Shown here one piece after another: positions 1 through 64,000 of a DNA stretch of 64,000 nt (the first letter of the stretch is position 1; every line of letters begins with the position of its first letter). Source of the stretch: Lautropia sp. SCN 69-89 (GTDB lineage Bacteria; Pseudomonadota; Gammaproteobacteria; Burkholderiales; Burkholderiaceae_E); assembly GCA_001724855.1 (NCBI GenBank), contig MEED01000012.1:1-64000 (forward strand). Reading direction: 5' to 3'. The notes under the pieces are model-generated. The model was not told where the DNA came from. It made no database searches and was given only the letters and a program-made list of their open reading frames with translations. Position numbers and translations under genes: made by a program.

Positions 1-831
1 CATCGCCTTGCACATGATGTACGAGAGGATCGCGCCCGACGAACCGACCAGCGAGCCGGCGATGATCAGCATGCTGTTGTTCAGCGAGAAGCCGATGCCG
101 GCGGCCGCCCAGCCCGAGTAGCTGTTGAGCATCGACACCACCACCGGCATGTCGGCGCCGCCGATCGGGATGATGATCAGCACGCCGAGCACGAAGGCGA
201 GCAGCGTCATGATCCAGAACGGCGTCCACTGCTGCGTGGCGAAGAACCACAGGCCGAAGCCGAGCATCGCGATCGCGAGCACGAGGTTCAGCAGGTGCTG
301 GCCTGGGAAGACCACCGGCGCGCCCTGGAACAGCCTGAACTTGTACTTGCCCGACAGCTTGCCGAAGGCGATCACCGAGCCCGAGAACGTGATCGCGCCG
401 ACGAAGGTGCCGATGAAGAGCTCGAGCCGGTTGCCCATCGGGATCGGCTGGCCGTGCTCGACGATGTTGAACGCCCACGGCTCGGCCACCGCCGCGATCG
501 CGATGAAGACCGCCGCCAGGCCGATCATCGAGTGCATGAACGCGACCAGCTCGGGCATCTTGGTCATCTCGACCCGTTTGGCCATGATCGTGCCGGCCGT
601 GCCGCCAACGGCCACGCCGAGCACGACCCAGCCCAGGCCGAGCGCGCCGGCGCCGCCGGTGAGCTTGATGATCAACGCGATCGTGGTCAGCACCGCGATC
701 GCCATGCCGACCATGCCGAAGGTGTTGCCGATGCGCGAGGTGGTCGGATGCGACAGGCCCTTCAGTGCCTGGATGAAGCACACCGATGCCACCAGGTACA
801 GCAGGACCACGACGTTCAGGCTCAGGCTCAT
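1..831 (-). CDS. pntB: NAD(P) transhydrogenase subunit beta (partial, C-terminus cut by window edge)
   Basis: Beta subunit of the proton-translocating transhydrogenase, which uses the proton gradient to make NADPH from NADH at the inner membrane. The visible 277 codons read MSLSLNVVVLLYLVASVCFI at the start, then KGLSHPTTSRIGN and a run of membrane helices (TIALIIKLTGGAGALGLG) typical of PntB. The C-terminal NADP-binding domain lies beyond base 1. The ATG at 829-831 overlaps the stop of the preceding 83-aa gene by 4 bp (ATGA), so translation is probably coupled. Last gene of the pnt operon in this window. Confidence 0.93.
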   Translation of the reverse strand, partial: MSLSLNVVVLLYLVASVCFIQALKGLSHPTTSRIGNTFGMVGMAIAVLTTIALIIKLTGGAGALGLGWVVLGVAVGGTAGTIMAKRVEMTKMPELVAFMHSMIGLAAVFIAIAAVAEPWAFNIVEHGQPIPMGNRLELFIGTFVGAITFSGSVIAFGKLSGKYKFRLFQGAPVVFPGQHLLNLVLAIAMLGFGLWFFATQQWTPFWIMTLLAFVLGVLIIIPIGGADMPVVVSMLNSYSGWAAAGIGFSLNNSMLIIAGSLVGSSGAILSYIMCKAM

Positions 832-1079
832 TTGGCGTCTCCGCGCTCGTCGGCGGCGCCGCTCGCGCGCCCGCCCATCTTCGAGAAATCCAGCTCGCCG
901 CGGATCCAGCCGCGGCGCTCGGCGAACTTCGCCGCCGGGAACACCACCAGCGCGGCGAAGACCGCGACGATCAGCGTGCGGCCGAGCCCGGGCTCGGCGT
1001 AGCGCTCGGCGACCAGTGCGCCCACGCCGATTGCGGCCACCGTGAGCAGCAGCAGGACGACGAAACCGTTGCGCGTCAT
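828..1079 (-). CDS. Small two-helix membrane protein inside the pnt operon
   Basis: An 83-aa protein not recognised as a named family. It has two hydrophobic segments (about residues 6-23, VVLLLLTVAAIGVGALV, and 34-50, RTLIVAVFAALVVFPAA) and a polar C-terminal tail rich in Gly, Asp and Arg. It overlaps pntAB upstream by 4 bp (ATGA at 1076-1079) and pntB downstream by 4 bp, so it is embedded in the operon and very likely translated. The usual split pnt operon is pntAA-pntAB-pntB with no gene in this place. A role as an accessory or stabilising subunit is a guess from position only. Confidence 0.72.
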   Translation of the reverse strand: MTRNGFVVLLLLTVAAIGVGALVAERYAEPGLGRTLIVAVFAALVVFPAAKFAERRGWIRGELDFSKMGGRASGAADERGDAK

Positions 1080-1393
1080 GAATGCGCTCCCGTCTTCGCC
1101 TTCGGCTCCTTCTTCTTGAACATCTCGAGCATGCGCCGCGTGACGAGGAAGCCCCCGAACACGTTGACCGCCGCCAGCGCCACCGCCGCCACGCCCATGA
1201 ACTTGCCCAGCGGGGTCTCGGTCAGCGCGGCAGCGAGCATCGCGCCGACGATGACGATCGCCGAGATCGCGTTGGTGACCGCCATCAGCGGCGTGTGCAG
1301 CGCGGGCGTCACGTTCCAGACGACGTGGTAGCCGACGTAGATCGCCAGCACGAAGATGATCAGGTTGATGACGGTGGGCGAGATCGCTTCCAT
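1076..1393 (-). CDS. pntAB: NAD(P) transhydrogenase alpha subunit, membrane part
   Basis: A 105-aa membrane protein corresponding to the C-terminal transmembrane part of PntA. It starts MEAISPTVINLIIFVLAIYV and contains the conserved VTPALHTPLMAVTNAIS segment and three to four helices, ending in a lysine-rich tail. It is a separate gene 31 bp downstream of pntAA, as in alphaproteobacterial and many betaproteobacterial transhydrogenases. It forms the proton channel together with PntB. Confidence 0.94.
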   Translation of the reverse strand: MEAISPTVINLIIFVLAIYVGYHVVWNVTPALHTPLMAVTNAISAIVIVGAMLAAALTETPLGKFMGVAAVALAAVNVFGGFLVTRRMLEMFKKKEPKAKTGAHS

Positions 1394-1424
1394 GTCGATG
1401 CTCCGGTGATGCTGGGGGGCCGCC

Positions 1425-2540
1425 TCAGGCGCGCAGCAGTTGGCCGTCGCGGCACATCAGGCAGGCCTTGACGATGTCGTCTTCCAGGTCGATCGTCAGC
1501 GTGCCGTCCTTGGCGACGATCAGCTTCAGGAAATCGAGCACGTTGCGTGCGTAGAGCGCCGACGCGTCGGCGCCCACCCTGGCGGGGAGGTTGGTCTCGC
1601 CGACCAGCGTCACGCCATGCTTGACGACCGTCTTGCCGGCCTCGGACAGCGGGCAGTTGCCGCCTTGCTCGACGGCGAGGTCGACGATGACCGAACCGGG
1701 CTTCATCGACTTCACCATCTCTTCGGTGACCAGCACCGGTGCGCGCCGGCCGGGGATCAGCGCGGTCGTGATGACGACGTCGGCCTGGCGGATGCGCTCG
1801 GCGACCGCCGCGGCCTGCCGCTTCATCCAGCTCTCGGGCATCGGCCGGGCGTAGCCGCCGACGCCCTGCGCGACCTCGCGCTCCTCGTCGGTCTCGAACG
1901 GCACGTCGATGAACTTCGCGCCCAGCGACTCGATCTGCTCCTTCACGGCCGGGCGCACGTCGGAGGCCTCGATGACCGCGCCCAGGCGCTTGGCGGTCGC
2001 GATCGCCTGCAGGCCTGCGACGCCGGCACCCAGGATGACCACGCGCGCGGCCTTCACCGTTCCGGCCGCAGTCATCAGCATCGGGAAGAAGCGCTGGTAG
2101 GCGTTGGCGGCCATCATCACGGCCTTGTAGCCGGCGATGTTGGCCTGCGAGGACAGTACGTCCATGCTCTGCGCGCGAGTCGTCCGGGGCGCGGCCTCGA
2201 GCGCGAATGCGGTGAGGCCGGCGTCGGCCAGTCGCTGCAGCCCCTCGCGGTCGAACGGGTCGAGCATGCCGACCAGCACCGCGCCGCGGTGCATCGACCC
2301 GAGCTCGGCCGCCGACGGCGCGCGCACCTTCAGCACCGTGTCGGCGCCCAGCGCGTCGGCGGCGCTGCCGATCGATGCACCGGCCGCCGCATACGCGTCG
2401 TCGGTCTGGCTGGCGGCGAGCCCCGCGCCGGCCTGGACGACGATCTGGTGCCCGGCCGCTGCGAGCTTCTTGACGGTTTCCGCCGTCGCGGCGACCCGGG
2501 TCTCGCCCGGGCGGCTCTCCGCAGGAACGCCGATGCGCAT
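1425..2540 (-). CDS. pntAA: NAD(P) transhydrogenase alpha subunit, NAD-binding part
   Basis: About 371 aa, the soluble NAD(H)-binding domain of the transhydrogenase, related to alanine dehydrogenase. Sequence markers are RIGVPAESRPGETRVA at the N-terminus, the nucleotide-binding turn VILGAGVAGLQAIATAKRLG, and VITTALIPGRRAPVLVTEEM. I place the start at ATG 2538-2540 because GTAGGAGC stands just upstream as a ribosome binding site; the frame stays open ten codons further upstream. First gene of the operon, divergent from nudJ. Confidence 0.94.
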   Translation of the reverse strand: MRIGVPAESRPGETRVAATAETVKKLAAAGHQIVVQAGAGLAASQTDDAYAAAGASIGSAADALGADTVLKVRAPSAAELGSMHRGAVLVGMLDPFDREGLQRLADAGLTAFALEAAPRTTRAQSMDVLSSQANIAGYKAVMMAANAYQRFFPMLMTAAGTVKAARVVILGAGVAGLQAIATAKRLGAVIEASDVRPAVKEQIESLGAKFIDVPFETDEEREVAQGVGGYARPMPESWMKRQAAAVAERIRQADVVITTALIPGRRAPVLVTEEMVKSMKPGSVIVDLAVEQGGNCPLSEAGKTVVKHGVTLVGETNLPARVGADASALYARNVLDFLKLIVAKDGTLTIDLEDDIVKACLMCRDGQLLRA

Positions 2541-2579
2541 GCTCCTACCCCCGAATTCTCGTCGAATCACGAACCGGCG

Positions 2580-2588
2580 TTTATATCA
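2580..2588 (-). promoter_or_regulatory. Extended -10 promoter of the pnt operon
   Basis: On the minus strand this reads TGATATAAA, a TGn extension plus TATAAA (5/6 match to the sigma-70 -10). It lies about 40 bp upstream of the pntAA ATG in the pntAA/nudJ divergent gap. No good -35 is visible, which fits an extended -10 promoter. Inferred from sequence only. Confidence 0.5.
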
Positions 2589-2671
2589 CGTTACAGCGAC
2601 CCGAATCGCGTCGCCGGGTGCTCCAGTATCATGGCGTGTCGCGGCATGGCAGCGAGGTCGCAACGAAGCCG

Positions 2672-3154
2672 ATGAGCTACTGGAAACCGAACACCACGGT
2701 CGCTGCGGTGATCGAGCGCGACGGCAGGTTCCTGATGGTCGAGGAGACCACGCGCGAGGGCACCCGGATCAACCAGCCGGCCGGCCACCTCGATCCCGGC
2801 GAGTCGCTGCTGCAGGCGGTCGCGCGCGAGGCGCTCGAAGAGACCGCCTGGCGGGTCGAGCCGGTGGCCGGCGTGGGCATCTACATGGCCCGCTACCGGC
2901 ACGAGGCCAGCGGGACCGACGTCACCTACCTGCGCTTCGCCTTCGCCTGCCGCGCGCTCGCCGAACAGCCCGGTCGCGCGCTCGACGACGGAATCCTTCG
3001 CGCGCTCTGGCTCGACGCCGACGAGATCCGGGCGTGCCGGGACGTGCATCGCAGCCCGCTCGTCATGCAGACAGTCGACGACTACCTGGCCGGCAAGCGC
3101 TTCGCACTCGACCTGATCCACACGAACCCGAACTGCCTGTCCATCGATGTCTGA
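2672..3154 (+). CDS. nudJ: NUDIX hydrolase, NudJ-like phosphatase
   Basis: About 160 aa. The NUDIX box is readable: [20 protein letters not shown] followed by TAWRVE, matching GX5EX7REUXEEXGU in its Gly and Glu positions. The family hydrolyses nucleoside di/triphosphates and, for NudJ, thiamine pyrimidine pyrophosphates. ATG 2672 ([20 protein letters not shown]) aligns with the usual NudJ start; the frame is open further upstream. The 3' end overlaps mnmA by 8 bp, and nudJ-mnmA adjacency is also seen in Escherichia coli. Confidence 0.88.
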
Positions 3155-4301
3155 CGCCGCCGCCTCGCCCGTCGATCGCGCCGCCGCGCCCCCCGAACGC
3201 GACGGCGCCGGCGAGCGCGTCGTCGTCGGCATGTCGGGTGGCGTCGACTCGGCGGTCTCGGCCTGGCTGCTCAAGCGGCGCGGCTTCGAGGTCGTCGGCC
3301 TGTTCATGAAGAACTGGGAGGACGACGACGACGGCGAGTATTGCTCGACGCGCCAGGACCTGATCGACGCGGCGAGCGCGGCCGACGTGATCGGCGTGGA
3401 CCTCGAGGCGGTGAACTTCTCGGCCGAGTACCGCGACCGCGTGTTCGCCGAGTTCCTGCGCGAGTACTCGGCGGGCCGCACGCCGAATCCCGACGTGCTG
3501 TGCAACGCGGAGATCAAGTTCAAGGCATTCCTCGACCACGCGATGGCGCTCGGGGCGACGCGGATCGCCACCGGCCACTACGCGCAGTTGCGCCGTTGCG
3601 TCGACGACGGCGGCGAGCGCTTCGAGCTGCTGCGCGGCGTCGATCCCGACAAGGACCAGACCTACTTCCTGCACCGGTTGAACCAGGCGCAGCTCGCGCG
3701 CACGATCTTTCCGGTCGGACACCTGTACAAGCGCGAGGTCCGCGAGATCGCGCGGCGCATCGGCCTGCCCAACGCGGCGAAGAAGGACTCGACCGGCATC
3801 TGCTTCATCGGCGAGCGGCCGTTCCGCGAGTTCCTGAACCGCTACCTGCCGACGCAGCACGGCCCGATCGAGACCGAGGAGGGCGCCGTGATCGGCGAAC
3901 ACGTCGGGCTCGCCTTCTACACGCTGGGGCAGCGCAAGGGGATCGGCATCGGCGGCACGCGCAGCGGCAGCGGCGAACCGTGGTTCGTCGCGCGCAAGGA
4001 CCTTCCGCGCAACGCGCTCACCGTGGTCCAGGGGCACGATCACCCGTGGCTGATGTCGCGGCACCTCGCCGCCGAGCAGGCGCACTGGATCGCCGGCGCG
4101 CCGCCGCACGACGACGGGCGGCTCGGCGCCAAGACGCGCTACCGCCAGCGCGACGCACACTGCGCGCTGCGCGTCGTCTCGCCGTCGGCGTTCGAGCTCG
4201 ACTTCGACGAGCCGCAGTGGGCGGTGACGCCGGGCCAGAGTGCGGTGCTCTACCGCGGCGAGGTCTGCCTGGGCGGCGGCATCATCGGGGGAGCACGGTG
4301 A
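3147..4301 (+). CDS. mnmA: tRNA-specific 2-thiouridylase MnmA
   Basis: 384 aa. Puts sulfur on U34 of tRNA-Lys, -Glu and -Gln. The PP-loop [19 protein letters not shown] lies at residues 25-43, and the two catalytic cysteines are in [11 protein letters not shown] (C119) and [12 protein letters not shown] (C219). The N-terminus carries about 20 extra Ala/Pro/Arg-rich residues. It overlaps nudJ upstream and the lipoprotein gene downstream (GTGA at 4298-4301). Confidence 0.97.
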
Positions 4302-5341
4302 GGCGCGGAGCCGGATCTCGGGCCCTCGGCCCGGCGGCGCGCCTGGTCGCGCTGGCGCTGGCCCTGTCGCTCGCGGGCTGCAGCGTGTCGATCGGGATCG
4401 GCGTCGGCGACGACGCGATGATCGACACCGGCACGGCGCCCACCGCAGCGGCGAGCGGCTTCGACACACTGGTGGCGCTGGCCGGCCCGGGAGTCGGCAT
4501 CGTCGACGACCCGCTGCGCGTGCCGGTCGGGGAGCACCCGCGCCGCGCGCTGGCGCCGGGCAGCTTCGACTGGATCGAGATCGCGGCGCCGCTGCGCGCC
4601 GCGGCGACACCGGTGTCGGGTGGGCGCTATTCGTCGCTGCAGACGCTCGCCTGCGATTCCGGTTCGGTGCAGCTGCGCGCGGTGTTCGCGAACAGCGCGG
4701 CGTTCTCGGTCGGCGACACGATCGAGCTCGACACCACCGGCTGCCGGTTCGGCAGCGTGCGCTTCACCGGCACCATGGCGATGAGCGTCGGCTCGGCGTC
4801 GGGCTATCCGGGGCTGAGCGCCGCCTGGAGCGCGCGGATCACGATCGACTATACGGCGTGGCGGACCGAGACCACGACGCTGCCCGCGCAGGCGCGCGTC
4901 GTGACGGGCCGCGCGGTGCTCGACGGCCAGCGGCTCGATGCGTTGAACGCGATCGTCGAGTTCGACAGCGCCCAGCTGTCGATCGATCCGGTGGTCTCGG
5001 GCGTGGCGCGGGCTCGGCAGTCGGTGGAGCTGCTGACGCTGCGCCTCGTGGACGGGCCGTCCGACGACACGGTCGGCATCGACTTCGAGCTTGCCGACGG
5101 TCGCTTCGCCGGCACCGATCTCGCCCGCCTGCGGGCGCGCAGCCACGGCGTGGTCACGCTGCCGGGACCGGTACCTGCCTACCCGCTGGACATCCTGCTG
5201 GTGAGCGCGCCCGACGACTCGGCGGTCTACGCCGATGCGATCGATGCCACGAAGATCCGGCTGGACCTCGACCGTTTCCTGGACGGCGTGATCGACGCCA
5301 CGCTGTCGACGTCGTGGAGCAGCCTGCGCGGGCTGATCTGA
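4298..5341 (+). CDS. Predicted outer-membrane or periplasmic lipoprotein of unknown function
   Basis: 347 aa from GTG 4298, which overlaps the mnmA stop by 4 bp (GTGA). The N-terminus has Arg residues, a hydrophobic core [13 protein letters not shown] and a lipobox (LAGC), so it is a likely signal peptidase II substrate. The rest looks beta-rich, with alternating hydrophobics and no motif I recognise; two cysteines (in LACDSGS and TTGCRFGS) could pair. In E. coli the gene after mnmA is hflD; this protein bears no resemblance to HflD. Function unknown. Confidence 0.8.
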
Positions 5342-5401
5342 GGCGCCTTTGCTCGTGCAAGCCGACACACGCGTCCAGGCGAACCGGACCGGGGACGGCG
5401 C

Positions 5402-6010
5402 TCAGCGCGGCGTGGTGTCGATGAAGCTCTGGCGCGCGAACAGCTTGTCGGCGTGGCGCGCGAGGTTCGAGAACTGCGCACGCCAGCCGAGCTGCGGGAA
5501 GCGGAAGTCGAGGTAGCCGAGCGCGCAGCCGACCGCGATGTCGGCCAGCGAGTACTTGCCGTCGGCGCACCAGGGCTTGTCGCCGAGCCCGGTGGACATC
5601 GCCTGCAGCGCGGATTCGACCTTGCCCATCTGGCGCGCGATCCACGACGGGCTGCGCTGCGCGTCGGTGCGCTGCGTCTGCTCCATCCGCATCAGCAGCG
5701 CGGCGTCGAGCAGGCCGTCGCCGAGCGCCTCCCAGGTCTTGACCTCGACGCGCGATCGGCCGTTGGGCGGCACCAGCCGGTGTACCGGCGTCAGGTTGTC
5801 GAGGTACTCGACGATCACGCGCGAGTCGAACACGGCTCCGCCGTCGTCCATGATCAGGCACGGCACCTTGCCGAGCGGATCGGACTGGGTGATGTTGGAG
5901 GTCGGGGAGAAGACATCGTCCAGTTCGTACTGGTAGTCGATCTTCTTTTCCGCCATCACGATGCGCACCTTGCGCACGTAGGGGCTGGAATTCGAACCGA
6001 TGAGCTTCAT
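5402..6010 (-). CDS. Glutathione S-transferase family protein
   Basis: About 202 aa. The N-terminal thioredoxin-like domain begins MKLIGSNSSPYVRKVRIVMA, with serines in the usual glutathione-activating position, and has the cis-Pro region GKVPCLIMDDGGAVFDSRVI followed by an all-helical C-terminal domain (KYSLADIAVGCALGYLDFR). ATG 6008-6010 is chosen because the GST fold starts there, although the frame is open 12 codons further upstream. Related to the YibF/YfcF class. It faces the lipoprotein gene and is divergent from purB. Confidence 0.88.
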   Translation of the reverse strand: MKLIGSNSSPYVRKVRIVMAEKKIDYQYELDDVFSPTSNITQSDPLGKVPCLIMDDGGAVFDSRVIVEYLDNLTPVHRLVPPNGRSRVEVKTWEALGDGLLDAALLMRMEQTQRTDAQRSPSWIARQMGKVESALQAMSTGLGDKPWCADGKYSLADIAVGCALGYLDFRFPQLGWRAQFSNLARHADKLFARQSFIDTTPR

Positions 6011-6032
6011 CTGGCCCCGCGGAGTTGTTTGA

Positions 6033-7481
<1,449 letters not shown>

Positions 7482-7588
7482 ACCCGACCGCGGTGAAGGG
7501 CGAATCAGGCGTGCGCAACGCCGGATGCGGCAGTCTTTGCGGCCGCGGCACGTAGGCTGGCCGCGATCCACGCAGAGGAACCCATTCA

Positions 7589-8047
7589 ATGATCGGAAGG
7601 ACCGGAATCGCATTGGGCGCCGCGGCGCTCGTCGCGGGCATGACGCTCGCCGCCCCGGCGATGGCTCAGTTCGCCAAGCCCGAAGATGCCATCAAGTACC
7701 GGCAGGCAGCGTTCACCGTGATGGCCAACCACATGGGCCGGCTCGCGGCGATGGCCAAGGGCGAGCGGCCGTTCGACGCGGCGGCGGCGCAACACTCGGC
7801 GCGGATCATCGACACGATGGCCAAGTTGCCGTGGGAGGCGTTCGTTCCGGGTTCGGACAAGGGCAAGACCGGCGCGAAGCCCGAACTGTTCCAGAACCTG
7901 GCCGACGTGAAGACGTTGTCCGAGCGCCTGAACGGCGAGACCGGGAAGCTGGTCAATGCGGCTGGCGATCTCGACGCGCTGCGCAAGCAGGTGGGTGCGA
8001 CCGGCGCGGCCTGCAAGGCCTGTCACGACAAGTACCGGGAGATGTAG
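7589..8047 (+). CDS. Cytochrome c' (class II c-type cytochrome)
   Basis: 152 aa. A Sec signal peptide (MIGRTGIALGAAALVAGMTL, cleavage near AMAQF) is followed by a four-helix-bundle-type sequence. A single C-terminal haem site CKACHDKYRE (C142, C145, H146) is typical of class II cytochrome c. The family binds NO and CO in the periplasm and is linked to NO tolerance. AGAGGA precedes the ATG. It faces a cytochrome b561-type gene across a strong hairpin. Confidence 0.92.
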   Translation: MIGRTGIALGAAALVAGMTLAAPAMAQFAKPEDAIKYRQAAFTVMANHMGRLAAMAKGERPFDAAAAQHSARIIDTMAKLPWEAFVPGSDKGKTGAKPELFQNLADVKTLSERLNGETGKLVNAAGDLDALRKQVGATGAACKACHDKYREM

Positions 8048-8055
8048 CGGACGCA

Positions 8056-8085
8056 CCGCGTGGCGCGCGTCAGCGCGCCGCGCGG
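8056..8085. terminator. Strong GC hairpin between convergent cytochrome genes
   Basis: A 13-bp stem, CCGCGTGGCGCGC with its complement GCGCGCCGCGCGG (one G-T wobble), closes a 4-base loop GTCA. It is the only thing between the cytochrome c' stop and the stop of the opposing cytochrome b gene. There is no U-tract on either strand, so it is either a non-canonical terminator or an RNA 3'-end stabiliser. Confidence 0.45.
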
Positions 8086-8089
8086 CGGG

Positions 8090-8782
8090 TCAGGCGAGCC
8101 GCGTGACGATCCCCCAGACCGCGACGGCGCTCAGGCCGAGCAGCGCCAGCGCGAGCACGCGTTCGCGCGCGCCGTCGGCGGCCGGCTCGGGGGAAGGCTG
8201 GCCCGCGACTGTCGCGACCGACTTGTCCCCGTCGATCATCGCGCGCACCAGCGGCTCCTTGCGCACGCGCCCATACCAGGCGATTGCCGCCAGGTGCAGC
8301 ACGATCAGCGCCAGGACCACGAAGCGATTGACCTTGTGCACCCGGGTCAGCAGCGCGCTGGTCGCGTTGGACACCTGGGCCTTCAGCGGCCCATCCCACA
8401 TGATGTCGTCGGTCGCGAACAGCCCGGTGACGGCCTGCAGCGCGAGCGCGGCGAGCATCGCGTAGACCGAGAACGCGCCGACGGGATTGTGGCCCGCCCG
8501 CGCGGAGCGGGCACCGCGCAGCCACGCGATCGCCGCCACAGGGTTCGGCGGAAAACTGGCGAAGCGCGCGTAGCGCGGCCCCGCGAAGCCCCAGAGCAGG
8601 CGGAACAGCAGCAGTGCCAGGATTGCGTAGCCGAAGCGTAAGTGCCATCCGACCGCATTGCCGCCGAGGTTCACCGAGACCAGCGAACCGACGATGCAGG
8701 CAACCAGCAGCCAGTGGAAGAGCCGCGTGGGAAGGTCCCAGACCCGGATGCGGCGAGGCACCGCAGGCCCGGCCGGCGTCAC
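8090..8782 (-). CDS. Cytochrome b561-type membrane cytochrome
   Basis: About 230 aa from GTG 8780-8782, with four hydrophobic helices. Candidate haem-ligand histidines lie in VWDLPTRLFHWLLVACIV, GWHLRFGYAIL, LLTRVHKVNRF and LIVLHLAAIAW, the pattern of the Ni/Fe-hydrogenase/b561 cytochrome family. It probably passes electrons between quinol and a periplasmic c-type cytochrome. The GTG overlaps the secF stop by 4 bp (GTGA), so it is read as the last gene of the yajC-secD-secF operon, which is unusual company. Confidence 0.85.
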   Translation of the reverse strand: MTPAGPAVPRRIRVWDLPTRLFHWLLVACIVGSLVSVNLGGNAVGWHLRFGYAILALLLFRLLWGFAGPRYARFASFPPNPVAAIAWLRGARSARAGHNPVGAFSVYAMLAALALQAVTGLFATDDIMWDGPLKAQVSNATSALLTRVHKVNRFVVLALIVLHLAAIAWYGRVRKEPLVRAMIDGDKSVATVAGQPSPEPAADGARERVLALALLGLSAVAVWGIVTRLA

Positions 8783-9723
8783 GGCAGCTCCGGCTGGCCC
8801 TCGTCCTTCTTCTTCGTCGGCTTGACGAGGTCTTCGCGCTTGACGCCCAGCCACATGGCGATCGCTGCTGCGACGAACACGGACGAGTAGATGCCGAACA
8901 GGATGCCGATCGTCAGCGCGACCGCGAAGTAGTGCAGCGTCGGCCCACCGAAGATCAGCATCGACAGGACCATGATCTGCGTCGAGCCGTGCGTGATGAT
9001 CGTGCGCGAGATCGTGCTGGTGATCGCCTTGTCGATGATCTCCCGCGTGCCGGCCTTGCGGATCTTGCGGAAGTATTCGCGGATCCGGTCGAAGATGACC
9101 ACCGACTCGTTGACCGAGTAGCCGAGCACCGCGAGCACCGCCGCGAGCACCGACAGCGAGAACTCCCACTGGAACGCAGCGAAGAAGCCGAGGATGATCA
9201 CCACGTCGTGAAGGTTGGCGATGATCGCCGCGACCGCGAATTTCCACTCGAAGCGGATCGCCAGGTAGACGATGATGCCGACGATCACGAACAGCAGCGC
9301 CATCGCGCCGTCGGTGAACAGCTCCTTGCCGACCTGAGGGCCGACGAACTCGACGCGCCTGAGTTGCGCGCTCGCGTCGGCCGCCTTCAGCGCAGCCATC
9401 ACCTGCTCGCTCTGGGCGGCCGAGGTCTGGCCGGCCGCCTGGCGCAGCGGCAGCCTGATCATCACGTCGTGCGAGGTGCCGAAGTTCTGGACCTGCACGT
9501 CGGCGTAGCCGAGCGAGCCGACGGTGGCGCGGATCTTCTCGAGGTCGGCGCTCTGCGCGTAGTTGACCTCCATCACCGTGCCGCCGGTGAATTCGATCGA
9601 CAGGTGCAGCCCGCGCGTCGCCAGGAAGAACACCGCCAGCAGGAACGTGATGACGGAAATCGCGTTCAGCACCAGCGCGTGGCGCATGAACGGGATGTCG
9701 CGCTTGATCCGGAAGAATTCCAT
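8779..9723 (-). CDS. secF: Protein translocase subunit SecF
   Basis: 314 aa. Inner-membrane partner of SecD in proton-driven protein export. Markers are the first helix (RHALVLNAISVITFLLAVFF), the P1 segment LSIEFTGGTVMEV, and the RND-type motif VLGYSVNESVVIFDRIREYF, followed by the TSTISRTIITHGSTQ region. ATG 9721-9723 lies 26 bp after the secD stop. The lysine-rich tail KPTKKKDEGQPELP ends at the overlap with the cytochrome b gene. Confidence 0.97.
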   Translation of the reverse strand: MEFFRIKRDIPFMRHALVLNAISVITFLLAVFFLATRGLHLSIEFTGGTVMEVNYAQSADLEKIRATVGSLGYADVQVQNFGTSHDVMIRLPLRQAAGQTSAAQSEQVMAALKAADASAQLRRVEFVGPQVGKELFTDGAMALLFVIVGIIVYLAIRFEWKFAVAAIIANLHDVVIILGFFAAFQWEFSLSVLAAVLAVLGYSVNESVVIFDRIREYFRKIRKAGTREIIDKAITSTISRTIITHGSTQIMVLSMLIFGGPTLHYFAVALTIGILFGIYSSVFVAAAIAMWLGVKREDLVKPTKKKDEGQPELP

Positions 9724-9749
9724 CGTTCGGCTGTCCGTCTTCGTGCGCG

Positions 9750-11612
9750 TCAGGCCGCGGTGTCGGGCTTCCAGATCTGCCCGATCGAGATTTTCGTGAG
9801 CTTGCGCTGGCGCCCGTACCAGAGGTTCACCAGGCCGCGCGAGAAGAACACCGCCGAGAACATCGACGTGAGCAGCCCCAGCACGTGGACGACGGCGAAC
9901 CCCCGCACCGGCCCCGAGCCGAACACCAGCAGCGCCACGCCGGCGATCAGCGAGGTGACGTTGGAGTCGAGAATCGTGGCCCAGGCGCGTTCGTAGCCGG
10001 CGGCGATCGCCGCCTGCGGCGTGGCGCCGTTGCGCAGCTCTTCGCGCACGCGCTCGTTGATCAGCACGTTGGCGTCGATCGCCATGCCGAGCGTGAGCGC
10101 GATGGCCGCGATGCCGGGCAGCGTCAGCGTGGCCTGCAGCAGCGACAGCAGCGCAATGAGGAGCAGCACGTTGACCGCCAGCGAGATCGACGAGATCACG
10201 CCGAACAGCATGTAGTACAGGCTCATGAAGATCGCGATCGCGATGAAGCCCCACAGCGTCGAGTGGAAGCCCTTGGCGATGTTCTCGGCGCCCAGGCTCG
10301 GGCCGATGGTGCGTTCCTCGATGATCTCCATCGGCGCGGCGAGCGACCCGGCGCGCAGCAGCAGCGCGGTGTCGCTGGCTTCCTGCGTGGTCATGCGGCC
10401 GGAAATCTGCACGCGCCCGCCGGCGATCTCGGAGCGGATCACCGGCGCAGTGACCACCTCGCCCTTGCCGCGCTCGATCAGCAGGATCGCCATGCGCCGC
10501 CCGATGTTCTCGCGCGTCACGTCGCGGAAGATCCGTGCGCCCTTGGCGTCGAGGTTCAGGTGAACGGCAGGCTCGTGGGTCTGCGGGTCGAAACCGGGCT
10601 GCGCGTCGTTGAGGTTCTCGCCGGTGAGGATGACCTGCTTGCGCACGAGAATCGGCTGGCCGTCGCGCTCGGTGTAGCGCTCGCAGTTGAACGGCACCGT
10701 GCCGGCTGCCAGCGCGGCGACCTCGTCGGGCGACTCGCAGACCATGCGCACCTCGAGGGTGGCGGTGCGGCCCAGGATGTCCTTCGCCTTGGCGGTGTCC
10801 TGGACGCCCGGCAACTGCACCACGACGCGGTCGAGGCCTTGTTGCTGGACGACCGGCTCGGCGACGCCGAGCTCGTTGATGCGGTTGCTCAGCGTCGTGA
10901 TGTTCTGGCGGATCGCGTTTTCCTGGATGCGCTGCGCCGCCTGCGGGCGGAAGGTGGCGACGAGCTTCAGGTCGGCCCCGTCGGTCGCCTCGACCAGCGC
11001 GAGGTCGGGTACCGTGTCGGCGATGGCCGCGCGAGCCCGCTCGCGCGTCTCGGCGTCGCGGAAGCGGATTTCGATCGCGTCGCCCGCACGGGTGATCCCC
11101 GCGTGGCGCAGGTTGCGGTCGCGCATCAGCGTGCGCAGGTCACCGGCGGTGCCGTCGATCCGCTTCGACAGCGCCTGCTTCATGTCGACCTGAAGCAGGA
11201 AGTGCACGCCGCCGCGCAGGTCCAGGCCGAGATACATCGGCAGCGCGCGCAGGCTGGTGAGCCAGTTCGGCGAATTCGACAGCAGGTTCAGCGCGACGAT
11301 CCAGCTCGGGTCGGACGGATCGGGGTTCAGCGCCTTCGCCAGCGCATCCTTCGCGCGCAGCTGCGTGTCGGTGTCGCGGAAGCGCGCCTTGACCGAGTTG
11401 CCGTCGAAGAACAGGCCGGTGTTGGCGATTCCGGCCCCGTCGAGCACCGATTCGACGCGCCCGAGCATCGAAGGCTCGACCTTCAGCGTCGCCTTGCCGC
11501 TCGACACCTGGACGGCCGGGGCCTCGCCAAAGAAGTTCGGCAGCGTGTACAGCAGGCCAAAGACCAGCGCCATCGCGATGATCGCGTACTTCCAGACCGG
11601 ATAACGATTCAT
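9750..11612 (-). CDS. secD: Protein translocase subunit SecD
   Basis: 620 aa. It begins MNRYPVWKYAIIAMALVFGL, has the periplasmic signature YLGLDLRGGVHFLLQVDM, and a C-terminal membrane half with IAALALTLGMAIDANVLINE-like content (here TLGMAIDANVLINERVREEL). With SecF and YajC it drives late steps of Sec export from the periplasmic side. Length is that of E. coli SecD (615 aa). Confidence 0.97.
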   Translation of the reverse strand: MNRYPVWKYAIIAMALVFGLLYTLPNFFGEAPAVQVSSGKATLKVEPSMLGRVESVLDGAGIANTGLFFDGNSVKARFRDTDTQLRAKDALAKALNPDPSDPSWIVALNLLSNSPNWLTSLRALPMYLGLDLRGGVHFLLQVDMKQALSKRIDGTAGDLRTLMRDRNLRHAGITRAGDAIEIRFRDAETRERARAAIADTVPDLALVEATDGADLKLVATFRPQAAQRIQENAIRQNITTLSNRINELGVAEPVVQQQGLDRVVVQLPGVQDTAKAKDILGRTATLEVRMVCESPDEVAALAAGTVPFNCERYTERDGQPILVRKQVILTGENLNDAQPGFDPQTHEPAVHLNLDAKGARIFRDVTRENIGRRMAILLIERGKGEVVTAPVIRSEIAGGRVQISGRMTTQEASDTALLLRAGSLAAPMEIIEERTIGPSLGAENIAKGFHSTLWGFIAIAIFMSLYYMLFGVISSISLAVNVLLLIALLSLLQATLTLPGIAAIALTLGMAIDANVLINERVREELRNGATPQAAIAAGYERAWATILDSNVTSLIAGVALLVFGSGPVRGFAVVHVLGLLTSMFSAVFFSRGLVNLWYGRQRKLTKISIGQIWKPDTAA

Positions 11613-11659
11613 TCGGCTGCCTGGTTGGGGCGCCCTCGGGCCCGCACGGATTGCCCTGC

Positions 11660-12007
11660 TCAGATCGCCTTGATCGTGCCGTTCGGCAGCAGCGTCTGCA
11701 CCGCGGCCTTCTGGAACGTCATCTCGATCGCCGAATCGCCGCTCTTCGAGTCGGGGGCGCGCGCGACCTCGATCGTGACGTAGCCTTCGGCGACCTTCGT
11801 GATCCGCCCGACCAGGCCGCCCGAGGTGACGACCTCGTCGCCCTTCTTCAGCGCCTCGAGCATCGTCTTGTGCTCCTTGGCGCGCTTCATCTGCGGGCGG
11901 ATCATCAGGAAGTACAGCACGACGAACATCAGGATGATCGGCAGGAAGCCGATGATCTGCTGCTCGGTGCCGCCCGCGGCCTGGGCGTATGCGCTGGAAA
12001 TGAACAC
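11660..12007 (-). CDS. yajC: Sec translocon accessory protein YajC
   Basis: 115 aa from GTG 12005-12007. It has a single membrane helix (IIGFLPIILMFVVLYFLMIR) followed by the hallmark PQMKRAKEHKTMLEALKKGD and the YajC domain (EVVTSGGLVGRITKV). GTG is chosen because GGGAGG sits seven bases upstream and the N-terminus MFISSAYAQA is typical of the family. It is first in its own transcription unit with secD, secF and the cytochrome b gene. Confidence 0.96.
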   Translation of the reverse strand: MFISSAYAQAAGGTEQQIIGFLPIILMFVVLYFLMIRPQMKRAKEHKTMLEALKKGDEVVTSGGLVGRITKVAEGYVTIEVARAPDSKSGDSAIEMTFQKAAVQTLLPNGTIKAI

Positions 12008-12034
12008 GGAGGGGCCTCCCTTGAACGACCGGGG

Positions 12035-12043
12035 ATTATAGCA
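12035..12043 (-). promoter_or_regulatory. Extended -10 promoter for yajC-secDF
   Basis: On the minus strand the bases read TGCTATAAT: a perfect TATAAT with a TGn extension. The predicted start is near 12028, giving a leader of about 20 nt before the GTG of yajC. No clear -35. It implies yajC-secDF can be transcribed separately from queA-tgt. Confidence 0.62.
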
Positions 12044-12160
12044 ACCGTGACTTTGCTCACGTCGGCAGGCTTGCCGGCGGCGCCCTCGCGCGCCGGCCGC
12101 GAACCCGTGGCGAGGGGCCGGACGACCGCAAGTGCCTGATATGGCAGGCAGGTCGGCGCG

Positions 12161-12177
12161 CTGGCACGCTCGTTGCA
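12161..12177 (+). promoter_or_regulatory. Sigma-54 (RpoN) type -24/-12 promoter
   Basis: The bases read CTGGCACGCTCGTTGCA, matching TGGCACG-N4-TTGCW at every fixed position, with GG and GC separated by exactly 10 bases. It points rightwards, against the flanking genes. Predicted start is near 12188. A perfect 6-bp inverted repeat TGCCTG/CAGGCA (12133-12138 and 12145-12150) lies just upstream and might bind a regulator. No RpoN-dependent activator gene is visible in this window. Confidence 0.6.
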
Positions 12178-12187
12178 TGTATCGTCG

Positions 12188-12235
12188 CGATACCAGCCAG
12201 GGATCAGGGCCCGCGTTCGCGGGCCCCTTTTTTTT
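12188..12235 (+). ncRNA. Candidate RpoN-dependent small RNA
   Basis: A stretch of about 48 nt between the predicted sigma-54 start and the end of the T-tract of a canonical terminator. The flanking genes yajC and tgt are both on the other strand, so this promoter-terminator pair serves neither. No start codon or ribosome binding site is present. The unpaired 5' part is about 19 nt (from CGATACCAGCC). It may be shorter or longer if the start is misplaced; it could also be the tail of a longer RNA begun upstream. Confidence 0.42.
12207..12235 (+). terminator. Canonical intrinsic terminator on the plus strand
   Basis: Stem GGGCCCGCG (12207-12215), two-base loop, CGCGGGCCC (12218-12226), then one C and eight T (12228-12235). 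Read on the minus strand it has no U-tract after the stem, so it does not terminate tgt. It is the only hairpin-plus-U-tract terminator I found by reading the window. Confidence 0.85.
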
Positions 12236-12267
12236 CCCGGCTGGCAGCGACGGCGCGGGGCCGGACC

Positions 12268-14488
<2,221 letters not shown>

Positions 14489-14572
14489 GGCGTGTCATTC
14501 TAGGACGTGCAAAGATGCATCGTTGGCGGCCGACGGCGGACGTGGCTGGCGGCAGGCGCGGAGGAGCCCCCC

Positions 14573-15787
14573 ATGTTGTTCTCGATCCAGGGCATCGTCG
14601 ATTCGCTCGGGGCACGACCCGGCATCCCGTTCGAGGTCGCGCTGCCGGACGGCTCGCGCCTGCGCACCGGCGACGGCGAGCCGCGCTTCACGATCGCGTT
14701 TCATTCCGAAGCGGCGCTGCTCAAGGGGTTCACGCGCGGGCACATCGGCCTGCTCGAGGCCTTCTTCGACGGCGAGATCGACGTCGACGGCGACCTGCAC
14801 GCGCTGTTCGCGGCCGGCATGATGAGCGACCTCGGGCAACAGGTGCGCACGGTGGCGAAGGTCGAGAACGACCTGCTCGAGTGGCGCCGGTCGAACCGCA
14901 CGCCGGCGCAGGCGAAGGCCAACGCACGCGCCCACTACGGGCTCGGCGAGCCGTTCTACCGGCTCTGGCTGGACGACCCGTTGAAGATGTACACCTGCGC
15001 CTACTGGCCCGAGGGCACGACCTCGCTCGAACAGGCCCAGCGCAACAAGATCGACCACGTCTGCCGCAAGATCCGGTTGTCGCGCGGCGAGCGCTTCGTC
15101 GACATCGGCTGCGGGTTCGGCGGGTTCATGTTCCGGGCGCTCGAGATCACTGGTGCGACCGGCGTCGGCGTCAACACGACGACCGAGCAGGTCGCGTGGC
15201 TGCGCGACGAGATCGGCCGCCGTGGCCTGAGCGACCGCCTCGCGGTCCGCGAGGCCGACTTCCGCGACGTCGATGGTCAGTACGACAAGGTGGTGTCGAT
15301 CGGCGTGCTCGAGCACGCCGGCCGAGACCAGCTCGCCGACGTGGTGCGTGCGCACGCCGACTTCCTCAAGCCCGGCGGCCTGGGCATGCTGCACTTCATC
15401 GGCCACGTCGGGCGCTACGACACCGAGCTGTTCATCCGCAAGCACGTGTTCCCGGGCGGATGGATCCCGAGCCTCGCCGACGTGATCGTCGAGATGGAGC
15501 GCTGCGGGCTCGAGGTGATCGACGTCGAGAACCTGAGGCGCCACTACGCGCCCACGCTCGACGCCTGGGCCGAGCGCTTCGAGCGCAACTGGGAGGCGAT
15601 CCGTGCGCTCGACCCCGCGCGCTTCGACGAGCGCTTCCGACGGATCTGGCTCACCTACCTGATCGGCTGCGCGGAGATGTTCCGCTCGCCGGCCGGGTAT
15701 ACGCACCTGTTCCAGATCGTCTTCAGCAAGGGCAACGTCACCGACGCCAGCTACCCGATGGGCCGCGGGTTCCTCTATGCAGGCTGA
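14573..15787 (+). CDS. Cfa-like SAM-dependent fatty acyl methyltransferase (TmsB/BfaB-like candidate)
   Basis: 404 aa. It resembles cyclopropane fatty acid synthase, methylating unsaturated acyl chains in phospholipids. Markers are HYGLGEPFYRLWLDDPLKMY, the SAM-binding loop FVDIGCGFGGFMFRALE (about residue 175), and VVSIGVLEHAGRDQ with HFIGHVGRYDTELFIRKHVF-type content. GGAGGAG precedes ATG 14573. It is followed, with an 11-bp overlap, by an FAD oxidoreductase; a Cfa-like methyltransferase paired with an FAD enzyme is the arrangement of actinobacterial tmsA/tmsB (bfaA/bfaB), which make 10-methyl-branched fatty acids. Ordinary Cfa activity cannot be excluded. Confidence 0.85.
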   Translation: MLFSIQGIVDSLGARPGIPFEVALPDGSRLRTGDGEPRFTIAFHSEAALLKGFTRGHIGLLEAFFDGEIDVDGDLHALFAAGMMSDLGQQVRTVAKVENDLLEWRRSNRTPAQAKANARAHYGLGEPFYRLWLDDPLKMYTCAYWPEGTTSLEQAQRNKIDHVCRKIRLSRGERFVDIGCGFGGFMFRALEITGATGVGVNTTTEQVAWLRDEIGRRGLSDRLAVREADFRDVDGQYDKVVSIGVLEHAGRDQLADVVRAHADFLKPGGLGMLHFIGHVGRYDTELFIRKHVFPGGWIPSLADVIVEMERCGLEVIDVENLRRHYAPTLDAWAERFERNWEAIRALDPARFDERFRRIWLTYLIGCAEMFRSPAGYTHLFQIVFSKGNVTDASYPMGRGFLYAG

Positions 15788-17162
15788 GCCGCGGCCAGCG
15801 CTCGAAGACGACGCGACGCGCCACGCGGCGGCGCAGCACGCGGGCCGCCGCGCGCAGCTCGTCGCGGCGCTGCGATCGGCCGGCAACGCACCGCTCGGGC
15901 TCGCGCGCAGCACGTCCAACCTGTTCCGCGATCGTGCCGAGAGCCCCAAGCACCGGCTCGACCTGCGCGAGTTCCGGCACGTGCTGGGCATCGACGTGGC
16001 CCGCGGCTGGGTCGACGTCGAGGGCTCGACGCGCTACGAGGACCTGGTCGACGCCACGCTGTCGCACGGCGTGATGCCCGCGGTCGTGCCGCAGCTCAGG
16101 ACGATCACCGTCGGCGGCGCGGCGGCGGGGGTCGGCATCGAGGCGACCTCGTTCCGCCAGGGACTGGTGCACGACACGCTGCTGGAGTTCGACGTGCTGC
16201 TGCCCGACGGACGCATCGTGCGCTGCGCGCCGGACAACGAGCACCGCGAGCTGTTCTTCGGGTTTCCCAACTCGTACGGCACGCTGGGCTACGCGTTGCG
16301 GCTGCGATTGCGCACGCTGCCGGTGCGGCGCGCCGTGCGCGTCGAGCATCGCCGGCACGCCGACCCGCACGCGTTCTTCGGCGACCTCGCGCAGCAGTGC
16401 GCCGGCCCGGCCGACTTCGTCGACGGCGTCGTGTTCGGTGCCGGCGAGCAGGTGCTGAGCGTCGCGCGATTCGTCGACGACGCACCCTGGCTCAGCGACT
16501 ACACATTCGAGAAGATCTACTACCGTTCGCTGCGCAGCCGAGAGACCGACTACCTGAGCGCGCGCGATTACCTGTGGCGATGGGACACCGACTGGTTCTG
16601 GTGCTCGAAGAACGTGTACGCGCAGAATCCGCTGGTGCGCCGGCTGCTCGGGCGCAAGCGCCTGAACTCGCGGTTCTACACGCGCGTCATGCGCTGGAAC
16701 GCGCGCTGGGGGCTCACGCGGCGCCTGGCGCGGCTGCGCGGGCGCTTCACCGAGTCGGTGATCCAGGACGTCGATATGCCGCTGGCGCGGGCCGCAGAGT
16801 TCCTCGCGTTCCTGCTGCGCGAGATCGGCATCCTGCCGGTCTGGGTCTGCCCGATCCGGCCGGCCGACGCGTCGGCGCGGTTCACGCTCTATCCGCTGGA
16901 ACCGGGCGTGCGCTACGTGAACTTCGGTTTCTGGGACGTGGTCGAGAGCAACGGGCCGCACGAGCCCGGGCACTTCAATCGGCTCGTCGAGCGCGAGGTG
17001 ATGCGCCTGGGTGGAATCAAGTCGCTGTACTCGGACAGCTTCTTCACGCGCGAGGAGTTCGCGCGCGCCTACCGGATGGACGAGTACGCCGCGCTGAAGG
17101 CGAAGTACGACCCGCAGGGGCGCGCGCTGGGGCTCTACGAGAAATGCGTGCTGCGCGGCTGA
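15777..17162 (+). CDS. FAD-binding oxidoreductase, DHCR24/TmsA-like
   Basis: 461 aa. It has a PCMH-type FAD domain with MPAVVPQLRTITVGGAAAGV and GIEATSFRQGLVHDTLLEFD (about residues 100-140) and a C-terminal cap ending RMDEYAALKAKYDPQGRALG. This layout belongs to the DHCR24-like group that reduces carbon-carbon double bonds. Next to a Cfa-like methyltransferase it is a good candidate for the reductase that converts a 10-methylene intermediate to a 10-methyl fatty acid. The start overlaps the methyltransferase by 11 bp and the end overlaps the PAP2 gene by 19 bp. Confidence 0.85.
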   Translation: MQAEPRPALEDDATRHAAAQHAGRRAQLVAALRSAGNAPLGLARSTSNLFRDRAESPKHRLDLREFRHVLGIDVARGWVDVEGSTRYEDLVDATLSHGVMPAVVPQLRTITVGGAAAGVGIEATSFRQGLVHDTLLEFDVLLPDGRIVRCAPDNEHRELFFGFPNSYGTLGYALRLRLRTLPVRRAVRVEHRRHADPHAFFGDLAQQCAGPADFVDGVVFGAGEQVLSVARFVDDAPWLSDYTFEKIYYRSLRSRETDYLSARDYLWRWDTDWFWCSKNVYAQNPLVRRLLGRKRLNSRFYTRVMRWNARWGLTRRLARLRGRFTESVIQDVDMPLARAAEFLAFLLREIGILPVWVCPIRPADASARFTLYPLEPGVRYVNFGFWDVVESNGPHEPGHFNRLVEREVMRLGGIKSLYSDSFFTREEFARAYRMDEYAALKAKYDPQGRALGLYEKCVLRG

Positions 17163-17776
17163 GCGCGCCCGTCGTCGCGGCGGTCGCGGTCACCGTCTTC
17201 GCCGCGCTCGCGCTCGACGTCGCGCTGGGTGGCCCGGTGTCGGCGCTCGACCGGCGGGTGTCGGAATGGTTTCGCGGGTATCCGGGACCGGCAGCGATGC
17301 GCGCCCTGACCCTGGTGTCGGCGATGCACGCGCCGCGCGCGATCGCCGGCGCGACCCTCATCCTGGTGGCGCTGCTGTTCTTGAGGCGCGACGGTCGCGC
17401 CGTGGTGCTGGTGCTCGCCGCAGTGCCCTGCGGCGCCGCGCTGAACTGGCTGCTCAAGCAGGGCTTCGAGCGGCCGCGGCCGGACGTCGGCGAGGGCGGG
17501 TTCGGGCCGGGCGACTTCGCCTTCCCGAGCGGCCACGCAGCGAATTCGACGCTGCTGTACGGCAGCCTCGCGCTGCTCGCGCTGCGCAGGCTCGAAGGCC
17601 GTGCGGCGCGTGTCGGCGTCGTCGTCGCCGCCTGCGCGATGGTCGTCCTGGTGGCATTGAGCCGCGTCGCGCTGCGCGCCCACTATCCGAGCGACGTGCT
17701 GGCCGCGATGGCCGAGGGCGTTGCGTGGCTGGCGCTGTGCGCCGCGGCGATCCGCCTCACGGCCGATCGACGCTAG
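17144..17776 (+). CDS. PAP2-family membrane phosphatase
   Basis: 210 aa with several hydrophobic helices. The three phosphatase motifs are complete: KQGFERPRP (about residue 105), FPSGHAANS (about 127) and SRVALRAHYPSD (about 171). The family dephosphorylates lipid phosphates such as phosphatidic acid or undecaprenyl pyrophosphate. ATG 17144 lies inside the 3' end of the FAD oxidoreductase gene, so the two are coupled. With the two preceding genes it suggests a membrane-lipid remodelling operon. Confidence 0.9.
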   Translation: MRAARLSAPVVAAVAVTVFAALALDVALGGPVSALDRRVSEWFRGYPGPAAMRALTLVSAMHAPRAIAGATLILVALLFLRRDGRAVVLVLAAVPCGAALNWLLKQGFERPRPDVGEGGFGPGDFAFPSGHAANSTLLYGSLALLALRRLEGRAARVGVVVAACAMVVLVALSRVALRAHYPSDVLAAMAEGVAWLALCAAAIRLTADRR

Positions 17777-17809
17777 CCGCGGGTCGTCACGTGAACGCGT
17801 GCTTCCGGT

Positions 17810-17838
17810 TTGCCGGCGATTGGGCGATTGCACATAAT
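17810..17838 (+). promoter_or_regulatory. Sigma-70 promoter of tRNA-Leu
   Basis: -35 TTGCCG (17810-17815), 17-bp spacer, -10 CATAAT (17833-17838, 5/6). The bases after the -10 are GC-rich (GCGGATCCGCC), the discriminator type often seen at stable RNA promoters. Predicted start near 17845, about 29 nt before the mature tRNA. Confidence 0.6.
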
Positions 17839-17873
17839 GCGGATCCGCCTTGGGGCCGAGCCCGACATCTCCC

Positions 17874-17960
17874 GCCGGAGTGGTGGAACTGGTAGACGCG
17901 CCGGACTCAAAATCCGGTGCCCGAAAGGGCGTGCGGGTTCGATTCCCGCCTCCGGCACCA
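17874..17960 (+). tRNA. leuX-like: tRNA-Leu, anticodon CAA
   Basis: 87 nt. Acceptor stem GCCGGAG pairs with CTCCGGC (17950-17956), discriminator A and encoded CCA follow. The anticodon stem CCGGA/TCCGG closes the loop CTCAAAA, giving anticodon CAA (reads UUG). A long variable arm (TGCCCGAAAGGGCGT region) marks a class II tRNA, and the T loop GGTTCGATTCC is intact. Confidence 0.96.
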
Positions 17961-17971
17961 AATGACTGAAC

Positions 17972-18008
17972 GGGGCGACGCGCGGGCCACCGGCCCGTGC
18001 GTCACCCC
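17972..18008. terminator. GC hairpin downstream of tRNA-Leu
   Basis: A long stem: GGGGCGACGCGCGGGCC against GGCCCGTGCGTCACCCC with loop ACC and two mismatches. It lies 12 bases after the CCA of the tRNA and just before the stop of the opposing 83-aa gene. No U-tract follows, so termination here is inferred from position. Confidence 0.45.
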
Positions 18009-18026
18009 GGTCTGGCTGCCTGACGC

Positions 18027-18278
18027 TCAGCCGGGCTGCTTGCCCGCGCGCGTACGCTTGGCCTTGCTCGACTTGGTCGCCTTGTGCACTTGGGCGCGCT
18101 TGCGTTCCTGGGTCTGCTTCGCAGCGGGCGTCGCAGGAGTGGCCGGCGTCGCCGCGCTGGCAGGAGCGGCGGGAGCCGCCGGAGTTGCCGGCGTCGCCGG
18201 CGTCGCCGGCGCGGCCGCCTGCGCGAACGCGCCCGTCGAGAACGCAGCCGCGACGATGGCGGCGAGAAGCTTGTTCAT
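18027..18278 (-). CDS. Small exported Ala/Pro/Thr-rich protein with a basic tail
   Basis: 83 aa. A signal peptide (MNKLLAAIVAAAFSTGAFAQ, cleavage after AFA) is followed by about 30 residues of ATPATPATPAAPAAP-type repeat and a Lys/Arg-rich end (ERKRAQVHKATKSSKAKRTR). The repeat is visible in DNA as copies of GCCGGCGTC. No enzyme motif. Similar short proteins occur in Burkholderiales without a known role. ATG 18276-18278 is chosen from the signal peptide. Confidence 0.72.
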   Translation of the reverse strand: MNKLLAAIVAAAFSTGAFAQAAAPATPATPATPAAPAAPASAATPATPATPAAKQTQERKRAQVHKATKSSKAKRTRAGKQPG

Positions 18279-18422
18279 GTCTTGTCCTTTCGACCTTGTA
18301 CATGAGCCGATCGCTCACGCACGATGAACGCTCGACCCCGGGCGGCGGTTGACGGCCGACGCCGGGAAGGCGCGGCGTCGGTCGCCAAAGCGCCGGGGGT
18401 GGACTGCTAAGCTTCGCGAACC

Positions 18423-20132
18423 ATGGCGTTCGTCAACAACCTGCTGCTGATCGGGTCGCTGCTGATGTTCGCCGGCATCATGCTGGGCGCCTTCTCGTCG
18501 CGGCTGGGGGTGCCGTTCCTGCTGGTGTTCCTGGTGGTCGGCATGCTGGCCGGCGAGGGTGGCATCGGCGGCATCCGGTACGACGACTACGGTACGGCCT
18601 TCTTCGTCGGCAACCTGGCGCTGGCGATCATCCTGCTCGACGGCGGGCTGCGCACCAAGCTCAGCACTTTCCGGGTGGCGCTGCGCCCGTCGCTCGTGCT
18701 GGCGACGGTCGGGGTGGCGCTGACCGCGCTGGCGGTCGGCCTGTTCGCCGCCTGGGTGCTGGCGATCGACTGGCGGCTCGGGCTGCTGCTCGGGGCGATC
18801 GTCGGGTCGACCGACGCCGCGGCGGTGTTCGCGATGCTGAAGTCGAGCGGCACGCGGCTGAACGAACGGGTGGCCAACACGCTCGAGATCGAGTCCGGCG
18901 TCAACGACCCGATGGCGATCGCGCTGGTCACGGTCCTGATCGAGCTGCTGACGTCCGTCGGTGAAGCGAGGGGGCTCGCGATGGTGGGCGAACTCGCGCT
19001 GCAGTTCGGCCTGGGTACCGTCCTGGGCATCGGCCTCGGGCGCGCATTGGCCTGGGCGATGCAGCGCGCGTCGCTCGGCGAGGGCCTGGGGGCGCTGTTG
19101 TTGTGCTCGGGGGGCGTGGCCGCGTTCGCCCTGGTCAACGCGCTGGGCGGCAGCGGCTTCATCGCGGTCTACCTGGTCGGATTGGTCGTGGGCAACCGCA
19201 CGCGTCGCGCCGGGGAGAACCTGCTGCGTGCGATGGACGGCATGGCTTGGCTGGCGCAGTCGAGCATGTTCCTGCTGCTCGGCTTGCTGGTTTCACCCGG
19301 CGCGATTCCTGGCATCCTGCCGGCGGCACTGGCGATTTCGGCGTTCCTGATGTTGGTGGCACGTCCGGCCGCGGTCTGGGCGTGCCTGCTGCCATTCCGC
19401 TTCGCCGCCCGCGAGGTGGCGTTCATCGGCTGGATGGGCCTGCGCGGCGCGGTACCGATCGTGTTGGCGATGTTCCCGATGCTCGCCGGGGTGCCGGGCT
19501 CGGGGACGCTGTTCAACGTGGCATTCGTGGTCGTGCTGGCGTCGCTGCTGTTCCAGGGTGCATCGGTTGCGTTTGCGGCGCGGCGATTCGGGGTGGACCT
19601 GCCGCCGCGCGACGAGCCGGTCGTGCGGCCGACGCTGTCCGACGACAGGCTGGCGGTCGTCGAGTTTCCGGTCGGCGAGCGTGCGCCGCTGCTCGGCGTG
19701 ATGCTGCGCACGCTGCTCCTGCCCGAAGGGGTCGCCGTGCTGGCGGTGGTCCGCGGCGGCGAGCCGCTGGATCAGGATGCAGCCGGCGCATTGCGGCAGG
19801 GCGACGTCGTGATGCTGCTCGCCCCCGACCAGCGGGTCGACCACCTGTCCGAGATGTTTGCGCGGGTCGACGTCGCGTTGCGGCGCAAGTACTACGGTGA
19901 CTTCGTGCTGGAGGGCGGTGCCTCGTTCGCCGACGTTTGCGCCGCCTACGGGTACGAGCCACCCGCCGAACTGGCCGGGATGACACTCGACGAGGCGATG
20001 CGCAGGCGCGCGCCGCGCATCGTCGAGGGCGATGCCGTGCAGATCTCGCGCTTGCTGCTGGTGGCCCGCGAGGTGACCGGGGGCCGGGTCGTCAAGGTCG
20101 GCCTGAAGCTGGAGCGCGCGCCGGGCCGCTGA
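18423..20132 (+). CDS. nhaP2: Potassium/proton antiporter, CPA1 family with TrkA-C domain (NhaP2/CvrA type)
   Basis: 569 aa. About 12 membrane helices fill the first 400 residues, with the family motifs LLLGAIVGSTDAAAVFAML and IESGVNDPMAIALV. A TrkA-C domain (RLAVVEFPVGERAPLLGVML) and a C-terminal CorC/HlyC-like transporter-associated domain (about residues 490-565) follow. It exports K+ (or Na+) in exchange for protons at the inner membrane, and the cytoplasmic domains probably sense ions or nucleotides. Single-gene unit downstream of the divergent 83-aa gene. Confidence 0.92.
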   Translation: MAFVNNLLLIGSLLMFAGIMLGAFSSRLGVPFLLVFLVVGMLAGEGGIGGIRYDDYGTAFFVGNLALAIILLDGGLRTKLSTFRVALRPSLVLATVGVALTALAVGLFAAWVLAIDWRLGLLLGAIVGSTDAAAVFAMLKSSGTRLNERVANTLEIESGVNDPMAIALVTVLIELLTSVGEARGLAMVGELALQFGLGTVLGIGLGRALAWAMQRASLGEGLGALLLCSGGVAAFALVNALGGSGFIAVYLVGLVVGNRTRRAGENLLRAMDGMAWLAQSSMFLLLGLLVSPGAIPGILPAALAISAFLMLVARPAAVWACLLPFRFAAREVAFIGWMGLRGAVPIVLAMFPMLAGVPGSGTLFNVAFVVVLASLLFQGASVAFAARRFGVDLPPRDEPVVRPTLSDDRLAVVEFPVGERAPLLGVMLRTLLLPEGVAVLAVVRGGEPLDQDAAGALRQGDVVMLLAPDQRVDHLSEMFARVDVALRRKYYGDFVLEGGASFADVCAAYGYEPPAELAGMTLDEAMRRRAPRIVEGDAVQISRLLLVAREVTGGRVVKVGLKLERAPGR

Positions 20133-20231
20133 GCGCTTCCCGCCGGGCGCGGCGGGCGCCCGGCCTCGATCCCCGGGCGCGGCGCTACACTACCCGGCGC
20201 AATCCGCCATCCGCACTCCGCCGGAGCCACC

Positions 20232-21407
20232 ATGGACCTGAACTACTCGGCCGACGAGCTCGCCTTCCGCGACGAGGTGCGCGGCTGGCTCGACGCGAAC
20301 ATCCCCGCCGACCTGCGCGACAAGATGCTCAACTATCGCGAGCTGTCCAAGGACGACCTGGTTCGCTGGCACAAGATCCTCGCGAAGAAGGGCTGGGTCG
20401 CGCCGTCCTGGCCGAAGGAGTGGGGCGGCACCGACTGGTCGCCGGTCGAGCGCTACATCTTCGAGGAGGAGTACGCGTACGCCGGCGCGCCGCCGATCGC
20501 GCCGTTCGGCCCGACGATGTGCGCATCGGTGCTGCTGCAGTTCGGCACCGAGGCGCAGAAGCAGCACTTCCTGCCGCGCATCTACCACTGCGACGACTTC
20601 TGGTGCCAGGGTTACTCGGAGCCGGGCTCGGGTTCCGACCTCGCTTCGCTGAAGACGCGCGCCGAACGCCGCGGTGACCACTACGTGGTCAACGGCCAGA
20701 AGATCTGGACCACGCTGGGGCACTACGGCGACTGGATCTTCTGCCTGGTGCGCACCGACAGCTCGTCGAAGAAGCAGGAGGGCATCAGCTTCCTGCTGAT
20801 CGACATGAAGACGCCCGGCATCACGGTGCGTCCGCTGATCCTGCTCGACGAGGGCCACGAGGTCAACGAGGTGTTCTTCGACGACGTGAAGGTGCCGGTG
20901 GAGAACCTGGTGCACGAGGAAGGCAAGGGCTGGACGGTGGCCAAGTACCTGCTCGGCCACGAGCGGCTGAACACCGGGCGCATCGGCGCATCCAAGCGTG
21001 AGATGTTGAAGCTCAAGGAGATCGCGGCGCGAACGACGAAGGACGGTCGCCCGCTGCTGGACGACCCGCGCTTTCGCGACAAGGTCTCGCGCGTCGAGAT
21101 CGAGCTGATGGCGCTCGAGATCACCAACCTGCGCTTCGTCGACGAGATGCGCCGCACCGGCCGCATCGGCGCCGAGGTGTCGATGCTGAAGATCAAGGGC
21201 ACCGAAATCCAGCAGGCGATCACCGAGTTGCTGATGCAGGTCGCTGGGCCGCTCGCGCAGTCGTTCAGGCCGCTCGACTACGAGAACTTCGACGGCTTCA
21301 CCGCGTCGATCGCCCCGCGCTACTTCAACTTCCGGAAGACCTCGATCTACGCGGGCTCCAACGAGATCCAGCGCAACATCATCGCCAAGGCGGCCCTCGG
21401 CCTCTGA
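20232..21407 (+). CDS. Acyl-CoA dehydrogenase, PimC-like large subunit
   Basis: 391 aa. Complete acyl-CoA dehydrogenase fold: N-terminal helices, FWCQGYSEPGSGSDLASLKT (flavin/substrate region), and C-terminal SIYAGSNEIQRNIIAKAALG. In MCAD the catalytic Glu lies in YEG of that last motif; here it is YAG, so the base must be elsewhere (as in isovaleryl-CoA dehydrogenase) or in the partner subunit. It resembles the large subunit of pimeloyl-CoA dehydrogenase. The gene for the small subunit starts 16 bp later. Confidence 0.88.
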   Translation: MDLNYSADELAFRDEVRGWLDANIPADLRDKMLNYRELSKDDLVRWHKILAKKGWVAPSWPKEWGGTDWSPVERYIFEEEYAYAGAPPIAPFGPTMCASVLLQFGTEAQKQHFLPRIYHCDDFWCQGYSEPGSGSDLASLKTRAERRGDHYVVNGQKIWTTLGHYGDWIFCLVRTDSSSKKQEGISFLLIDMKTPGITVRPLILLDEGHEVNEVFFDDVKVPVENLVHEEGKGWTVAKYLLGHERLNTGRIGASKREMLKLKEIAARTTKDGRPLLDDPRFRDKVSRVEIELMALEITNLRFVDEMRRTGRIGAEVSMLKIKGTEIQQAITELLMQVAGPLAQSFRPLDYENFDGFTASIAPRYFNFRKTSIYAGSNEIQRNIIAKAALGL

Positions 21408-21423
21408 ACCGGACGCGCAGACC

Positions 21424-22572
21424 ATGGACTTCCAGTACACCGAAGAGCAGCAGCTGCTGGCCGACAGCGTCCGGCGGCTGGTCGACAAGCGCTATGACTT
21501 CGAGTCGCGCAAGGGCATCGTCGCGTCGCCGTCCGGGCACAGCGCCGAAGCCTGGCGCGAACTGGCCGGACTCGGCCTGCTGTCGCTGCCGTTCGCCGAA
21601 GCCGACGGCGGCTTCGGCGGCGGCGCGGTCGACCTGATCGCCACGATGGAGGCGATCGGCGAGGGGCTCGTCGTCGAGCCGTTCCTGTCGACGCTCGCGC
21701 CGGCCGGCCGGCTCGTCGCGCGCTGTGGCAGCGACGCGCAGCGCGCCGCGCTGCTGCCGGCGGTCATCGACGGGTCCCTCAAGCTCGCGTTCGCGCATGG
21801 CGAGCGCAACTCCCGCTACACGCTGTCGCAGGTCGAGGCCCGCGCGACCAAGGCCGGCGACGGCTGGGTGCTCGACGGCGAGAAGGCGGTCGTGCTGCAC
21901 GCGCCGATCGCGGACCGCCTCGTCGTGTCGGCGCGCAGCGCCGGCGCGGCGGGCGACGCGTCGGGGATCAGCCTGTTCGTCGTGGACGCGAAGGCGGCCG
22001 GGCTCGCGATGAAGACCTTCCGCACCGTCGACAACCTGCGCGCGGCCGACCTGGTGATGAAGGGCGTGAAGCTGCCGCCCGATGCGCTGCTGGGCGAGGC
22101 CGGCGCCGCGTTGCCGGCGATCGAGGAGGCGGTGGATTTCGCGACGGTGCTGCTGTGCGCCGAAGGCGTCGGCGCGATGCGCTACGCCAACCAGGCGACG
22201 CTCGAGTACCTCAAGACGCGCAAGCAGTTCGGCGTGCCGATCGGCTCGTTCCAGGCGCTGCAGCACCGGATGGTCGACATGACGATCAGCGCCGAACAGG
22301 CGCGCTCGATCACCTATCTCGCCTGCGCGAAGGTCGACGCGGCCACGCGCGGGGGCGTCGACGCGGCCGAGCGGCGCCGCGTCGTCTCGGCGGCGAAGGT
22401 CAAGGTGGCCGACGCGGCGCGCCACGTGGGCCAGGAGGCGATCCAGCTGCACGGCGGCATGGGGATGACGCAGGAAATGAAGGTCGCGCACACCTTCAAG
22501 CGGTTGACGATGATCGCGCAACAGTTCGGCGACGCCGAGCACCACCTGGAGCGCTTCGCCGCGGCGGGCTGA
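21424..22572 (+). CDS. Acyl-CoA dehydrogenase, PimD-like small subunit
   Basis: 382 aa. It begins MDFQYTEEQQLLADSVRRLV with DKRYDFESRKG, contains LPFAEADGGFGGGAVDLIAT, and ends in LHGGMGMTQEMKVAHTFKRL, features of the PimD-like branch rather than of a classical FadE. The usual YxG catalytic Glu motif near the C-terminus is absent. Pairing with the preceding gene suggests a heteromeric dehydrogenase for dicarboxylyl- or ring-derived acyl-CoA. The substrate cannot be read from sequence. Confidence 0.87.
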   Translation: MDFQYTEEQQLLADSVRRLVDKRYDFESRKGIVASPSGHSAEAWRELAGLGLLSLPFAEADGGFGGGAVDLIATMEAIGEGLVVEPFLSTLAPAGRLVARCGSDAQRAALLPAVIDGSLKLAFAHGERNSRYTLSQVEARATKAGDGWVLDGEKAVVLHAPIADRLVVSARSAGAAGDASGISLFVVDAKAAGLAMKTFRTVDNLRAADLVMKGVKLPPDALLGEAGAALPAIEEAVDFATVLLCAEGVGAMRYANQATLEYLKTRKQFGVPIGSFQALQHRMVDMTISAEQARSITYLACAKVDAATRGGVDAAERRRVVSAAKVKVADAARHVGQEAIQLHGGMGMTQEMKVAHTFKRLTMIAQQFGDAEHHLERFAAAG

Positions 22573-22592
22573 GGCCGCGTCCGGCCGGTGCG

Positions 22593-23621
22593 TCAGGCGC
22601 CGGTCGCGGGATACCAGTGCCGCGTCCGGTTGGCGATCGCCACCAGCGACAGCATCACCGGCACCTCGACCAGCACGCCGACCACCGTCGCCAGGGCGGC
22701 GCCCGATTGCAGTCCGAACAGCGAGATCGCCACCGCCACGGCCAGCTCGAAGAAGTTGGAGGTGCCGATCAGGCAGGCGGGCGCGGCGATTTCGTGCGGA
22801 AGGCGCAGCCAGCGCGCGCCGATCGCGCTGATGAAGAAGATCCCGTACGACTGGATGACCAGCGGCACCGCGATCAGGGCGATCACCATCGGTTGCTCGA
22901 CGAGCGTGCGCGCCTGGAAGCCGAACAGCAGCACGACGGTGGCGATCAGTCCGACGACCGACCACGGCTTGAGCGCCGCGACGCCGCGCGCGAGCCGCTG
23001 CGTGCCGCCCGCGGCGAGCCACAGGTGCCGGGTGGCCACGCCCGCGACGAGCGGCAGCACGACGTAGAGCACGGTGGAGAGCACCAGCGTCTCCCACGGA
23101 ACCGCGACCTTCGTGACCCCGAGCAGGAATGCGGCGATCGGCGCGAACGCGAACACCATGATCAGGTCGTTGACCGACACCTGCACCAGCGTGTAGTTGG
23201 GGTCGCCCTTCGTCAGCTGGCTCCAGACGAACACCATCGCGGTGCACGGCGCGACGCCCAGCAGGATCATTCCCGCGATGTACTCGCTGGCCGACTGCGG
23301 ATCGACCCATGGCGCGAAAACGTACTGGAAGAACAGGACGCCGAGTCCGGCCATCGTGAACGGCTTGATCAACCAGTTGACGACCAGGGTGAGGACGAGG
23401 CCCCGCGGCCGCCTGCCGACGTGCTTCACGGCTGCGAAGTCGATCTGGATCATCATCGGGTAGATCATCACCCAGATGAACACCGCCACAACGAGGTTGA
23501 CGTGAGCGATCTCCAGGGCGGCGACCGTCTGGAACAGACCCGGTGCGACCAGGCCGAGGCCGACGCCGGCGAGGATGCCCAGCGCGACCCAGACGGAGAG
23601 GTAGCGCTCGAAGAGGCCCAC
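22593..23621 (-). CDS. acr3: Arsenite efflux transporter, ACR3 family
   Basis: 342 aa with ten predicted helices. The essential cysteine is in [19 protein letters not shown] (C126), and [13 protein letters not shown] is conserved. It expels As(III) across the inner membrane using the proton-motive force. Starts at GTG 23619-23621 with AAGGAG about ten bases upstream. Last gene of the arsenic operon and convergent with the acyl-CoA dehydrogenase genes, 20 bp apart. Confidence 0.95.
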
Positions 23622-23651
23622 CGGACGGATGCTCCTTCGCCGACGGGGGGC

Positions 23652-24152
23652 TCAGGCGCCGGCTCGGCCGATCTTGTCGAGCTCCCGCTTCAGCGCAAGC
23701 CCGGCAAGTTTGTCCATCGGCAACGAAAGCATCAATTCGATGCGTCGCTTCAACAGGTGCGCGGCGTCCGCGAAGGCCTTGGCCTTCTGCTCGTCGCTGC
23801 CTTCGGCGGCGACCGGGTCGGGCACGCCCCAGTGCGCGGTCATCGGTTGCCCCGGCCAGACCGGACAGACCTCGCCGGCCGCGGCGTCGCAGACGGTGAA
23901 CACGAAATCGAGTTCGGGCGCCCCGGGCCGAGCGAACTCGTCCCAAGACTTGCTGCGCAGGCCCTCGGTGGGGATATGCCATTGCCGGAGGATCTGCAGC
24001 GTCAACGGGGCGATTACGCCCCTGGGATGGCTGCCCGCCGAAAATCCCCGGAAGCGACCGCGGCCGAGATGCGTCAGGAAGGCCTCGGCGAGGATCGATC
24101 GCGCGGAATTGCCGGTGCAGATGAAGAGAACGTTGTAGACCTTGTCGTGCAC
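23652..24152 (-). CDS. arsC: Arsenate reductase, low-molecular-weight phosphatase (thioredoxin-linked) type
   Basis: 166 aa from GTG 24150-24152, chosen because GAGG lies six bases upstream; a TTG six codons earlier (24170) is possible. The P-loop FICTGNSARSILAEA carries the catalytic CX5R, and FTVCDAAAGEVCPVWPG holds the two further cysteines of the disulfide relay. It reduces As(V) to As(III) for Acr3, immediately downstream. Confidence 0.94.
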   Translation of the reverse strand: MHDKVYNVLFICTGNSARSILAEAFLTHLGRGRFRGFSAGSHPRGVIAPLTLQILRQWHIPTEGLRSKSWDEFARPGAPELDFVFTVCDAAAGEVCPVWPGQPMTAHWGVPDPVAAEGSDEQKAKAFADAAHLLKRRIELMLSLPMDKLAGLALKRELDKIGRAGA

Positions 24153-24182
24153 GGTTGGCCTCGATTCCAAGGGGTGGTTCCT

Positions 24183-24506
24183 TCAGCAGTCGCAGGCAAC
24201 GGCCGCTGCATCGAGGCACGGCGTGCCTTGGCAGCAATGTGCGGTCAGGTAGGTGAGCAGGTCGTTCATCCGCTCGAATGCCGCGCGGTAGATCAGGTGC
24301 CTGCCGCTGCGCTCCTGCGTAACCAGGCCAGCGTGTGCCAACTCCTTCAGGTGGAACGACAGGGTGGCTGGCGGCACTTCGAGCGACTCCGCGATCGCGC
24401 CGGGGGTCAGGCCTTCGGGGCCGGCGACGACCAGCGAACGGAAGACCTGCAGCCGCGACGACTGCGCGAGCGCGCCAAGCGCTTTCACTGCGTCCTGATG
24501 TTCCAT
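24183..24506 (-). CDS. arsR: Arsenic-responsive repressor, ArsR/SmtB family
   Basis: 107 aa. Winged-helix core: ALAQSSRLQVFRSLVVAG, then VPPATLSFHLKELAHAGLVT and GRHLIYRAAF. The C-terminal end has a Cys cluster (HCCQGTPCLD and VACDC), the likely arsenite-sensing thiols. ATG 24506 fits the family N-terminus (MEHQDAVKALGALA); an alternative ATG at 24521 would overlap the arsJ stop as ATGA. It lies mid-operon, after arsJ, rather than first. Confidence 0.93.
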   Translation of the reverse strand: MEHQDAVKALGALAQSSRLQVFRSLVVAGPEGLTPGAIAESLEVPPATLSFHLKELAHAGLVTQERSGRHLIYRAAFERMNDLLTYLTAHCCQGTPCLDAAAVACDC

Positions 24507-24517
24507 GCCCGTAGTCC

Positions 24518-25786
24518 TCATGGGGAAGTGAAGTGCCGCGAAGCGACGAGCGTCTGGACGACGGCGCGCTCGGGTAGCGCCAGGGTGACCAGCCAGCACG
24601 CCACCAGCATCGCGGCCGAGCCGCACAACGCATAGAGCAGGCCGCCCGACTGGTACAGCAGCCCCGACATCAGGGTGCCGAAGAAGCGGCCCAGCGCGTT
24701 GGCGGCGTAGTAGAAGCCGACGTCCTCGGCGGCCTTCTCGGAGCCTGCATAGGCGAGGACCAGGTACGAGTGGACCGACGAATTGACCGCGAAGGCGAAG
24801 CCGAACACGCCCAGGCCGAGCACGACCACCCACTCGAGATGCGGGGCGTCGAGTGCGACCGCGACGGCCAGCCCGATGGGCACCAGTGCCAGCGCCGCCG
24901 ACCACCCGCGCGCCGCCGGCACCTCGCGGCTCAGGCCGTCGTCGCTGCGACGCACGATCGACGGCGCCAGCGCCTGCACCAGGCCATACCCGATCGTCCA
25001 CAGCGCGAGGAAGCCGCCGACCATCGTGAAGGTCCAGCCCGATGCGTACAGGAACACCGGCACGCCGACCACGAACCACACGTCGCGGGCGCCGAACAGC
25101 GCCACGCGCGCAGCGGCCAGCAGGTTGATGCCGCGGTTCTTCGCGAACAGCTCGCGCACCGACTTGGAGGCACTGCTCTTGCCCATCAACGGCGGCACGA
25201 ATCCGACGACTCCCGCGAACACCAGCGCGAGCAGCCCGGCCATCGTCCACAGCGCCCCCTGGAATCCGAGCCGGTCGAGCAGCAGCCCGCCGAGAAAGAA
25301 CCCCACGCCCTTCATCGCGTTCTTGCTGCCGGTGAACCAGGCCACCCACTTGAACAGCGTGCCCGACGCGTCGCCGGCGGTCAGCTTGATCGCCGACTTG
25401 CTCGCGGTCTTCGTCAGGTCCTTGGCGACGCCGCAGACACCCTGAGCCAGAACCACCCAGGCGACCGACAGCGCCGCTGACCACTGCGGCGAGAGCATCG
25501 ACAAAAGCAGGAACCCGCCGATCTGCGTCGCCAGGCCCACGGTCAGCATCCGCGCGATGCCGAAGCGGGTCGCCAACCAGCCGCCGACCAGGTTCGCGAG
25601 CACGCCCGCCGCCTCGTACAGCAGGAACAGGAAGGCCAGCGTGAAGGGCGAGTAGCCGAGCCGGTAGAAGTGCAGCAGCACCAGCATCCGTAGCGCGCCG
25701 TCGGTGAGCGTGAAGCCCCAGTACGCGGCGGTGACGATCGCGTAGTTGCGCGCCGCGTGCGGTGCCGGCTGCGAGGGGCCGCTCAC
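24518..25786 (-). CDS. arsJ: Organoarsenical (1-arseno-3-phosphoglycerate) efflux MFS transporter ArsJ
   Basis: 422 aa with about 12 membrane helices. It reads [20 protein letters not shown] near the start and [19 protein letters not shown], typical of the ArsJ group of the major facilitator superfamily. Starts at GTG 25784-25786, overlapping the GAPDH stop by 4 bp (GTGA). In known systems GAPDH makes 1-arseno-3-phosphoglycerate from arsenate and ArsJ exports it; the linkage here supports that role. Confidence 0.93.
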
Positions 25787-26826
25787 GAGCCGCGTGCCTG
25801 CATGTGGCAGGCCAGGTCGACCATCCGGCACGAGTAGCCCATCTCGTTGTCGTACCAGGCGTAGACCTTCAGCAGCGTGCCGTCGGTCACCATCGTCGAC
25901 AACGCGTCGACGATCGAGCTGCGCGTGTCGCGGGCGTAGTCGGCGCTGACCAGTGGTCGCTCCTCGTAGCCCAGGATGCCGGCCAGCGGCCCGCGCGCGG
26001 CGTCGGCGAACAGGCGGTTGACCTCTTCGGGTGTCGTCGCGCGCTGCAATTCGAACACGCAGTCGGTCAGCGACGCATTGAGCACCGGCGCGCGCACCGC
26101 GTGGCCGTCGAGCTTGCCTTTGAGCTCGGGATAGATCAGCGCGATCGCGGTGGCGCTGCCCGTGGTCGTCGGCGCAAGGCTCAGCAGCGCGCTGCGCGCG
26201 CGGCGCAGGTCCTTGTGCGGTGCGTCGACCACCAGGTTGGTGTTGGTCGGATCGTGGATCGTCGTGATCTGGCCGTGCCGGATGCCGATGGCTTCGTGCA
26301 CGACCTTGACCACCGGCGCGAGGCAGTTGGTGGTGCACGAGGCCGCCGTGACGATGCGGTGGCGCGCGGGGTCGTACAACTCGTGGTTCACGCCGACGAC
26401 GACGTTGAGGACGTCGCCGACCTTGACCGGCGCGGCGACGATGACGCGCTTCGCCCCTCGATCGAGGTGGCCCTGCAGCGTCTCGGGCGTGAGGAACTTG
26501 CCGGTGCATTCGAGCACGACGTCGATCCCCAGTTTGCCCCAGGGAATGTCGGCAGGCGACGCGTGCGCCGAGAAGGACAGCCGCCGGTCGCCGATGCGGA
26601 TCGCGTCGTCGCCCTCGGCGGCGATGTCGGCGCGCCAGCGCCCCTGCACGCTGTCGAAGGCGAGCAGGTGCGCGGTCGCCGCGGTGCCGCCCTTGATTTC
26701 GTTGACGTGGACGACGTCGAGGCGATTGAAGGCGCGCGGGTCGTCGGCGGGCCGCTCGGCGGCGCCAAAGGCAGCCCGCAAGGCCAGCCGGCCGATGCGG
26801 CCCATGCCGTTGATGCCTGCTTTCAT
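25783..26826 (-). CDS. ArsJ-associated glyceraldehyde-3-phosphate dehydrogenase
   Basis: 347 aa. Rossmann motif [18 protein letters not shown] at residues 4-21, catalytic Cys in [20 protein letters not shown] (C164), and the C-terminal [17 protein letters not shown]. As first gene of an ars operon and translationally coupled to arsJ it is the arsenate-using GAPDH, forming 1-arseno-3-phosphoglycerate, not necessarily the glycolytic enzyme. Confidence 0.94.
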
Positions 26827-26864
26827 GGTTCTCTCGCGATGGTGAATGCGCTCCGCGTCAATCT

Positions 26865-26890
26865 CATGCTTCCGGAAGAATGGAAGTATA
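26865..26890 (-). promoter_or_regulatory. ars operon promoter (-10) with overlapping ArsR-type operator
   Basis: On the minus strand TATACT (26885-26890) is a good -10. Immediately downstream, at the predicted start site, lies an 18-bp dyad (26865-26882), CAT-N-CTTCCGGAAG-N-ATG, symmetric except for one base pair. Position at +1 fits a repressor operator, and ArsR is encoded in this operon. The -35 is weak (GTCACA, 20 bp away). Confidence 0.5.
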
Positions 26891-26961
26891 GTGCCCCCGT
26901 ATGACGCCGATGTGACGGCGACACCCCGTCGCCCCGACGGCGGCGGCGCGTCGCCTCGGAC

Positions 26962-27447
26962 TTATTCGGGCCGGGGCGAGTCTGCCGCTCTGGCTGTCAC
27001 GGGCGACTTGCGCGCCGCCGACTTGCGTGGGGCGGCAGGCGACTTCCGTGCCGAACGCTTGCGCGGGGCCGGGGCCGCGCCGGCGCCTCCAACGGCACCA
27101 GCGGCACCAGTGGCACCAGCGGAGGCGCCCGCGGCGCCCGCGGCCGAGGCGCGGCGATCCGCGCTCGTCGCAGCGCGCTCGAAATCGGCGGCGTCGACGT
27201 CGGCCAGCGCGTGCTCCCGGGCCTCGGCCCACAGGTCTCCGACGCGCTCGCGCGCCTGCGCGGCCAGCAGCGTCGCCTGTTCGAGGCCGCGCGCCGCCTC
27301 GCGCGCCACCCGTTGCGCTGCGCGCCGCAGCGCCTCGGGGTCGCGCGACACCGCGACGCCGGCGGCGAAGCCGAACAGCGCGGTGGCGGCAAGTCCGGCA
27401 ACGCCGACGGCCAGCAGTCCGGGCAGGGCAAGGTCTTCGATCTTCAT
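26962..27447 (-). CDS. Small membrane protein with histone-like basic C-terminus, coupled to P-type ATPases
   Basis: 161 aa, not recognised. An N-terminal hydrophobic hairpin (LALPGLLAVGVAGLAATALF, residues 6-25, then FAAGVAV) is followed by a charged helix (about 33-75), an Ala/Gly-rich low-complexity stretch, and a tail with repeated RKS/KSP motifs (APRKRSARKSPAAPRKSAAR). The ATG overlaps the stop of the preceding pseudo-ATPase gene (ATGA). It resembles small membrane-anchored proteins seen beside similar ATPases; function unknown. Confidence 0.75.
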   Translation of the reverse strand: MKIEDLALPGLLAVGVAGLAATALFGFAAGVAVSRDPEALRRAAQRVAREAARGLEQATLLAAQARERVGDLWAEAREHALADVDAADFERAATSADRRASAAGAAGASAGATGAAGAVGGAGAAPAPRKRSARKSPAAPRKSAARKSPVTARAADSPRPE

Positions 27448-29558
27448 GCGAATTCACTCCTGGATTGGTTTCGCGCGGACGCCTTCGGGCGGCCGCGGGT
27501 GGTCGTCGATGGGCGGGCCGCGGCCGCCGGGCGCTTCTTGGGCGCGTCGATGCGCTCGACTCGAAGGCTGTCGAGCAGCAGCAGCAGTGCGAAGCCGTGG
27601 TGCAGCAACGCAGTGCCGATCGGCGGCAGCCAGCGCAGCGCTGCCGCGGTCATCAATGCCGAATTCGCGACTACCGCCGCGCCCTGATGCAGGCGCAGTC
27701 GCCGATGCACGCCCTGAGCGGCGCGGCGCGCCGCTACCAGGCTCGCCAACGGATCGCCGAGCAGCACGCCGTGCGAGCCCGCGTCGGCGTCCATCGGGCA
27801 CAGGCTGAGGCTGCCCGGCGGCACCAGGTCGCGCAGCACCGTGTGGATGACCACGACCGGCGTGCCGTCGCTGACTGCCGCGGCGAGGCAGTCGATGCGC
27901 GCGCCAGCGTCGTCGGAAATGTACTCGCGCCGATCGCTGCCGCACCAGGCGTCCTCGGCCGGCGGCACGTCGCGCCCGCTGCCGTCGTCCTCGGCGAACA
28001 GTACGATGCGCTCGACGCCGAGCGCCGACAGTTCGTCGATCCGCGTGAGCGCTCCGGGCCTGAGCGCGCTAGCGAGCACCACGCGCGCGACGACCCGACC
28101 CGCTGCCACGACCGCGAGTTCGCGGCGCAGGGCGTCGGCGCGGGTCGGCGGTGGCCCGCCGTCGAGCGTCCAGCCCCAGATCTCCTTCAGCCGCCGGCGG
28201 CTCGCGAGGTGCAGATCGTGTTCTCCGACCCGCAGCAGCGCCCCGTGCCGTACCCACTGGCGCACCAGGCGATCGGGGAAGTTGGCCACGTCGAGCACCT
28301 CGAGCGGCGTGTCGGCCAGCGCCGCGAGCCAGCGGCGCACTTGCCCGGGATCGCCGCCCGGTTCGGTGCGCACCGATTCGATGGTCCAGCGCCCGCTGGC
28401 CATGACGCCGGTGTCCTGCACCACGAACATGCGCGCGCTGGCCAGGCGCTCGATGGCTTCGAGCCCGGACGTGAGCAGCCCGCGGCGTGCGAGCGAGTAG
28501 AGCGCAGCCTCGCGTGCCACCGGCAGCGCGAGGTCGAGTCCCTGGCTCGGATTGGCCTGCAGCATCGCCGCCGCGCGCGCGGTGTCGCCGGTCAGGCCGA
28601 ACACCAGCGCCGCGGCCGTGAGCGGCAGCGGCAAAAGACGTTCGAAGCCCGGAGCGAGCCGCCCGGTCGGGTCGCGCGAACCGATCGCATGTCGTACCTG
28701 GGCGCGCATGCGCTCGAGGCGTGACGACCCCGCGTCGGCTTCGGCGCGCAGTTCGATCATGCCCGTCATCAGGCGCTCGCCCGCTGCGACGTGCGAGCCG
28801 GCGCGCGCGTCGCGCGTATCGTCCGGATGCGCAGCACCGGCCAGCATCGCGTCGCCGGCGACGACGCAGCCGTCGACCGGCACGACGTCGCCGGCCTCCA
28901 GGCGGATCCGGTCGCCCGCGCGCAACGCGCGAAGCGTGGTACGGACCTCCCCTTGCGGATCGTCGGACTCGCGGACGACCCGATAGTGCGACGCCTCGGT
29001 CGGCAGCAGGCGATCGAGCAGGCCGTCGGCCTGGTTGACCAGCCGCACCGACAGGCGCTCGGACAGCCAGCGAAGCAGCACCGACGTCGAGACGACCAGC
29101 GGCTGCCCGCTGACTGCCAGTGCGGCGAGCGACACGGCATCGAGCAGCACGGCGGCAGGATCGTCACGCAAGCGCGCAGGCTGCGCAACCGCCCGCGTCG
29201 CGATCGCGCCGAGCGCGGCGCCCTGGCGCCACGCTCGCGGAAGCAGTGGAACCGACGCGGCGAACAGCAGCGGGACGATCGCCAGCGTCTCGCCGCCGGC
29301 CGCGGCTGTCATGGGTCTGGCGCGCCAAACGACCGGTGCCGTTGCGGCGCGGCCCGCGAGCGTGTCCAGCAGCGCGGCCCGCGTGCCGGGTGCGCCATCG
29401 TGCCGGATCGCGACGCTGCGCACGGCCGCGTTGACGCGCACCGACCGAACGCCGGGCAACGCGGCGAGGCGCGCGCGCACGCCGTCGAGCGCGACGTCGG
29501 CCTCGACGCCGGCGCGAAGCCGGTGGGTCGTCTCGTGAAGGATGCGGGCTGCGGTCAC
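27444..29558 (-). CDS. Degenerate P-type ATPase (pseudo-ATPase) with N-terminal HMA-like domain
   Basis: 704 aa from GTG 29556-29558, overlapping the upstream ATPase stop (GTGA). Residues 1-65 look like a heavy-metal-associated fold (ILHETTHRLRAGV, LAALPGVRSVRVNAAVRSVA). The actuator region is recognisable (RAGDRIRLEAGDVVPVDGCV), but the expected LTGES is LAGAA (about 239-243), the membrane CPC-type motif is NPSQG (336-340), and the phosphorylation motif DKTGT is QDTGV (381-385). The GDGxND motif is also gone. It cannot be a normal pump; a regulatory or structural partner of the intact ATPase is likely. No stop or frameshift interrupts it. Confidence 0.85.
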   Translation of the reverse strand: MTAARILHETTHRLRAGVEADVALDGVRARLAALPGVRSVRVNAAVRSVAIRHDGAPGTRAALLDTLAGRAATAPVVWRARPMTAAAGGETLAIVPLLFAASVPLLPRAWRQGAALGAIATRAVAQPARLRDDPAAVLLDAVSLAALAVSGQPLVVSTSVLLRWLSERLSVRLVNQADGLLDRLLPTEASHYRVVRESDDPQGEVRTTLRALRAGDRIRLEAGDVVPVDGCVVAGDAMLAGAAHPDDTRDARAGSHVAAGERLMTGMIELRAEADAGSSRLERMRAQVRHAIGSRDPTGRLAPGFERLLPLPLTAAALVFGLTGDTARAAAMLQANPSQGLDLALPVAREAALYSLARRGLLTSGLEAIERLASARMFVVQDTGVMASGRWTIESVRTEPGGDPGQVRRWLAALADTPLEVLDVANFPDRLVRQWVRHGALLRVGEHDLHLASRRRLKEIWGWTLDGGPPPTRADALRRELAVVAAGRVVARVVLASALRPGALTRIDELSALGVERIVLFAEDDGSGRDVPPAEDAWCGSDRREYISDDAGARIDCLAAAVSDGTPVVVIHTVLRDLVPPGSLSLCPMDADAGSHGVLLGDPLASLVAARRAAQGVHRRLRLHQGAAVVANSALMTAAALRWLPPIGTALLHHGFALLLLLDSLRVERIDAPKKRPAAAARPSTTTRGRPKASARNQSRSEFA

Positions 29559-32500
29559 GCGCCGCGCTCCTTGAGCAGTTCGCGCGCGGCCAGCGGCACG
29601 GCGGCGGTGGCCAGCACCACCAGCGCGTCGACCGGGCCGAGCGGCGTGGTGCGCAGCACGCGGCGCGCCAACGGCAGCAACACGGTGCCGGCCTGCGCCG
29701 CCAGCGACCAGCCGACCGCGCGACGCAGCGCCGGGTTCGGCGCCAGGCCGCCGGCACGCAGGGGCAGCGACGAGCGCATCGCCAGCGCGAACAGCAGCTG
29801 CGACGAGGTCAGCGTCGTGAATGCCATCGTCCGTGCGCGCGGGCCCGCGCCGTAGCGCGCCAGCCCGTAGCCGAAGCTGGCCAGCGACGCCAGCGTCATC
29901 GTGCCGGCGTCGGTGGCTACGGCGGTCCACTCGCTGCGGTCGAGCAGCCCGCCGCGCAGCGACACCGGCGGGCGCTCGAGGATGCCGGGTTCGGCGGGCT
30001 CGAGGCCGAGCGCGATCGCCGGCCAGATGTCGGTGGCGATGTTGGTCCACAGCAGCGCGAGCGGGTCGAACGGTTCGGGCAGTCCGATTGCGGTGGCGAC
30101 GGTGGTGGCCGCGAGCTCGCTCAGGTTGGTCGACACCAGGTAGCGCACCGATTTCCTGACGTTGACGAACGCGGTGCGTCCCTGCTCGATGGCGGTGAGC
30201 ATCGCCGCCGGGTGGTCGTCGTGCAGCACCAGGTCGGACATCGCGTGGGCGAAGTCGGTGCCGGTGACGCCCATCGCCACACCGACGTCGGCGGTCTTCA
30301 GCGCCGGGCCGTCGTTGATGCCGTCGCCGGTCATGGCGACCACGTGACCGCGCTGCTGCAGTGCGCGCACGATCTCGAGTTTCATCGCAGGGCTGGTGCG
30401 CGCGAAGCCGTTGGCGGACTCGACTGCATCGCCGATCAGCTCGGCCGACTCGGGCAGTTGCGCGGCGTCGAGCAGCGGTCGCTCGCCGTTCAGCCCGATC
30501 CGCTCGGCCACCGCCCGGGCGGTGCCGACCTGGTCGCCGGTGATCATCATCGGGCGAATGCCCGCCGCGCGGAAACGCTGCACCATCTGCGGCAGGTCGG
30601 GGCGCAGCGGGTCGGCCAACCCGACCATGCCGAGCCAGCACAGGCCCGCGGTGTCGCCGAAGCTGCGATCCGGGTGCTGGCGGAAGGCCAGCGCGAGCAC
30701 GCGCTCGCCGCGCGCGGCCATCGACTCGTCGAGCTTCAGCAACCGGCGCCGCAGCGCCGGCTTCAACGGCTGCGCGCGCCGGCCGTCGAACCAGGTCTCG
30801 CAGCGCGCCAGCACTTCGTCGGGCCGGCCCTTGACCGCGACCAGCAGGCCGCTGTGCGCCGAGTCGTGCAGCGTGACCATGTAGGGATGATGCTCGGAGC
30901 GGTGACGCACACCGAGCAGCGGGTGGCTGCGGTGCAGCTGGTCGTAGTCCGCGCCCTGCGCGAGTGCGAACTCGAGCAGCGCGATCTCGGTCGACGAGCC
31001 CTGCCACGGACTTGCGGCACCACCGCCGGCGCGCTCGACGCTGTTGCACAGCACGGCCACGCGCTGCCAGGCCTCGGGAACCGCAGGCGCCCGCTGGCCC
31101 TCTTCGAGCACGACGAGGTCGGTGCCGACGGTCAGCGACCCGACGCTCATCCGGTTCTGCGTCAGCGTGCCGGTCTTGTCGAAGCAGACCGTGTCGACCG
31201 CGCCGAGGCTCTCGATCGCGTCGAGCCGGCGCGCGTAGACCCCGCGCCGCTGCAGCGAGCGTACGCTGGACGCCAGCAGGCTGGTCGCGACCGTCGGCAA
31301 TCCTTCCGGGATCGCCGCGACCCCCAGCGACACCGCGGTGCGCAGCAGCGGCAGCAACGGCCGGCCACGCAGCGCGCCGAGCGCGAACACGCCGACGCAG
31401 GCCGCGGCCGCGCCAATGGCCAGGCGGCGGCCGAGCACGTCGAGTTCCTGCTGCAGCCGGGTCGTCGGCGCCTCGGTGCCCTGCGCGAGCTGCCGGATGC
31501 GGCCCAGCGCGGCGTGCTCGGCGGTGGCCACGACGACGGCGCGGCCTGCGCCGCCCGACACCACGGTGCCGAGGAACACCATGTTGCGGCGTTCGCCCAG
31601 CGGCGTGTCTTCGGGCAGCGATGGCACTGGCTCCTTGCGCACCGGCAGGCTCTCGCCGGTGAGTGCCGCCTCGTTGGCAGCGAGCCGGTGCGACTCGACG
31701 ACGCGCGCGTCGGCGGCGACCGGATGGCCCGGCTCGAGCACCAGCACGTCGCCGACGACCACCTCGCGTGCGTCGATCGTCACGACCGCGCCATCGCGCA
31801 GCACGCTGGCCTGGCGCGGCCCGAGCTTGCGCAGGCTGGACACCGTCTCCTCGGCCTGCCGCTCGGTGAGGAAGCCCAGTGTCGCGTTGGCGGCGAGCAC
31901 CGCACCGATGGCTCCGGCGTCGGCGAACGCGCGCGTGGACAGCGCGAGCGCGCCGGAGCCGCCGAGCAGCGCCACCGGCACCGAGCGGAACTGCCCGACG
32001 AGGATCTCGGCGGCGCTGCGCCCGGTGACGTCGCGGATCTCGTTCGGGCCGTCGCGCTCGAGGCGCGCGCGGGCGTCGGCGGTAGACAAGCCTCGCGCGA
32101 GATCGATTGGATTGCCGCCACCCAGGTCGGCGAGCAGCCGGTCGACTGGCACCGAGTGCTGTCCGGTCGTCTCGGCTTCGGCGGCTTCGGCATGGCGCTG
32201 GGCAGGACCCGCTCGCGACCTGCGCGCTGCGGCGTCCCTGGGGTGCCGCGTCGGGCTGGAAGGCGGCGTCGCGCCTGCACCGCGTCTGGCGACCGCGGTG
32301 CGCGGCTGGCTCCGGACGACAGTCGAAAGCCAGTCGATCCAGTACACGGTGTCGCGATCGGGCGCGAGCCGGATTCGCACCGAGCCGGTGTCGAGCTGCA
32401 CCTGGAGCGCGTCCCCTGCCGCGTCGGCCAGCCGACAGCCCAGTGCCGGGTTCCGAAGCAGTCCTCGCACCCGCACGCGTGCCCAGCGCCCGTTGCGGGA

Positions 32501-32572
32501 CGTGACGACGACGTTGGGCACCTCGACGGACATGGGCGTCGACAGGATACGCCCGCCACGTGACGGATTCAC
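29555..32572 (-). CDS. P2-type cation-transporting ATPase
   Basis: 1005 aa from GTG 32572 (ATG 32533 is an alternative). A short HMA-like N-terminus and an Ala/Arg-rich linker (about 85-140) precede a full P-type core: TGES (305-308), AAIPEGLPTVA in M4 (419-429), FDKTGTLTQNRM (464-475), GDGINDGPALK (749-759). M6 reads LLWTNIATDIWPAIALGLEP. Glu in M4 plus Asn and Asp in M6 match the Ca2+-ATPase site II pattern, so Ca2+ or Mn2+ is a reasonable substrate guess. Followed by the degenerate ATPase in the same operon. Confidence 0.92.
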   Translation of the reverse strand: MNPSRGGRILSTPMSVEVPNVVVTSRNGRWARVRVRGLLRNPALGCRLADAAGDALQVQLDTGSVRIRLAPDRDTVYWIDWLSTVVRSQPRTAVARRGAGATPPSSPTRHPRDAAARRSRAGPAQRHAEAAEAETTGQHSVPVDRLLADLGGGNPIDLARGLSTADARARLERDGPNEIRDVTGRSAAEILVGQFRSVPVALLGGSGALALSTRAFADAGAIGAVLAANATLGFLTERQAEETVSSLRKLGPRQASVLRDGAVVTIDAREVVVGDVLVLEPGHPVAADARVVESHRLAANEAALTGESLPVRKEPVPSLPEDTPLGERRNMVFLGTVVSGGAGRAVVVATAEHAALGRIRQLAQGTEAPTTRLQQELDVLGRRLAIGAAAACVGVFALGALRGRPLLPLLRTAVSLGVAAIPEGLPTVATSLLASSVRSLQRRGVYARRLDAIESLGAVDTVCFDKTGTLTQNRMSVGSLTVGTDLVVLEEGQRAPAVPEAWQRVAVLCNSVERAGGGAASPWQGSSTEIALLEFALAQGADYDQLHRSHPLLGVRHRSEHHPYMVTLHDSAHSGLLVAVKGRPDEVLARCETWFDGRRAQPLKPALRRRLLKLDESMAARGERVLALAFRQHPDRSFGDTAGLCWLGMVGLADPLRPDLPQMVQRFRAAGIRPMMITGDQVGTARAVAERIGLNGERPLLDAAQLPESAELIGDAVESANGFARTSPAMKLEIVRALQQRGHVVAMTGDGINDGPALKTADVGVAMGVTGTDFAHAMSDLVLHDDHPAAMLTAIEQGRTAFVNVRKSVRYLVSTNLSELAATTVATAIGLPEPFDPLALLWTNIATDIWPAIALGLEPAEPGILERPPVSLRGGLLDRSEWTAVATDAGTMTLASLASFGYGLARYGAGPRARTMAFTTLTSSQLLFALAMRSSLPLRAGGLAPNPALRRAVGWSLAAQAGTVLLPLARRVLRTTPLGPVDALVVLATAAVPLAARELLKERGA

Positions 32573-32660
32573 GACGCCGGATCCTCAAACGTGAGCAGGC
32601 ACTATCGCCAAAATCAGTGTTGGGCGTTGCGACCCATTCGTAGCCCATTCTCTTCGCCGC

Positions 32661-32678
32661 TCGTAACACGCCGGTCAC
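32661..32678 (+). promoter_or_regulatory. Probable Pho box upstream of pstS
   Basis: Two 7-base half-sites 11 bp apart: TCGTAAC and CGGTCAC, against the consensus CTGTCAC (4/7 and 6/7). A weak -10 (CAAGAT, 32689-32694) follows at the distance expected for PhoB-activated promoters. The site is weaker than the one at phoB. Confidence 0.45.
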
Positions 32679-32739
32679 AATCCGCCTGCAAGATGCCGGC
32701 ATCGACAGCTGAGCTGTAGTTTTTCCAGAGAGGAATCCG

Positions 32740-33735
32740 ATGAAATTCACCCAAACGCTCCTGGCTGGCCTGCTCTCCGCGGGCTTCGCCGCATCGGCGA
32801 TGGCCCAGGCCAAGCTGGTCAAGATCGACGGCTCGAGCACCGTGTTCCCGGTGACCGAGGCGGTCGCCGAAGATTTCCAGAAGGCGCAGAAGGGCGCCGT
32901 CAACGTCACCGTCGGCATCTCCGGCACCGGTGGCGGCTTCAAGAAGTTCTGCCGCGCCGAAACCGACGTGCAGAACGCCTCGCGCCCGATCCTGGCCAAG
33001 GAAATGGCCGACTGCAAGGCGGCGGGTGTCGAGTACGTCGAACTGCCGGTCGCGTTCGACGCGCTGACCGTGGTCATCAATCCGAAGAACACGTTCATCA
33101 AGAGCCTGTCGGTCGACGAGCTCAAGAAAATGTGGGAGCCGGCAGCGCAAGGCAAGGTCTCGAAGTGGAAAGACGTGAACCCGGCCTGGCCGGATACGCC
33201 GCTGACGCTCTTCGGCGCCGGCGCGGACTCCGGGACGTTCGACTACTTCACCGAGGCGATCGTCGGCAAGTCCAAGTCCAGCCGCGGCGACTTCACGGCG
33301 TCGGAGGACGACAACGTGCTGGTCCAGGGCGTCTCGCGAGACGTCAACGCGCTCGGCTTCTTCGGCTACGCCTACTATGCGGAGAACCAGGACAAGCTGA
33401 AGGCCGTGCCGATCGTCGCCAAGGCCGGCAGCCCCGCGGTGCTGCCGTCGATGGAATCGGTGCTCAAGGGTTCGTACCAGCCGCTGTCGCGCCCGATCTT
33501 CATCTACGTCAATGCGAAGTCGCTCGACAAGCCCGAGGTCAAGGCCTTCGTCGACTACTACATGATGCATGGGTCGAAACTCGCGCGCGAGGTCAAGTAC
33601 GTCCCGTTGCCCGACCAGGCCTACAAGGCCGGCCTCGAGCACGTCAAGAGCCGGCGCAAGGGCACGGTCTTCGGTGGGGTCGCCGAGGTCGGCGTGACCA
33701 TCGAGGAGCTGATGAAGCGCGAGGCTTCGCTGTAA
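32740..33735 (+). CDS. pstS: Phosphate ABC transporter substrate-binding protein
   Basis: 331 aa. Signal peptide MKFTQTLLAGLLSAGFAASA, then the phosphate-binding motifs KIDGSSTVFPVTEAVAEDF and GISGTGGGFKKFCRAETD, and GADSGTFDYFTEAIVG. Periplasmic receptor for inorganic phosphate feeding PstCAB. AGAGGA precedes the ATG. This is the shorter SphX-like PstS form without the long N-terminal linker. First gene of pstSCAB-phoU. Confidence 0.95.
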   Translation: MKFTQTLLAGLLSAGFAASAMAQAKLVKIDGSSTVFPVTEAVAEDFQKAQKGAVNVTVGISGTGGGFKKFCRAETDVQNASRPILAKEMADCKAAGVEYVELPVAFDALTVVINPKNTFIKSLSVDELKKMWEPAAQGKVSKWKDVNPAWPDTPLTLFGAGADSGTFDYFTEAIVGKSKSSRGDFTASEDDNVLVQGVSRDVNALGFFGYAYYAENQDKLKAVPIVAKAGSPAVLPSMESVLKGSYQPLSRPIFIYVNAKSLDKPEVKAFVDYYMMHGSKLAREVKYVPLPDQAYKAGLEHVKSRRKGTVFGGVAEVGVTIEELMKREASL

Positions 33736-33752
33736 CGCGAAGGAACATCCGC

Positions 33753-33818
33753 CCGGACGGCCGAGAAGGCCGGCCGGAGCGGGACCCGGCGAGGGCACGC
33801 GACCAGAGGTCGCGTGCC
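33753..33818 (+). other. Two tandem RNA hairpins in the pstS-pstC gap
   Basis: Hairpin 1 (33753-33777): CCGGACGGCC/GGCCGGCCGG with loop GAGAA and one mismatch. Hairpin 2 (33794-33818): a perfect 11-bp stem GGCACGCGACC/GGTCGCGTGCC with loop AGA. No U-tract follows. Such structures after the binding-protein gene commonly protect the 5' message and lower expression of the downstream permease genes. Confidence 0.6.
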
Positions 33819-33842
33819 TGTTGACGTTAGAAGGGGCCAACG

Positions 33843-34820
33843 ATGGCGAACTCCCTGAGTGCTGAGCTCGGCTCCGGCGAGAGAACCGGCACGGCGAGCT
33901 CCGATGCGAGCCTGAGGCGGCGGCGCGACTTGAGGCGAAAGCGCAGCCGCCTGATCCGCGAGCGGTCGATCGAGGCGGTCCTCTTCTTCGCGGCTTCGGT
34001 TTCGGTGCTCACGACTGCCGGCATCGTCTGGGTGCTGGTCAGCGAGTCGTTCGAGTTCTTCCGACACGTGTCGTTGTGGGATTTCCTGACCGACACGCAG
34101 TGGACGCCGCTCTTCGACGACGCCCACTTCGGCATCATGGTCCTGCTGTCGGGAACGCTGACCAGTTCACTGGTGGCCCTCGCGGTGGCGATACCGCTGG
34201 GCACGACGATCGCGATCTATCTGTCCGAGTTTGCGTCGCACCGGGTTCGCGAGGTTGCCAAGCCGCTGCTGGAACTCCTCGGCGGCGTGCCGACGATCAT
34301 CTACGGGTACTTTGCGCTGCTGTTCCTCACGCCGCTTCTGCAGTTGCTCATCCCATCGCTGCCCGGGTTCAGCCTGCTGTCGGCAGGTCTGGTGATGGGC
34401 GTGATGATCATTCCCTACGTCAGCTCGATCAGCGAGGACGCGATGCGGGCGGTGCCGATGTCGCTGCGCGAGGGCGCCTACGCGATGGGCTCGACGCGGC
34501 TGCAGACCGCCACGCGAGTGGTGGTGCCGGCGGCGTTCTCCGGCATCGCCGCCGCCTACATCCTGGGCATCTCGCGCGCGGTCGGCGAGACGATGATTCT
34601 CGCGGTGGCCGCCGGGATGCAACCCAACCTGACGATGAATCCGCTCGAGCCAGCCGCCACGATCACCGCCTACATCGTGCAGGTGGCGCTCGGCGACCTG
34701 CCGCACGGCTCGATCGGCTACCAGACGATCTTTGCCGCGGGCCTGACGCTGATGCTGATGACGCTGGCCTTCAACGTGATCGGCTTCTGGCTGCGACGCC
34801 GCTTCCGCGAAGTCTACTGA
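33843..34820 (+). CDS. pstC: Phosphate ABC transporter permease PstC
   Basis: 325 aa. After a basic cytoplasmic N-terminus (about 40 residues rich in Arg) come six membrane helices, with the ABC permease EAA-type loop PMSLREGAYAMGSTRLQTAT and the ISRAVGETMILAVAAGM segment. Forms the inner-membrane channel with PstA. AAGGGG lies just before the ATG. Confidence 0.95.
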   Translation: MANSLSAELGSGERTGTASSDASLRRRRDLRRKRSRLIRERSIEAVLFFAASVSVLTTAGIVWVLVSESFEFFRHVSLWDFLTDTQWTPLFDDAHFGIMVLLSGTLTSSLVALAVAIPLGTTIAIYLSEFASHRVREVAKPLLELLGGVPTIIYGYFALLFLTPLLQLLIPSLPGFSLLSAGLVMGVMIIPYVSSISEDAMRAVPMSLREGAYAMGSTRLQTATRVVVPAAFSGIAAAYILGISRAVGETMILAVAAGMQPNLTMNPLEPAATITAYIVQVALGDLPHGSIGYQTIFAAGLTLMLMTLAFNVIGFWLRRRFREVY

Positions 34821-34840
34821 ACGGCCACGAGGACTCACGC

Positions 34841-35764
34841 ATGGACCAGCAAGACATCATCCGCATCCGCGGGGTCATCGCGGCGGGCAAGCGCAAGGAC
34901 GTGATTTTCGCGGCCCTCGGGGTGCTCGCGCTATGCATCGGCGTGATGACCTTTCTCACGCTGTTCATCGACATGGCGATCGACGGCGTCGGGCGCCTGT
35001 CGCTCGACTTCTTCACGAACTTTCCGTCGCGGCGCGCGGGCCAGGCCGGCATCCTCTCGGCGTGGGTCGGCTCGACGCTGGTCATGCTGGTGACCGCTTC
35101 CATTGCGGTGCCGCTGGGCGTGGCCGCAGGCATCTACCTCGAGGAGTACGCGAAGAAGCACTGGTTCAACGACCTGATCGAGATCAATATCTCCAATCTC
35201 GCCGGCGTGCCGTCGATCGTCTATGGCTTGCTCGCGCTCGGTCTGTTCGTGTACCAGTTCGGCCTGGGCCAGAGCGTCGTCACCGCAGGAATGACTCTGG
35301 CGCTGCTGATCCTGCCGGTCGTCATCGTCGCGACCCGTGAGGCGATCAGGGCGATCCCGGGGATCATCCGGGAGGGCGCGTACGCGCTCGGCGCGTCGAA
35401 GTGGCAGACCGTGTCGGATCACATCCTGCCGTACTCGATGCCGGGCATCCTTACTGGCGTCATCATCGGCCTGGCCCGCGCGATCGGCGAGACCGCGCCA
35501 GTGATCACGATCGGGGCGTTGACCTTCATTGCCTTCCTTCCGCCTGCGCCGGTATCGGCGGCGCCACCGTTCGTGAACTTCGACTGGCTCACGTCGTCGT
35601 TCACCGTCATGCCGATCCAGATGTTCAACTGGACGTCGCGGCCCGAGGCAGCTTTTCACCAGAACGCCGCGGCGGCTGGTTTCGTGCTGGTGCTGATGAC
35701 GCTCGGCATGAACGCGCTGGCGATCTGGCTGCGTTACCGGCTGCGCCGGAACATCAAGTGGTGA
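34841..35764 (+). CDS. pstA: Phosphate ABC transporter permease PstA
   Basis: 307 aa from ATG 34841 (MDQQDIIRIRGVIAAGKRKD). Six helices, with the EAA-type loop IPGIIREGAYALGASKWQTV and IIGLARAIGETAPVITIGAL. Starts 20 bp after pstC and pairs with it. Confidence 0.95.
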   Translation: MDQQDIIRIRGVIAAGKRKDVIFAALGVLALCIGVMTFLTLFIDMAIDGVGRLSLDFFTNFPSRRAGQAGILSAWVGSTLVMLVTASIAVPLGVAAGIYLEEYAKKHWFNDLIEINISNLAGVPSIVYGLLALGLFVYQFGLGQSVVTAGMTLALLILPVVIVATREAIRAIPGIIREGAYALGASKWQTVSDHILPYSMPGILTGVIIGLARAIGETAPVITIGALTFIAFLPPAPVSAAPPFVNFDWLTSSFTVMPIQMFNWTSRPEAAFHQNAAAAGFVLVLMTLGMNALAIWLRYRLRRNIKW

Positions 35765-35822
35765 ACATCGGGCGCACGAAGCGAACTGTCGTGCACCGCG
35801 AGCATTCTGACAGGACATCGAG

Positions 35823-36629
35823 ATGGCAGCTGTACTGAACGTCGGCGCACCGACCCCGGCCGAGCAGCTGGTCGCCAAGGCGCGCACCAGCGATCTGAAT
35901 TTCTACTACGGCTCGTTCCAGGCGCTGAAGAACATCAACCTGCCGGTCTACGAGGACAGGGTGACCGCGCTGATCGGACCTTCGGGTTGCGGCAAGTCGA
36001 CGCTGCTTCGCGCATTCAATCGCATGCACGACCTGTATCCGGGCAACCGCTACGAAGGCGAGATCCGCCTGTATCCGGAGGACGTCGACCTGCTGTCTCC
36101 CGAGGTCGATCCGATCGAGGTCCGGATGCGCATCGGCATGGTCTTCCAGAAACCGAACCCGTTCCCGAAGTCGATCTTCGAGAACGTCGCCTACGGGTTG
36201 CGAGTGCGCGGCGAGAAGAACCGCACCGTGCTGGCCGACAAGGTCGAGGCGGCGCTCAAGGGGGCCGCGCTGTGGAACGAGGTCAACAAGCGCCTGGACG
36301 AGTTGGCGGTCAATCTGTCGGGCGGCCAGCAGCAGCGCCTTTGCATCGCGCGCGCGCTAGCGACAGACCCGGAGATCGTCCTGTTCGACGAACCCACTTC
36401 GGCGCTGGACCCGATCGCGACCGCGTCGATCGAGGAACTGATCCACGAGCTGAAGAGTCGGGTCACGATCCTGATCGTGACGCACAACATGCAGCAGGCG
36501 GCGCGCGTGTCGGATTTCACCGCGTACATGTACCTCGGTGAGATGATCGAGTTCGGCGAGACCAAGGACATCTTCATCAAGCCGAAGAACAAGCGCACCG
36601 AGGATTACATCACCGGCCGCTTCGGCTGA
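35823..36629 (+). CDS. pstB: Phosphate ABC transporter ATP-binding protein
   Basis: 268 aa. Walker [21 protein letters not shown] (about residue 50), ABC signature [20 protein letters not shown] (about 165) and Walker [13 protein letters not shown]. Energises phosphate uptake and contributes to PhoR signalling through PhoU. Confidence 0.97.
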
Positions 36630-36654
36630 CCGGCAGGGCACAGGAGCAGTGAAG

Positions 36655-37359
36655 ATGGTTCCAGAACACACCGACCGCGGCTTCGACGCCGACATCGACG
36701 GGATGCGCAGCGCCGTGATGACGATGGGCGGGCTCGTCGAGCGACAGGTCAGGCGCGCCGGCGAAGCGATCCGGCAGAACGACCTGCGGCTCGTCACCGA
36801 CGTGCTGGCCGACGAAAGGGTGGTCAACCAGCTCCACGTCCAGGTGGACTTGCTGTGCAACCAGCTCATCGCGCGCCGCCAGCCGATCGCGATCGACCTG
36901 CGCGAGGTCATGGCGGCAATCCACGCAGTCAACGACCTCGAGCGGATCGGCGACGAGGCGAAGAAGATCGCCTACAAGGTCCGCCACCTCGACGCGTATT
37001 CGCGACGCGACACCTTGCCGCTGGACAAGGTGCAGACGATGGCCGGACTGGTGACCAGCATGCTCGAGCAGGCGCTCGACGCGTTCCTGCGCCACGACGC
37101 GCGGTCGTCCGACGATCTGGTCGAGCGCGACCGGGCGGTCGACAAGCTGCGCGACGAGCTGAACGACGAACTGGTGGCGCGGATGTCGGCCGAGCCGGGC
37201 AGCGTCACCGCTGCACTGGACCTCGTCTTCGTCGTGCAGTCGCTGGAGCGGATCGGCGACCATGCGAAGAACATCGCCGAGTACGTGGTCAATGTGGTCG
37301 AGGGGATCGACGCGCGCCACGCTCACTCGGGTGAGAATAGCGTGGTGCCGTCACGCTGA
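36655..37359 (+). CDS. phoU: Phosphate signalling regulator PhoU
   Basis: 234 aa, all-helical with two PhoU repeats (first around GLVERQVRRAGEAIRQND, second around LVTSMLEQALDAFLRHD). Metal-binding acidic motifs ERIGDEAKKIAYKVRHL and ERIGDHAKNIAEYVVNV are conserved. It links PstB to PhoR and keeps the Pho regulon off when phosphate is plentiful. ATG 36655 is chosen since AGGAG lies eight bases upstream. Its stop lies 9 bp inside the end of the opposing phoR gene. Confidence 0.96.
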   Translation: MVPEHTDRGFDADIDGMRSAVMTMGGLVERQVRRAGEAIRQNDLRLVTDVLADERVVNQLHVQVDLLCNQLIARRQPIAIDLREVMAAIHAVNDLERIGDEAKKIAYKVRHLDAYSRRDTLPLDKVQTMAGLVTSMLEQALDAFLRHDARSSDDLVERDRAVDKLRDELNDELVARMSAEPGSVTAALDLVFVVQSLERIGDHAKNIAEYVVNVVEGIDARHAHSGENSVVPSR

Positions 37360-38721
37360 TCGCTGGGCGGCGCCGTCGGCCGTTGCCTGCTCTGTGGGTG
37401 ACTCGCTGGCGGGCTCGGCCGTTGCGGCCGCCGGTCGGGGGGGCGGCACAAGCCTCGCTTCAGGCAGGCACAGCGTGAACGTGCTGCCCTTGCCCAGGAC
37501 GCTTTCGAACTCCAGCCGCCCCTGGTGTCGGTGCATGATCCGCTTGACGATGGCCAGCCCGAGGCCGGTGCCGCCGCTGGCGCGCGAGCGGCCGCGGTCG
37601 ACGCGGTAGAAGCGCTCGGTGAGCCGCGGGATGTGCTCGGCCGGGATGCCGATGCCGGTGTCGCGCACCGAGATGCGCCCGTCGCTGTCCTGCACCCACC
37701 AGCGGATCGAGATCTTTCCGCCGTCCGGCGTGTAGCGGATCGCATTGGTGAGCAGGTTGCGCACCGCGCTCTCGATCTCTCCGGGCGCGGCGAGCAGGTG
37801 GCGTGGCCCGTCCAGTTCGAGGCTCAACTCGTGCCGCCCCTGCGACAGCGCCCGCGCCTCGTCGAGCAGCGACTCGAGCAGCCGGTGCAGGTCGACCTGC
37901 TCTTCCAGGAGCTCGTCGGCCCCGCTCTCGAGCGAGGACAGCATCAGCAGGTCGTCGACCAGCCGCTGCATGGTCTGGCTCTGCTTCAGGATCGAGCCCA
38001 GGTACTCGCGGCGCGCTGCGTCGTCGAGATCCAGCGTCAGCAACGTCTCGGCGAAGCCGGCGATCACGGTGATCGGCGTGCGGATCTCGTGCGAGACGTT
38101 GGCGACGAAGTCGCTGCGCATCGCGTCGAGCTTGGCCTGGTTGGTGACGTCGCGGGTGATCAGAAGCTTCTGGTCGCCCTGGGTCCGGTGCAGGCGCAGT
38201 TCGTGCGTGCGCCCGGGCTGGTTCGGCAGTTGCACGCGCATCGTGCTGCCGGACTCGTTGGCTTCGAGGAAGCGCACGAACTCGGGCTGGCGGATGAAGT
38301 GGTGGATCGGCCGGCGGGTGCCGAAAATGCCGTGCAGGCTCTCGGCCGCCTCGTTGGCCCACAGCACGTGGTCGTAGCGGTCGAGAACGACCAGGCCGTC
38401 GGGCAGCCGGTCGACTGCCGCGTGGATGCGCTCGAGCTCCGAGCCGAGCTCGTTGCGCGTGTCGGTCTCCTGGCGCACGAAGCGCGCCAGCCGCGTCACG
38501 ATCGGCCGCCACGGACCGATCCCGGCCGGCAGGGGGCGAATGCGCGGCAGCGACGACCAGTGGTGCAGCCGCACCAGGAACAACGACTGCACGAGCGCGT
38601 AGACGACGAAGACGGTGGCGAACCACCAGATCGCGAAAGGCTGCGAGACGTACAGGTCGAGCCCGGCGCCGATGGCGACGACCAGGGCGATGGCGGCGAG
38701 GCTGCGCAGGAACAGGCTCAA
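37351..38721 (-). CDS. phoR: Phosphate regulon sensor histidine kinase PhoR
   Basis: 456 aa. Two N-terminal helices (LAAIALVVAIGAGLDLYV and FAIWWFATVFVVYALVQSLF), a PAS domain (RLPDGLVVLDRYDHVLWANE), H-box FVANVSHEIRTPITVIAGFA (about residue 210), and N/G boxes (RNLLTNAIRYTPDGG, VRDTGIGIPAEHIPRL, GGTGLGLAIVKRIMHRHQG). A Pro/Ala-rich C-terminal tail follows. Phosphorylates PhoB when phosphate is low. 29 bp downstream of phoB. Confidence 0.96.
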   Translation of the reverse strand: MSLFLRSLAAIALVVAIGAGLDLYVSQPFAIWWFATVFVVYALVQSLFLVRLHHWSSLPRIRPLPAGIGPWRPIVTRLARFVRQETDTRNELGSELERIHAAVDRLPDGLVVLDRYDHVLWANEAAESLHGIFGTRRPIHHFIRQPEFVRFLEANESGSTMRVQLPNQPGRTHELRLHRTQGDQKLLITRDVTNQAKLDAMRSDFVANVSHEIRTPITVIAGFAETLLTLDLDDAARREYLGSILKQSQTMQRLVDDLLMLSSLESGADELLEEQVDLHRLLESLLDEARALSQGRHELSLELDGPRHLLAAPGEIESAVRNLLTNAIRYTPDGGKISIRWWVQDSDGRISVRDTGIGIPAEHIPRLTERFYRVDRGRSRASGGTGLGLAIVKRIMHRHQGRLEFESVLGKGSTFTLCLPEARLVPPPRPAAATAEPASESPTEQATADGAAQRSA

Positions 38722-38750
38722 GGGGACGGTCTCGGGGGCGTTATCGGAAC

Positions 38751-39437
38751 TCAGCGGGGCAGGAAGCGGTACCCCCCACCGCGCACGGTCTCGATCAGCC
38801 GGTCGTGGCCGCCCGGCGACAGCGCCAGACGAAGGCGACGGATGTGGACGTCGACCGTGCGCTCCTCAATATACACGTGATCCCCCCAGACATTGTCGAG
38901 CAGCCGTGTGCGCGAGAGCACGCGATCGGGGTTCCTCATGAAGAAATGCAGCAGCCGGAATTCGGTGGGGCTCAACTCGAGCGTGCGCTCGCCGGCGTAC
39001 ACGCGAAAGGTCGAGGGCTCGAGCCGCAGGCCGGCGATCTCGATCGGGTCTTCCGAAGCCTCGGGCGAGGCGCGGCGCAGAAGCGCACGCACACGCGCCA
39101 GCAATTCGCGCGGCGAGAACGGCTTGGTGACGTAGTCGTCGGCGCCCACGTCGAAGCCCTGCAGCTTGTCGCCCTCCTGCGCGCGGGCGGTCAGCATGAC
39201 GATCGGCAGCTTCGCGGTGCGTGCCTCGGCGCGCAGCTTCCTGGCGAACTCGATGCCCGACTGGCCGGGGAGCATCCAGTCGAGCAGTACCAGGTCGGGC
39301 AGGCCGGCGTCGAGCAGCATGCGGGCGGCTTCGGCGGTTTCGGCTTCGCTCACCGTGTAGCCGGCGTGCCGCAGGTTCACCGCGATCAGCTCGCGGATGG
39401 CAGGCTCGTCCTCGACGATCAGGATCTTGGCGTTCAC
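38751..39437 (-). CDS. phoB: Phosphate regulon response regulator PhoB
   Basis: 228 aa from GTG 39435-39437. Receiver with the acid pair in ILIVEDEPAIRELIAVNL, phospho-acceptor in LVLLDWMLPGQSGIEFARKL, and Lys in DDYVTKPFSPRELLARV; OmpR-type DNA-binding domain ending TVDVHIRRLRLALSPGGHDR. No ribosome binding site is visible, and the predicted transcription start is only about two bases upstream, so the message may be nearly leaderless. Confidence 0.96.
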   Translation of the reverse strand: MNAKILIVEDEPAIRELIAVNLRHAGYTVSEAETAEAARMLLDAGLPDLVLLDWMLPGQSGIEFARKLRAEARTAKLPIVMLTARAQEGDKLQGFDVGADDYVTKPFSPRELLARVRALLRRASPEASEDPIEIAGLRLEPSTFRVYAGERTLELSPTEFRLLHFFMRNPDRVLSRTRLLDNVWGDHVYIEERTVDVHIRRLRLALSPGGHDRLIETVRGGGYRFLPR

Positions 39438-39445
39438 GGCGCCAG

Positions 39446-39477
39446 ATTATGACTTGGGTGTGACGGCGCCGTGACAG
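39446..39477 (-). promoter_or_regulatory. Pho box and -10 of phoB (autoregulation)
   Basis: On the minus strand three half-sites repeat every 11 bp: CTGTCAC (39471-39477), CCGTCAC (39460-39466), AAGTCAT (39449-39455), against consensus CTGTCAY (7/7, 6/7, 5/7). A -10 CATAAT (39446-39451) overlaps the last one. The arrangement is that of a class of promoters where PhoB replaces the -35, so phoBR is likely self-activated under phosphate shortage. Confidence 0.78.
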
Positions 39478-39517
39478 CGGCGTGGCCGGCGCCGCCGGGA
39501 TCGATCGGACGAGCGGC

Positions 39518-40081
39518 TCAGCGCGGCGCGTCGCGCCACCGGTATCGATGCAGCGGCGTCGATCCGGCGTCGGAGCATCCGAGCGCGAGCGTCCAGCTGC
39601 CCGACTCGATCGGCAGCGCGTCGGCAAAGGGGGCCAACGGATTGCGTGCGTCGCGCCGCGCGCCGCGCACCAGCGTTGCGTGCAGGTGCAGCGCGCGCTC
39701 GTCGAAGGCGATGCCGGCGTCGCGCAGCCGTTGCTGCAGTTGCGCGGCGAGCTGCGCGGGCCAGGCGGGCGTGCCCGCATCGCCTTCCGGCATCCCCCGC
39801 GGGTTCGCAGGGCCCGCCCAGAACAGGCCGCGGCCGAAGGTTCCCAACTTCGTCAGCGGCATCGCCGGCCAGCGCGGCGCCAGGCCGTCGAGCAGGGATG
39901 CCAGCGTCGCCTCGTCGTCGACGGGCCGCTCGCCGACGAAGACCAGCGTGAGGTGCACGTCGTCGGCCGACAGCGCTCGCCCGCCCAGGCTCGCGGCGAG
40001 GCGCGCGGCGAGTGCGCCGAGGTTCCGTGCCGCGCCTGCATCGGGGCGTAGCGCGTAGAAGTAGCGCGCCTTCACGGGCAC
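39518..40081 (-). CDS. thpR: RNA 2',3'-cyclic phosphodiesterase (LigT/ThpR)
   Basis: 187 aa. Two HxTx motifs define the 2H phosphoesterase fold: DDVHLTLVFVGERPVDD and ALHLHATLVRGARRD. It opens 2',3'-cyclic phosphate ends of RNA. GTG 40081 is used; a second in-frame GTG follows two codons later. Stands alone between phoB and the manC locus. Confidence 0.9.
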   Translation of the reverse strand: MPVKARYFYALRPDAGAARNLGALAARLAASLGGRALSADDVHLTLVFVGERPVDDEATLASLLDGLAPRWPAMPLTKLGTFGRGLFWAGPANPRGMPEGDAGTPAWPAQLAAQLQQRLRDAGIAFDERALHLHATLVRGARRDARNPLAPFADALPIESGSWTLALGCSDAGSTPLHRYRWRDAPR

Positions 40082-40109
40082 CTGCCGCGCGGGGCTGCCC
40101 CGGCTTGCC

Positions 40110-41541
40110 TCAGGCAGGCGGGGCGCGCCCGTAGACGTCGTCGAAGCGCACGATGTCGTCCTCGCCGAGGTAGTCGCCGCACTGCACCTCGATCATCACC
40201 AGCTCGACGACGCCGGGGTTCTCGAGCCGGTGCTTCGAGCCGATCGGGATGTAAGTGGACTCGTTGGCGGAGACCAGGAACGTGCGCTCGTCGCAGCTCA
40301 CCTTCGCGGTGCCCGAGACCACGATCCAGTGCTCGCTGCGGTGGTGGTGCATCTGCAGCGACAGCGCCTGCTTCGGCTTGACCTCGATGCGCTTGATCTT
40401 GAAGCGGGGGCCTTCCTGGAGCACCGTGTACGTGCCCCACGGCCGCGCGACGGTGCGGTGCAGCCGCGCTGCCTCGTGCCCCTTCGACTTCAGTCGCCCG
40501 ACGATCTCCTTGACCTGCTGGCTCGCGTCCTTGCTGGCCACCAGCAGCGCGTCGGGCGTGTCGACCACCAGCAGGTTCTCCACGCCCACCGCCGCGACCA
40601 GCCGGTCCTCGCTCTGGATGTGCGTGTTCTTCGAGCCGACCAGCATCGCCTCGCCGAGCGTGGTGTTGCCGTCGGCGTCGGGCTCGAGCTGCTCGGACAC
40701 GGCCTTCCAGGAACCGATGTCGCTCCAGTTGAAGCGCGACGGCAGCACGACGACGCCGTCGGCCTTTTCCATCACCGCGTAGTCGATCGAGATGCTGGGG
40801 CAGGCGGCGAAGGCTTCGGCCGCGATCGGCAGCTTCTGGTCGGTGGCCGCCGCGCGGCTCGCTTCCCACGCGGCGCGCGCGGCCGTGAACACCGCGGGCG
40901 CGTGCGCCTGGAGCGCGTCGAGGATCGTCTTCGCGCCGAAGCAGAACATGCCGCTGTTCCAGACGAAGTTGCCGGCGGCGAGGAACTGCATCGCGCGCGT
41001 CGCGTCGGGCTTCTCGACGAAGCGGCGCACCTTCAGCGCGGCGCCGGGCAGCGCGTCGCCGGTCTCGATGTAGCCGAAGCCGGTCTCCGGCGCGGTCGGT
41101 CGGATGCCGAACAGCACGATCGCGCCGCGCGCTGCGAGTTCGGCCGCCTGCCGCGCGCTCTCCTGGAAGGCAGCCTCGTCGGGGATCAGGTGATCGGCCG
41201 GCAGCACGAGCATCGTCGCGTCGGGATCGACCGACTGCGCCCACAGCGCCGCCATCGCGATTGCCGGGGCGGTGTTGCGTCCGACGGGCTCGAGCAGCTG
41301 CACGATCCGGTGGCCTTCGGCGGCCGGCAGCGTGTCGATTTCCTCGCGGGTCTTGAAGAAATACTCGGCGTTGGTGACGATCGCCGCCAGATGCCCGTCG
41401 GCCAGCGGCAGCGAGCGCCTGAGCGTGCGCTGCAGCAGGCTGCTCGCCGCCCAGCTTCATGAACGGTTTCGGGAACGCCTCACGCGACACGGGCCACAGC
41501 CGCGTGCCGGCGCCGCCGGAAAGGATGACGGGGATCAGCAT
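40110..41541 (-). pseudogene. manC: Mannose-1-phosphate guanylyltransferase (ManC) with an apparent +1 frameshift
   Basis: The start at ATG 41539-41541 reads MLIPVILSGGAGTRLWPVSR then EAFPKPFMKLGGE (33 codons), the GDP-mannose pyrophosphorylase signature. After codon 33 the frame must slip: removing one base near 41440-41445 gives ESLLQRTLRRSLPLADG and then an intact ManC to the stop, including FVEKPDATRAMQFLAAGNFV and the C-terminal isomerase-like cupin domain (RPWGTYTVLQEGPRFKIKRI). Total length is 1432 bases, one more than a multiple of three, and about 477 codons, the family size. It is either a sequencing error or a recent inactivation; the rest shows no decay. Confidence 0.85.
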
Positions 41542-41656
41542 GGTCACCAGAAGCCGGGTTGGCCGGAATGAGAAGAATTGTACGTGCAGCGGCGTGTCGC
41601 CATGCGAGACTTCGGGCACATACGCGAATTGGCGCGACAGGACGACGGGAGGAATC

Positions 41657-42688
41657 TTGGGCGAGGGTGGGCGGCAGGTACTGGTGACCGGGGGCGCGGG
41701 CTACATCGGTTCGCACACCGTGCTCGAATTGCTGCAGGCGGGCTGGGACGTGACCGTGCTGGACAACCTCTGCAACGCCAGCGCCGAGTCGCTGCGCCGC
41801 GTCGCGCTGATCACCGGCCGCGAGGCGCCGCTGGTGCGCGCCGACATTCGCGACGCGGTTGCGCTGGCGGCGCTGCTGGAGTCGAGGCGCTTCGACGCGG
41901 TGATCCACTTCGCCGGGCTGAAGGCAGTCGGCGAGTCGGTGGCGCAGCCGCTCGACTACTACGACAACAACGTCGCCGGCACCGTGACGCTGCTGCGCGC
42001 GATGGCCGCGGCCGGCCTGCGCCGCATCGTCTTCAGTTCGTCGGCGACCGTCTACGGCGATCCCGAGCGGGTGCCGATCGCCGAGGACGCGCGCACCGGT
42101 CCGACCAACCCCTATGGGCGCACGAAGCTGATGATCGAATCGATCCTCGGCGACCTCGCGGCCGCCGACCCGCAGTGGTCGATCGGCGTGCTGCGCTACT
42201 TCAACCCGGTGGGCGCGCACGAAAGCGGGCTGATCGGCGAGGATCCGCGCGGGACGCCGAACAACCTGATGCCGTTCGTGAGCCAGGTGGCAGTCGGGCG
42301 GCTGCCGCAGCTGTCGGTGTTCGGCGGCGACTGGCCGACGCCCGACGGCACCGGCGTGCGCGACTACATCCACGTGGTCGATCTCGCGCGCGGCCACCTC
42401 GCGGCGCTCGAGCGGCTCATCGGGCATCCGGGCGCGTTCACCGTCAACCTGGGCACCGGCACCGGCTATTCGGTGCTCGAGCTGGTGCGCGCGTTCGAGC
42501 GGGCAAGCGGGCGAAAGGTGCCTTACCGGATCGTCGACCGACGTCCCGGCGACATCGCGGCCTGCTATGCCGATCCTTCCGCGGCGGCCAGCCTGCTCGG
42601 CTGGCGCGCCGAGCTGGGCATCGAGCGGATGTGTGCCGATGCGTGGCGCTGGCAGCAATCGAACCCGCAGGGCTACGACGGCGCGTAA
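41657..42688 (+). CDS. galE: UDP-glucose 4-epimerase
   Basis: 343 aa. NAD-binding VLVTGGAGYIGSHTVLELLQ near the N-terminus, catalytic SSSATVYGDPERVPI and NPYGRTKLMIE (YxxxK), and RYFNPVGAHESGLIGEDPRG. It interconverts UDP-glucose and UDP-galactose for surface polysaccharide. I use TTG 41657 because GGGAGGA stands four bases upstream and no ATG or GTG occurs between it and the Rossmann motif. Divergent from manC; both supply sugar nucleotides. Confidence 0.93.
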   Translation: MGEGGRQVLVTGGAGYIGSHTVLELLQAGWDVTVLDNLCNASAESLRRVALITGREAPLVRADIRDAVALAALLESRRFDAVIHFAGLKAVGESVAQPLDYYDNNVAGTVTLLRAMAAAGLRRIVFSSSATVYGDPERVPIAEDARTGPTNPYGRTKLMIESILGDLAAADPQWSIGVLRYFNPVGAHESGLIGEDPRGTPNNLMPFVSQVAVGRLPQLSVFGGDWPTPDGTGVRDYIHVVDLARGHLAALERLIGHPGAFTVNLGTGTGYSVLELVRAFERASGRKVPYRIVDRRPGDIAACYADPSAAASLLGWRAELGIERMCADAWRWQQSNPQGYDGA

Positions 42689-42711
42689 AGGGCGGCGGAA
42701 CGCGCCGCGTC

Positions 42712-43626
<915 letters not shown>

Positions 43627-44292
43627 TCACTCCCCCAGACTGAAGAAGCTGCGCCGGCCGCGCATCTCGCCGAGCTGGCGCACCAGGGTCGCGAAGTCGT
43701 CTTCGCGCTCGATCGGGTTCAGGTGCTCGGTGTTCACGATCAACAGCGGTGCGGCGTCGAAGTGGTGGAAGTAGCGACTGTACGCGTCGGCGAGCGCGCG
43801 CATGTAGGTTTCGGAGATGCCCGCCTCCATCGGCAGGCCGCGTTCGAGCACGCGCCTGACCAGCGTGTCGGGCTGTGCCTGCAGGTAGACCACGAGGTCG
43901 GGTGTCGGCGCCTGCGGGCGCAGGCTGTCGAAGATCTGCCGGTACAGCCTGAGCTCGTCATCGTCGAGCGTGAGTCGCGCGAAAAGGGGATCCTTGTCGA
44001 GCAGGAAGTCGCCGACCATCGCCTGCGAGAACAGGTCGTGCTGGGCGAGGTCGCGCAGCTGGTTGACGCGCTGGAACAGGAAGAACAACTGCGTGGGCAG
44101 CGCGTAGCGGCGACTGTCGCGATAGAAGCGCTCGAGGAACGGATTGCCCGACGGGTCTTCGAGCACCGGCTGCGCGCCGAAGCGCTCGGCGAGCTTGCGC
44201 GCCAGCGAAGTCTTGCCGGCGCCGATCGGGCCTTCGACCACGATGTGCCGGTATTTCTCGAAGGGGGAGTGCGTGGAATGCGCGAACGTCAT
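43627..44292 (-). CDS. Deoxynucleoside kinase family protein
   Basis: 221 aa. P-loop HIVVEGPIGAGKTSLARKLA (residues 16-35), then DFLLDKDPLFARLTL and YLQAQPDTLVRRVLERGLPM, matching the deoxyadenosine/deoxyguanosine kinase family. Phosphorylates salvaged deoxynucleosides. The ATG overlaps the stop of the DUF486-type gene by 4 bp. Confidence 0.92.
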   Translation of the reverse strand: MTFAHSTHSPFEKYRHIVVEGPIGAGKTSLARKLAERFGAQPVLEDPSGNPFLERFYRDSRRYALPTQLFFLFQRVNQLRDLAQHDLFSQAMVGDFLLDKDPLFARLTLDDDELRLYRQIFDSLRPQAPTPDLVVYLQAQPDTLVRRVLERGLPMEAGISETYMRALADAYSRYFHHFDAAPLLIVNTEHLNPIEREDDFATLVRQLGEMRGRRSFFSLGE

Positions 44293-44636
44293 GAGCGGAA
44301 GATGAAGTAGACCGCGCCCAGCATGCACAGCGCGGCCCACAGGTAATCGAGCTTCACCGGCTGGTTCATGTAGAACACCGCGAACGGCACGAACACCGTC
44401 AGCGTGATCACCTCCTGAACGATCTTCAGCTGCGGCAGCGTGAAGTGGCCGTAGCCGATCCGGTTGGCCGGCACCTGCAGAAGATACTCGAACAGCGCGA
44501 TGCCCCAGCTCGCGATTGCGGCGAACCACCACGGCCGCGTGGCGAGGTCCTTCAGGTGCGCGTACCAGGCGATCGTCATGAAGACGTTCGAGGCCACGAG
44601 CAGCCCCACCGTCTGCAGCGGAATCGGCAGGTTCAT
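44289..44636 (-). CDS. DUF486/DMT-type four-helix membrane protein
   Basis: 115 aa with four hydrophobic helices (LQTVGLLVASNVFMTIAWYA, FAAIASWGIALFEYLLQVPA, IVQEVITLTVFVPFAVFYMN and the C-terminal LWAALCMLGAVYFIF). It contains NRIGYGHFTLPQLKIVQEVI, the hallmark of this small drug/metabolite-like family. Function unknown. Overlaps folK and the kinase gene by 4 bp each. Confidence 0.85.
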   Translation of the reverse strand: MNLPIPLQTVGLLVASNVFMTIAWYAHLKDLATRPWWFAAIASWGIALFEYLLQVPANRIGYGHFTLPQLKIVQEVITLTVFVPFAVFYMNQPVKLDYLWAALCMLGAVYFIFRS

Positions 44637-45163
44637 CGAGGGGCGGCGGCCGGCTTGGGCCGGGGCATGGCGCCGATTCGCTCGATGCGCTGGTCGGCGC
44701 AGGCGGCGAGCAGGTCGGCGACGCGTCCATGGCCGGGCACCGCGAGCTGCGCATCGAGTTCGGCCAGCGGCGCGAGCGCGAACGCTCGCAGGTGCATGCG
44801 CGGATGCGGCAGCACGAGCGATGCCGAGTCGATGCGCAGCGGCCCGTCGGCGTCGCTGGCGAGCAGCAGGTCGAGGTCGAGCGTGCGCGGGGCATTGCGG
44901 TACGGACGCTGGCGGCCTTCGCCGGCCTCGATCGTCAGCAGCTGGGCGAGCAACTCGGGGGGCTTCAGCGTGGTCTCGATCTCGGCGACCGCGTTGACGA
45001 AGTCGGGACCCTGCGCATCGACCGGCGCGCTGCGATACAGCGACGAGACGCGAACGACCTGCGTCGCAGGCAGCGCGTCGATCGCGTCGAGCGCTCGCGA
45101 AAGCGCGCCGGCGGCGTCGCCGAGGTTCGCGCCGAGGCCGATCCAGGCGCGCATCGCGGCCAT
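44633..45163 (-). CDS. folK: HPPK, 6-hydroxymethyl-7,8-dihydropterin pyrophosphokinase
   Basis: 176 aa. Contains WIGLGANLGDAAGALSRALD, LYRSAPVDAQGPDFVNAVAE and the signature NAPRTLDLDLLL; HPRMHLRAFALAPLAEL follows. Folate pathway. ATG 45161-45163 overlaps the pcnB stop by one base; a second ATG three codons later is possible. Confidence 0.95.
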   Translation of the reverse strand: MAAMRAWIGLGANLGDAAGALSRALDAIDALPATQVVRVSSLYRSAPVDAQGPDFVNAVAEIETTLKPPELLAQLLTIEAGEGRQRPYRNAPRTLDLDLLLASDADGPLRIDSASLVLPHPRMHLRAFALAPLAELDAQLAVPGHGRVADLLAACADQRIERIGAMPRPKPAAAPR

Positions 45164-46566
45164 CACGCCGCCTTCGGGCCGGACGGCGGAGGCGTTGCCG
45201 CAGTGGCTCCTTCGGCGGCCCCGGCACCTTCGCGCGCGGCACCGTGCCGGCCGCCGCTGCGGCGACGGCGCTTCTTCGCGGCGCCGCTCGCGGCCTTGGG
45301 CAGGCGCGCCTGCATCGCCTCGCGCTCGTCGGCGTCGGCCTCGGCGAACGCGCGCCACCAGTCGGCCAGGTCGGCCGGCGCCTCGCCCGACTGGCAGCGC
45401 AACTGCAGGAAGTCCCAGGCGGCGCGATAGCGCGGGTGCGCCACCAGCGTGTGCGGCGAGCGGCCGATGCGGCGCTCGAAGCGCGCCTGCGTCATCCAGA
45501 TTTCGCGCATGTCGGCGATGAAGCGGCGCTGGATCGCGATGCGCTCGGCCTGCTCGTCGAGCACCGAATCGATCGCCGCGCCGAGCGCCGGAATCGAATG
45601 CTCGCCGCGTGCGACGCCGGCCTGCCAGCGCACGCGCACCGGCTGCCAGAGCAGCGCTGCGAACAGGAAGCCGGGCGACGTAGTCTTGCCGGCACGCACC
45701 CGCGCGTCGGTGGCGTCGAGCGCCGCGGTGACGAAGCGCTCGTCGTCGGGTTGCTCGAGGATCAGGTCGAGCATCGGCAGCAGGCCGCGGTGCAGGCCTT
45801 CGCGGCGCAGTTCCTGCAGGCAGGCCATCGCATGGCCCGACAGCAGCAGCTTGAGCATCTCGTCGAACAACCGTGCGGCCGGCACGTTGTGGACGAGGTC
45901 GGCCAGTTCGCGGATCGGCTTGCGGGTCTTCGGCTCGATCCTGAAGCCGAGCTTGCCGGTGAAGCGCGCCACGCGCAGCATCCGCACCGGATCTTCGCGG
46001 AAGCGCGCCGTCGGGTCGCCGATCATGCGCAGCGTCTTGTGCTCGAGGTCGCGCACGCCGTTGTGGTAGTCGAGAATCGTGTCGGCCACCGGGTCGTAGT
46101 AGAGCGCGTTGATCGTGAAGTCGCGCCGTGCCGCATCCTCGGCCTGCGTGCCCCAGACGTTGTCGCGCAGTACGCGGCCATGCTCGTCGGTTTCGGCTTC
46201 GTCCTGGATCGCGCGGAAGGTCGAGACCTCGATCGTTTCGCGGCCGAACATCACGTGCACGATCTGGAAGCGCCGCCCGATGATGCGCGAGCGCCGGAAC
46301 AGGCCGCGCACCTGGTCGGGTGTGGCGTCGGTGGCCACGTCGAAGTCTTTCGGCTTCAGGCCGAGCATCAGGTCGCGCACGCCGCCCCCGACGACGTAGG
46401 CCTTGAAGCCGGCCTGTTGCAGCGTGCGGCAGGTGCGCATCGCCGCGTCGGAGACGTCCTCGATGCGCACGCCGTGCGCCGAGCCCGGATACGACTTCGG
46501 CCGGCCGCGCACCGCAGCGCGCGGCGCCTTGCGGTTGAGGATGCGGTCGATCAGCTTCCTGATCAT
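45163..46566 (-). CDS. pcnB: Poly(A) polymerase I
   Basis: 467 aa. Nucleotidyltransferase core YVVGGGVRDLMLGLKPKDFD followed by VATDATPDQVRGLF, with RRDFTINALYYDP and the RNA-binding RFREDPVRMLRVARFTGKLG region. A basic C-terminal tail (KKRRRRSGGRHG) is typical of PcnB. Adds 3' poly(A) tails that promote RNA decay. ATG 46564-46566 overlaps the upstream HAD stop (ATGA). Confidence 0.95.
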   Translation of the reverse strand: MIRKLIDRILNRKAPRAAVRGRPKSYPGSAHGVRIEDVSDAAMRTCRTLQQAGFKAYVVGGGVRDLMLGLKPKDFDVATDATPDQVRGLFRRSRIIGRRFQIVHVMFGRETIEVSTFRAIQDEAETDEHGRVLRDNVWGTQAEDAARRDFTINALYYDPVADTILDYHNGVRDLEHKTLRMIGDPTARFREDPVRMLRVARFTGKLGFRIEPKTRKPIRELADLVHNVPAARLFDEMLKLLLSGHAMACLQELRREGLHRGLLPMLDLILEQPDDERFVTAALDATDARVRAGKTTSPGFLFAALLWQPVRVRWQAGVARGEHSIPALGAAIDSVLDEQAERIAIQRRFIADMREIWMTQARFERRIGRSPHTLVAHPRYRAAWDFLQLRCQSGEAPADLADWWRAFAEADADEREAMQARLPKAASGAAKKRRRRSGGRHGAAREGAGAAEGATAATPPPSGPKAA

Positions 46567-47276
46567 TCGAACAGCCTGATGACGGGCCAGCCGCGTTCGC
46601 CGGCGAGCGCGGCCAGCCGCGGGTCGGGGTTGGTGGCGATCGGGTCGGTGACGCGCTCGAGCAGCGGAATGTCGTTCACCGAGTCGCTGTAGAAGTACGA
46701 GCGCTCGAAGCCGTTCCAGTGACGGCCCAGCGAGGCGAGCCACTCGTCGGTGCGCCGCACCTTGCCCTCGCGGAACGACGGCGTGCCCTGCGGCCGGCCG
46801 GTGTAGCGGCCTGAGTCCTGCTCGATGCCGGTGGCGATCAGGTGCTCGACGCCGAAGGCGCGCGCGATCGGCGCGGTGACGAATTCGTTGGTCGCGGTGA
46901 CGATCGCGCACAGGTCGCCGCGTTCGCGGTGGCCGTCGACCAGCGCGCGCGCCTTCGGACGGATCGCCGGGGCGATCACCTCGTCCATGAACTGGCGGTG
47001 CCAGGCGTCGAGCTGGCTGCGCGGGTGCGCGGCCAGCGGCGCCAGCTGGAACGCCAGGAACTCGTGGATGTCGAGCGTGCCCGCGTGGTACTGGTCGAAG
47101 AACAGGTCGTTGCGGCGCTCGTATTCCTCGCCGTCGACGACGCCGAGCCGGATCAGGAATCGGGCCCACTCGTAGTCGCTGTCGATCGGCAGCAGCGTGT
47201 AGTCGAGATCGAACAGCGCCAGCGTGGCGGCCGGCGCCTGCGCCGGCGGGGAACTCGTGGATTCGCGCGAGTGCAT
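46563..47276 (-). CDS. HAD-IB family phosphatase (SerB-like)
   Basis: 237 aa. Nucleophile motif LALFDLDYTLLPIDSDYEWA (DxDxT), Ser/Thr motif AIVTATNEFVTAPIARAFG, and SYFYSDSVNDIPLLERV (metal site). It resembles the HAD-IB hydrolases found beside hda and pcnB in many betaproteobacteria; the substrate is not evident. Confidence 0.9.
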   Translation of the reverse strand: MHSRESTSSPPAQAPAATLALFDLDYTLLPIDSDYEWARFLIRLGVVDGEEYERRNDLFFDQYHAGTLDIHEFLAFQLAPLAAHPRSQLDAWHRQFMDEVIAPAIRPKARALVDGHRERGDLCAIVTATNEFVTAPIARAFGVEHLIATGIEQDSGRYTGRPQGTPSFREGKVRRTDEWLASLGRHWNGFERSYFYSDSVNDIPLLERVTDPIATNPDPRLAALAGERGWPVIRLFE

Positions 47277-47280
47277 GGTG

Positions 47281-47991
47281 TCAGCCGGATTTTATCAGCG
47301 CCCCGGCCGCCTCCAGTTCGCGCAGCAGCGGCAGCGTGATCGCGCGCTTGCGCTCGAAGGCGTGGCGGTCGAGCGCGTCGAACAGCCGCAGCAGGGCGCG
47401 GATGTCGCGCGAGGTGTGCGCGATCAGCCACGGCACGACCTCGGAGGAGACCGCCACGCCGCGCTCGGCGGCGACCCGCTCGAGCACGGCCGCCTTTTCC
47501 TCGTCGCTGAGCAGCTGCAGCCGGTAGACGAGCCCCGAGCCGAGCCGTGTGCGCAGGTCGTCGCGCAGCGCGAGCGCGAGCGGCGGCTGGGCGCCTGCCG
47601 CGACCACGGTCGTCCTGCTGCGGGCGCGCGCATGGTTGATCAGCTGGAAAGCGCGCTGCTGGCGCGCCTCGTCGAGGCGCTCGCAATCGTCGATCACGAC
47701 GATTGCCGGTCCTTCGCCCGGCGGCAGCGCCCCCGGCGATGCGCTGTCGACGGCGAACGCCTCCAGCGGCGCCTCGGGCCCCAGCACCCGCTGCGCGCCC
47801 GCCAGCGCCTGCAGCAGGTGCGTCTTGCCGCAGCCGGCCTCGCCCCACAGGTAGATCATCGCCGGCGCACCCTGCGTCGCGCCCGCGCACAGCAGCCGCA
47901 ACTGAGCGAGCACCTCGCCGTTGCGCCCGACCACGAAGTTGTCGAGCGACGGCGCCTCGATGCGATGCAGGTCAAGCGGCAGCTGGTACAT
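47281..47991 (-). CDS. hda: DnaA regulatory inactivator Hda
   Basis: 236 aa. Begins MYQLPLDLHRIEAPSLDNFV, with Walker A YLWGEAGCGKTHLLQALAG and AIVVIDDCERLDEARQQRAF, arginine-finger region TSRDIRALLRLFDALDRHAF. It promotes hydrolysis of DnaA-ATP with the sliding clamp; the N-terminal QLPLDL is the clamp-binding motif. GTG at 48012 would add seven residues. Confidence 0.93.
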   Translation of the reverse strand: MYQLPLDLHRIEAPSLDNFVVGRNGEVLAQLRLLCAGATQGAPAMIYLWGEAGCGKTHLLQALAGAQRVLGPEAPLEAFAVDSASPGALPPGEGPAIVVIDDCERLDEARQQRAFQLINHARARSRTTVVAAGAQPPLALALRDDLRTRLGSGLVYRLQLLSDEEKAAVLERVAAERGVAVSSEVVPWLIAHTSRDIRALLRLFDALDRHAFERKRAITLPLLRELEAAGALIKSG

Positions 47992-48004
47992 GTCGCGCGT
48001 CGGC

Positions 48005-49072
48005 TCAGCCACGGCCGTAGAACTCGCTCGCCTGCCAGGCCGAGAGCAACCGACGCAGTCCGACCGCGGTGATCGCCGCCAGCGGCAGCGCGAGCAGCAC
48101 ACCGACGAATCCGAACAGCGACCCGAAGGCGAGCAGCGCGAAGATCACCGCAACCGGATGCAGCCCGATCCGCTCGCCCACCAGCCGCGGCGTCAGCCAG
48201 GTGCTCTCGACCACCTGCGCGATGCCGTAGATCGCCGAGACCCAGGCCAGGCCCGCGAGCGGCCCGAGTTGCAGCATGCCCGCCACCAGCGCGAACGCGA
48301 ACCCGGTGGCGAAGCCGAGGTACGGAATGAAGATCAGCAGGCCGCTGAGAACGCCGATCGGCAGCCAGAGCTCGAACCCGGCCACCAGCAGCGCGATCGA
48401 GAACCAGGCTGCCAGCGACAGCATGACCAGCAACTGGCCGCGCAGGTACTGGCCGAGCAGCGCGTCGGTTTCGTCGAGGACCTCGTCGATCGGCGCGACC
48501 CAGCGCGGCGGAATCAGCGTGCGCGAACGCGCCACCAGTTCCGGCCAGTCGGTGAGCAGGTAGAACAGCACCACCGGCACCAGGAACACGGTGCCGATTA
48601 CCTGCAGCGCCGCGCCCCAGCCCGATCTCGCGTACCCCAGCAGCGTGGCCAGCCAGTCTTCGCCGCTGCCGGCGAGCTGGCCGGCCAGCCACTCGCGCAG
48701 CGACGCGATGTCGAGCTTCAGCGTGAGCCCGAAGGTCTGGTTCAGCCACGGCAGCAGCCGCTCGGAGATCGAGGCCGCGAGCGCCGGGAACTGCCGGCGG
48801 ATCAGCGCGATTTCCTGCTGCGTGATCGGCACGAGGATCAGCAGGATCGCCAGCAGCGCCAGCAGCGCCACCAGGATGACCAGCAGCGCCGCGGCCAGGC
48901 GCGGGATGCGGCGCCCCTGCAGCCAGCGCACTGCCGGCGCCAGCACGTAGGCGAGGATCGCCGCCGCGACGAACGGCGTGAGGATCGGGCCGAGCGCGAC
49001 CAGCGCCCAGACCAGCAGGGCGGCGACGACGGTCCACAGCGCGGTCTGGCGCTGGCGCTCGGTCAGGGGCAT
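48005..49072 (-). CDS. AI-2E transporter (PerM/YdiK) family permease
   Basis: 355 aa from ATG 49070-49072. About eight helices, with the family pattern ALGPILTPFVAAAILAYVLA, the central soluble part, IGTVFLVPVVLFYLLTDWPE and LIFIPYLGFATGFAFALVAG. Some members are Na+/H+ antiporters and others export small molecules. Divergent from purM. Confidence 0.9.
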   Translation of the reverse strand: MPLTERQRQTALWTVVAALLVWALVALGPILTPFVAAAILAYVLAPAVRWLQGRRIPRLAAALLVILVALLALLAILLILVPITQQEIALIRRQFPALAASISERLLPWLNQTFGLTLKLDIASLREWLAGQLAGSGEDWLATLLGYARSGWGAALQVIGTVFLVPVVLFYLLTDWPELVARSRTLIPPRWVAPIDEVLDETDALLGQYLRGQLLVMLSLAAWFSIALLVAGFELWLPIGVLSGLLIFIPYLGFATGFAFALVAGMLQLGPLAGLAWVSAIYGIAQVVESTWLTPRLVGERIGLHPVAVIFALLAFGSLFGFVGVLLALPLAAITAVGLRRLLSAWQASEFYGRG

Positions 49073-49084
49073 GTCCGGAGAAGC

Positions 49085-49090
49085 TACAAT
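49085..49090 (+). promoter_or_regulatory. Possible -10 for purM
   Basis: TACAAT (5/6) in the perM-purM divergent gap, giving a predicted start near 49097 and a leader of about 89 nt before ATG 49186. No convincing -35. Confidence 0.35.
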
Positions 49091-49185
49091 CGCGTCGATG
49101 AAGGGGCGACGCCTGCCCGGCCGGGCGCGTCCAGCCCGCCATTCTATCGGCCGCCGCCGGCGTGCCATCCTCGGATCGGGTCGCC

Positions 49186-50247
49186 ATGGGTTCCACGCTG
49201 CCAGGCTCTTCGCTTTCCTACCGCGACGCCGGCGTCGACATCGACGCGGGCGACGCGCTGGTCGACCGGATCAAGCCGCTGGCCCGGCGCACGATGCGCG
49301 AGGGGGTGCTGGGCGGCATCGGGGGCTTCGGTGCGCTGTTCGAGGTGCCGAAGCGCTATCGCGAGCCGGTACTGGTCTCGGGCACCGACGGCGTGGGCAC
49401 GAAGCTCAAGCTCGCGTTCGCGCTCGACGGCCACGACACGGTCGGCATCGACCTGGTCGCGATGAGCGTCAACGACATCCTGGTCCAGGGCGCCGAGCCG
49501 CTGTTCTTCCTCGACTACTTCGCCTGCGGCAAGCTCGACGTCGACGTTGCCGCGCGCGTCGTGGGCGGCATCGCCCGCGGCTGCGAGCTCGCCGGCTGCG
49601 CGCTGATCGGCGGCGAGACGGCCGAAATGCCCGGCATGTACCCCGACGGCGAGTACGACCTGGCCGGCTTCGCGGTCGGCGCGGTCGAGAAGTCCGCGAT
49701 CATCGACGGTTCGCGCATCGCCGCCGGCGACGCAGTGCTGGGGCTCGCCTCGAGCGGCGCGCATTCGAACGGCTACTCGCTGGTGCGCCGCGTGATCGAG
49801 CGCGCCTGGGGGGCGATCGACGCGCCGCAGATGAACGACGACTTCCACGGCAGGCGCTTCGCCGACGCGGTGCTCGCGCCCACGCGCATCTACGTCCAGC
49901 CCATGCTCGGGCTGATCCGCAGCCTTCCGGTGAAGGGCATCGCGCACATCACCGGAGGCGGGCTGATCGAGAACGTTCCGCGCGTGCTTCCCGACCGGTT
50001 GCAGGCGGTGCTGCATCGCGACGCCTGGACGATGCCGCCGCTGTTCGGCTGGCTGCAGCAGCACGGCGCCATCGACGACGCCGAGATGCATCGCGTGTTC
50101 AACTGCGGCATCGGCATGGTGGTCGTCGTCGACGCTGCCGATGCCGCCGCTGCCGAGGCGATGCTCGCCGCGGCCGGCGAAACCGTCTACCGGATCGGCG
50201 AGATCGTCGAGCGGCCCGCCGGCGCAGCCGCCACCGTCGTGGACTGA
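49186..50247 (+). CDS. purM: Phosphoribosylformylglycinamidine cyclo-ligase (AIR synthetase)
   Basis: 353 aa. [20 protein letters not shown] near the start, [40 protein letters not shown] and [11 protein letters not shown]-like [15 protein letters not shown] are all PurM signatures. Fifth step of purine synthesis. ATG 49186 is preferred to GTG 49162 on family length. Confidence 0.96.
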
Positions 50248-50269
50248 CGCCGCGTCGCGGCGCGCCAGC

Positions 50270-52084
50270 ATGGCCCGCTCGCCGGCCGCCGCCTTCGCCG
50301 TCGCTTCGCTGCTCGCCGCGCTGGCCTGGGCCGCGCCGGCGTTCGCGGCCAACTACGAACTCTCGATCGACGCACCCGAGGAGCTGGTCGAACCCCTGCG
50401 CGAGCGCACGCTGCTCGGGCGCTGGCGCGAGGAGCCCGGCTTCGATCGCGAGCAGCTCCCGCTGTTCGTCGAGCGCGCGAAGGAGGAAGCCGCCGCGATC
50501 GTGCGCGCGGCCGGCTATTTCTCGGGCCGCGTCGCGGTGTCGGTGGAAGAGCCGCGCGCCGGCGGACTGCCGCGAGTGCGCATCGAGGTCGATGCGGGCG
50601 CGCGCACCACGGTGAACCGCGTCGACCTGGAGGTCGACGGACCGGCCGTGGCCCGGCAGATGCGCAAGACGCTCGTCGCGCGCTGGCCGCTTCCCGAAGG
50701 GGCGTTCTTCCGCAGCGACGAATGGGAGCAGGGCAAGAGGCTGCTGCTCGACATCCTGCAGCAACACGGCTTCGTGCGCGCGCGCATCGTCGCGAGCCGC
50801 GCCGAGGTCGATCCGCGGCTCACGGCGGCCTCGCTGTCGCTGCGCATCGACACCGGTCCGCGACTCGCGTTCGGACCGACCACGATCAAGGGGCTGGCGC
50901 GCTACGACCGCTCGATCGTCGAGGCGCTGGTGCCGTGGGAGGCGGCCGGCGACGGCGGGGCCGGCGAGGGCGGGGCCGGCGAGGGCGATCCGTACAGCTT
51001 CGAACAGTTGCTCGCGCTGCAGGGGCGGCTGCGGGCCTCGGGCTACTTCGACGGCGTGAGCGTGCTGCCCGATCTCGCCGCGGTCGAGGCCGATCCGGCG
51101 CGCAGCACGGTGCCGGTGATCGTCGAGCTCACCGAGCGCAAGACGCAGCGCGCGATGTTCGGCGTCGGCTACAGCACCGACGAGGGTCCGCGCGGCCTGC
51201 TCGGCTACGAGCACCACAACCTGCTGGGCCGTGGCTGGCAACTCGAATCCGGCCTGCTGTGGCAGGCGGTGCGCCGGCGCGTGTTCGCCAGCGTACGCAC
51301 GCCGCAGCAGGCGAGCGGCCACTACTACCAGACCGGAGCGCGCATCGAGCGGCTGGACGTCCAGGGCGAGCTGACCGACAAGCGCACGCTGTTCGTCGGC
51401 CAGGGCAAGCACGCCGAGGACACCGAGATCTTCGTCTCGCTGCAGTACCAGCTGGAGCAGCGCACACTGCCGCTGTCGGCCACCGACGACGGGCGGCGCG
51501 CACTCACGCTCGGCTATGCGTGGAACCGCCGCCGCCTCGACTCGACGGTGGATCCGCGCTCGGGCTATTCGATCAGCGCGCAGGTGTCGGGCGCAGCGCG
51601 CGGGCTGGGCAGCGACCGCAGCTTCGCGCGGCTGTATGCGCGGGTGATGCGCTTCTGGCCGATGCCCCGGCAGTCGGTGCTCGGCGACGGCCTGTTGATC
51701 GGGATGGTGGAGGCCGGTTACGTGCTGGCCACTTCGCGCCAGGATATCCCGTCGGAGAACCTGTTCCGCACCGGCGGCGCGCAATCGATCCGCGGCTACG
51801 ACTACCTGTCGCTCGGCGTGCCCGAGGCCGGCGCGATCGTCGGCGGCCGCGTACTCGCGCTCGGAAGCCTCGAGTACCAGCACCCGATCGCGCCGAAGTG
51901 GTACGGCGCGGCGTTCATCGACATGGGCGACGCGGCCGACCGCTGGGTCGACTACCGAGCGGTACGAGGTTACGGCGCAGGGGTGCGCTGGCGCTCGCCG
52001 GTCGGGCCGGTCAGCCTGGACCTCGCCTATGGTCAGGCGGTGCATCGCTGGCGGCTGCACCTTTCGGTGGGGTACGCGTTCTGA
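50270..52084 (+). CDS. tamA: Translocation and assembly module outer-membrane component TamA
   Basis: 604 aa. A signal peptide (cleavage near AFAANYEL), POTRA domains to about residue 300, and a C-terminal Omp85 barrel with the RTGGAQSIRGYDYLSLG motif (VRGY-type) and final aromatic SVGYAF. It partners TamB in outer-membrane protein or lipid handling. A Gly/Glu tandem repeat (GDGGAGEGGAGEGDPY, about 227-243) interrupts the last POTRA domain. Confidence 0.93.
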   Translation: MARSPAAAFAVASLLAALAWAAPAFAANYELSIDAPEELVEPLRERTLLGRWREEPGFDREQLPLFVERAKEEAAAIVRAAGYFSGRVAVSVEEPRAGGLPRVRIEVDAGARTTVNRVDLEVDGPAVARQMRKTLVARWPLPEGAFFRSDEWEQGKRLLLDILQQHGFVRARIVASRAEVDPRLTAASLSLRIDTGPRLAFGPTTIKGLARYDRSIVEALVPWEAAGDGGAGEGGAGEGDPYSFEQLLALQGRLRASGYFDGVSVLPDLAAVEADPARSTVPVIVELTERKTQRAMFGVGYSTDEGPRGLLGYEHHNLLGRGWQLESGLLWQAVRRRVFASVRTPQQASGHYYQTGARIERLDVQGELTDKRTLFVGQGKHAEDTEIFVSLQYQLEQRTLPLSATDDGRRALTLGYAWNRRRLDSTVDPRSGYSISAQVSGAARGLGSDRSFARLYARVMRFWPMPRQSVLGDGLLIGMVEAGYVLATSRQDIPSENLFRTGGAQSIRGYDYLSLGVPEAGAIVGGRVLALGSLEYQHPIAPKWYGAAFIDMGDAADRWVDYRAVRGYGAGVRWRSPVGPVSLDLAYGQAVHRWRLHLSVGYAF

Positions 52085-55000
52085 TGGCCGAGCCCGCGCC
52101 GAAGCCGCCGAAGCCGCCGCGGCCGCCGCGGCCGCTGGCGCGCCTGGCCGGCGCATTGCTGTCGGCCGTGCTGCTCCTTGCCGCCGCGTTGCTGTGGTGG
52201 GCGGGCCAGACCACGTCGTTCGTGAACTGGGCGCTGGCGCGGGCGGTGGCCGCGAGCAACGGGGCGCTGCAGGTGGGCGCAGCGCGCGGCACGCTGCTCG
52301 ACGGCGTGCGCGTCGAGCGGCTCGCCTGGCGCGACGCCGAGCGCGAGATCGAACTTCGCGGGGTTTCGCTCGCCTGGCGGCCCGCGGCCCTGCTGGGCAG
52401 TCGCCTGCACTTCACGCGCATCGAGGTCGCCAGCGTATCGATTCGCCTGCCCGGCGAAGCGGCGGCACCGGCGCTGCCGCCGTCGCTCGCGCTGCCGCTG
52501 GAGGTGGCGGTGGATGCGCTGGGCGTCGGCGAGCTGCAGCTCGTGCAGCCGGCGCAGGCGCCGTTCGAGCTGCGACGGCTGGCGTTCTCCGGTCGATACG
52601 CAGGCGGCGCCTACCGGGTCGTTCACCTGTCGGCCGATGCGCCGCAGTGGGGCGAGGCCCGGCTCGAAGGCCGGATCGGCGACAGCGCGCCGTTCGCGCT
52701 CGAGCTGACTGCGCGGCTGGCGCCGCGGCTGGAAGAATGGGGACCGCTGCCGCAGGTCCGCGTGCTGGCCGACGGCACGCTCGACGACTTCGCCGTGGCC
52801 GCGCAGGCGCTGCCGCCGCCCGGCGCCACCGACGCGCAGGCGCCCGCCCCGGTGTGGATCGGACTGGACACGCGCGTGCGACCTTTCGCGGAACGCCTGG
52901 CGCAGCGTTTCGCGCCGATCGAGTTGACGCTCGATGCGGTCGAGCCCGCGCAGCTCGGGCTTGCCGATGCGCCGCGCGCCCGCGTCAGCGGCTCGGCGAC
53001 GATCCTCGTCGGCGACGCGCAGATCGAAGGCCGGCTCGCGCTGCGCAATGCGCTGCCCGGCCTCGTCGACCGGCGCGCGCTGCCGCTCGCGGCGATCGAG
53101 ACCGGGTTCGCGGTGTCGCCGACCCGGCTCACACTCACCGGCCTGCGCGCCACGCCGGCCGGCGGCGGCACCCTGACGGGGGAGGCCAGCGTCGACCTGG
53201 AGCGCCAGCGGGTGCTGTTCGGGCGCTCGCTGCCGGAGATCGCCACGCAACTCGCGCTGCGCGACGTCGACCTGTCGCAGCTCGCGAGCGGGCTCGCGAA
53301 GACGCGACTGGCCGGCACGGTGAAGGTGGACGGCACCACTGTCGATCTCGATCTCGCCGATGCGACCCGGCGCGGAATCTCGGCCAGCGCGCTCGCGCGC
53401 ATCGACGCGGCGCAGCTGCGCGTCGAACGCGCGCGGCTCGACACACCGGCGGGCAGCGTCTCGGCGCGCGGCAGCACGGCGCTCGCCGCGCCGTGGAAGA
53501 TCGACCTCGAAGGCGAGTTCAGCGAGATCGACCCCGCAGGTGCGTTCGCATTGCGCACGGCGTTCGGCGCGTCGGCGGCGAGCGCCGGCGCCGACCTGCC
53601 CGAGTCGTGGACCGCGCATGCGCACGGGCGCCTCACGGGCCGATGGGCCGCACAGGGCACCGCCTGGCCGGACCCGCAGCTCCACACCCGGCTGGCGATC
53701 GAGCGCGGCCAGCTCGACGGCGAGCCGCTGCAGCTCGACTGGCGTGGCGAGGTATCGCGCGAACGGGTCGCGCAGGTGGCGCTCGCGCTCGCGTTCGGCG
53801 ACTTGCGCGCCGACGCGCGCGGCAGCCTGGGCACGCCCGGCGACCGGCTGCGCTTTTCGCTGCGCGCCGGCTCGCTGGCTCGGCTCGATCCGCGCGCTGC
53901 AGGGGCGGCGAGCGCGAGCGGCGAACTCTCGGGTGGCTGGAGCCGGGGAGCGAGCCTCGGGGTGGTGGCCGACGTGGAGGGCAGGCAGTTGCGCTGGAGC
54001 GGCGAGACGCTGCGCATCGGCTCGCTGTCGGGTCGCGTCGAGCTGCCGGACCTGCACGCTGGCCGCGTGGCGGTGCGACTCGAGGCGCGCGCGCTGGCGG
54101 TGGCCGGCCGCGATTTCGATCGCGCCAGCACGCGCATCGACGGTGAGGTCGGTGGGCACACGATGCGGCTCGAGCTCACCGGCTCCCAGGCGCACGTGCA
54201 GGCCGCGGCGCACGGCGCGCTGCTGCAGGGAAGCGACGGCGACTGGCGCTGGAGCGGCAGCCTCGACGAGCTGGTCGCAGCGGCGCCGCTGTCGATACGG
54301 CTGCAGGCGCCCGCGGCGCTTGTGGCCGAGGCGCGCGGATTCACGCTCGGCGACGCGGCGCTGCAGGTCGACGGCGGCAGCGTGCGCATCGCCACGCTCG
54401 GCTGGCGCGACGGCGCGCTGCAGACGCGGGGCGAGGCGAGCGAATTGCCGCTGGCCCGCTGGGCGGAGCGATTCGCGGGGCCGCAGGCGCTGCCGGCGGG
54501 CGCGCAGATCGACGACCTTCGCCTGCGCGGCAGCTGGGATCTCTCCGGCGACTCGCTGCAGGCGCCCAGCGGCCGGCTGAGCCTGCGCATCGACGTGGAC
54601 GAGGCAGCCGGGAGTCGCGGCGAAGCCGAGATCCGGCTCGACCGGGGTCGGCTGGACGGCTCGATCGACATGCGCGTGCCGACGCTGGGATTCGCCAATC
54701 GCCTGATCGGCCCGGAATGGGCGGCCGCCGGCCGCTTGCACTTTGCCGGCACGGTGGGCGGCACCGTCGCACGGCCCAGGCTGCAGGGGGACCTCGAAGG
54801 CAGCGAGCTGGCGCTGGTGCAGCGTGCGATGGGCTGGCGCCTGGCCAACGGCACCCTGTCGGCGCGTTTCGACGGCGACCGACTCGCGCTCGATGCGCTC
54901 AGGCTGGAATCGGGCTCCGGATCGATCACGATGAGCGGGCAGCTGCTGCTCGACGGGATGCACGGCGGGTTCGTCCTGCGCGCCGACCGGCTGCCGGTGC

Positions 55001-56001
55001 CGATCGGCCCGGGCCAGCGGGTGGTGCTGTCGGGCAACACCGGGATCGCCAGCAGCGGGTCGCGCCTGGAATGGAAGGGCGACATCCGCGCCGACGAGGG
55101 CCTGATCGAATTGCGCGGCGGCGAGGCGCCGACGCTGCCCGACGACGTGGTGATCGTCGATCGAAGCGCGCCGTCCGACGGGGCGCAGAAAACGAGCGAG
55201 GCCGCGAGCCGCGGCTTCGCGATCGGGGCCGACCTGAACCTCGATCTCGGCGAGCGATTGCGCGTGCGCGGCAGCGGCGTCGACGTGCTGCTGGCCGGGA
55301 GCCTGAACCTGCGCGGCACGCTGCCCGCGGCGCCGCGCGCCTACGGCACGGTGCGCGTGAAGCGCGGCACCTATTCGGCCTATGGCCAGCAGCTCGAGAT
55401 CGAGCGCGGCGAGGTCGTCTTCAACGGCCCGCTCGACAACCCGGTGCTCGACATCGTCGCGATGCGGCGCAACCAGCCCGTCGAAGCCGGGGTCGCGCTC
55501 ACGGGCACCGTGCTGTCTCCACGCCTGCGGCTGGTCTCGTCGCCGGACGTGCCCGATTCGCAGAAACTGTCGTGGCTGGTGCTCGGCGTCGGGCTCGACG
55601 AGGTGAACACCGCGGGGCAGGGTGCGGCGCTGCAGGCTGCCGCCGCCACGCTGTTCGGCAGCAACGACGGCGGCCTCTCGGCGGGGCTGGCCGGCGCGCT
55701 CGGCCTGGACATCCTGACCGTGCGCAGCGCGGGCGCCGCGAGCGTCTTCGACCCGAACTTCGGCGCCGCTTTCCCGGGCCAGGCGACCACCGGCGGGGTG
55801 CCGGTGGGCACCGTGTCGCAGAACGTGGTCGCGATCGGCAAGCGGCTCGGCTCGCGAGTATTCGTCACCTACGAACAGGGGCTGCGCGGCATCTGGAACA
55901 TCCTGCGGATCCAGTACGACATCACCCATCGGCTGTCGATCCGCGCGCAGGCCGGCACCGACAGCGCGCTCGACATGCTGTACTTCTATTCGTTCGACTG
56001 A
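52084..56001 (+). CDS. tamB: Translocation and assembly module inner-membrane component TamB
   Basis: 1305 aa. A Pro/Lys-rich cytoplasmic start (PAPKPPKPPRPPRPL), one membrane helix (GALLSAVLLLAAALLWWAG), a very long periplasmic beta-helix-like region, and the C-terminal DUF490 domain ending VFVTYEQGLRGIWNILRIQY. The AsmA/TamB group bridges the periplasm, probably as a lipid conduit. ATG 52084 shares its A with the tamA stop (TGATG). Confidence 0.94.
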   Translation: MAEPAPKPPKPPRPPRPLARLAGALLSAVLLLAAALLWWAGQTTSFVNWALARAVAASNGALQVGAARGTLLDGVRVERLAWRDAEREIELRGVSLAWRPAALLGSRLHFTRIEVASVSIRLPGEAAAPALPPSLALPLEVAVDALGVGELQLVQPAQAPFELRRLAFSGRYAGGAYRVVHLSADAPQWGEARLEGRIGDSAPFALELTARLAPRLEEWGPLPQVRVLADGTLDDFAVAAQALPPPGATDAQAPAPVWIGLDTRVRPFAERLAQRFAPIELTLDAVEPAQLGLADAPRARVSGSATILVGDAQIEGRLALRNALPGLVDRRALPLAAIETGFAVSPTRLTLTGLRATPAGGGTLTGEASVDLERQRVLFGRSLPEIATQLALRDVDLSQLASGLAKTRLAGTVKVDGTTVDLDLADATRRGISASALARIDAAQLRVERARLDTPAGSVSARGSTALAAPWKIDLEGEFSEIDPAGAFALRTAFGASAASAGADLPESWTAHAHGRLTGRWAAQGTAWPDPQLHTRLAIERGQLDGEPLQLDWRGEVSRERVAQVALALAFGDLRADARGSLGTPGDRLRFSLRAGSLARLDPRAAGAASASGELSGGWSRGASLGVVADVEGRQLRWSGETLRIGSLSGRVELPDLHAGRVAVRLEARALAVAGRDFDRASTRIDGEVGGHTMRLELTGSQAHVQAAAHGALLQGSDGDWRWSGSLDELVAAAPLSIRLQAPAALVAEARGFTLGDAALQVDGGSVRIATLGWRDGALQTRGEASELPLARWAERFAGPQALPAGAQIDDLRLRGSWDLSGDSLQAPSGRLSLRIDVDEAAGSRGEAEIRLDRGRLDGSIDMRVPTLGFANRLIGPEWAAAGRLHFAGTVGGTVARPRLQGDLEGSELALVQRAMGWRLANGTLSARFDGDRLALDALRLESGSGSITMSGQLLLDGMHGGFVLRADRLPVPIGPGQRVVLSGNTGIASSGSRLEWKGDIRADEGLIELRGGEAPTLPDDVVIVDRSAPSDGAQKTSEAASRGFAIGADLNLDLGERLRVRGSGVDVLLAGSLNLRGTLPAAPRAYGTVRVKRGTYSAYGQQLEIERGEVVFNGPLDNPVLDIVAMRRNQPVEAGVALTGTVLSPRLRLVSSPDVPDSQKLSWLVLGVGLDEVNTAGQGAALQAAAATLFGSNDGGLSAGLAGALGLDILTVRSAGAASVFDPNFGAAFPGQATTGGVPVGTVSQNVVAIGKRLGSRVFVTYEQGLRGIWNILRIQYDITHRLSIRAQAGTDSALDMLYFYSFD

Positions 56002-56014
56002 ACGGGCCCTGGGC

Positions 56015-57010
56015 TCAGGCCTGCCAGGCGCGACGCAGCACCTCGAGCACCTGCGTCGCGGCGTCGTGGCGCAGGCAATCGACCACGACACGATCCGGCA
56101 TCGCGCGAAGCCAGGTCAGTTGCCGCTTGGCGAGCTGGCGCGTCGCCGCGATGCCGGCCTCGATCAACGGCTCGATGCGCGCTTCGCCCGCATCCAGCCA
56201 GGCCCACGCCTGCCGGTAGCCGACGCAGCGCATCGACGGAAGATCGGCCGACAGGTCGCCGCGCGCACGCAGCGCGCGCACCTCGTCGAGCAGCCCTGCG
56301 GCGATCATTGCGCGAAAGCGCGCGGCGATCCGTTCATGCAGCGCGGCGCGCGTCGAGGGCTCGAGGGCGACGTGCAGGAAACGCTGCGATGCCGGGCCTT
56401 CGAGACCCTCGGGCGCCATGGACGATGGCGAACGGTCGCCCCTGCCGCGGCGGGCGGAAGCCAGCCATTCCGACATCGGTCGGCCGCTCGATTCGAAGAC
56501 CTCGAGCGCGCGCTGGATGCGCTGCGCGTCGCCGGGCTCGAGGCGCGCGGCGGTAACCGGATCGACCTGCGCGAGCCGCGCGTGCAGCGCCGGCCAGCCG
56601 AGCGTGCGCGCCTCGTCCTCGAGCCGGCGGCGCAGCGCCGGGTCGGCGCCCGGCAACGGATGCAGCCCTTCGACGAGCGCGCGCGCGTACAGCATCGTGC
56701 CGCCGACGAGCAGCGGCAGCCGGCCGCGCGCGCGGATCTGCGCGATCGCCGCGCGCGCGTCGGCGACGAAGCGCGCTGCAGAGTAGCTCTCGCGCGGATC
56801 GACGATGTCGACCAGGTGATGCGGCACGGCGGCGCGCTCGGCGGCGCCCGGCTTCGCGGTGCCGATGTCCATGCCGCGATAGACCTGTGCCGAGTCGACC
56901 GTGACGATCTCGATCGGCAGGCGCTCGGCCAGCGCCATCGCGACCGCGCTCTTGCCCGAGGCGGTCGGTCCGAGCAGCAGCGCGAGCGGTGCCTCGCGCT
57001 CGACGTGCAT
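56015..57010 (-). CDS. miaA: tRNA dimethylallyltransferase
   Basis: 331 aa. P-loop [20 protein letters not shown] (residues 10-29), then [31 protein letters not shown] and [15 protein letters not shown]. It puts the isopentenyl group on A37 of tRNAs that read UNN codons. The ATG overlaps the MFS pump stop by one base and the gene faces tamB, 13 bp away. Confidence 0.96.
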
Positions 57011-58299
57011 CACGCGCCCTTCGCGCTTGCGTCCGCGCCGGCTGCGGTGCCGTGGACGGTGCCCGCGCCGGCGACGGCGCTGCCGGCGGCACTGCCGATC
57101 GCCACGCCGCGCTCGTGTCTGAGCAGCAGTGCGGTGGCCAGCGCAGTGAAGGTGGTGCAGGCGCCCACGCCCAGTGCGAGCGGCCGCGTAGTACCGTCGT
57201 GCAGCGCGCCCACCGCCCAGCCCGCGGCGGCCGCCACTGCAAGCATTGCGAAACCCATCAGCGCGGCCGCTGCGCCGGCCATCCGCGGGAACGGATCGAT
57301 CGCTCCCGTCTGGCAGGACGGCTGGATGAAGCCGTGCGCGGTCATCACCAGGAACATCGGTACCAGCACCGCGGCGAGCGTGCGTACCTCGGCGAGCGCG
57401 AAGGCAGTCATCGCGGTGCCGGCCGCGAACGCGAGTGCGGCGCCCGCGCGGATCGAGCCGACCAGCCCCAGGCGGCCGAGCAGCGGGCGCAGCGCCATCG
57501 TGCCCAGCAGATACCCCGAGGCGACCAGCGCGTAGGCGATACCGAAGCGTTGAGCCGGCAGCCCGTAGATCCCGATCAGCACGAACGACGACGCCGAGAT
57601 GAAGCAGAACAGCGCGCTGTAGCTGCCGGTGACCGGCAGCGCGTACGACCAGAAGCGCCGCGACGCGGCGATGCGCGCATAGTTGCGCGCGAGTGCGCGC
57701 AGGTCGGTCGCCGATGCGTTGCGGTGGCGGTTCGTCTCCGGCAGCGCGCGCACCGCGGCGGCGAGCAGGATCGCGCCGAGCAGCGTGAGCGCGGCGAAGT
57801 TCGCGCGCCAACCCGTCAGCGCCTGCAGCAGGCCTCCGACGACCGGTCCGGCGATCGGCGCAGTGCCCATCCAGGTGAGCGCGCGGGCCAGCACGCGCGC
57901 GCCGGCTTCGGCCTCGTACAGATCGCGTACGATCGCGCGTGCGCACACCACGGTGCAGCACACGCCGATCGCCTGCAGCACTCGCGCGACGATCAGCACC
58001 GCGAGCGACGGGGCGATCATGCCGGCCAGCGATGCGCCGACGTAGAGCGCACAGCCTGCCAGCGCCACCGGGCGGCGGCCGAAGCGATCGGACAGTGGTC
58101 CGGCGATCAGCTGGCTGGCCGCGAAGCCGGCCAGGAACGCCGACAGCGTGAGCTGCACCGACGAGACCGATCCCGAGAAGTGCTCGCGCAGCGCCGGCAG
58201 CGACGCGAGGTAGAGGTCGGTCGACAGCGGCTGCAGCGCCAGGAAACCGGTGAGCAGGAAAAGCAGTGCCGTCGAAGCGTCGGTGCCGGGACGTCGCAT
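57010..58299 (-). CDS. bcr: Bcr/CflA-family multidrug efflux MFS transporter
   Basis: 429 aa with 12 helices. [20 protein letters not shown] in helix 1 and [20 protein letters not shown] (MFS motif A) mark the drug:H+ antiporter-1 Bcr group. Probable efflux of bicyclomycin-like or other drugs; substrate not readable. The C-terminal tail is Ala/Gly-rich. Starts 3 bp after mutL. Confidence 0.9.
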
Positions 58300-58302
58300 C
58301 GT

Positions 58303-60210
58303 TCAGCGCCCGCGCAGGAACCAGCGGTCGAGTTCGGCCATCGACAGCTGTACCCAGGTCGGCCGGCCGTGGTTGCACTGGTCGGCGCCCGGCGTCGCTT
58401 CCATGTCGCGAAGCAGCGCATTCATCTCGTCGATCGACAGGCGACGGTTCGCGCGCACCGCCGCGTGACAGGCCATCGTGGCGAGCAGCGCGTTGCGCCG
58501 CTCCTCGAGCGCGCGGCTCGCGCCGTGCTCCTGCAGCTCGGCGAGCACCGAGCGTGCGAGCGCGACCACGTCGCCGCGCGCCAGCGCCGCCGGTACCGCG
58601 CGCACCGCGATCGCGGTCGGCGAGAGCACCGTGAGTTCGAGTCCGAGCGCGCGCAGCGCCTCGGCCTCGTCCTCGACGACACGCACCTCCAGCGGATCGG
58701 CGCGGAAGGTCGCGGGCACCAGCAGCGCTTGCGTGGGGATCGCGTCGCGGGCGAGCGCCGCCTTCAGCCGCTCGTAGACGACGCGTTCGTGCGCGGCGTG
58801 CATGTCCACCAGCACCAGCCCATGCCGGTTCTGTGCCAGCACCCAGGTGCCGTGCAACTGCGCGAGCGCGTGGCCCAGCGGCGGCTCGTCGACGGCATCC
58901 TCTTCGCCGGCCGCGGTGGCGGCACCGCTTCGACCCGCGTCGGCCAGGGCGACGTCGTCGCCGGCTTGCTGCACGGCGGCGAATCGGGATTCATGCGCCA
59001 GCGGTTGCGCAGCGAAGATCCCGCGCGGCCATGGCACGCCGCTCTGCGGCCAGCGTCCCGGCGCAGCATCGGCCTCGCTTCCGATCGACCCGCCAGTCGC
59101 GGAGATCGATCCGTGGGCGCCGGCGGGCGCGTAGAACGCAAGGCTTCGATTCGATGCCTGCGGCGTCGGGGCAGGACCGGCGACGCTGCGCTGGACGCCA
59201 GCTCCCGCCCCAGCCGGCGCGCGCAGTGCATCGGCCACCGAGTGAAACACGAACGAGCGCAGCGCGGCCGGGTCGCGAAAGCGCACCTCGATCTTGGCCG
59301 GATGGACGTTGACGTCGACCAGCGAAGGATCGATCTCGACGAACAGCACCCAGGCGGCGTGCCGGTCGCCGTGCATCATGTCGGCATACGCCTGCTTGAG
59401 CGCGTGACCGAGCATCCGGTCGCGCACGAAGCGGCCGTTCACGTAGAGGAACTGCCGGTCGGCGCGCGCGCGATTGACGGTGGGCAGCCCGAGCACACCC
59501 CACAGCCGCAGCGGCCCCGCCTGCACCTGCACCACGCGGTGTGCACCGGCGTATTCGTCGCCGAGCGCGTCGAGTGCGCGGGTGCGCCAGTCGGCGGCCG
59601 GCAGGCGCTCGGCGCGCCGCTCGTCGACCTGCAGCTCGAACTCGATCGCCTCGTGCGCGAGGCTCACGCGGCGGAAGGCTTCCACGCAGTGTGCAGCTTC
59701 GGTCGCGGCCGATTTCAGGAACTTGCGGCGCGCCGGCGTCTGCGAATACAGGTCGAGCACCTCGACGCTGGTACCCACCGCGCCGGGCGCGGGCGCGATC
59801 TCGCCGGTGGCGCTGTCGATGCGCGAGGCCGATGATGCGCCCGCGGTGCGGCTCGTGATGCGCACCTGCGCGACGGAGGCGATCGACGCGAGTGCCTCGC
59901 CGCGAAAGCCGAGCGTGCCCACGTGCTCGAGCTCTTCGAGCGTGGCGATCTTGCTGGTCGCGTGCCGCGCGAGCGCGAGTGCAAGCTCGTCCGGCGCGAT
60001 CCCGCAGCCGTCGTCGGTGACGACGATTCGGCGCATGCCGCCGTCCTCGATGCGCAGCGCGATACGGCGCGCGCCCGCATCGATCGCGTTCTCGAGCAGC
60101 TCGCGCACCACCGAGGCCGGCCGCTCGACGACTTCGCCGGCGGCGATCTGGCTGACCAGGCGATCGGGCAGCAGCGCGATCGGCCGTGCGGGGGCATGGG
60201 AGGCGGGCAT
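58303..60210 (-). CDS. mutL: DNA mismatch repair protein MutL
   Basis: 635 aa. GHKL ATPase: [32 protein letters not shown] and [17 protein letters not shown]. The C-terminal half has [16 protein letters not shown], which matches DQHAX2EX4E apart from Met for Gln, and [13 protein letters not shown] and [11 protein letters not shown]. These are the nuclease-site motifs of endonuclease-type MutL, so this protein probably nicks DNA itself. ATG 60208-60210 starts [17 protein letters not shown]. Confidence 0.96.
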
Positions 60211-60248
60211 CCGGCGATTATAGGGATGCCCGTGTAACATCCGCGGCC

Positions 60249-60905
60249 ATGGACTTCGGACAGCTGCTCGACATCTTCTTCCACCTCGACAAGCACCTGG
60301 CCGCGGTGGTCGAACAGGCCGGCCCCTGGGTCTACGGCATCCTCTTCGCGATCGTGTTCGTCGAGACCGGCCTGGTCGTCATGCCGTTCCTTCCGGGCGA
60401 TTCGCTGCTCTTCGTCGCCGGCGCGATCGCCGCGGTCGGCGGCATGAACCTGCCGCTGCTGATCGTGCTGCTGATCGCCGCGGCCACGCTCGGCGACGCG
60501 ATCAATTACTCGGTCGGAAGCTGGTTCGGCCCGAAGGTATTCGGCTGGGAGCAATCGCGCTTCTTCAACCGGGCGGCCTTCGACCGTACCCACGCGTTCT
60601 ACGAGCGCCATGGCGGCATCACCATCGTCGTCGCGCGCTTCCTGCCGTTCGTGCGCACCTTCGCGCCCTTCGTGGCCGGGGTCGCGCAGATGAGCTATCC
60701 GCGGTTCGCGATGTACAACGTGACCGGCGCGACGCTGTGGGTGACGAGCCTTTCCGGCATCGGCTACCTGTTCGGCAACACCGACTGGGTCAAGGCGAAC
60801 TTCCAGTGGGTGACGCTGGCGATGATCGTCGTTCCCGGCCTGCCGGCCGTGTTCGAGGTGCTGCGCCACTGGCTGCGCAGCCGGCGTGCGCGCGCATCGG
60901 CCTGA
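60249..60905 (+). CDS. DedA family membrane protein
   Basis: 218 aa. Typical VETGLVVMPFLPGDSLLFVA near the first helices, INYSVGSWFGPKVF, and FLPFVRTFAPFVAGVAQMSY with the conserved Arg residues of the DedA/VTT fold. DedA proteins flip membrane lipid carriers such as undecaprenyl phosphate or phosphatidylethanolamine. Divergent from mutL. Confidence 0.93.
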   Translation: MDFGQLLDIFFHLDKHLAAVVEQAGPWVYGILFAIVFVETGLVVMPFLPGDSLLFVAGAIAAVGGMNLPLLIVLLIAAATLGDAINYSVGSWFGPKVFGWEQSRFFNRAAFDRTHAFYERHGGITIVVARFLPFVRTFAPFVAGVAQMSYPRFAMYNVTGATLWVTSLSGIGYLFGNTDWVKANFQWVTLAMIVVPGLPAVFEVLRHWLRSRRARASA

Positions 60906-60918
60906 GCTTGTGGCGCGA

Positions 60919-60939
60919 TGCCGGGGCGGCGCCCCGGCA
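60919..60939 (+). terminator. GC hairpin after dedA
   Basis: A perfect 9-bp stem TGCCGGGGC/GCCCCGGCA with loop GGC, 13 bases after the dedA stop. No U-tract follows, so its terminator role rests on position. Confidence 0.45.
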
Positions 60940-60980
60940 GGACGGCTGTCGCTCGCCGCCGCGCCCCGCGCGCAAGCCCC

Positions 60981-61009
60981 TTCCGGCGATGCGGTCCGCG
61001 GCCTAGAAT
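60981..61009 (+). promoter_or_regulatory. Possible promoter of the orphan response regulator
   Basis: -10 TAGAAT (61004-61009, 5/6) with a poor -35 TTCCGG (60981-60986) at 17 bp. Predicted start near 61016, about 45 nt before the ATG. Confidence 0.35.
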
Positions 61010-61060
61010 GTGCCGATCGCGGCGTCGACCATGCCGGCCGGAGACGGCCAGTCGCCCATC

Positions 61061-61750
61061 ATGAAGATCCTGATCGTCTGCGATGATGCATCCGCCGCGG
61101 GGGGGATCCTCGGCCCGCTGCGCGAGGCTGGCCATGCGGTCGACATCGTCGACCGACCCGACGAGGCCGACGCGGTGCTGCGCGGCGGACATTTCGACGA
61201 CATCGTCCTCGACCTGCGCCGCGCGCCCGATGCCGGACTCGAATGGCTGCGCGGACTGCGTCAGCGGCGCGTACGCCTGCCGGCGCTCATCGTCACCGAC
61301 GCCGACGCTGCCGACACGCGCATCGCCGCGATCGATGCGGGCGCCGACGATCACCTCGAGGCGCCGTTCGACCCGCGCGAGCTGGTCGCACGCTGCCAAG
61401 GACTCGTCCGGCGCAACGGCAGCAATTCGCGCAACGACGTGATGACCTGCGGCGAGCTGGTCGTCGATAGCCGCAAGCGCGAGGTGCGCCACGGCTCCGT
61501 GCCGATCGACCTGACGCCGCGCGAGTGGTCGATCCTCGAATACCTGGTGCTCAATGCCGGCAGCGCGGTCACCAAGGACCGGCTGCTGCGGGCGATCACC
61601 GGCTTCGAGGAACAGCTCGCGCCCAACGCGATCGAGGTCTACGTGTCGCGGCTGCGCACGAAGCTGGCGGGCACCGGCGCGCGGATCAGCACGCTGCGTG
61701 GCGTCGGCTACCGGCTCGAGCAGCCCCAGGACGAACACGCCACCTGGTGA
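61061..61750 (+). CDS. Orphan OmpR-family response regulator with atypical receiver
   Basis: 229 aa. The receiver has the acid pair D8-D9 (LIVCDDASAAGG), phospho-acceptor D51 (FDDIVLDLRRAPDAG) and T79, but the conserved Lys of the KPF motif is replaced: DDHLEAPFDPRELVARC has Ala101. The C-terminal winged helix (LTPREWSILEYLVLNAGSAV, NAIEVYVSRLRTKLAGTGAR) is normal. No histidine kinase is adjacent. Loss of that Lys usually weakens phosphorylation-driven switching, so it may act without phosphorylation. Confidence 0.88.
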   Translation: MKILIVCDDASAAGGILGPLREAGHAVDIVDRPDEADAVLRGGHFDDIVLDLRRAPDAGLEWLRGLRQRRVRLPALIVTDADAADTRIAAIDAGADDHLEAPFDPRELVARCQGLVRRNGSNSRNDVMTCGELVVDSRKREVRHGSVPIDLTPREWSILEYLVLNAGSAVTKDRLLRAITGFEEQLAPNAIEVYVSRLRTKLAGTGARISTLRGVGYRLEQPQDEHATW

Positions 61751-61777
61751 GAAGGCCCGCGCTCGGGTGGCTCGCGC

Positions 61778-63157
61778 TCAGGTGGCGCGCGCCTTCGGCG
61801 CCGGCGGGTGCCGCTGCAGGTAGCTCTCGAGCCCGCGGAAGATTGCATCGGCGACGCGGGCCTGGTAGCGGCCGTCGGCCAGGCGCCGTTCCTCGTGCGG
61901 ATTGCTGATGAAGGCGGTCTCCACCAGGATCGACGGGATGTCCGGCGCCTTGAGCACCGCGAACCCGGCCTGCTCGATGCGCGGCTTGTGCAACTCGCCC
62001 ACGCCTCCCAGCTCGGAGAGCACGAAGTGCCCGAGCCGACTCGAATCCTGGATCTGTGCGGTGGTCGTCAGGTCGAGCAGCACTTGCCGTACCTCGCGAT
62101 TGCGGCTGCCGAGGTTCACGCCGCCGATGCGGTCGGATTCGTTCTCGCGCCTGGCCAGCCAGCGCGCGGCCGAACTCGACGCGCCGCGCTCGGAGAGCAC
62201 GTAGACCGATGCGCCGCTCGCCTGCGGACGCACCACCGCGTCGGCATGAATCGACACGAAGAGATCGGCCTGCACGCGGCGCGCCTTGGCCACGCGCGTG
62301 GCCAGCGGCACGAAGTAGTCGCCGTCGCGGACCATGTAGGCACGCATGTCGGGATGGGCGTTGACGCGCTCGCGCAGCATCTGCGCGATGCGCAGCACCA
62401 CGTCTTTCTCCTGCGTGCCGCGGCGGCCGATCGCGCCCGGATCCTCGCCGCCATGTCCGGCATCGATCGCGATCGTGACCATGCGCGCCACTGCCGGGGC
62501 GCGTCGCTTGCCGCGCGCCGCCGCCTGCGGGTCGGGGCGCGGGTCTTCGTCGGACTGCGCGAACCGCTCCTGTGCCTCGAGTCGGTCGCGCAACAGCGCG
62601 GCGATCGGGTCCTCGGGCGGAGGCAGCGTCGGCCGCGCGGCGCGGGCCCGCACGTCGTCGAGCAGCGTCTTCAGCGGATCGACCGGAACCGCCGGGTGCA
62701 GGTCGAGCACCAGCCGGTGCCGGTAGTTGCCCACCGGCGCCAGCGCGAACAGTTGGGGAGCGACCTCGGTCTTCAGGTCGAACACCAGGCGCGCCACTTT
62801 CGGGCGGTGCTGGCCGACCCGAACTTGCTGGATGTAGGGGTCTTCCGGACGTATGCGGGCGACCAGGTCACGCAACGCGAGGTCGATCTCGAGCCCTTCC
62901 AGATCGACCACCAGCCGTGGCGGATCGGACAGCTGCATCTGCGTGGACTTCAGCGGCTCGTCGAGTTCGAGCGTGACCCGCGTGTAGTCGCGCGCCGGCC
63001 AGACACGCACCGCAAGGATCGATGCTGCACGGGCCGGGTGCGTGCCGAGTGCGAACAGCGCCGTGGCCAGCGTGGCGCGCGCGCCCGCCAGCGCGCTGGC
63101 CGATCGCGCCGCGACGCTCAGCAGGCGGCGCTTGCCGCGCGAAGTCTCCTCAGGCAT
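61778..63157 (-). CDS. amiC: N-acetylmuramoyl-L-alanine amidase AmiC-like
   Basis: 459 aa. The N-terminus SRGKRRLLSVAARSA has twin Arg, pointing to Tat export, as for AmiC of E. coli. An AMIN domain (about 45-150) targets it to the septum, and the zinc amidase_3 domain follows with IAIDAGHGGEDPGAIGRRGT, QEKD, LFVSIHADAVV and SILVETAFISNPHEE. It splits septal peptidoglycan during cell separation. The start overlaps tsaE by 40 bp. Confidence 0.94.
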   Translation of the reverse strand: MPEETSRGKRRLLSVAARSASALAGARATLATALFALGTHPARAASILAVRVWPARDYTRVTLELDEPLKSTQMQLSDPPRLVVDLEGLEIDLALRDLVARIRPEDPYIQQVRVGQHRPKVARLVFDLKTEVAPQLFALAPVGNYRHRLVLDLHPAVPVDPLKTLLDDVRARAARPTLPPPEDPIAALLRDRLEAQERFAQSDEDPRPDPQAAARGKRRAPAVARMVTIAIDAGHGGEDPGAIGRRGTQEKDVVLRIAQMLRERVNAHPDMRAYMVRDGDYFVPLATRVAKARRVQADLFVSIHADAVVRPQASGASVYVLSERGASSSAARWLARRENESDRIGGVNLGSRNREVRQVLLDLTTTAQIQDSSRLGHFVLSELGGVGELHKPRIEQAGFAVLKAPDIPSILVETAFISNPHEERRLADGRYQARVADAIFRGLESYLQRHPPAPKARAT

Positions 63158-63657
63158 TCGAGCCCCCTGGGCGAACCGGCTTCGAGCCGGGCCACGCGAG
63201 CCTGTTCGCCGCCGGCCGTGTCGAACTCCAGCCGCAAGCGCAGATCAGGCGGGGGCAGGCTGGCGGCCGCGCGCTCGGGCCACTCGATGACCGCCACGCC
63301 CGATCCGCCGACGAGATCGTCGAACCCTGCATCGAGCCAGTCTCTATCGGAGGAGAGTCTATAGAAATCAAAATGATACAACTGAAACTTCGACAAGTCG
63401 TAAGACTCGACCAGCGTGAAGGTCGGGCTCTTGACGCGACCCGGATAACCGAGTGCGCGCAGCAGCCCGCGGGTGAAAGTGGTTTTCCCGGCGCCGAGGT
63501 CGCCCGACAGGAACAGCACGAAACCGGGCCCGAGTTCGCCAGCCACCTGGGCGGCCAGACGCTCGGTGGCTGACGCATCGACCAGCGCCACCGTGAGCGG
63601 CCCGGAGTCGGGCGCGGGCTTCGCCGTGCTGCTCGCGTTCGATACGGGCTTTGACAC
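63118..63657 (-). CDS. tsaE: tRNA threonylcarbamoyladenosine biosynthesis ATPase TsaE
   Basis: 179 aa from GTG 63657. Walker A LFLSGDLGAGKTTFTRGLLR, then GRVKSPTFTLVESYDL and LYHFDFYRLSSDRDWLDAGF, and VIEWPERA, all TsaE markers. Works with TsaB and TsaD to make t6A37. The N-terminal about 20 and C-terminal about 20 residues extend past the family core. TsaE-amidase adjacency is common in proteobacteria. Confidence 0.95.
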   Translation of the reverse strand: MSKPVSNASSTAKPAPDSGPLTVALVDASATERLAAQVAGELGPGFVLFLSGDLGAGKTTFTRGLLRALGYPGRVKSPTFTLVESYDLSKFQLYHFDFYRLSSDRDWLDAGFDDLVGGSGVAVIEWPERAAASLPPPDLRLRLEFDTAGGEQARVARLEAGSPRGLECLRRLRAASAAC

Positions 63658-63673
63658 GATCTAGAATTCAGGC

Positions 63674-64000
63674 GTGGAGCTTCGCATCGAACAGTTGCAG
63701 CAATGGGCGCGCGAGCTCGGTTTCGGGTCGATCGGCGTGGCCGACATCGATCTGTCGCAGGCCGAGGCGGGCTTGCAGGCCTGGCTGCAGGCCGGCTTCC
63801 ATGGCGAGATGGATTATATGGCCCGCCATGGCACGAAGCGCAGCCGGCCCGCCGAGCTCGTTCCGGGCACGGTTTCGGCCATCATGGTCACGATCGACTA
63901 CACCCCCGGCGAGTCGCGCTGGATCGACCGGGCATGGGCAACGCTGGCCGATCCCGAGCGCGCCTACGTCTCGCGCTATGCGCTGGGCCGCGACTATCAC
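63674..64000 (+). CDS. queG: Epoxyqueuosine reductase (partial, 3' end beyond window)
   Basis: First 109 codons from GTG 63674. It reads WARELGFGSIGVADIDLSQA, LQAWLQAGFHGEMDYMARHG and KRSRPAELVPGTVSAIMVTI then DYTPG, the N-terminal domain of the cobalamin- and iron-sulfur-dependent QueG. Final step of queuosine synthesis, complementing queA and tgt in this window. Divergent from tsaE, 16 bp apart. Confidence 0.94.
   Translation, partial: MELRIEQLQQWARELGFGSIGVADIDLSQAEAGLQAWLQAGFHGEMDYMARHGTKRSRPAELVPGTVSAIMVTIDYTPGESRWIDRAWATLADPERAYVSRYALGRDYH

Follow-up and report, generated by a model that had tools for sequence, protein, structure and literature searches.

Why is a P-type ATPase gene that has lost its catalytic motifs kept directly behind a gene for an intact cation pump? 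The question is raised by three adjacent genes on the minus strand of a 64,000-nucleotide stretch of contig MEED01000012.1 from Lautropia sp. SCN 69-89 (the window). The predicted products comprise 1005 (counted from GTG), 704 and 161 amino acids, respectively. As stated in an earlier note on this DNA, both junctions are 4-bp overlaps, which could be read directly in the sequence: GTGA between the pump gene and the second gene (GCGTGACC) and ATGA between the second and third genes (GCATGAAG). Pseudoenzymes are familiar from kinases and several other enzyme families. A literature search, the outcome of which depends on its wording, revealed among the papers listed no P-type ATPase pseudoenzyme described as the partner of an active pump. 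The features of the locus are as follows.

29555..32572, minus strand: P2A-type cation ATPase with a full set of catalytic motifs; start probably at ATG 32533
31295..31309, minus strand: PEGLP, M4 ion-binding motif (residues 422-426) of the P2A pump
31166..31180, minus strand: intact DKTGT phosphorylation motif (residues 465-469) of the P2A pump
27444..29558, minus strand: P1B-like ATPase of 704 aa, predicted to be catalytically dead; GTGA overlap with the pump gene
29349..29558, minus strand: HMA/HMA_2-like N-terminal domain (residues 1-70) of the degenerate ATPase
28539..28556, minus strand: ANPSQG, M4 motif of the degenerate ATPase, replacing D[YF][SA]C[AG][LIV]K of intact relatives
28404..28418, minus strand: QDTGV in the DKTGT position of the degenerate ATPase
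27828..27845, minus strand: HTVLRD in the GDGxND position of the degenerate ATPase
26962..27447, minus strand: small membrane protein of 161 aa, weakly DUF5132-like; ATGA overlap with the degenerate ATPase gene

The first gene encodes an intact P2A-type pump

Reading of the translation bore out that the first gene has every P-type motif (LTGES, PEGLP, CFDKTGTLT and MTGDGINDGPAL). Orthologues were recovered by scanning genome contigs with the C-terminal segment of the pump, which yielded 13 betaproteobacterial loci, all from MAGs; their comparison suggests that translation starts at ATG 32533 (Met14) rather than at GTG 32572. As a motor, the protein is like the P2A Ca2+ ATPases LMCA1, SPCA and SERCA (E 1e-119 to LMCA1) and shares conserved SERCA-type ligand positions: N816, E819, N844, T847 and D848 align with SERCA N768, E771, N796, T799 and D800, and E423 lies within the PEGL motif of M4. 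We take these residues of M4, M5 and M6 to have the ligand roles of their SERCA equivalents. The pump scored under the NCBIfam equivalog cut-offs for both the PMR1 type (499 of 798 bits) and the SERCA type (415 of 703 bits). In contrast to LMCA1, SPCA and SERCA, it carries an N-terminal extension and is accompanied by a degenerate partner gene. An HMA_2 domain in this extension seemed present by eye but gained no support from profile searches, which recognized no HMA_2 there.

The second gene has lost the catalytic motifs of P-type ATPases

The earlier note had described the second gene as catalytically dead and had named an intact phosphorylation motif in another position as a finding that would speak against this. 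DKTG, GDGxND and TGE were sought across the whole gene, and none was present anywhere; the sole TGD (residue 323) sits between M3 and M4, away from the motif site. Alignment to intact relatives confirmed QDTGV in the DKTGT column (Asp to Gln, Lys to Asp, Thr and Gly retained, final Thr to Val), HTVLRD in place of GDGxND, and NPSQG, as part of ANPSQG, in the M4 transport helix. One assignment had to be corrected: LAGAA, taken to stand for LTGES, lies a few residues ahead of the aligned TGE column, which reads HPDDT and is unconserved in orthologues. Moreover, the TGD motif is replaced by FAED, and the N-domain HP is missing in the alignment.

The replacements recurred in the orthologues. In all nine aligned copies, the catalytic Asp is Gln within QD[TS]GV, M4 reads A[DN]P[QSK][QK]G without a CPC-type metal motif or its variants, and both TGE and TGD are missing. 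GDGxND is likewise missing from the copies reaching that site, where the column reads H[TC]VLRD (8/8). The pattern of motif loss supports the prediction that the second protein is catalytically dead. An unusual active ATPase using another residue might be imagined, as D382 directly follows the column of the lost catalytic Asp and D577 retains the final Asp of GDGxND. However, none of DKTGT, TGE, TGD and GDGxND remains and the alignment shows a shortened N domain, so that several steps of the cycle would be missing at once, and we regard this explanation as highly improbable.

The degenerate ATPase is related to P1B ATPases

The claim that the second protein keeps the overall P-type layout held up by several approaches. 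Pfam PF00122 matched with an E value of 1.5e-11, and hhalign aligned the protein with intact P1B ATPases over 648 columns (E 5e-35). The P1B domain layout was found, with HMA, extra N-terminal helices, and A, P and N domains. The predicted structure reached a pLDDT of 76 and a pTM of 0.74, a result favored by the fact that 38 of the 46 alignment rows were other P-type sequences; an earlier model built from nine degenerate copies alone was poor (pLDDT 51). The best Foldseek matches of the model were P1B ATPases, and KdpB chains were also among the matches. A generic P1B scan of viral contigs (67 loci) served solely to add depth to the structure alignment; a scan with the intact HMA_2-type P1B subgroup returned only 2 loci.

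Within the P1B ATPases, the best full-length relatives of the second protein belong to a subgroup whose N-terminus is HMA_2-like and which also provided the best foreign match of this protein among 41 genomes. To our knowledge, this subgroup has no characterized member. Homology to the intact representatives (L039, L040, L077 and L199-L205) is full-length; these have D[YF][SA]C[AG][LIV]K in M4 and DKTGT in 10 of 10 sequences read, whereas the second protein differs in M4 and is devoid of any catalytic motif. In the tree, the degenerate copies form one group, with a stem branch of 3.13 changes per column.

The second gene is under purifying selection

The earlier note had argued that a frame open for 704 codons must be maintained. 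The length was right, but the argument does not hold: in this DNA of 74% G+C, the frame of the second gene stays open for 1932 codons, running on through the first gene, and 20 stop-to-stop frames in the window span 700 codons or more, so that an open frame is no evidence of maintenance. The proposed dN/dS analysis did provide such evidence. By NG86, the degenerate gene showed a median dN/dS of 0.35 over 36 pairs (range 0.21 to 0.53), far below 1. For comparison, the median of the pump gene was 0.21 over 45 pairs, and the closest pair gave 0.21 for the degenerate gene and 0.22 for the pump. These values support that the gene is kept by purifying selection in related bacteria, as does the conservation of the replaced motifs themselves.

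Disruption in relatives, which had been anticipated as a sign against maintenance, was seen in two loci, in a data set whose dN/dS nevertheless stays far below 1. In the Polaromonas locus L117, the degenerate gene is frameshifted and internally deleted next to an intact pump gene; unless this is an assembly error, the second protein is dispensable at least there. In locus L128, the frames of both genes are broken. Together with the abundance of long chance frames in the window and a nearly neutral C-terminal tail (dN/dS 0.80), these broken copies are what a decaying pseudogene, open by chance in G+C-rich DNA, would predict. Such a pseudogene would not be expected to match the pump gene in dN/dS in the closest pair, nor to have replaced motifs that are invariant or almost so across genera; the reading was rejected by dN/dS and is highly improbable.

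The three genes behave as a unit

The spread of the gene pair was followed through the orthologous loci. In all 12 loci continuing past the pump, the degenerate gene, a start or remains of it lie directly downstream; among 8 loci examined, 7 have its start overlapping the pump stop, and the third gene is present in 9/9. This constant linkage supports that the second gene is tied to the pump. Other genes from 14 to 46 kb of the window were sought in the 13 loci and not found, so that the three genes behave as one unit. In 6 of the 13 loci, the divergent neighbor encodes a CBS-MgtE magnesium transporter, which is missing in the window; a search elsewhere in the Lautropia genome, for which the query was only a 97-aa N-terminal piece, gave no match.

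The peptide patterns of the degenerate protein itself retrieved no close relatives from genome contigs. Its profile matched at least 2 of 399 genomes of the order sample: the Lautropia genome and another that is probably the source of the orthologous locus L127. The class sample (369 genomes, again with Lautropia) gave at least three foreign matches at E <= 1e-16, all of which carry DKTGT; both counts are lower bounds, since two or three first-look candidates were scored per genome. Among plasmid records, no match covered 80% of the protein or reached 60% identity, and none was found by DNA. Of the 13 orthologous loci, 7 were searched for riboswitches with Rfam, as were positions 18000 to 40000 of the window, and there was no match.

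A candidate multi-subunit cation pump

We consider it somewhat probable (about 0.57) that the products of the trio make up a divalent-cation pump of several subunits. Its motor would be the P2A-type ATPase, whose ligand residues are like those of Ca2+ pumps. The P1B-related second protein would no longer undergo phosphorylation and dephosphorylation or handle ATP and would instead act as a non-catalytic subunit in the membrane; it would bind the motor through either its HMA-like domain or its membrane helices and would tune, load or stabilize it. The small third protein would complete the set. The physical complex, its ion (Ca2+, Mg2+ or Mn2+), the direction of transport and the job of the degenerate subunit are what we infer. 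The loss at L117, the broken frames at L128, the weak HMA_2 and DUF5132 profile matches and the missing MgtE link in the window sit less easily with such a pump.

Constraint within the degenerate gene was strongest in M3-M4 (residues 286 to 375; dN/dS 0.10) and M5-M6 (residues 601 to 670; 0.14), followed by the N domain (0.22), the A domain (0.29), the first helices (residues 71 to 185; 0.33) and the P domain (0.34 to 0.37). The conserved M3-M6 region, polar residues inside M4 and the frequent presence of MgtE, a Mg2+ transporter family, next to the trio would also fit a stand-alone ATP-independent channel, carrier or sensor, whose pore would be the P1B-derived membrane domain (M4 ADPQQGLDLA) and which would share the operon only because it serves the same ion. 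That it lies next to the pump gene in all 12 loci, with no flank in common with the window, argues against such independence, and the A and N domains are constrained too, although a bare channel could do without them; this explanation is rather unlikely. Alternatively, the pump might need the second protein for its insertion or stability, as a chaperone or assembly factor in the membrane that acts outside the working enzyme. The overlap of stop and start codons between the two genes and a whole domain layout conserved without catalysis would suit that role, but constraint is centered on M3-M6 and not on the soluble domains, and no complete P-type fold is known to us as a chaperone; we find it improbable. 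A more specific form of the multi-subunit pump, in which the membrane domain of the pseudo-P1B subunit (M4 ADPQQGLDLA) would provide the P2A motor with a second ion site or path independent of ATP, sensing or handing over the divalent ion and functionally tied to Mg2+ traffic through MgtE, is tentative and, as a whole, unlikely.

If the degenerate protein is a subunit, P-type ATPases can build heteromers from their own fold; the pump would then combine two different P-type subclasses, one of them a pseudoenzyme. What accessory proteins do for such a pump, and for which ion, would thereby become a testable question. KdpFABC likewise has a P-type ATPase inside a multi-subunit complex, which for the trio is predicted; the other Kdp subunits are not known to be relatives of P-type ATPases. 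The earlier note had compared the locus with the mycobacterial CtpI-type ATPases, which it described as a degenerate half fused to an active half. These are single double-length chains with the active part last, whereas here two separate genes are present with the active one first. In one report (PMC3573892), CtpH and CtpI (FUPA 24) are twofold longer than usual and carry their functional motifs in the C-terminal part; another gives the ions moved by CtpI as not characterized (PMC9180918). A search of three actinobacterial plasmid records yielded no CtpI-like sequence.

The closest parallels in context came not from CtpI but from more distant P2A pumps of the same subgroup that occur with small HMA_2 (PF19991) and DUF5132 (PF17195) proteins, e.g., in Microvirga, Trinickia, Nitrosomonas and Chloroflexus (pump identity ∼40 to 47%). 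A small HMA_2 protein was nearby in 22 of 49 such loci and a DUF5132 protein in 19, while a profile search detected no homologue of the degenerate protein in any of the 49. Given these frequencies, the degenerate protein may fill the HMA_2 slot of the related clusters, as far as weak profile matches can indicate: none of its nine copies matched Pfam HMA_2, and profile-profile comparison gave an E value of 1.5e-5 (probability 80%, 58 columns). Similarly, the third protein had no Pfam PF17195 match and was aligned with DUF5132 over 33 columns (E 3e-5, probability 73%). No HMA_2 protein scored over the cut-off elsewhere in the Lautropia genome and five orthologue genomes, nor in 14 control genomes, and a wording-dependent literature search found no paper naming DUF5132. 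Should the degenerate protein be a subunit, the P2A, HMA_2 and DUF5132 clusters would become candidate multi-subunit pumps as well; in these clusters, the small genes are often located on the other strand.

The gene trio and its products

The locus comprises three genes arranged head to tail on one strand:

29555-32572, minus strand, P2A-type ATPase gene (the pump; 1005 aa from GTG)
27444-29558, minus strand, P-type ATPase relative (the dead gene; 704 aa)
26962-27447, minus strand, membrane protein gene (the third gene; 161 aa)

Their junctions are GTGA and ATGA overlaps, which bears out the operon of an intact P2-type and a dead P-type ATPase described in an earlier note, as well as its 4-bp junctions. 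Orthologues favored an ATG at 32533 over the GTG as pump start. The pump carries every P-type motif, as had been claimed. In an alignment, its residues N816, E819, N844, T847, and D848 fall at the SERCA ligands N768, E771, N796, T799, and D800, and E423 lies in PEGL. Its best matches among solved structures were the Ca2+ pumps LMCA1 and SPCA. It scored below the curated cutoffs for PMR1-type and SERCA-type pumps, so Ca2+ is one candidate ion.

The second protein is, judged by its motifs, catalytically dead. Pfam recognized an E1-E2 ATPase domain (E = 1.5e-11) and an HMA domain below threshold only, and phmmer linked the protein to CopA (E = 2e-7). Alignment over 648 columns to intact P1B ATPases with an HMA_2-like N-terminus (hhalign, E = 5e-35) confirmed the noted replacement of DKTGT by QDTGV and loss of GDGxND, here HTVLRD, and placed N-P-S-Q-G-L-D at D-Y-A-C-A-L-K in M4; TGE and TGD were both lost. 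An intact phosphorylation motif at another position, which the earlier note had considered, was not found, nor were DKTG, GDGxND, or TGE elsewhere along the protein. With these motifs gone, a cryptic ATPase lies far behind our preferred reading. An AlphaFold2 model from a deepened alignment reached a pLDDT of 76 and a pTM of 0.74, and Foldseek placed P1B ATPases on top (4umw, E = 1e-24, TM-score 0.43-0.49); the TM-score to 7r0g was 0.55-0.59. Since 38 of the 46 alignment rows were other P-type sequences, this similarity is partly built in; a model from the dead copies alone was poor.

Linkage and selection

A scan of the contig collection that used a C-terminal pump segment as query yielded 62 loci, 13 of which (L116-L128) held close pump orthologues, from Rubrivivax, Polaromonas, Hydrogenophaga, Rhodoferax, other Burkholderiales, and one betaproteobacterial metagenome-assembled genome (MAG). 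Apart from L123, which stops within the pump gene and was excluded from the count, the pump was directly followed in every locus (12/12) by the dead gene, whether present as such, as a start, or as remains. It was full length in seven (L116, L118, L119, L120, L121, L124, and L127) and truncated by the contig end in three (L125, L126, and L122, the last with the first few dozen residues only). In L117 (Polaromonas MAG, 10678-11783), an early frameshift and an internal deletion broke the dead gene next to an intact pump gene, the deletion creating an in-frame fusion of its A-domain end with the mid-portion of the third gene. L128 had broken frames in both the dead and the pump gene, which may reflect sequencing error. 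The earlier note had named frequent disruption in relatives as a refutation; the L117 and L128 copies count against the dead gene's maintenance. The third gene was present in 9/9 loci reaching that far, counting the fused L117 copy, and the dead-gene start overlapped the pump stop in seven of eight loci examined (4 bp in six, 1 bp in one). No other gene from 14-46 kb of the window was found in the 13 loci, whose flanks span at most 10 kb (tblastn, E ≤ 1e-20 and >120 bits); the three genes have therefore either travelled or been retained together.

The dead-gene frame is open for 1932 codons, continuing across the pump gene; 20 stop-to-stop frames of ≥700 codons occur in the window. An open frame is therefore no evidence, and selection was tested on relatives; the earlier conclusion that the gene is maintained stood, but not its argument from 704 open codons. 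By Nei-Gojobori counts, the dead gene had a median dN/dS of 0.35, not near 1 (range 0.21-0.53; 36 pairs among nine copies: the window, the seven full-length genes, and L126), and the pump gene, taken as stop-to-stop frames, one of 0.21 (0.16-0.37; 45 pairs among ten copies). For the closest pair, L119/L124, the values were 0.21 and 0.22, respectively. Among seven copies, regional values for the dead gene were 0.10 (M3-M4), 0.14 (M5-M6), 0.22 (N domain), 0.29 (A domain), 0.33 (first helices, 71-185), 0.34-0.37 (P domain), 0.41 (HMA), and 0.80 (C-terminal tail), indicating that selection guards helices M3-M6 most. The altered motifs were themselves kept, QD[TS]GV at the former DKTGT and A[DN]P[QSK][QK]G in M4 in 9/9 copies and H[TC]VLRD at the former GDGxND in 8/8, and the former TGE site showed no conservation. 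A pseudogene, to which the broken L117 copy would conform, is a distant contender beside these values.

Proposed function

A CBS-MgtE Mg2+ transporter gene is the divergent neighbor of the pump gene, 109-234 bases away, at six of the 13 orthologous loci (L116, L117, L118, L119, L121, and L122). None was found in the available flanks of L120 and L125-L128 or across the 64 kb of the window; at L123 the upstream DNA was too short. L124 carries MgtE fragments ∼11 kb apart on opposite strands (18390-18705 and near the pump start), which suggests rearrangement of the neighboring gene. In L121, the stretch that separates the MgtE gene from the conserved portion of the pump gene holds a tandem repeat of the unit TGTGCCCCC (2524-2568).

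We consider it somewhat better than an even bet (about 0.57) that the dead protein serves the pump as a membrane subunit without catalysis of its own; it would join the pump in a complex and alter its function. This reading draws on a protein that is dead, selected, linked, and of one group, and that is most constrained in helices M3-M6. Its rivals are an independent channel or sensor and an assembly factor. From the MgtE link and the presumed ligand residues, the ion is probably a divalent cation, which could be Ca2+, Mg2+, or Mn2+, none preferred.

The earlier note had likened the layout to CtpI. CtpH and CtpI are described as double-length proteins whose motifs sit in the C-terminal part (PMC3573892), and elsewhere as uncharacterized and standing isolated within the P-type tree (PMC10654040); another paper has CtpH involved in Ca2+ pumping and CtpI uncharacterized (PMC9180918). 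They are thus described as one double-length chain, in contrast to the separate pump and dead genes here. Among the matches listed, literature searches gave nothing relevant on P-type pseudoenzymes or dead partners; none of the papers searched names DUF5132, and titles and abstract starts showed no such arrangement of MgtE and a P-type ATPase.

Origin and related clusters

In a tree of 49 rows, the nine dead copies formed one group (SH-aLRT 100; stem 3.13 changes per column) outside the fully supported group of 30 ordinary P1B ATPases, meeting ten HMA_2-type P1B rows at an unresolved node. Their exact place is left loose because of the long stem and an odd composition flagged by the tree program; it is the best full-length matches that tie them to the HMA_2-type subgroup. 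This subgroup (L199-L205, L039, L040, and L077) shares D[YF][SA]C[AG][LIV]K in M4 and an HMA_2-like N-terminus, and we know of no characterized member. With two candidates scored per genome, at least 7 of the 378 genomes from the phylum carried it (E ≤ 1e-188; DKTGT in 7/7 proteins), and it looks uncommon. The dead family, surveyed likewise with its own profile, occurred in at least 2 of 399 order genomes (E ≤ 1e-40, own genome counted) and looks rare.

The other 49 loci included a small HMA_2-type (PF19991) protein in at least 22 and a DUF5132-type (PF17195) protein in at least 19, lower bounds from BLAST with one Microvirga query each, several of the loci being short contigs; Pfam (E ≤ 1) agreed for 15/15 and 12/12 selected members. 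In profile comparisons, the dead protein's N-terminus resembled HMA_2 (E = 1.5e-5, probability 80%) and the third protein DUF5132 (33 columns, E = 3e-5, probability 73%), neither with a Pfam call. Unlike the trio, those 49 loci yielded no dead-protein relative in a profile search; a weak match in L175 was an ordinary ATPase with DKTGT. As no separate HMA_2 gene was seen in the 13 orthologous loci and the dead protein has an HMA_2-like N-terminus, we propose that it may fill the slot of the HMA_2 protein. MgtE was found in the 49 loci only in L136 (Nitrosomonas, 13426-14334), beside HMA_2 and DUF5132 genes.

The trio is flanked in the window by two gene sets:

24183-25484 (frame), minus strand, ArsR-type HTH, downstream
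24518-26509 (frame), minus strand, MFS transporter domain, downstream
25783-26826, minus strand, GAPDH, downstream
32740-33735, plus strand, solute-binding protein, divergent upstream
33843-34820, plus strand, ABC permease, divergent upstream
35823-36629, plus strand, ABC ATPase, divergent upstream

The downstream set (24183-26826) resembles a GAPDH/ArsJ arsenate-export operon, and the ABC genes (32740-36629) appear pst-like from their domains. Across the window's own genome, the E1-E2 ATPase domain is matched 13 times. One P1-type ATPase there (contig C7, 3119-5052) is split over two overlapping frames of 320 and 407 codons and is therefore frameshifted or misassembled.
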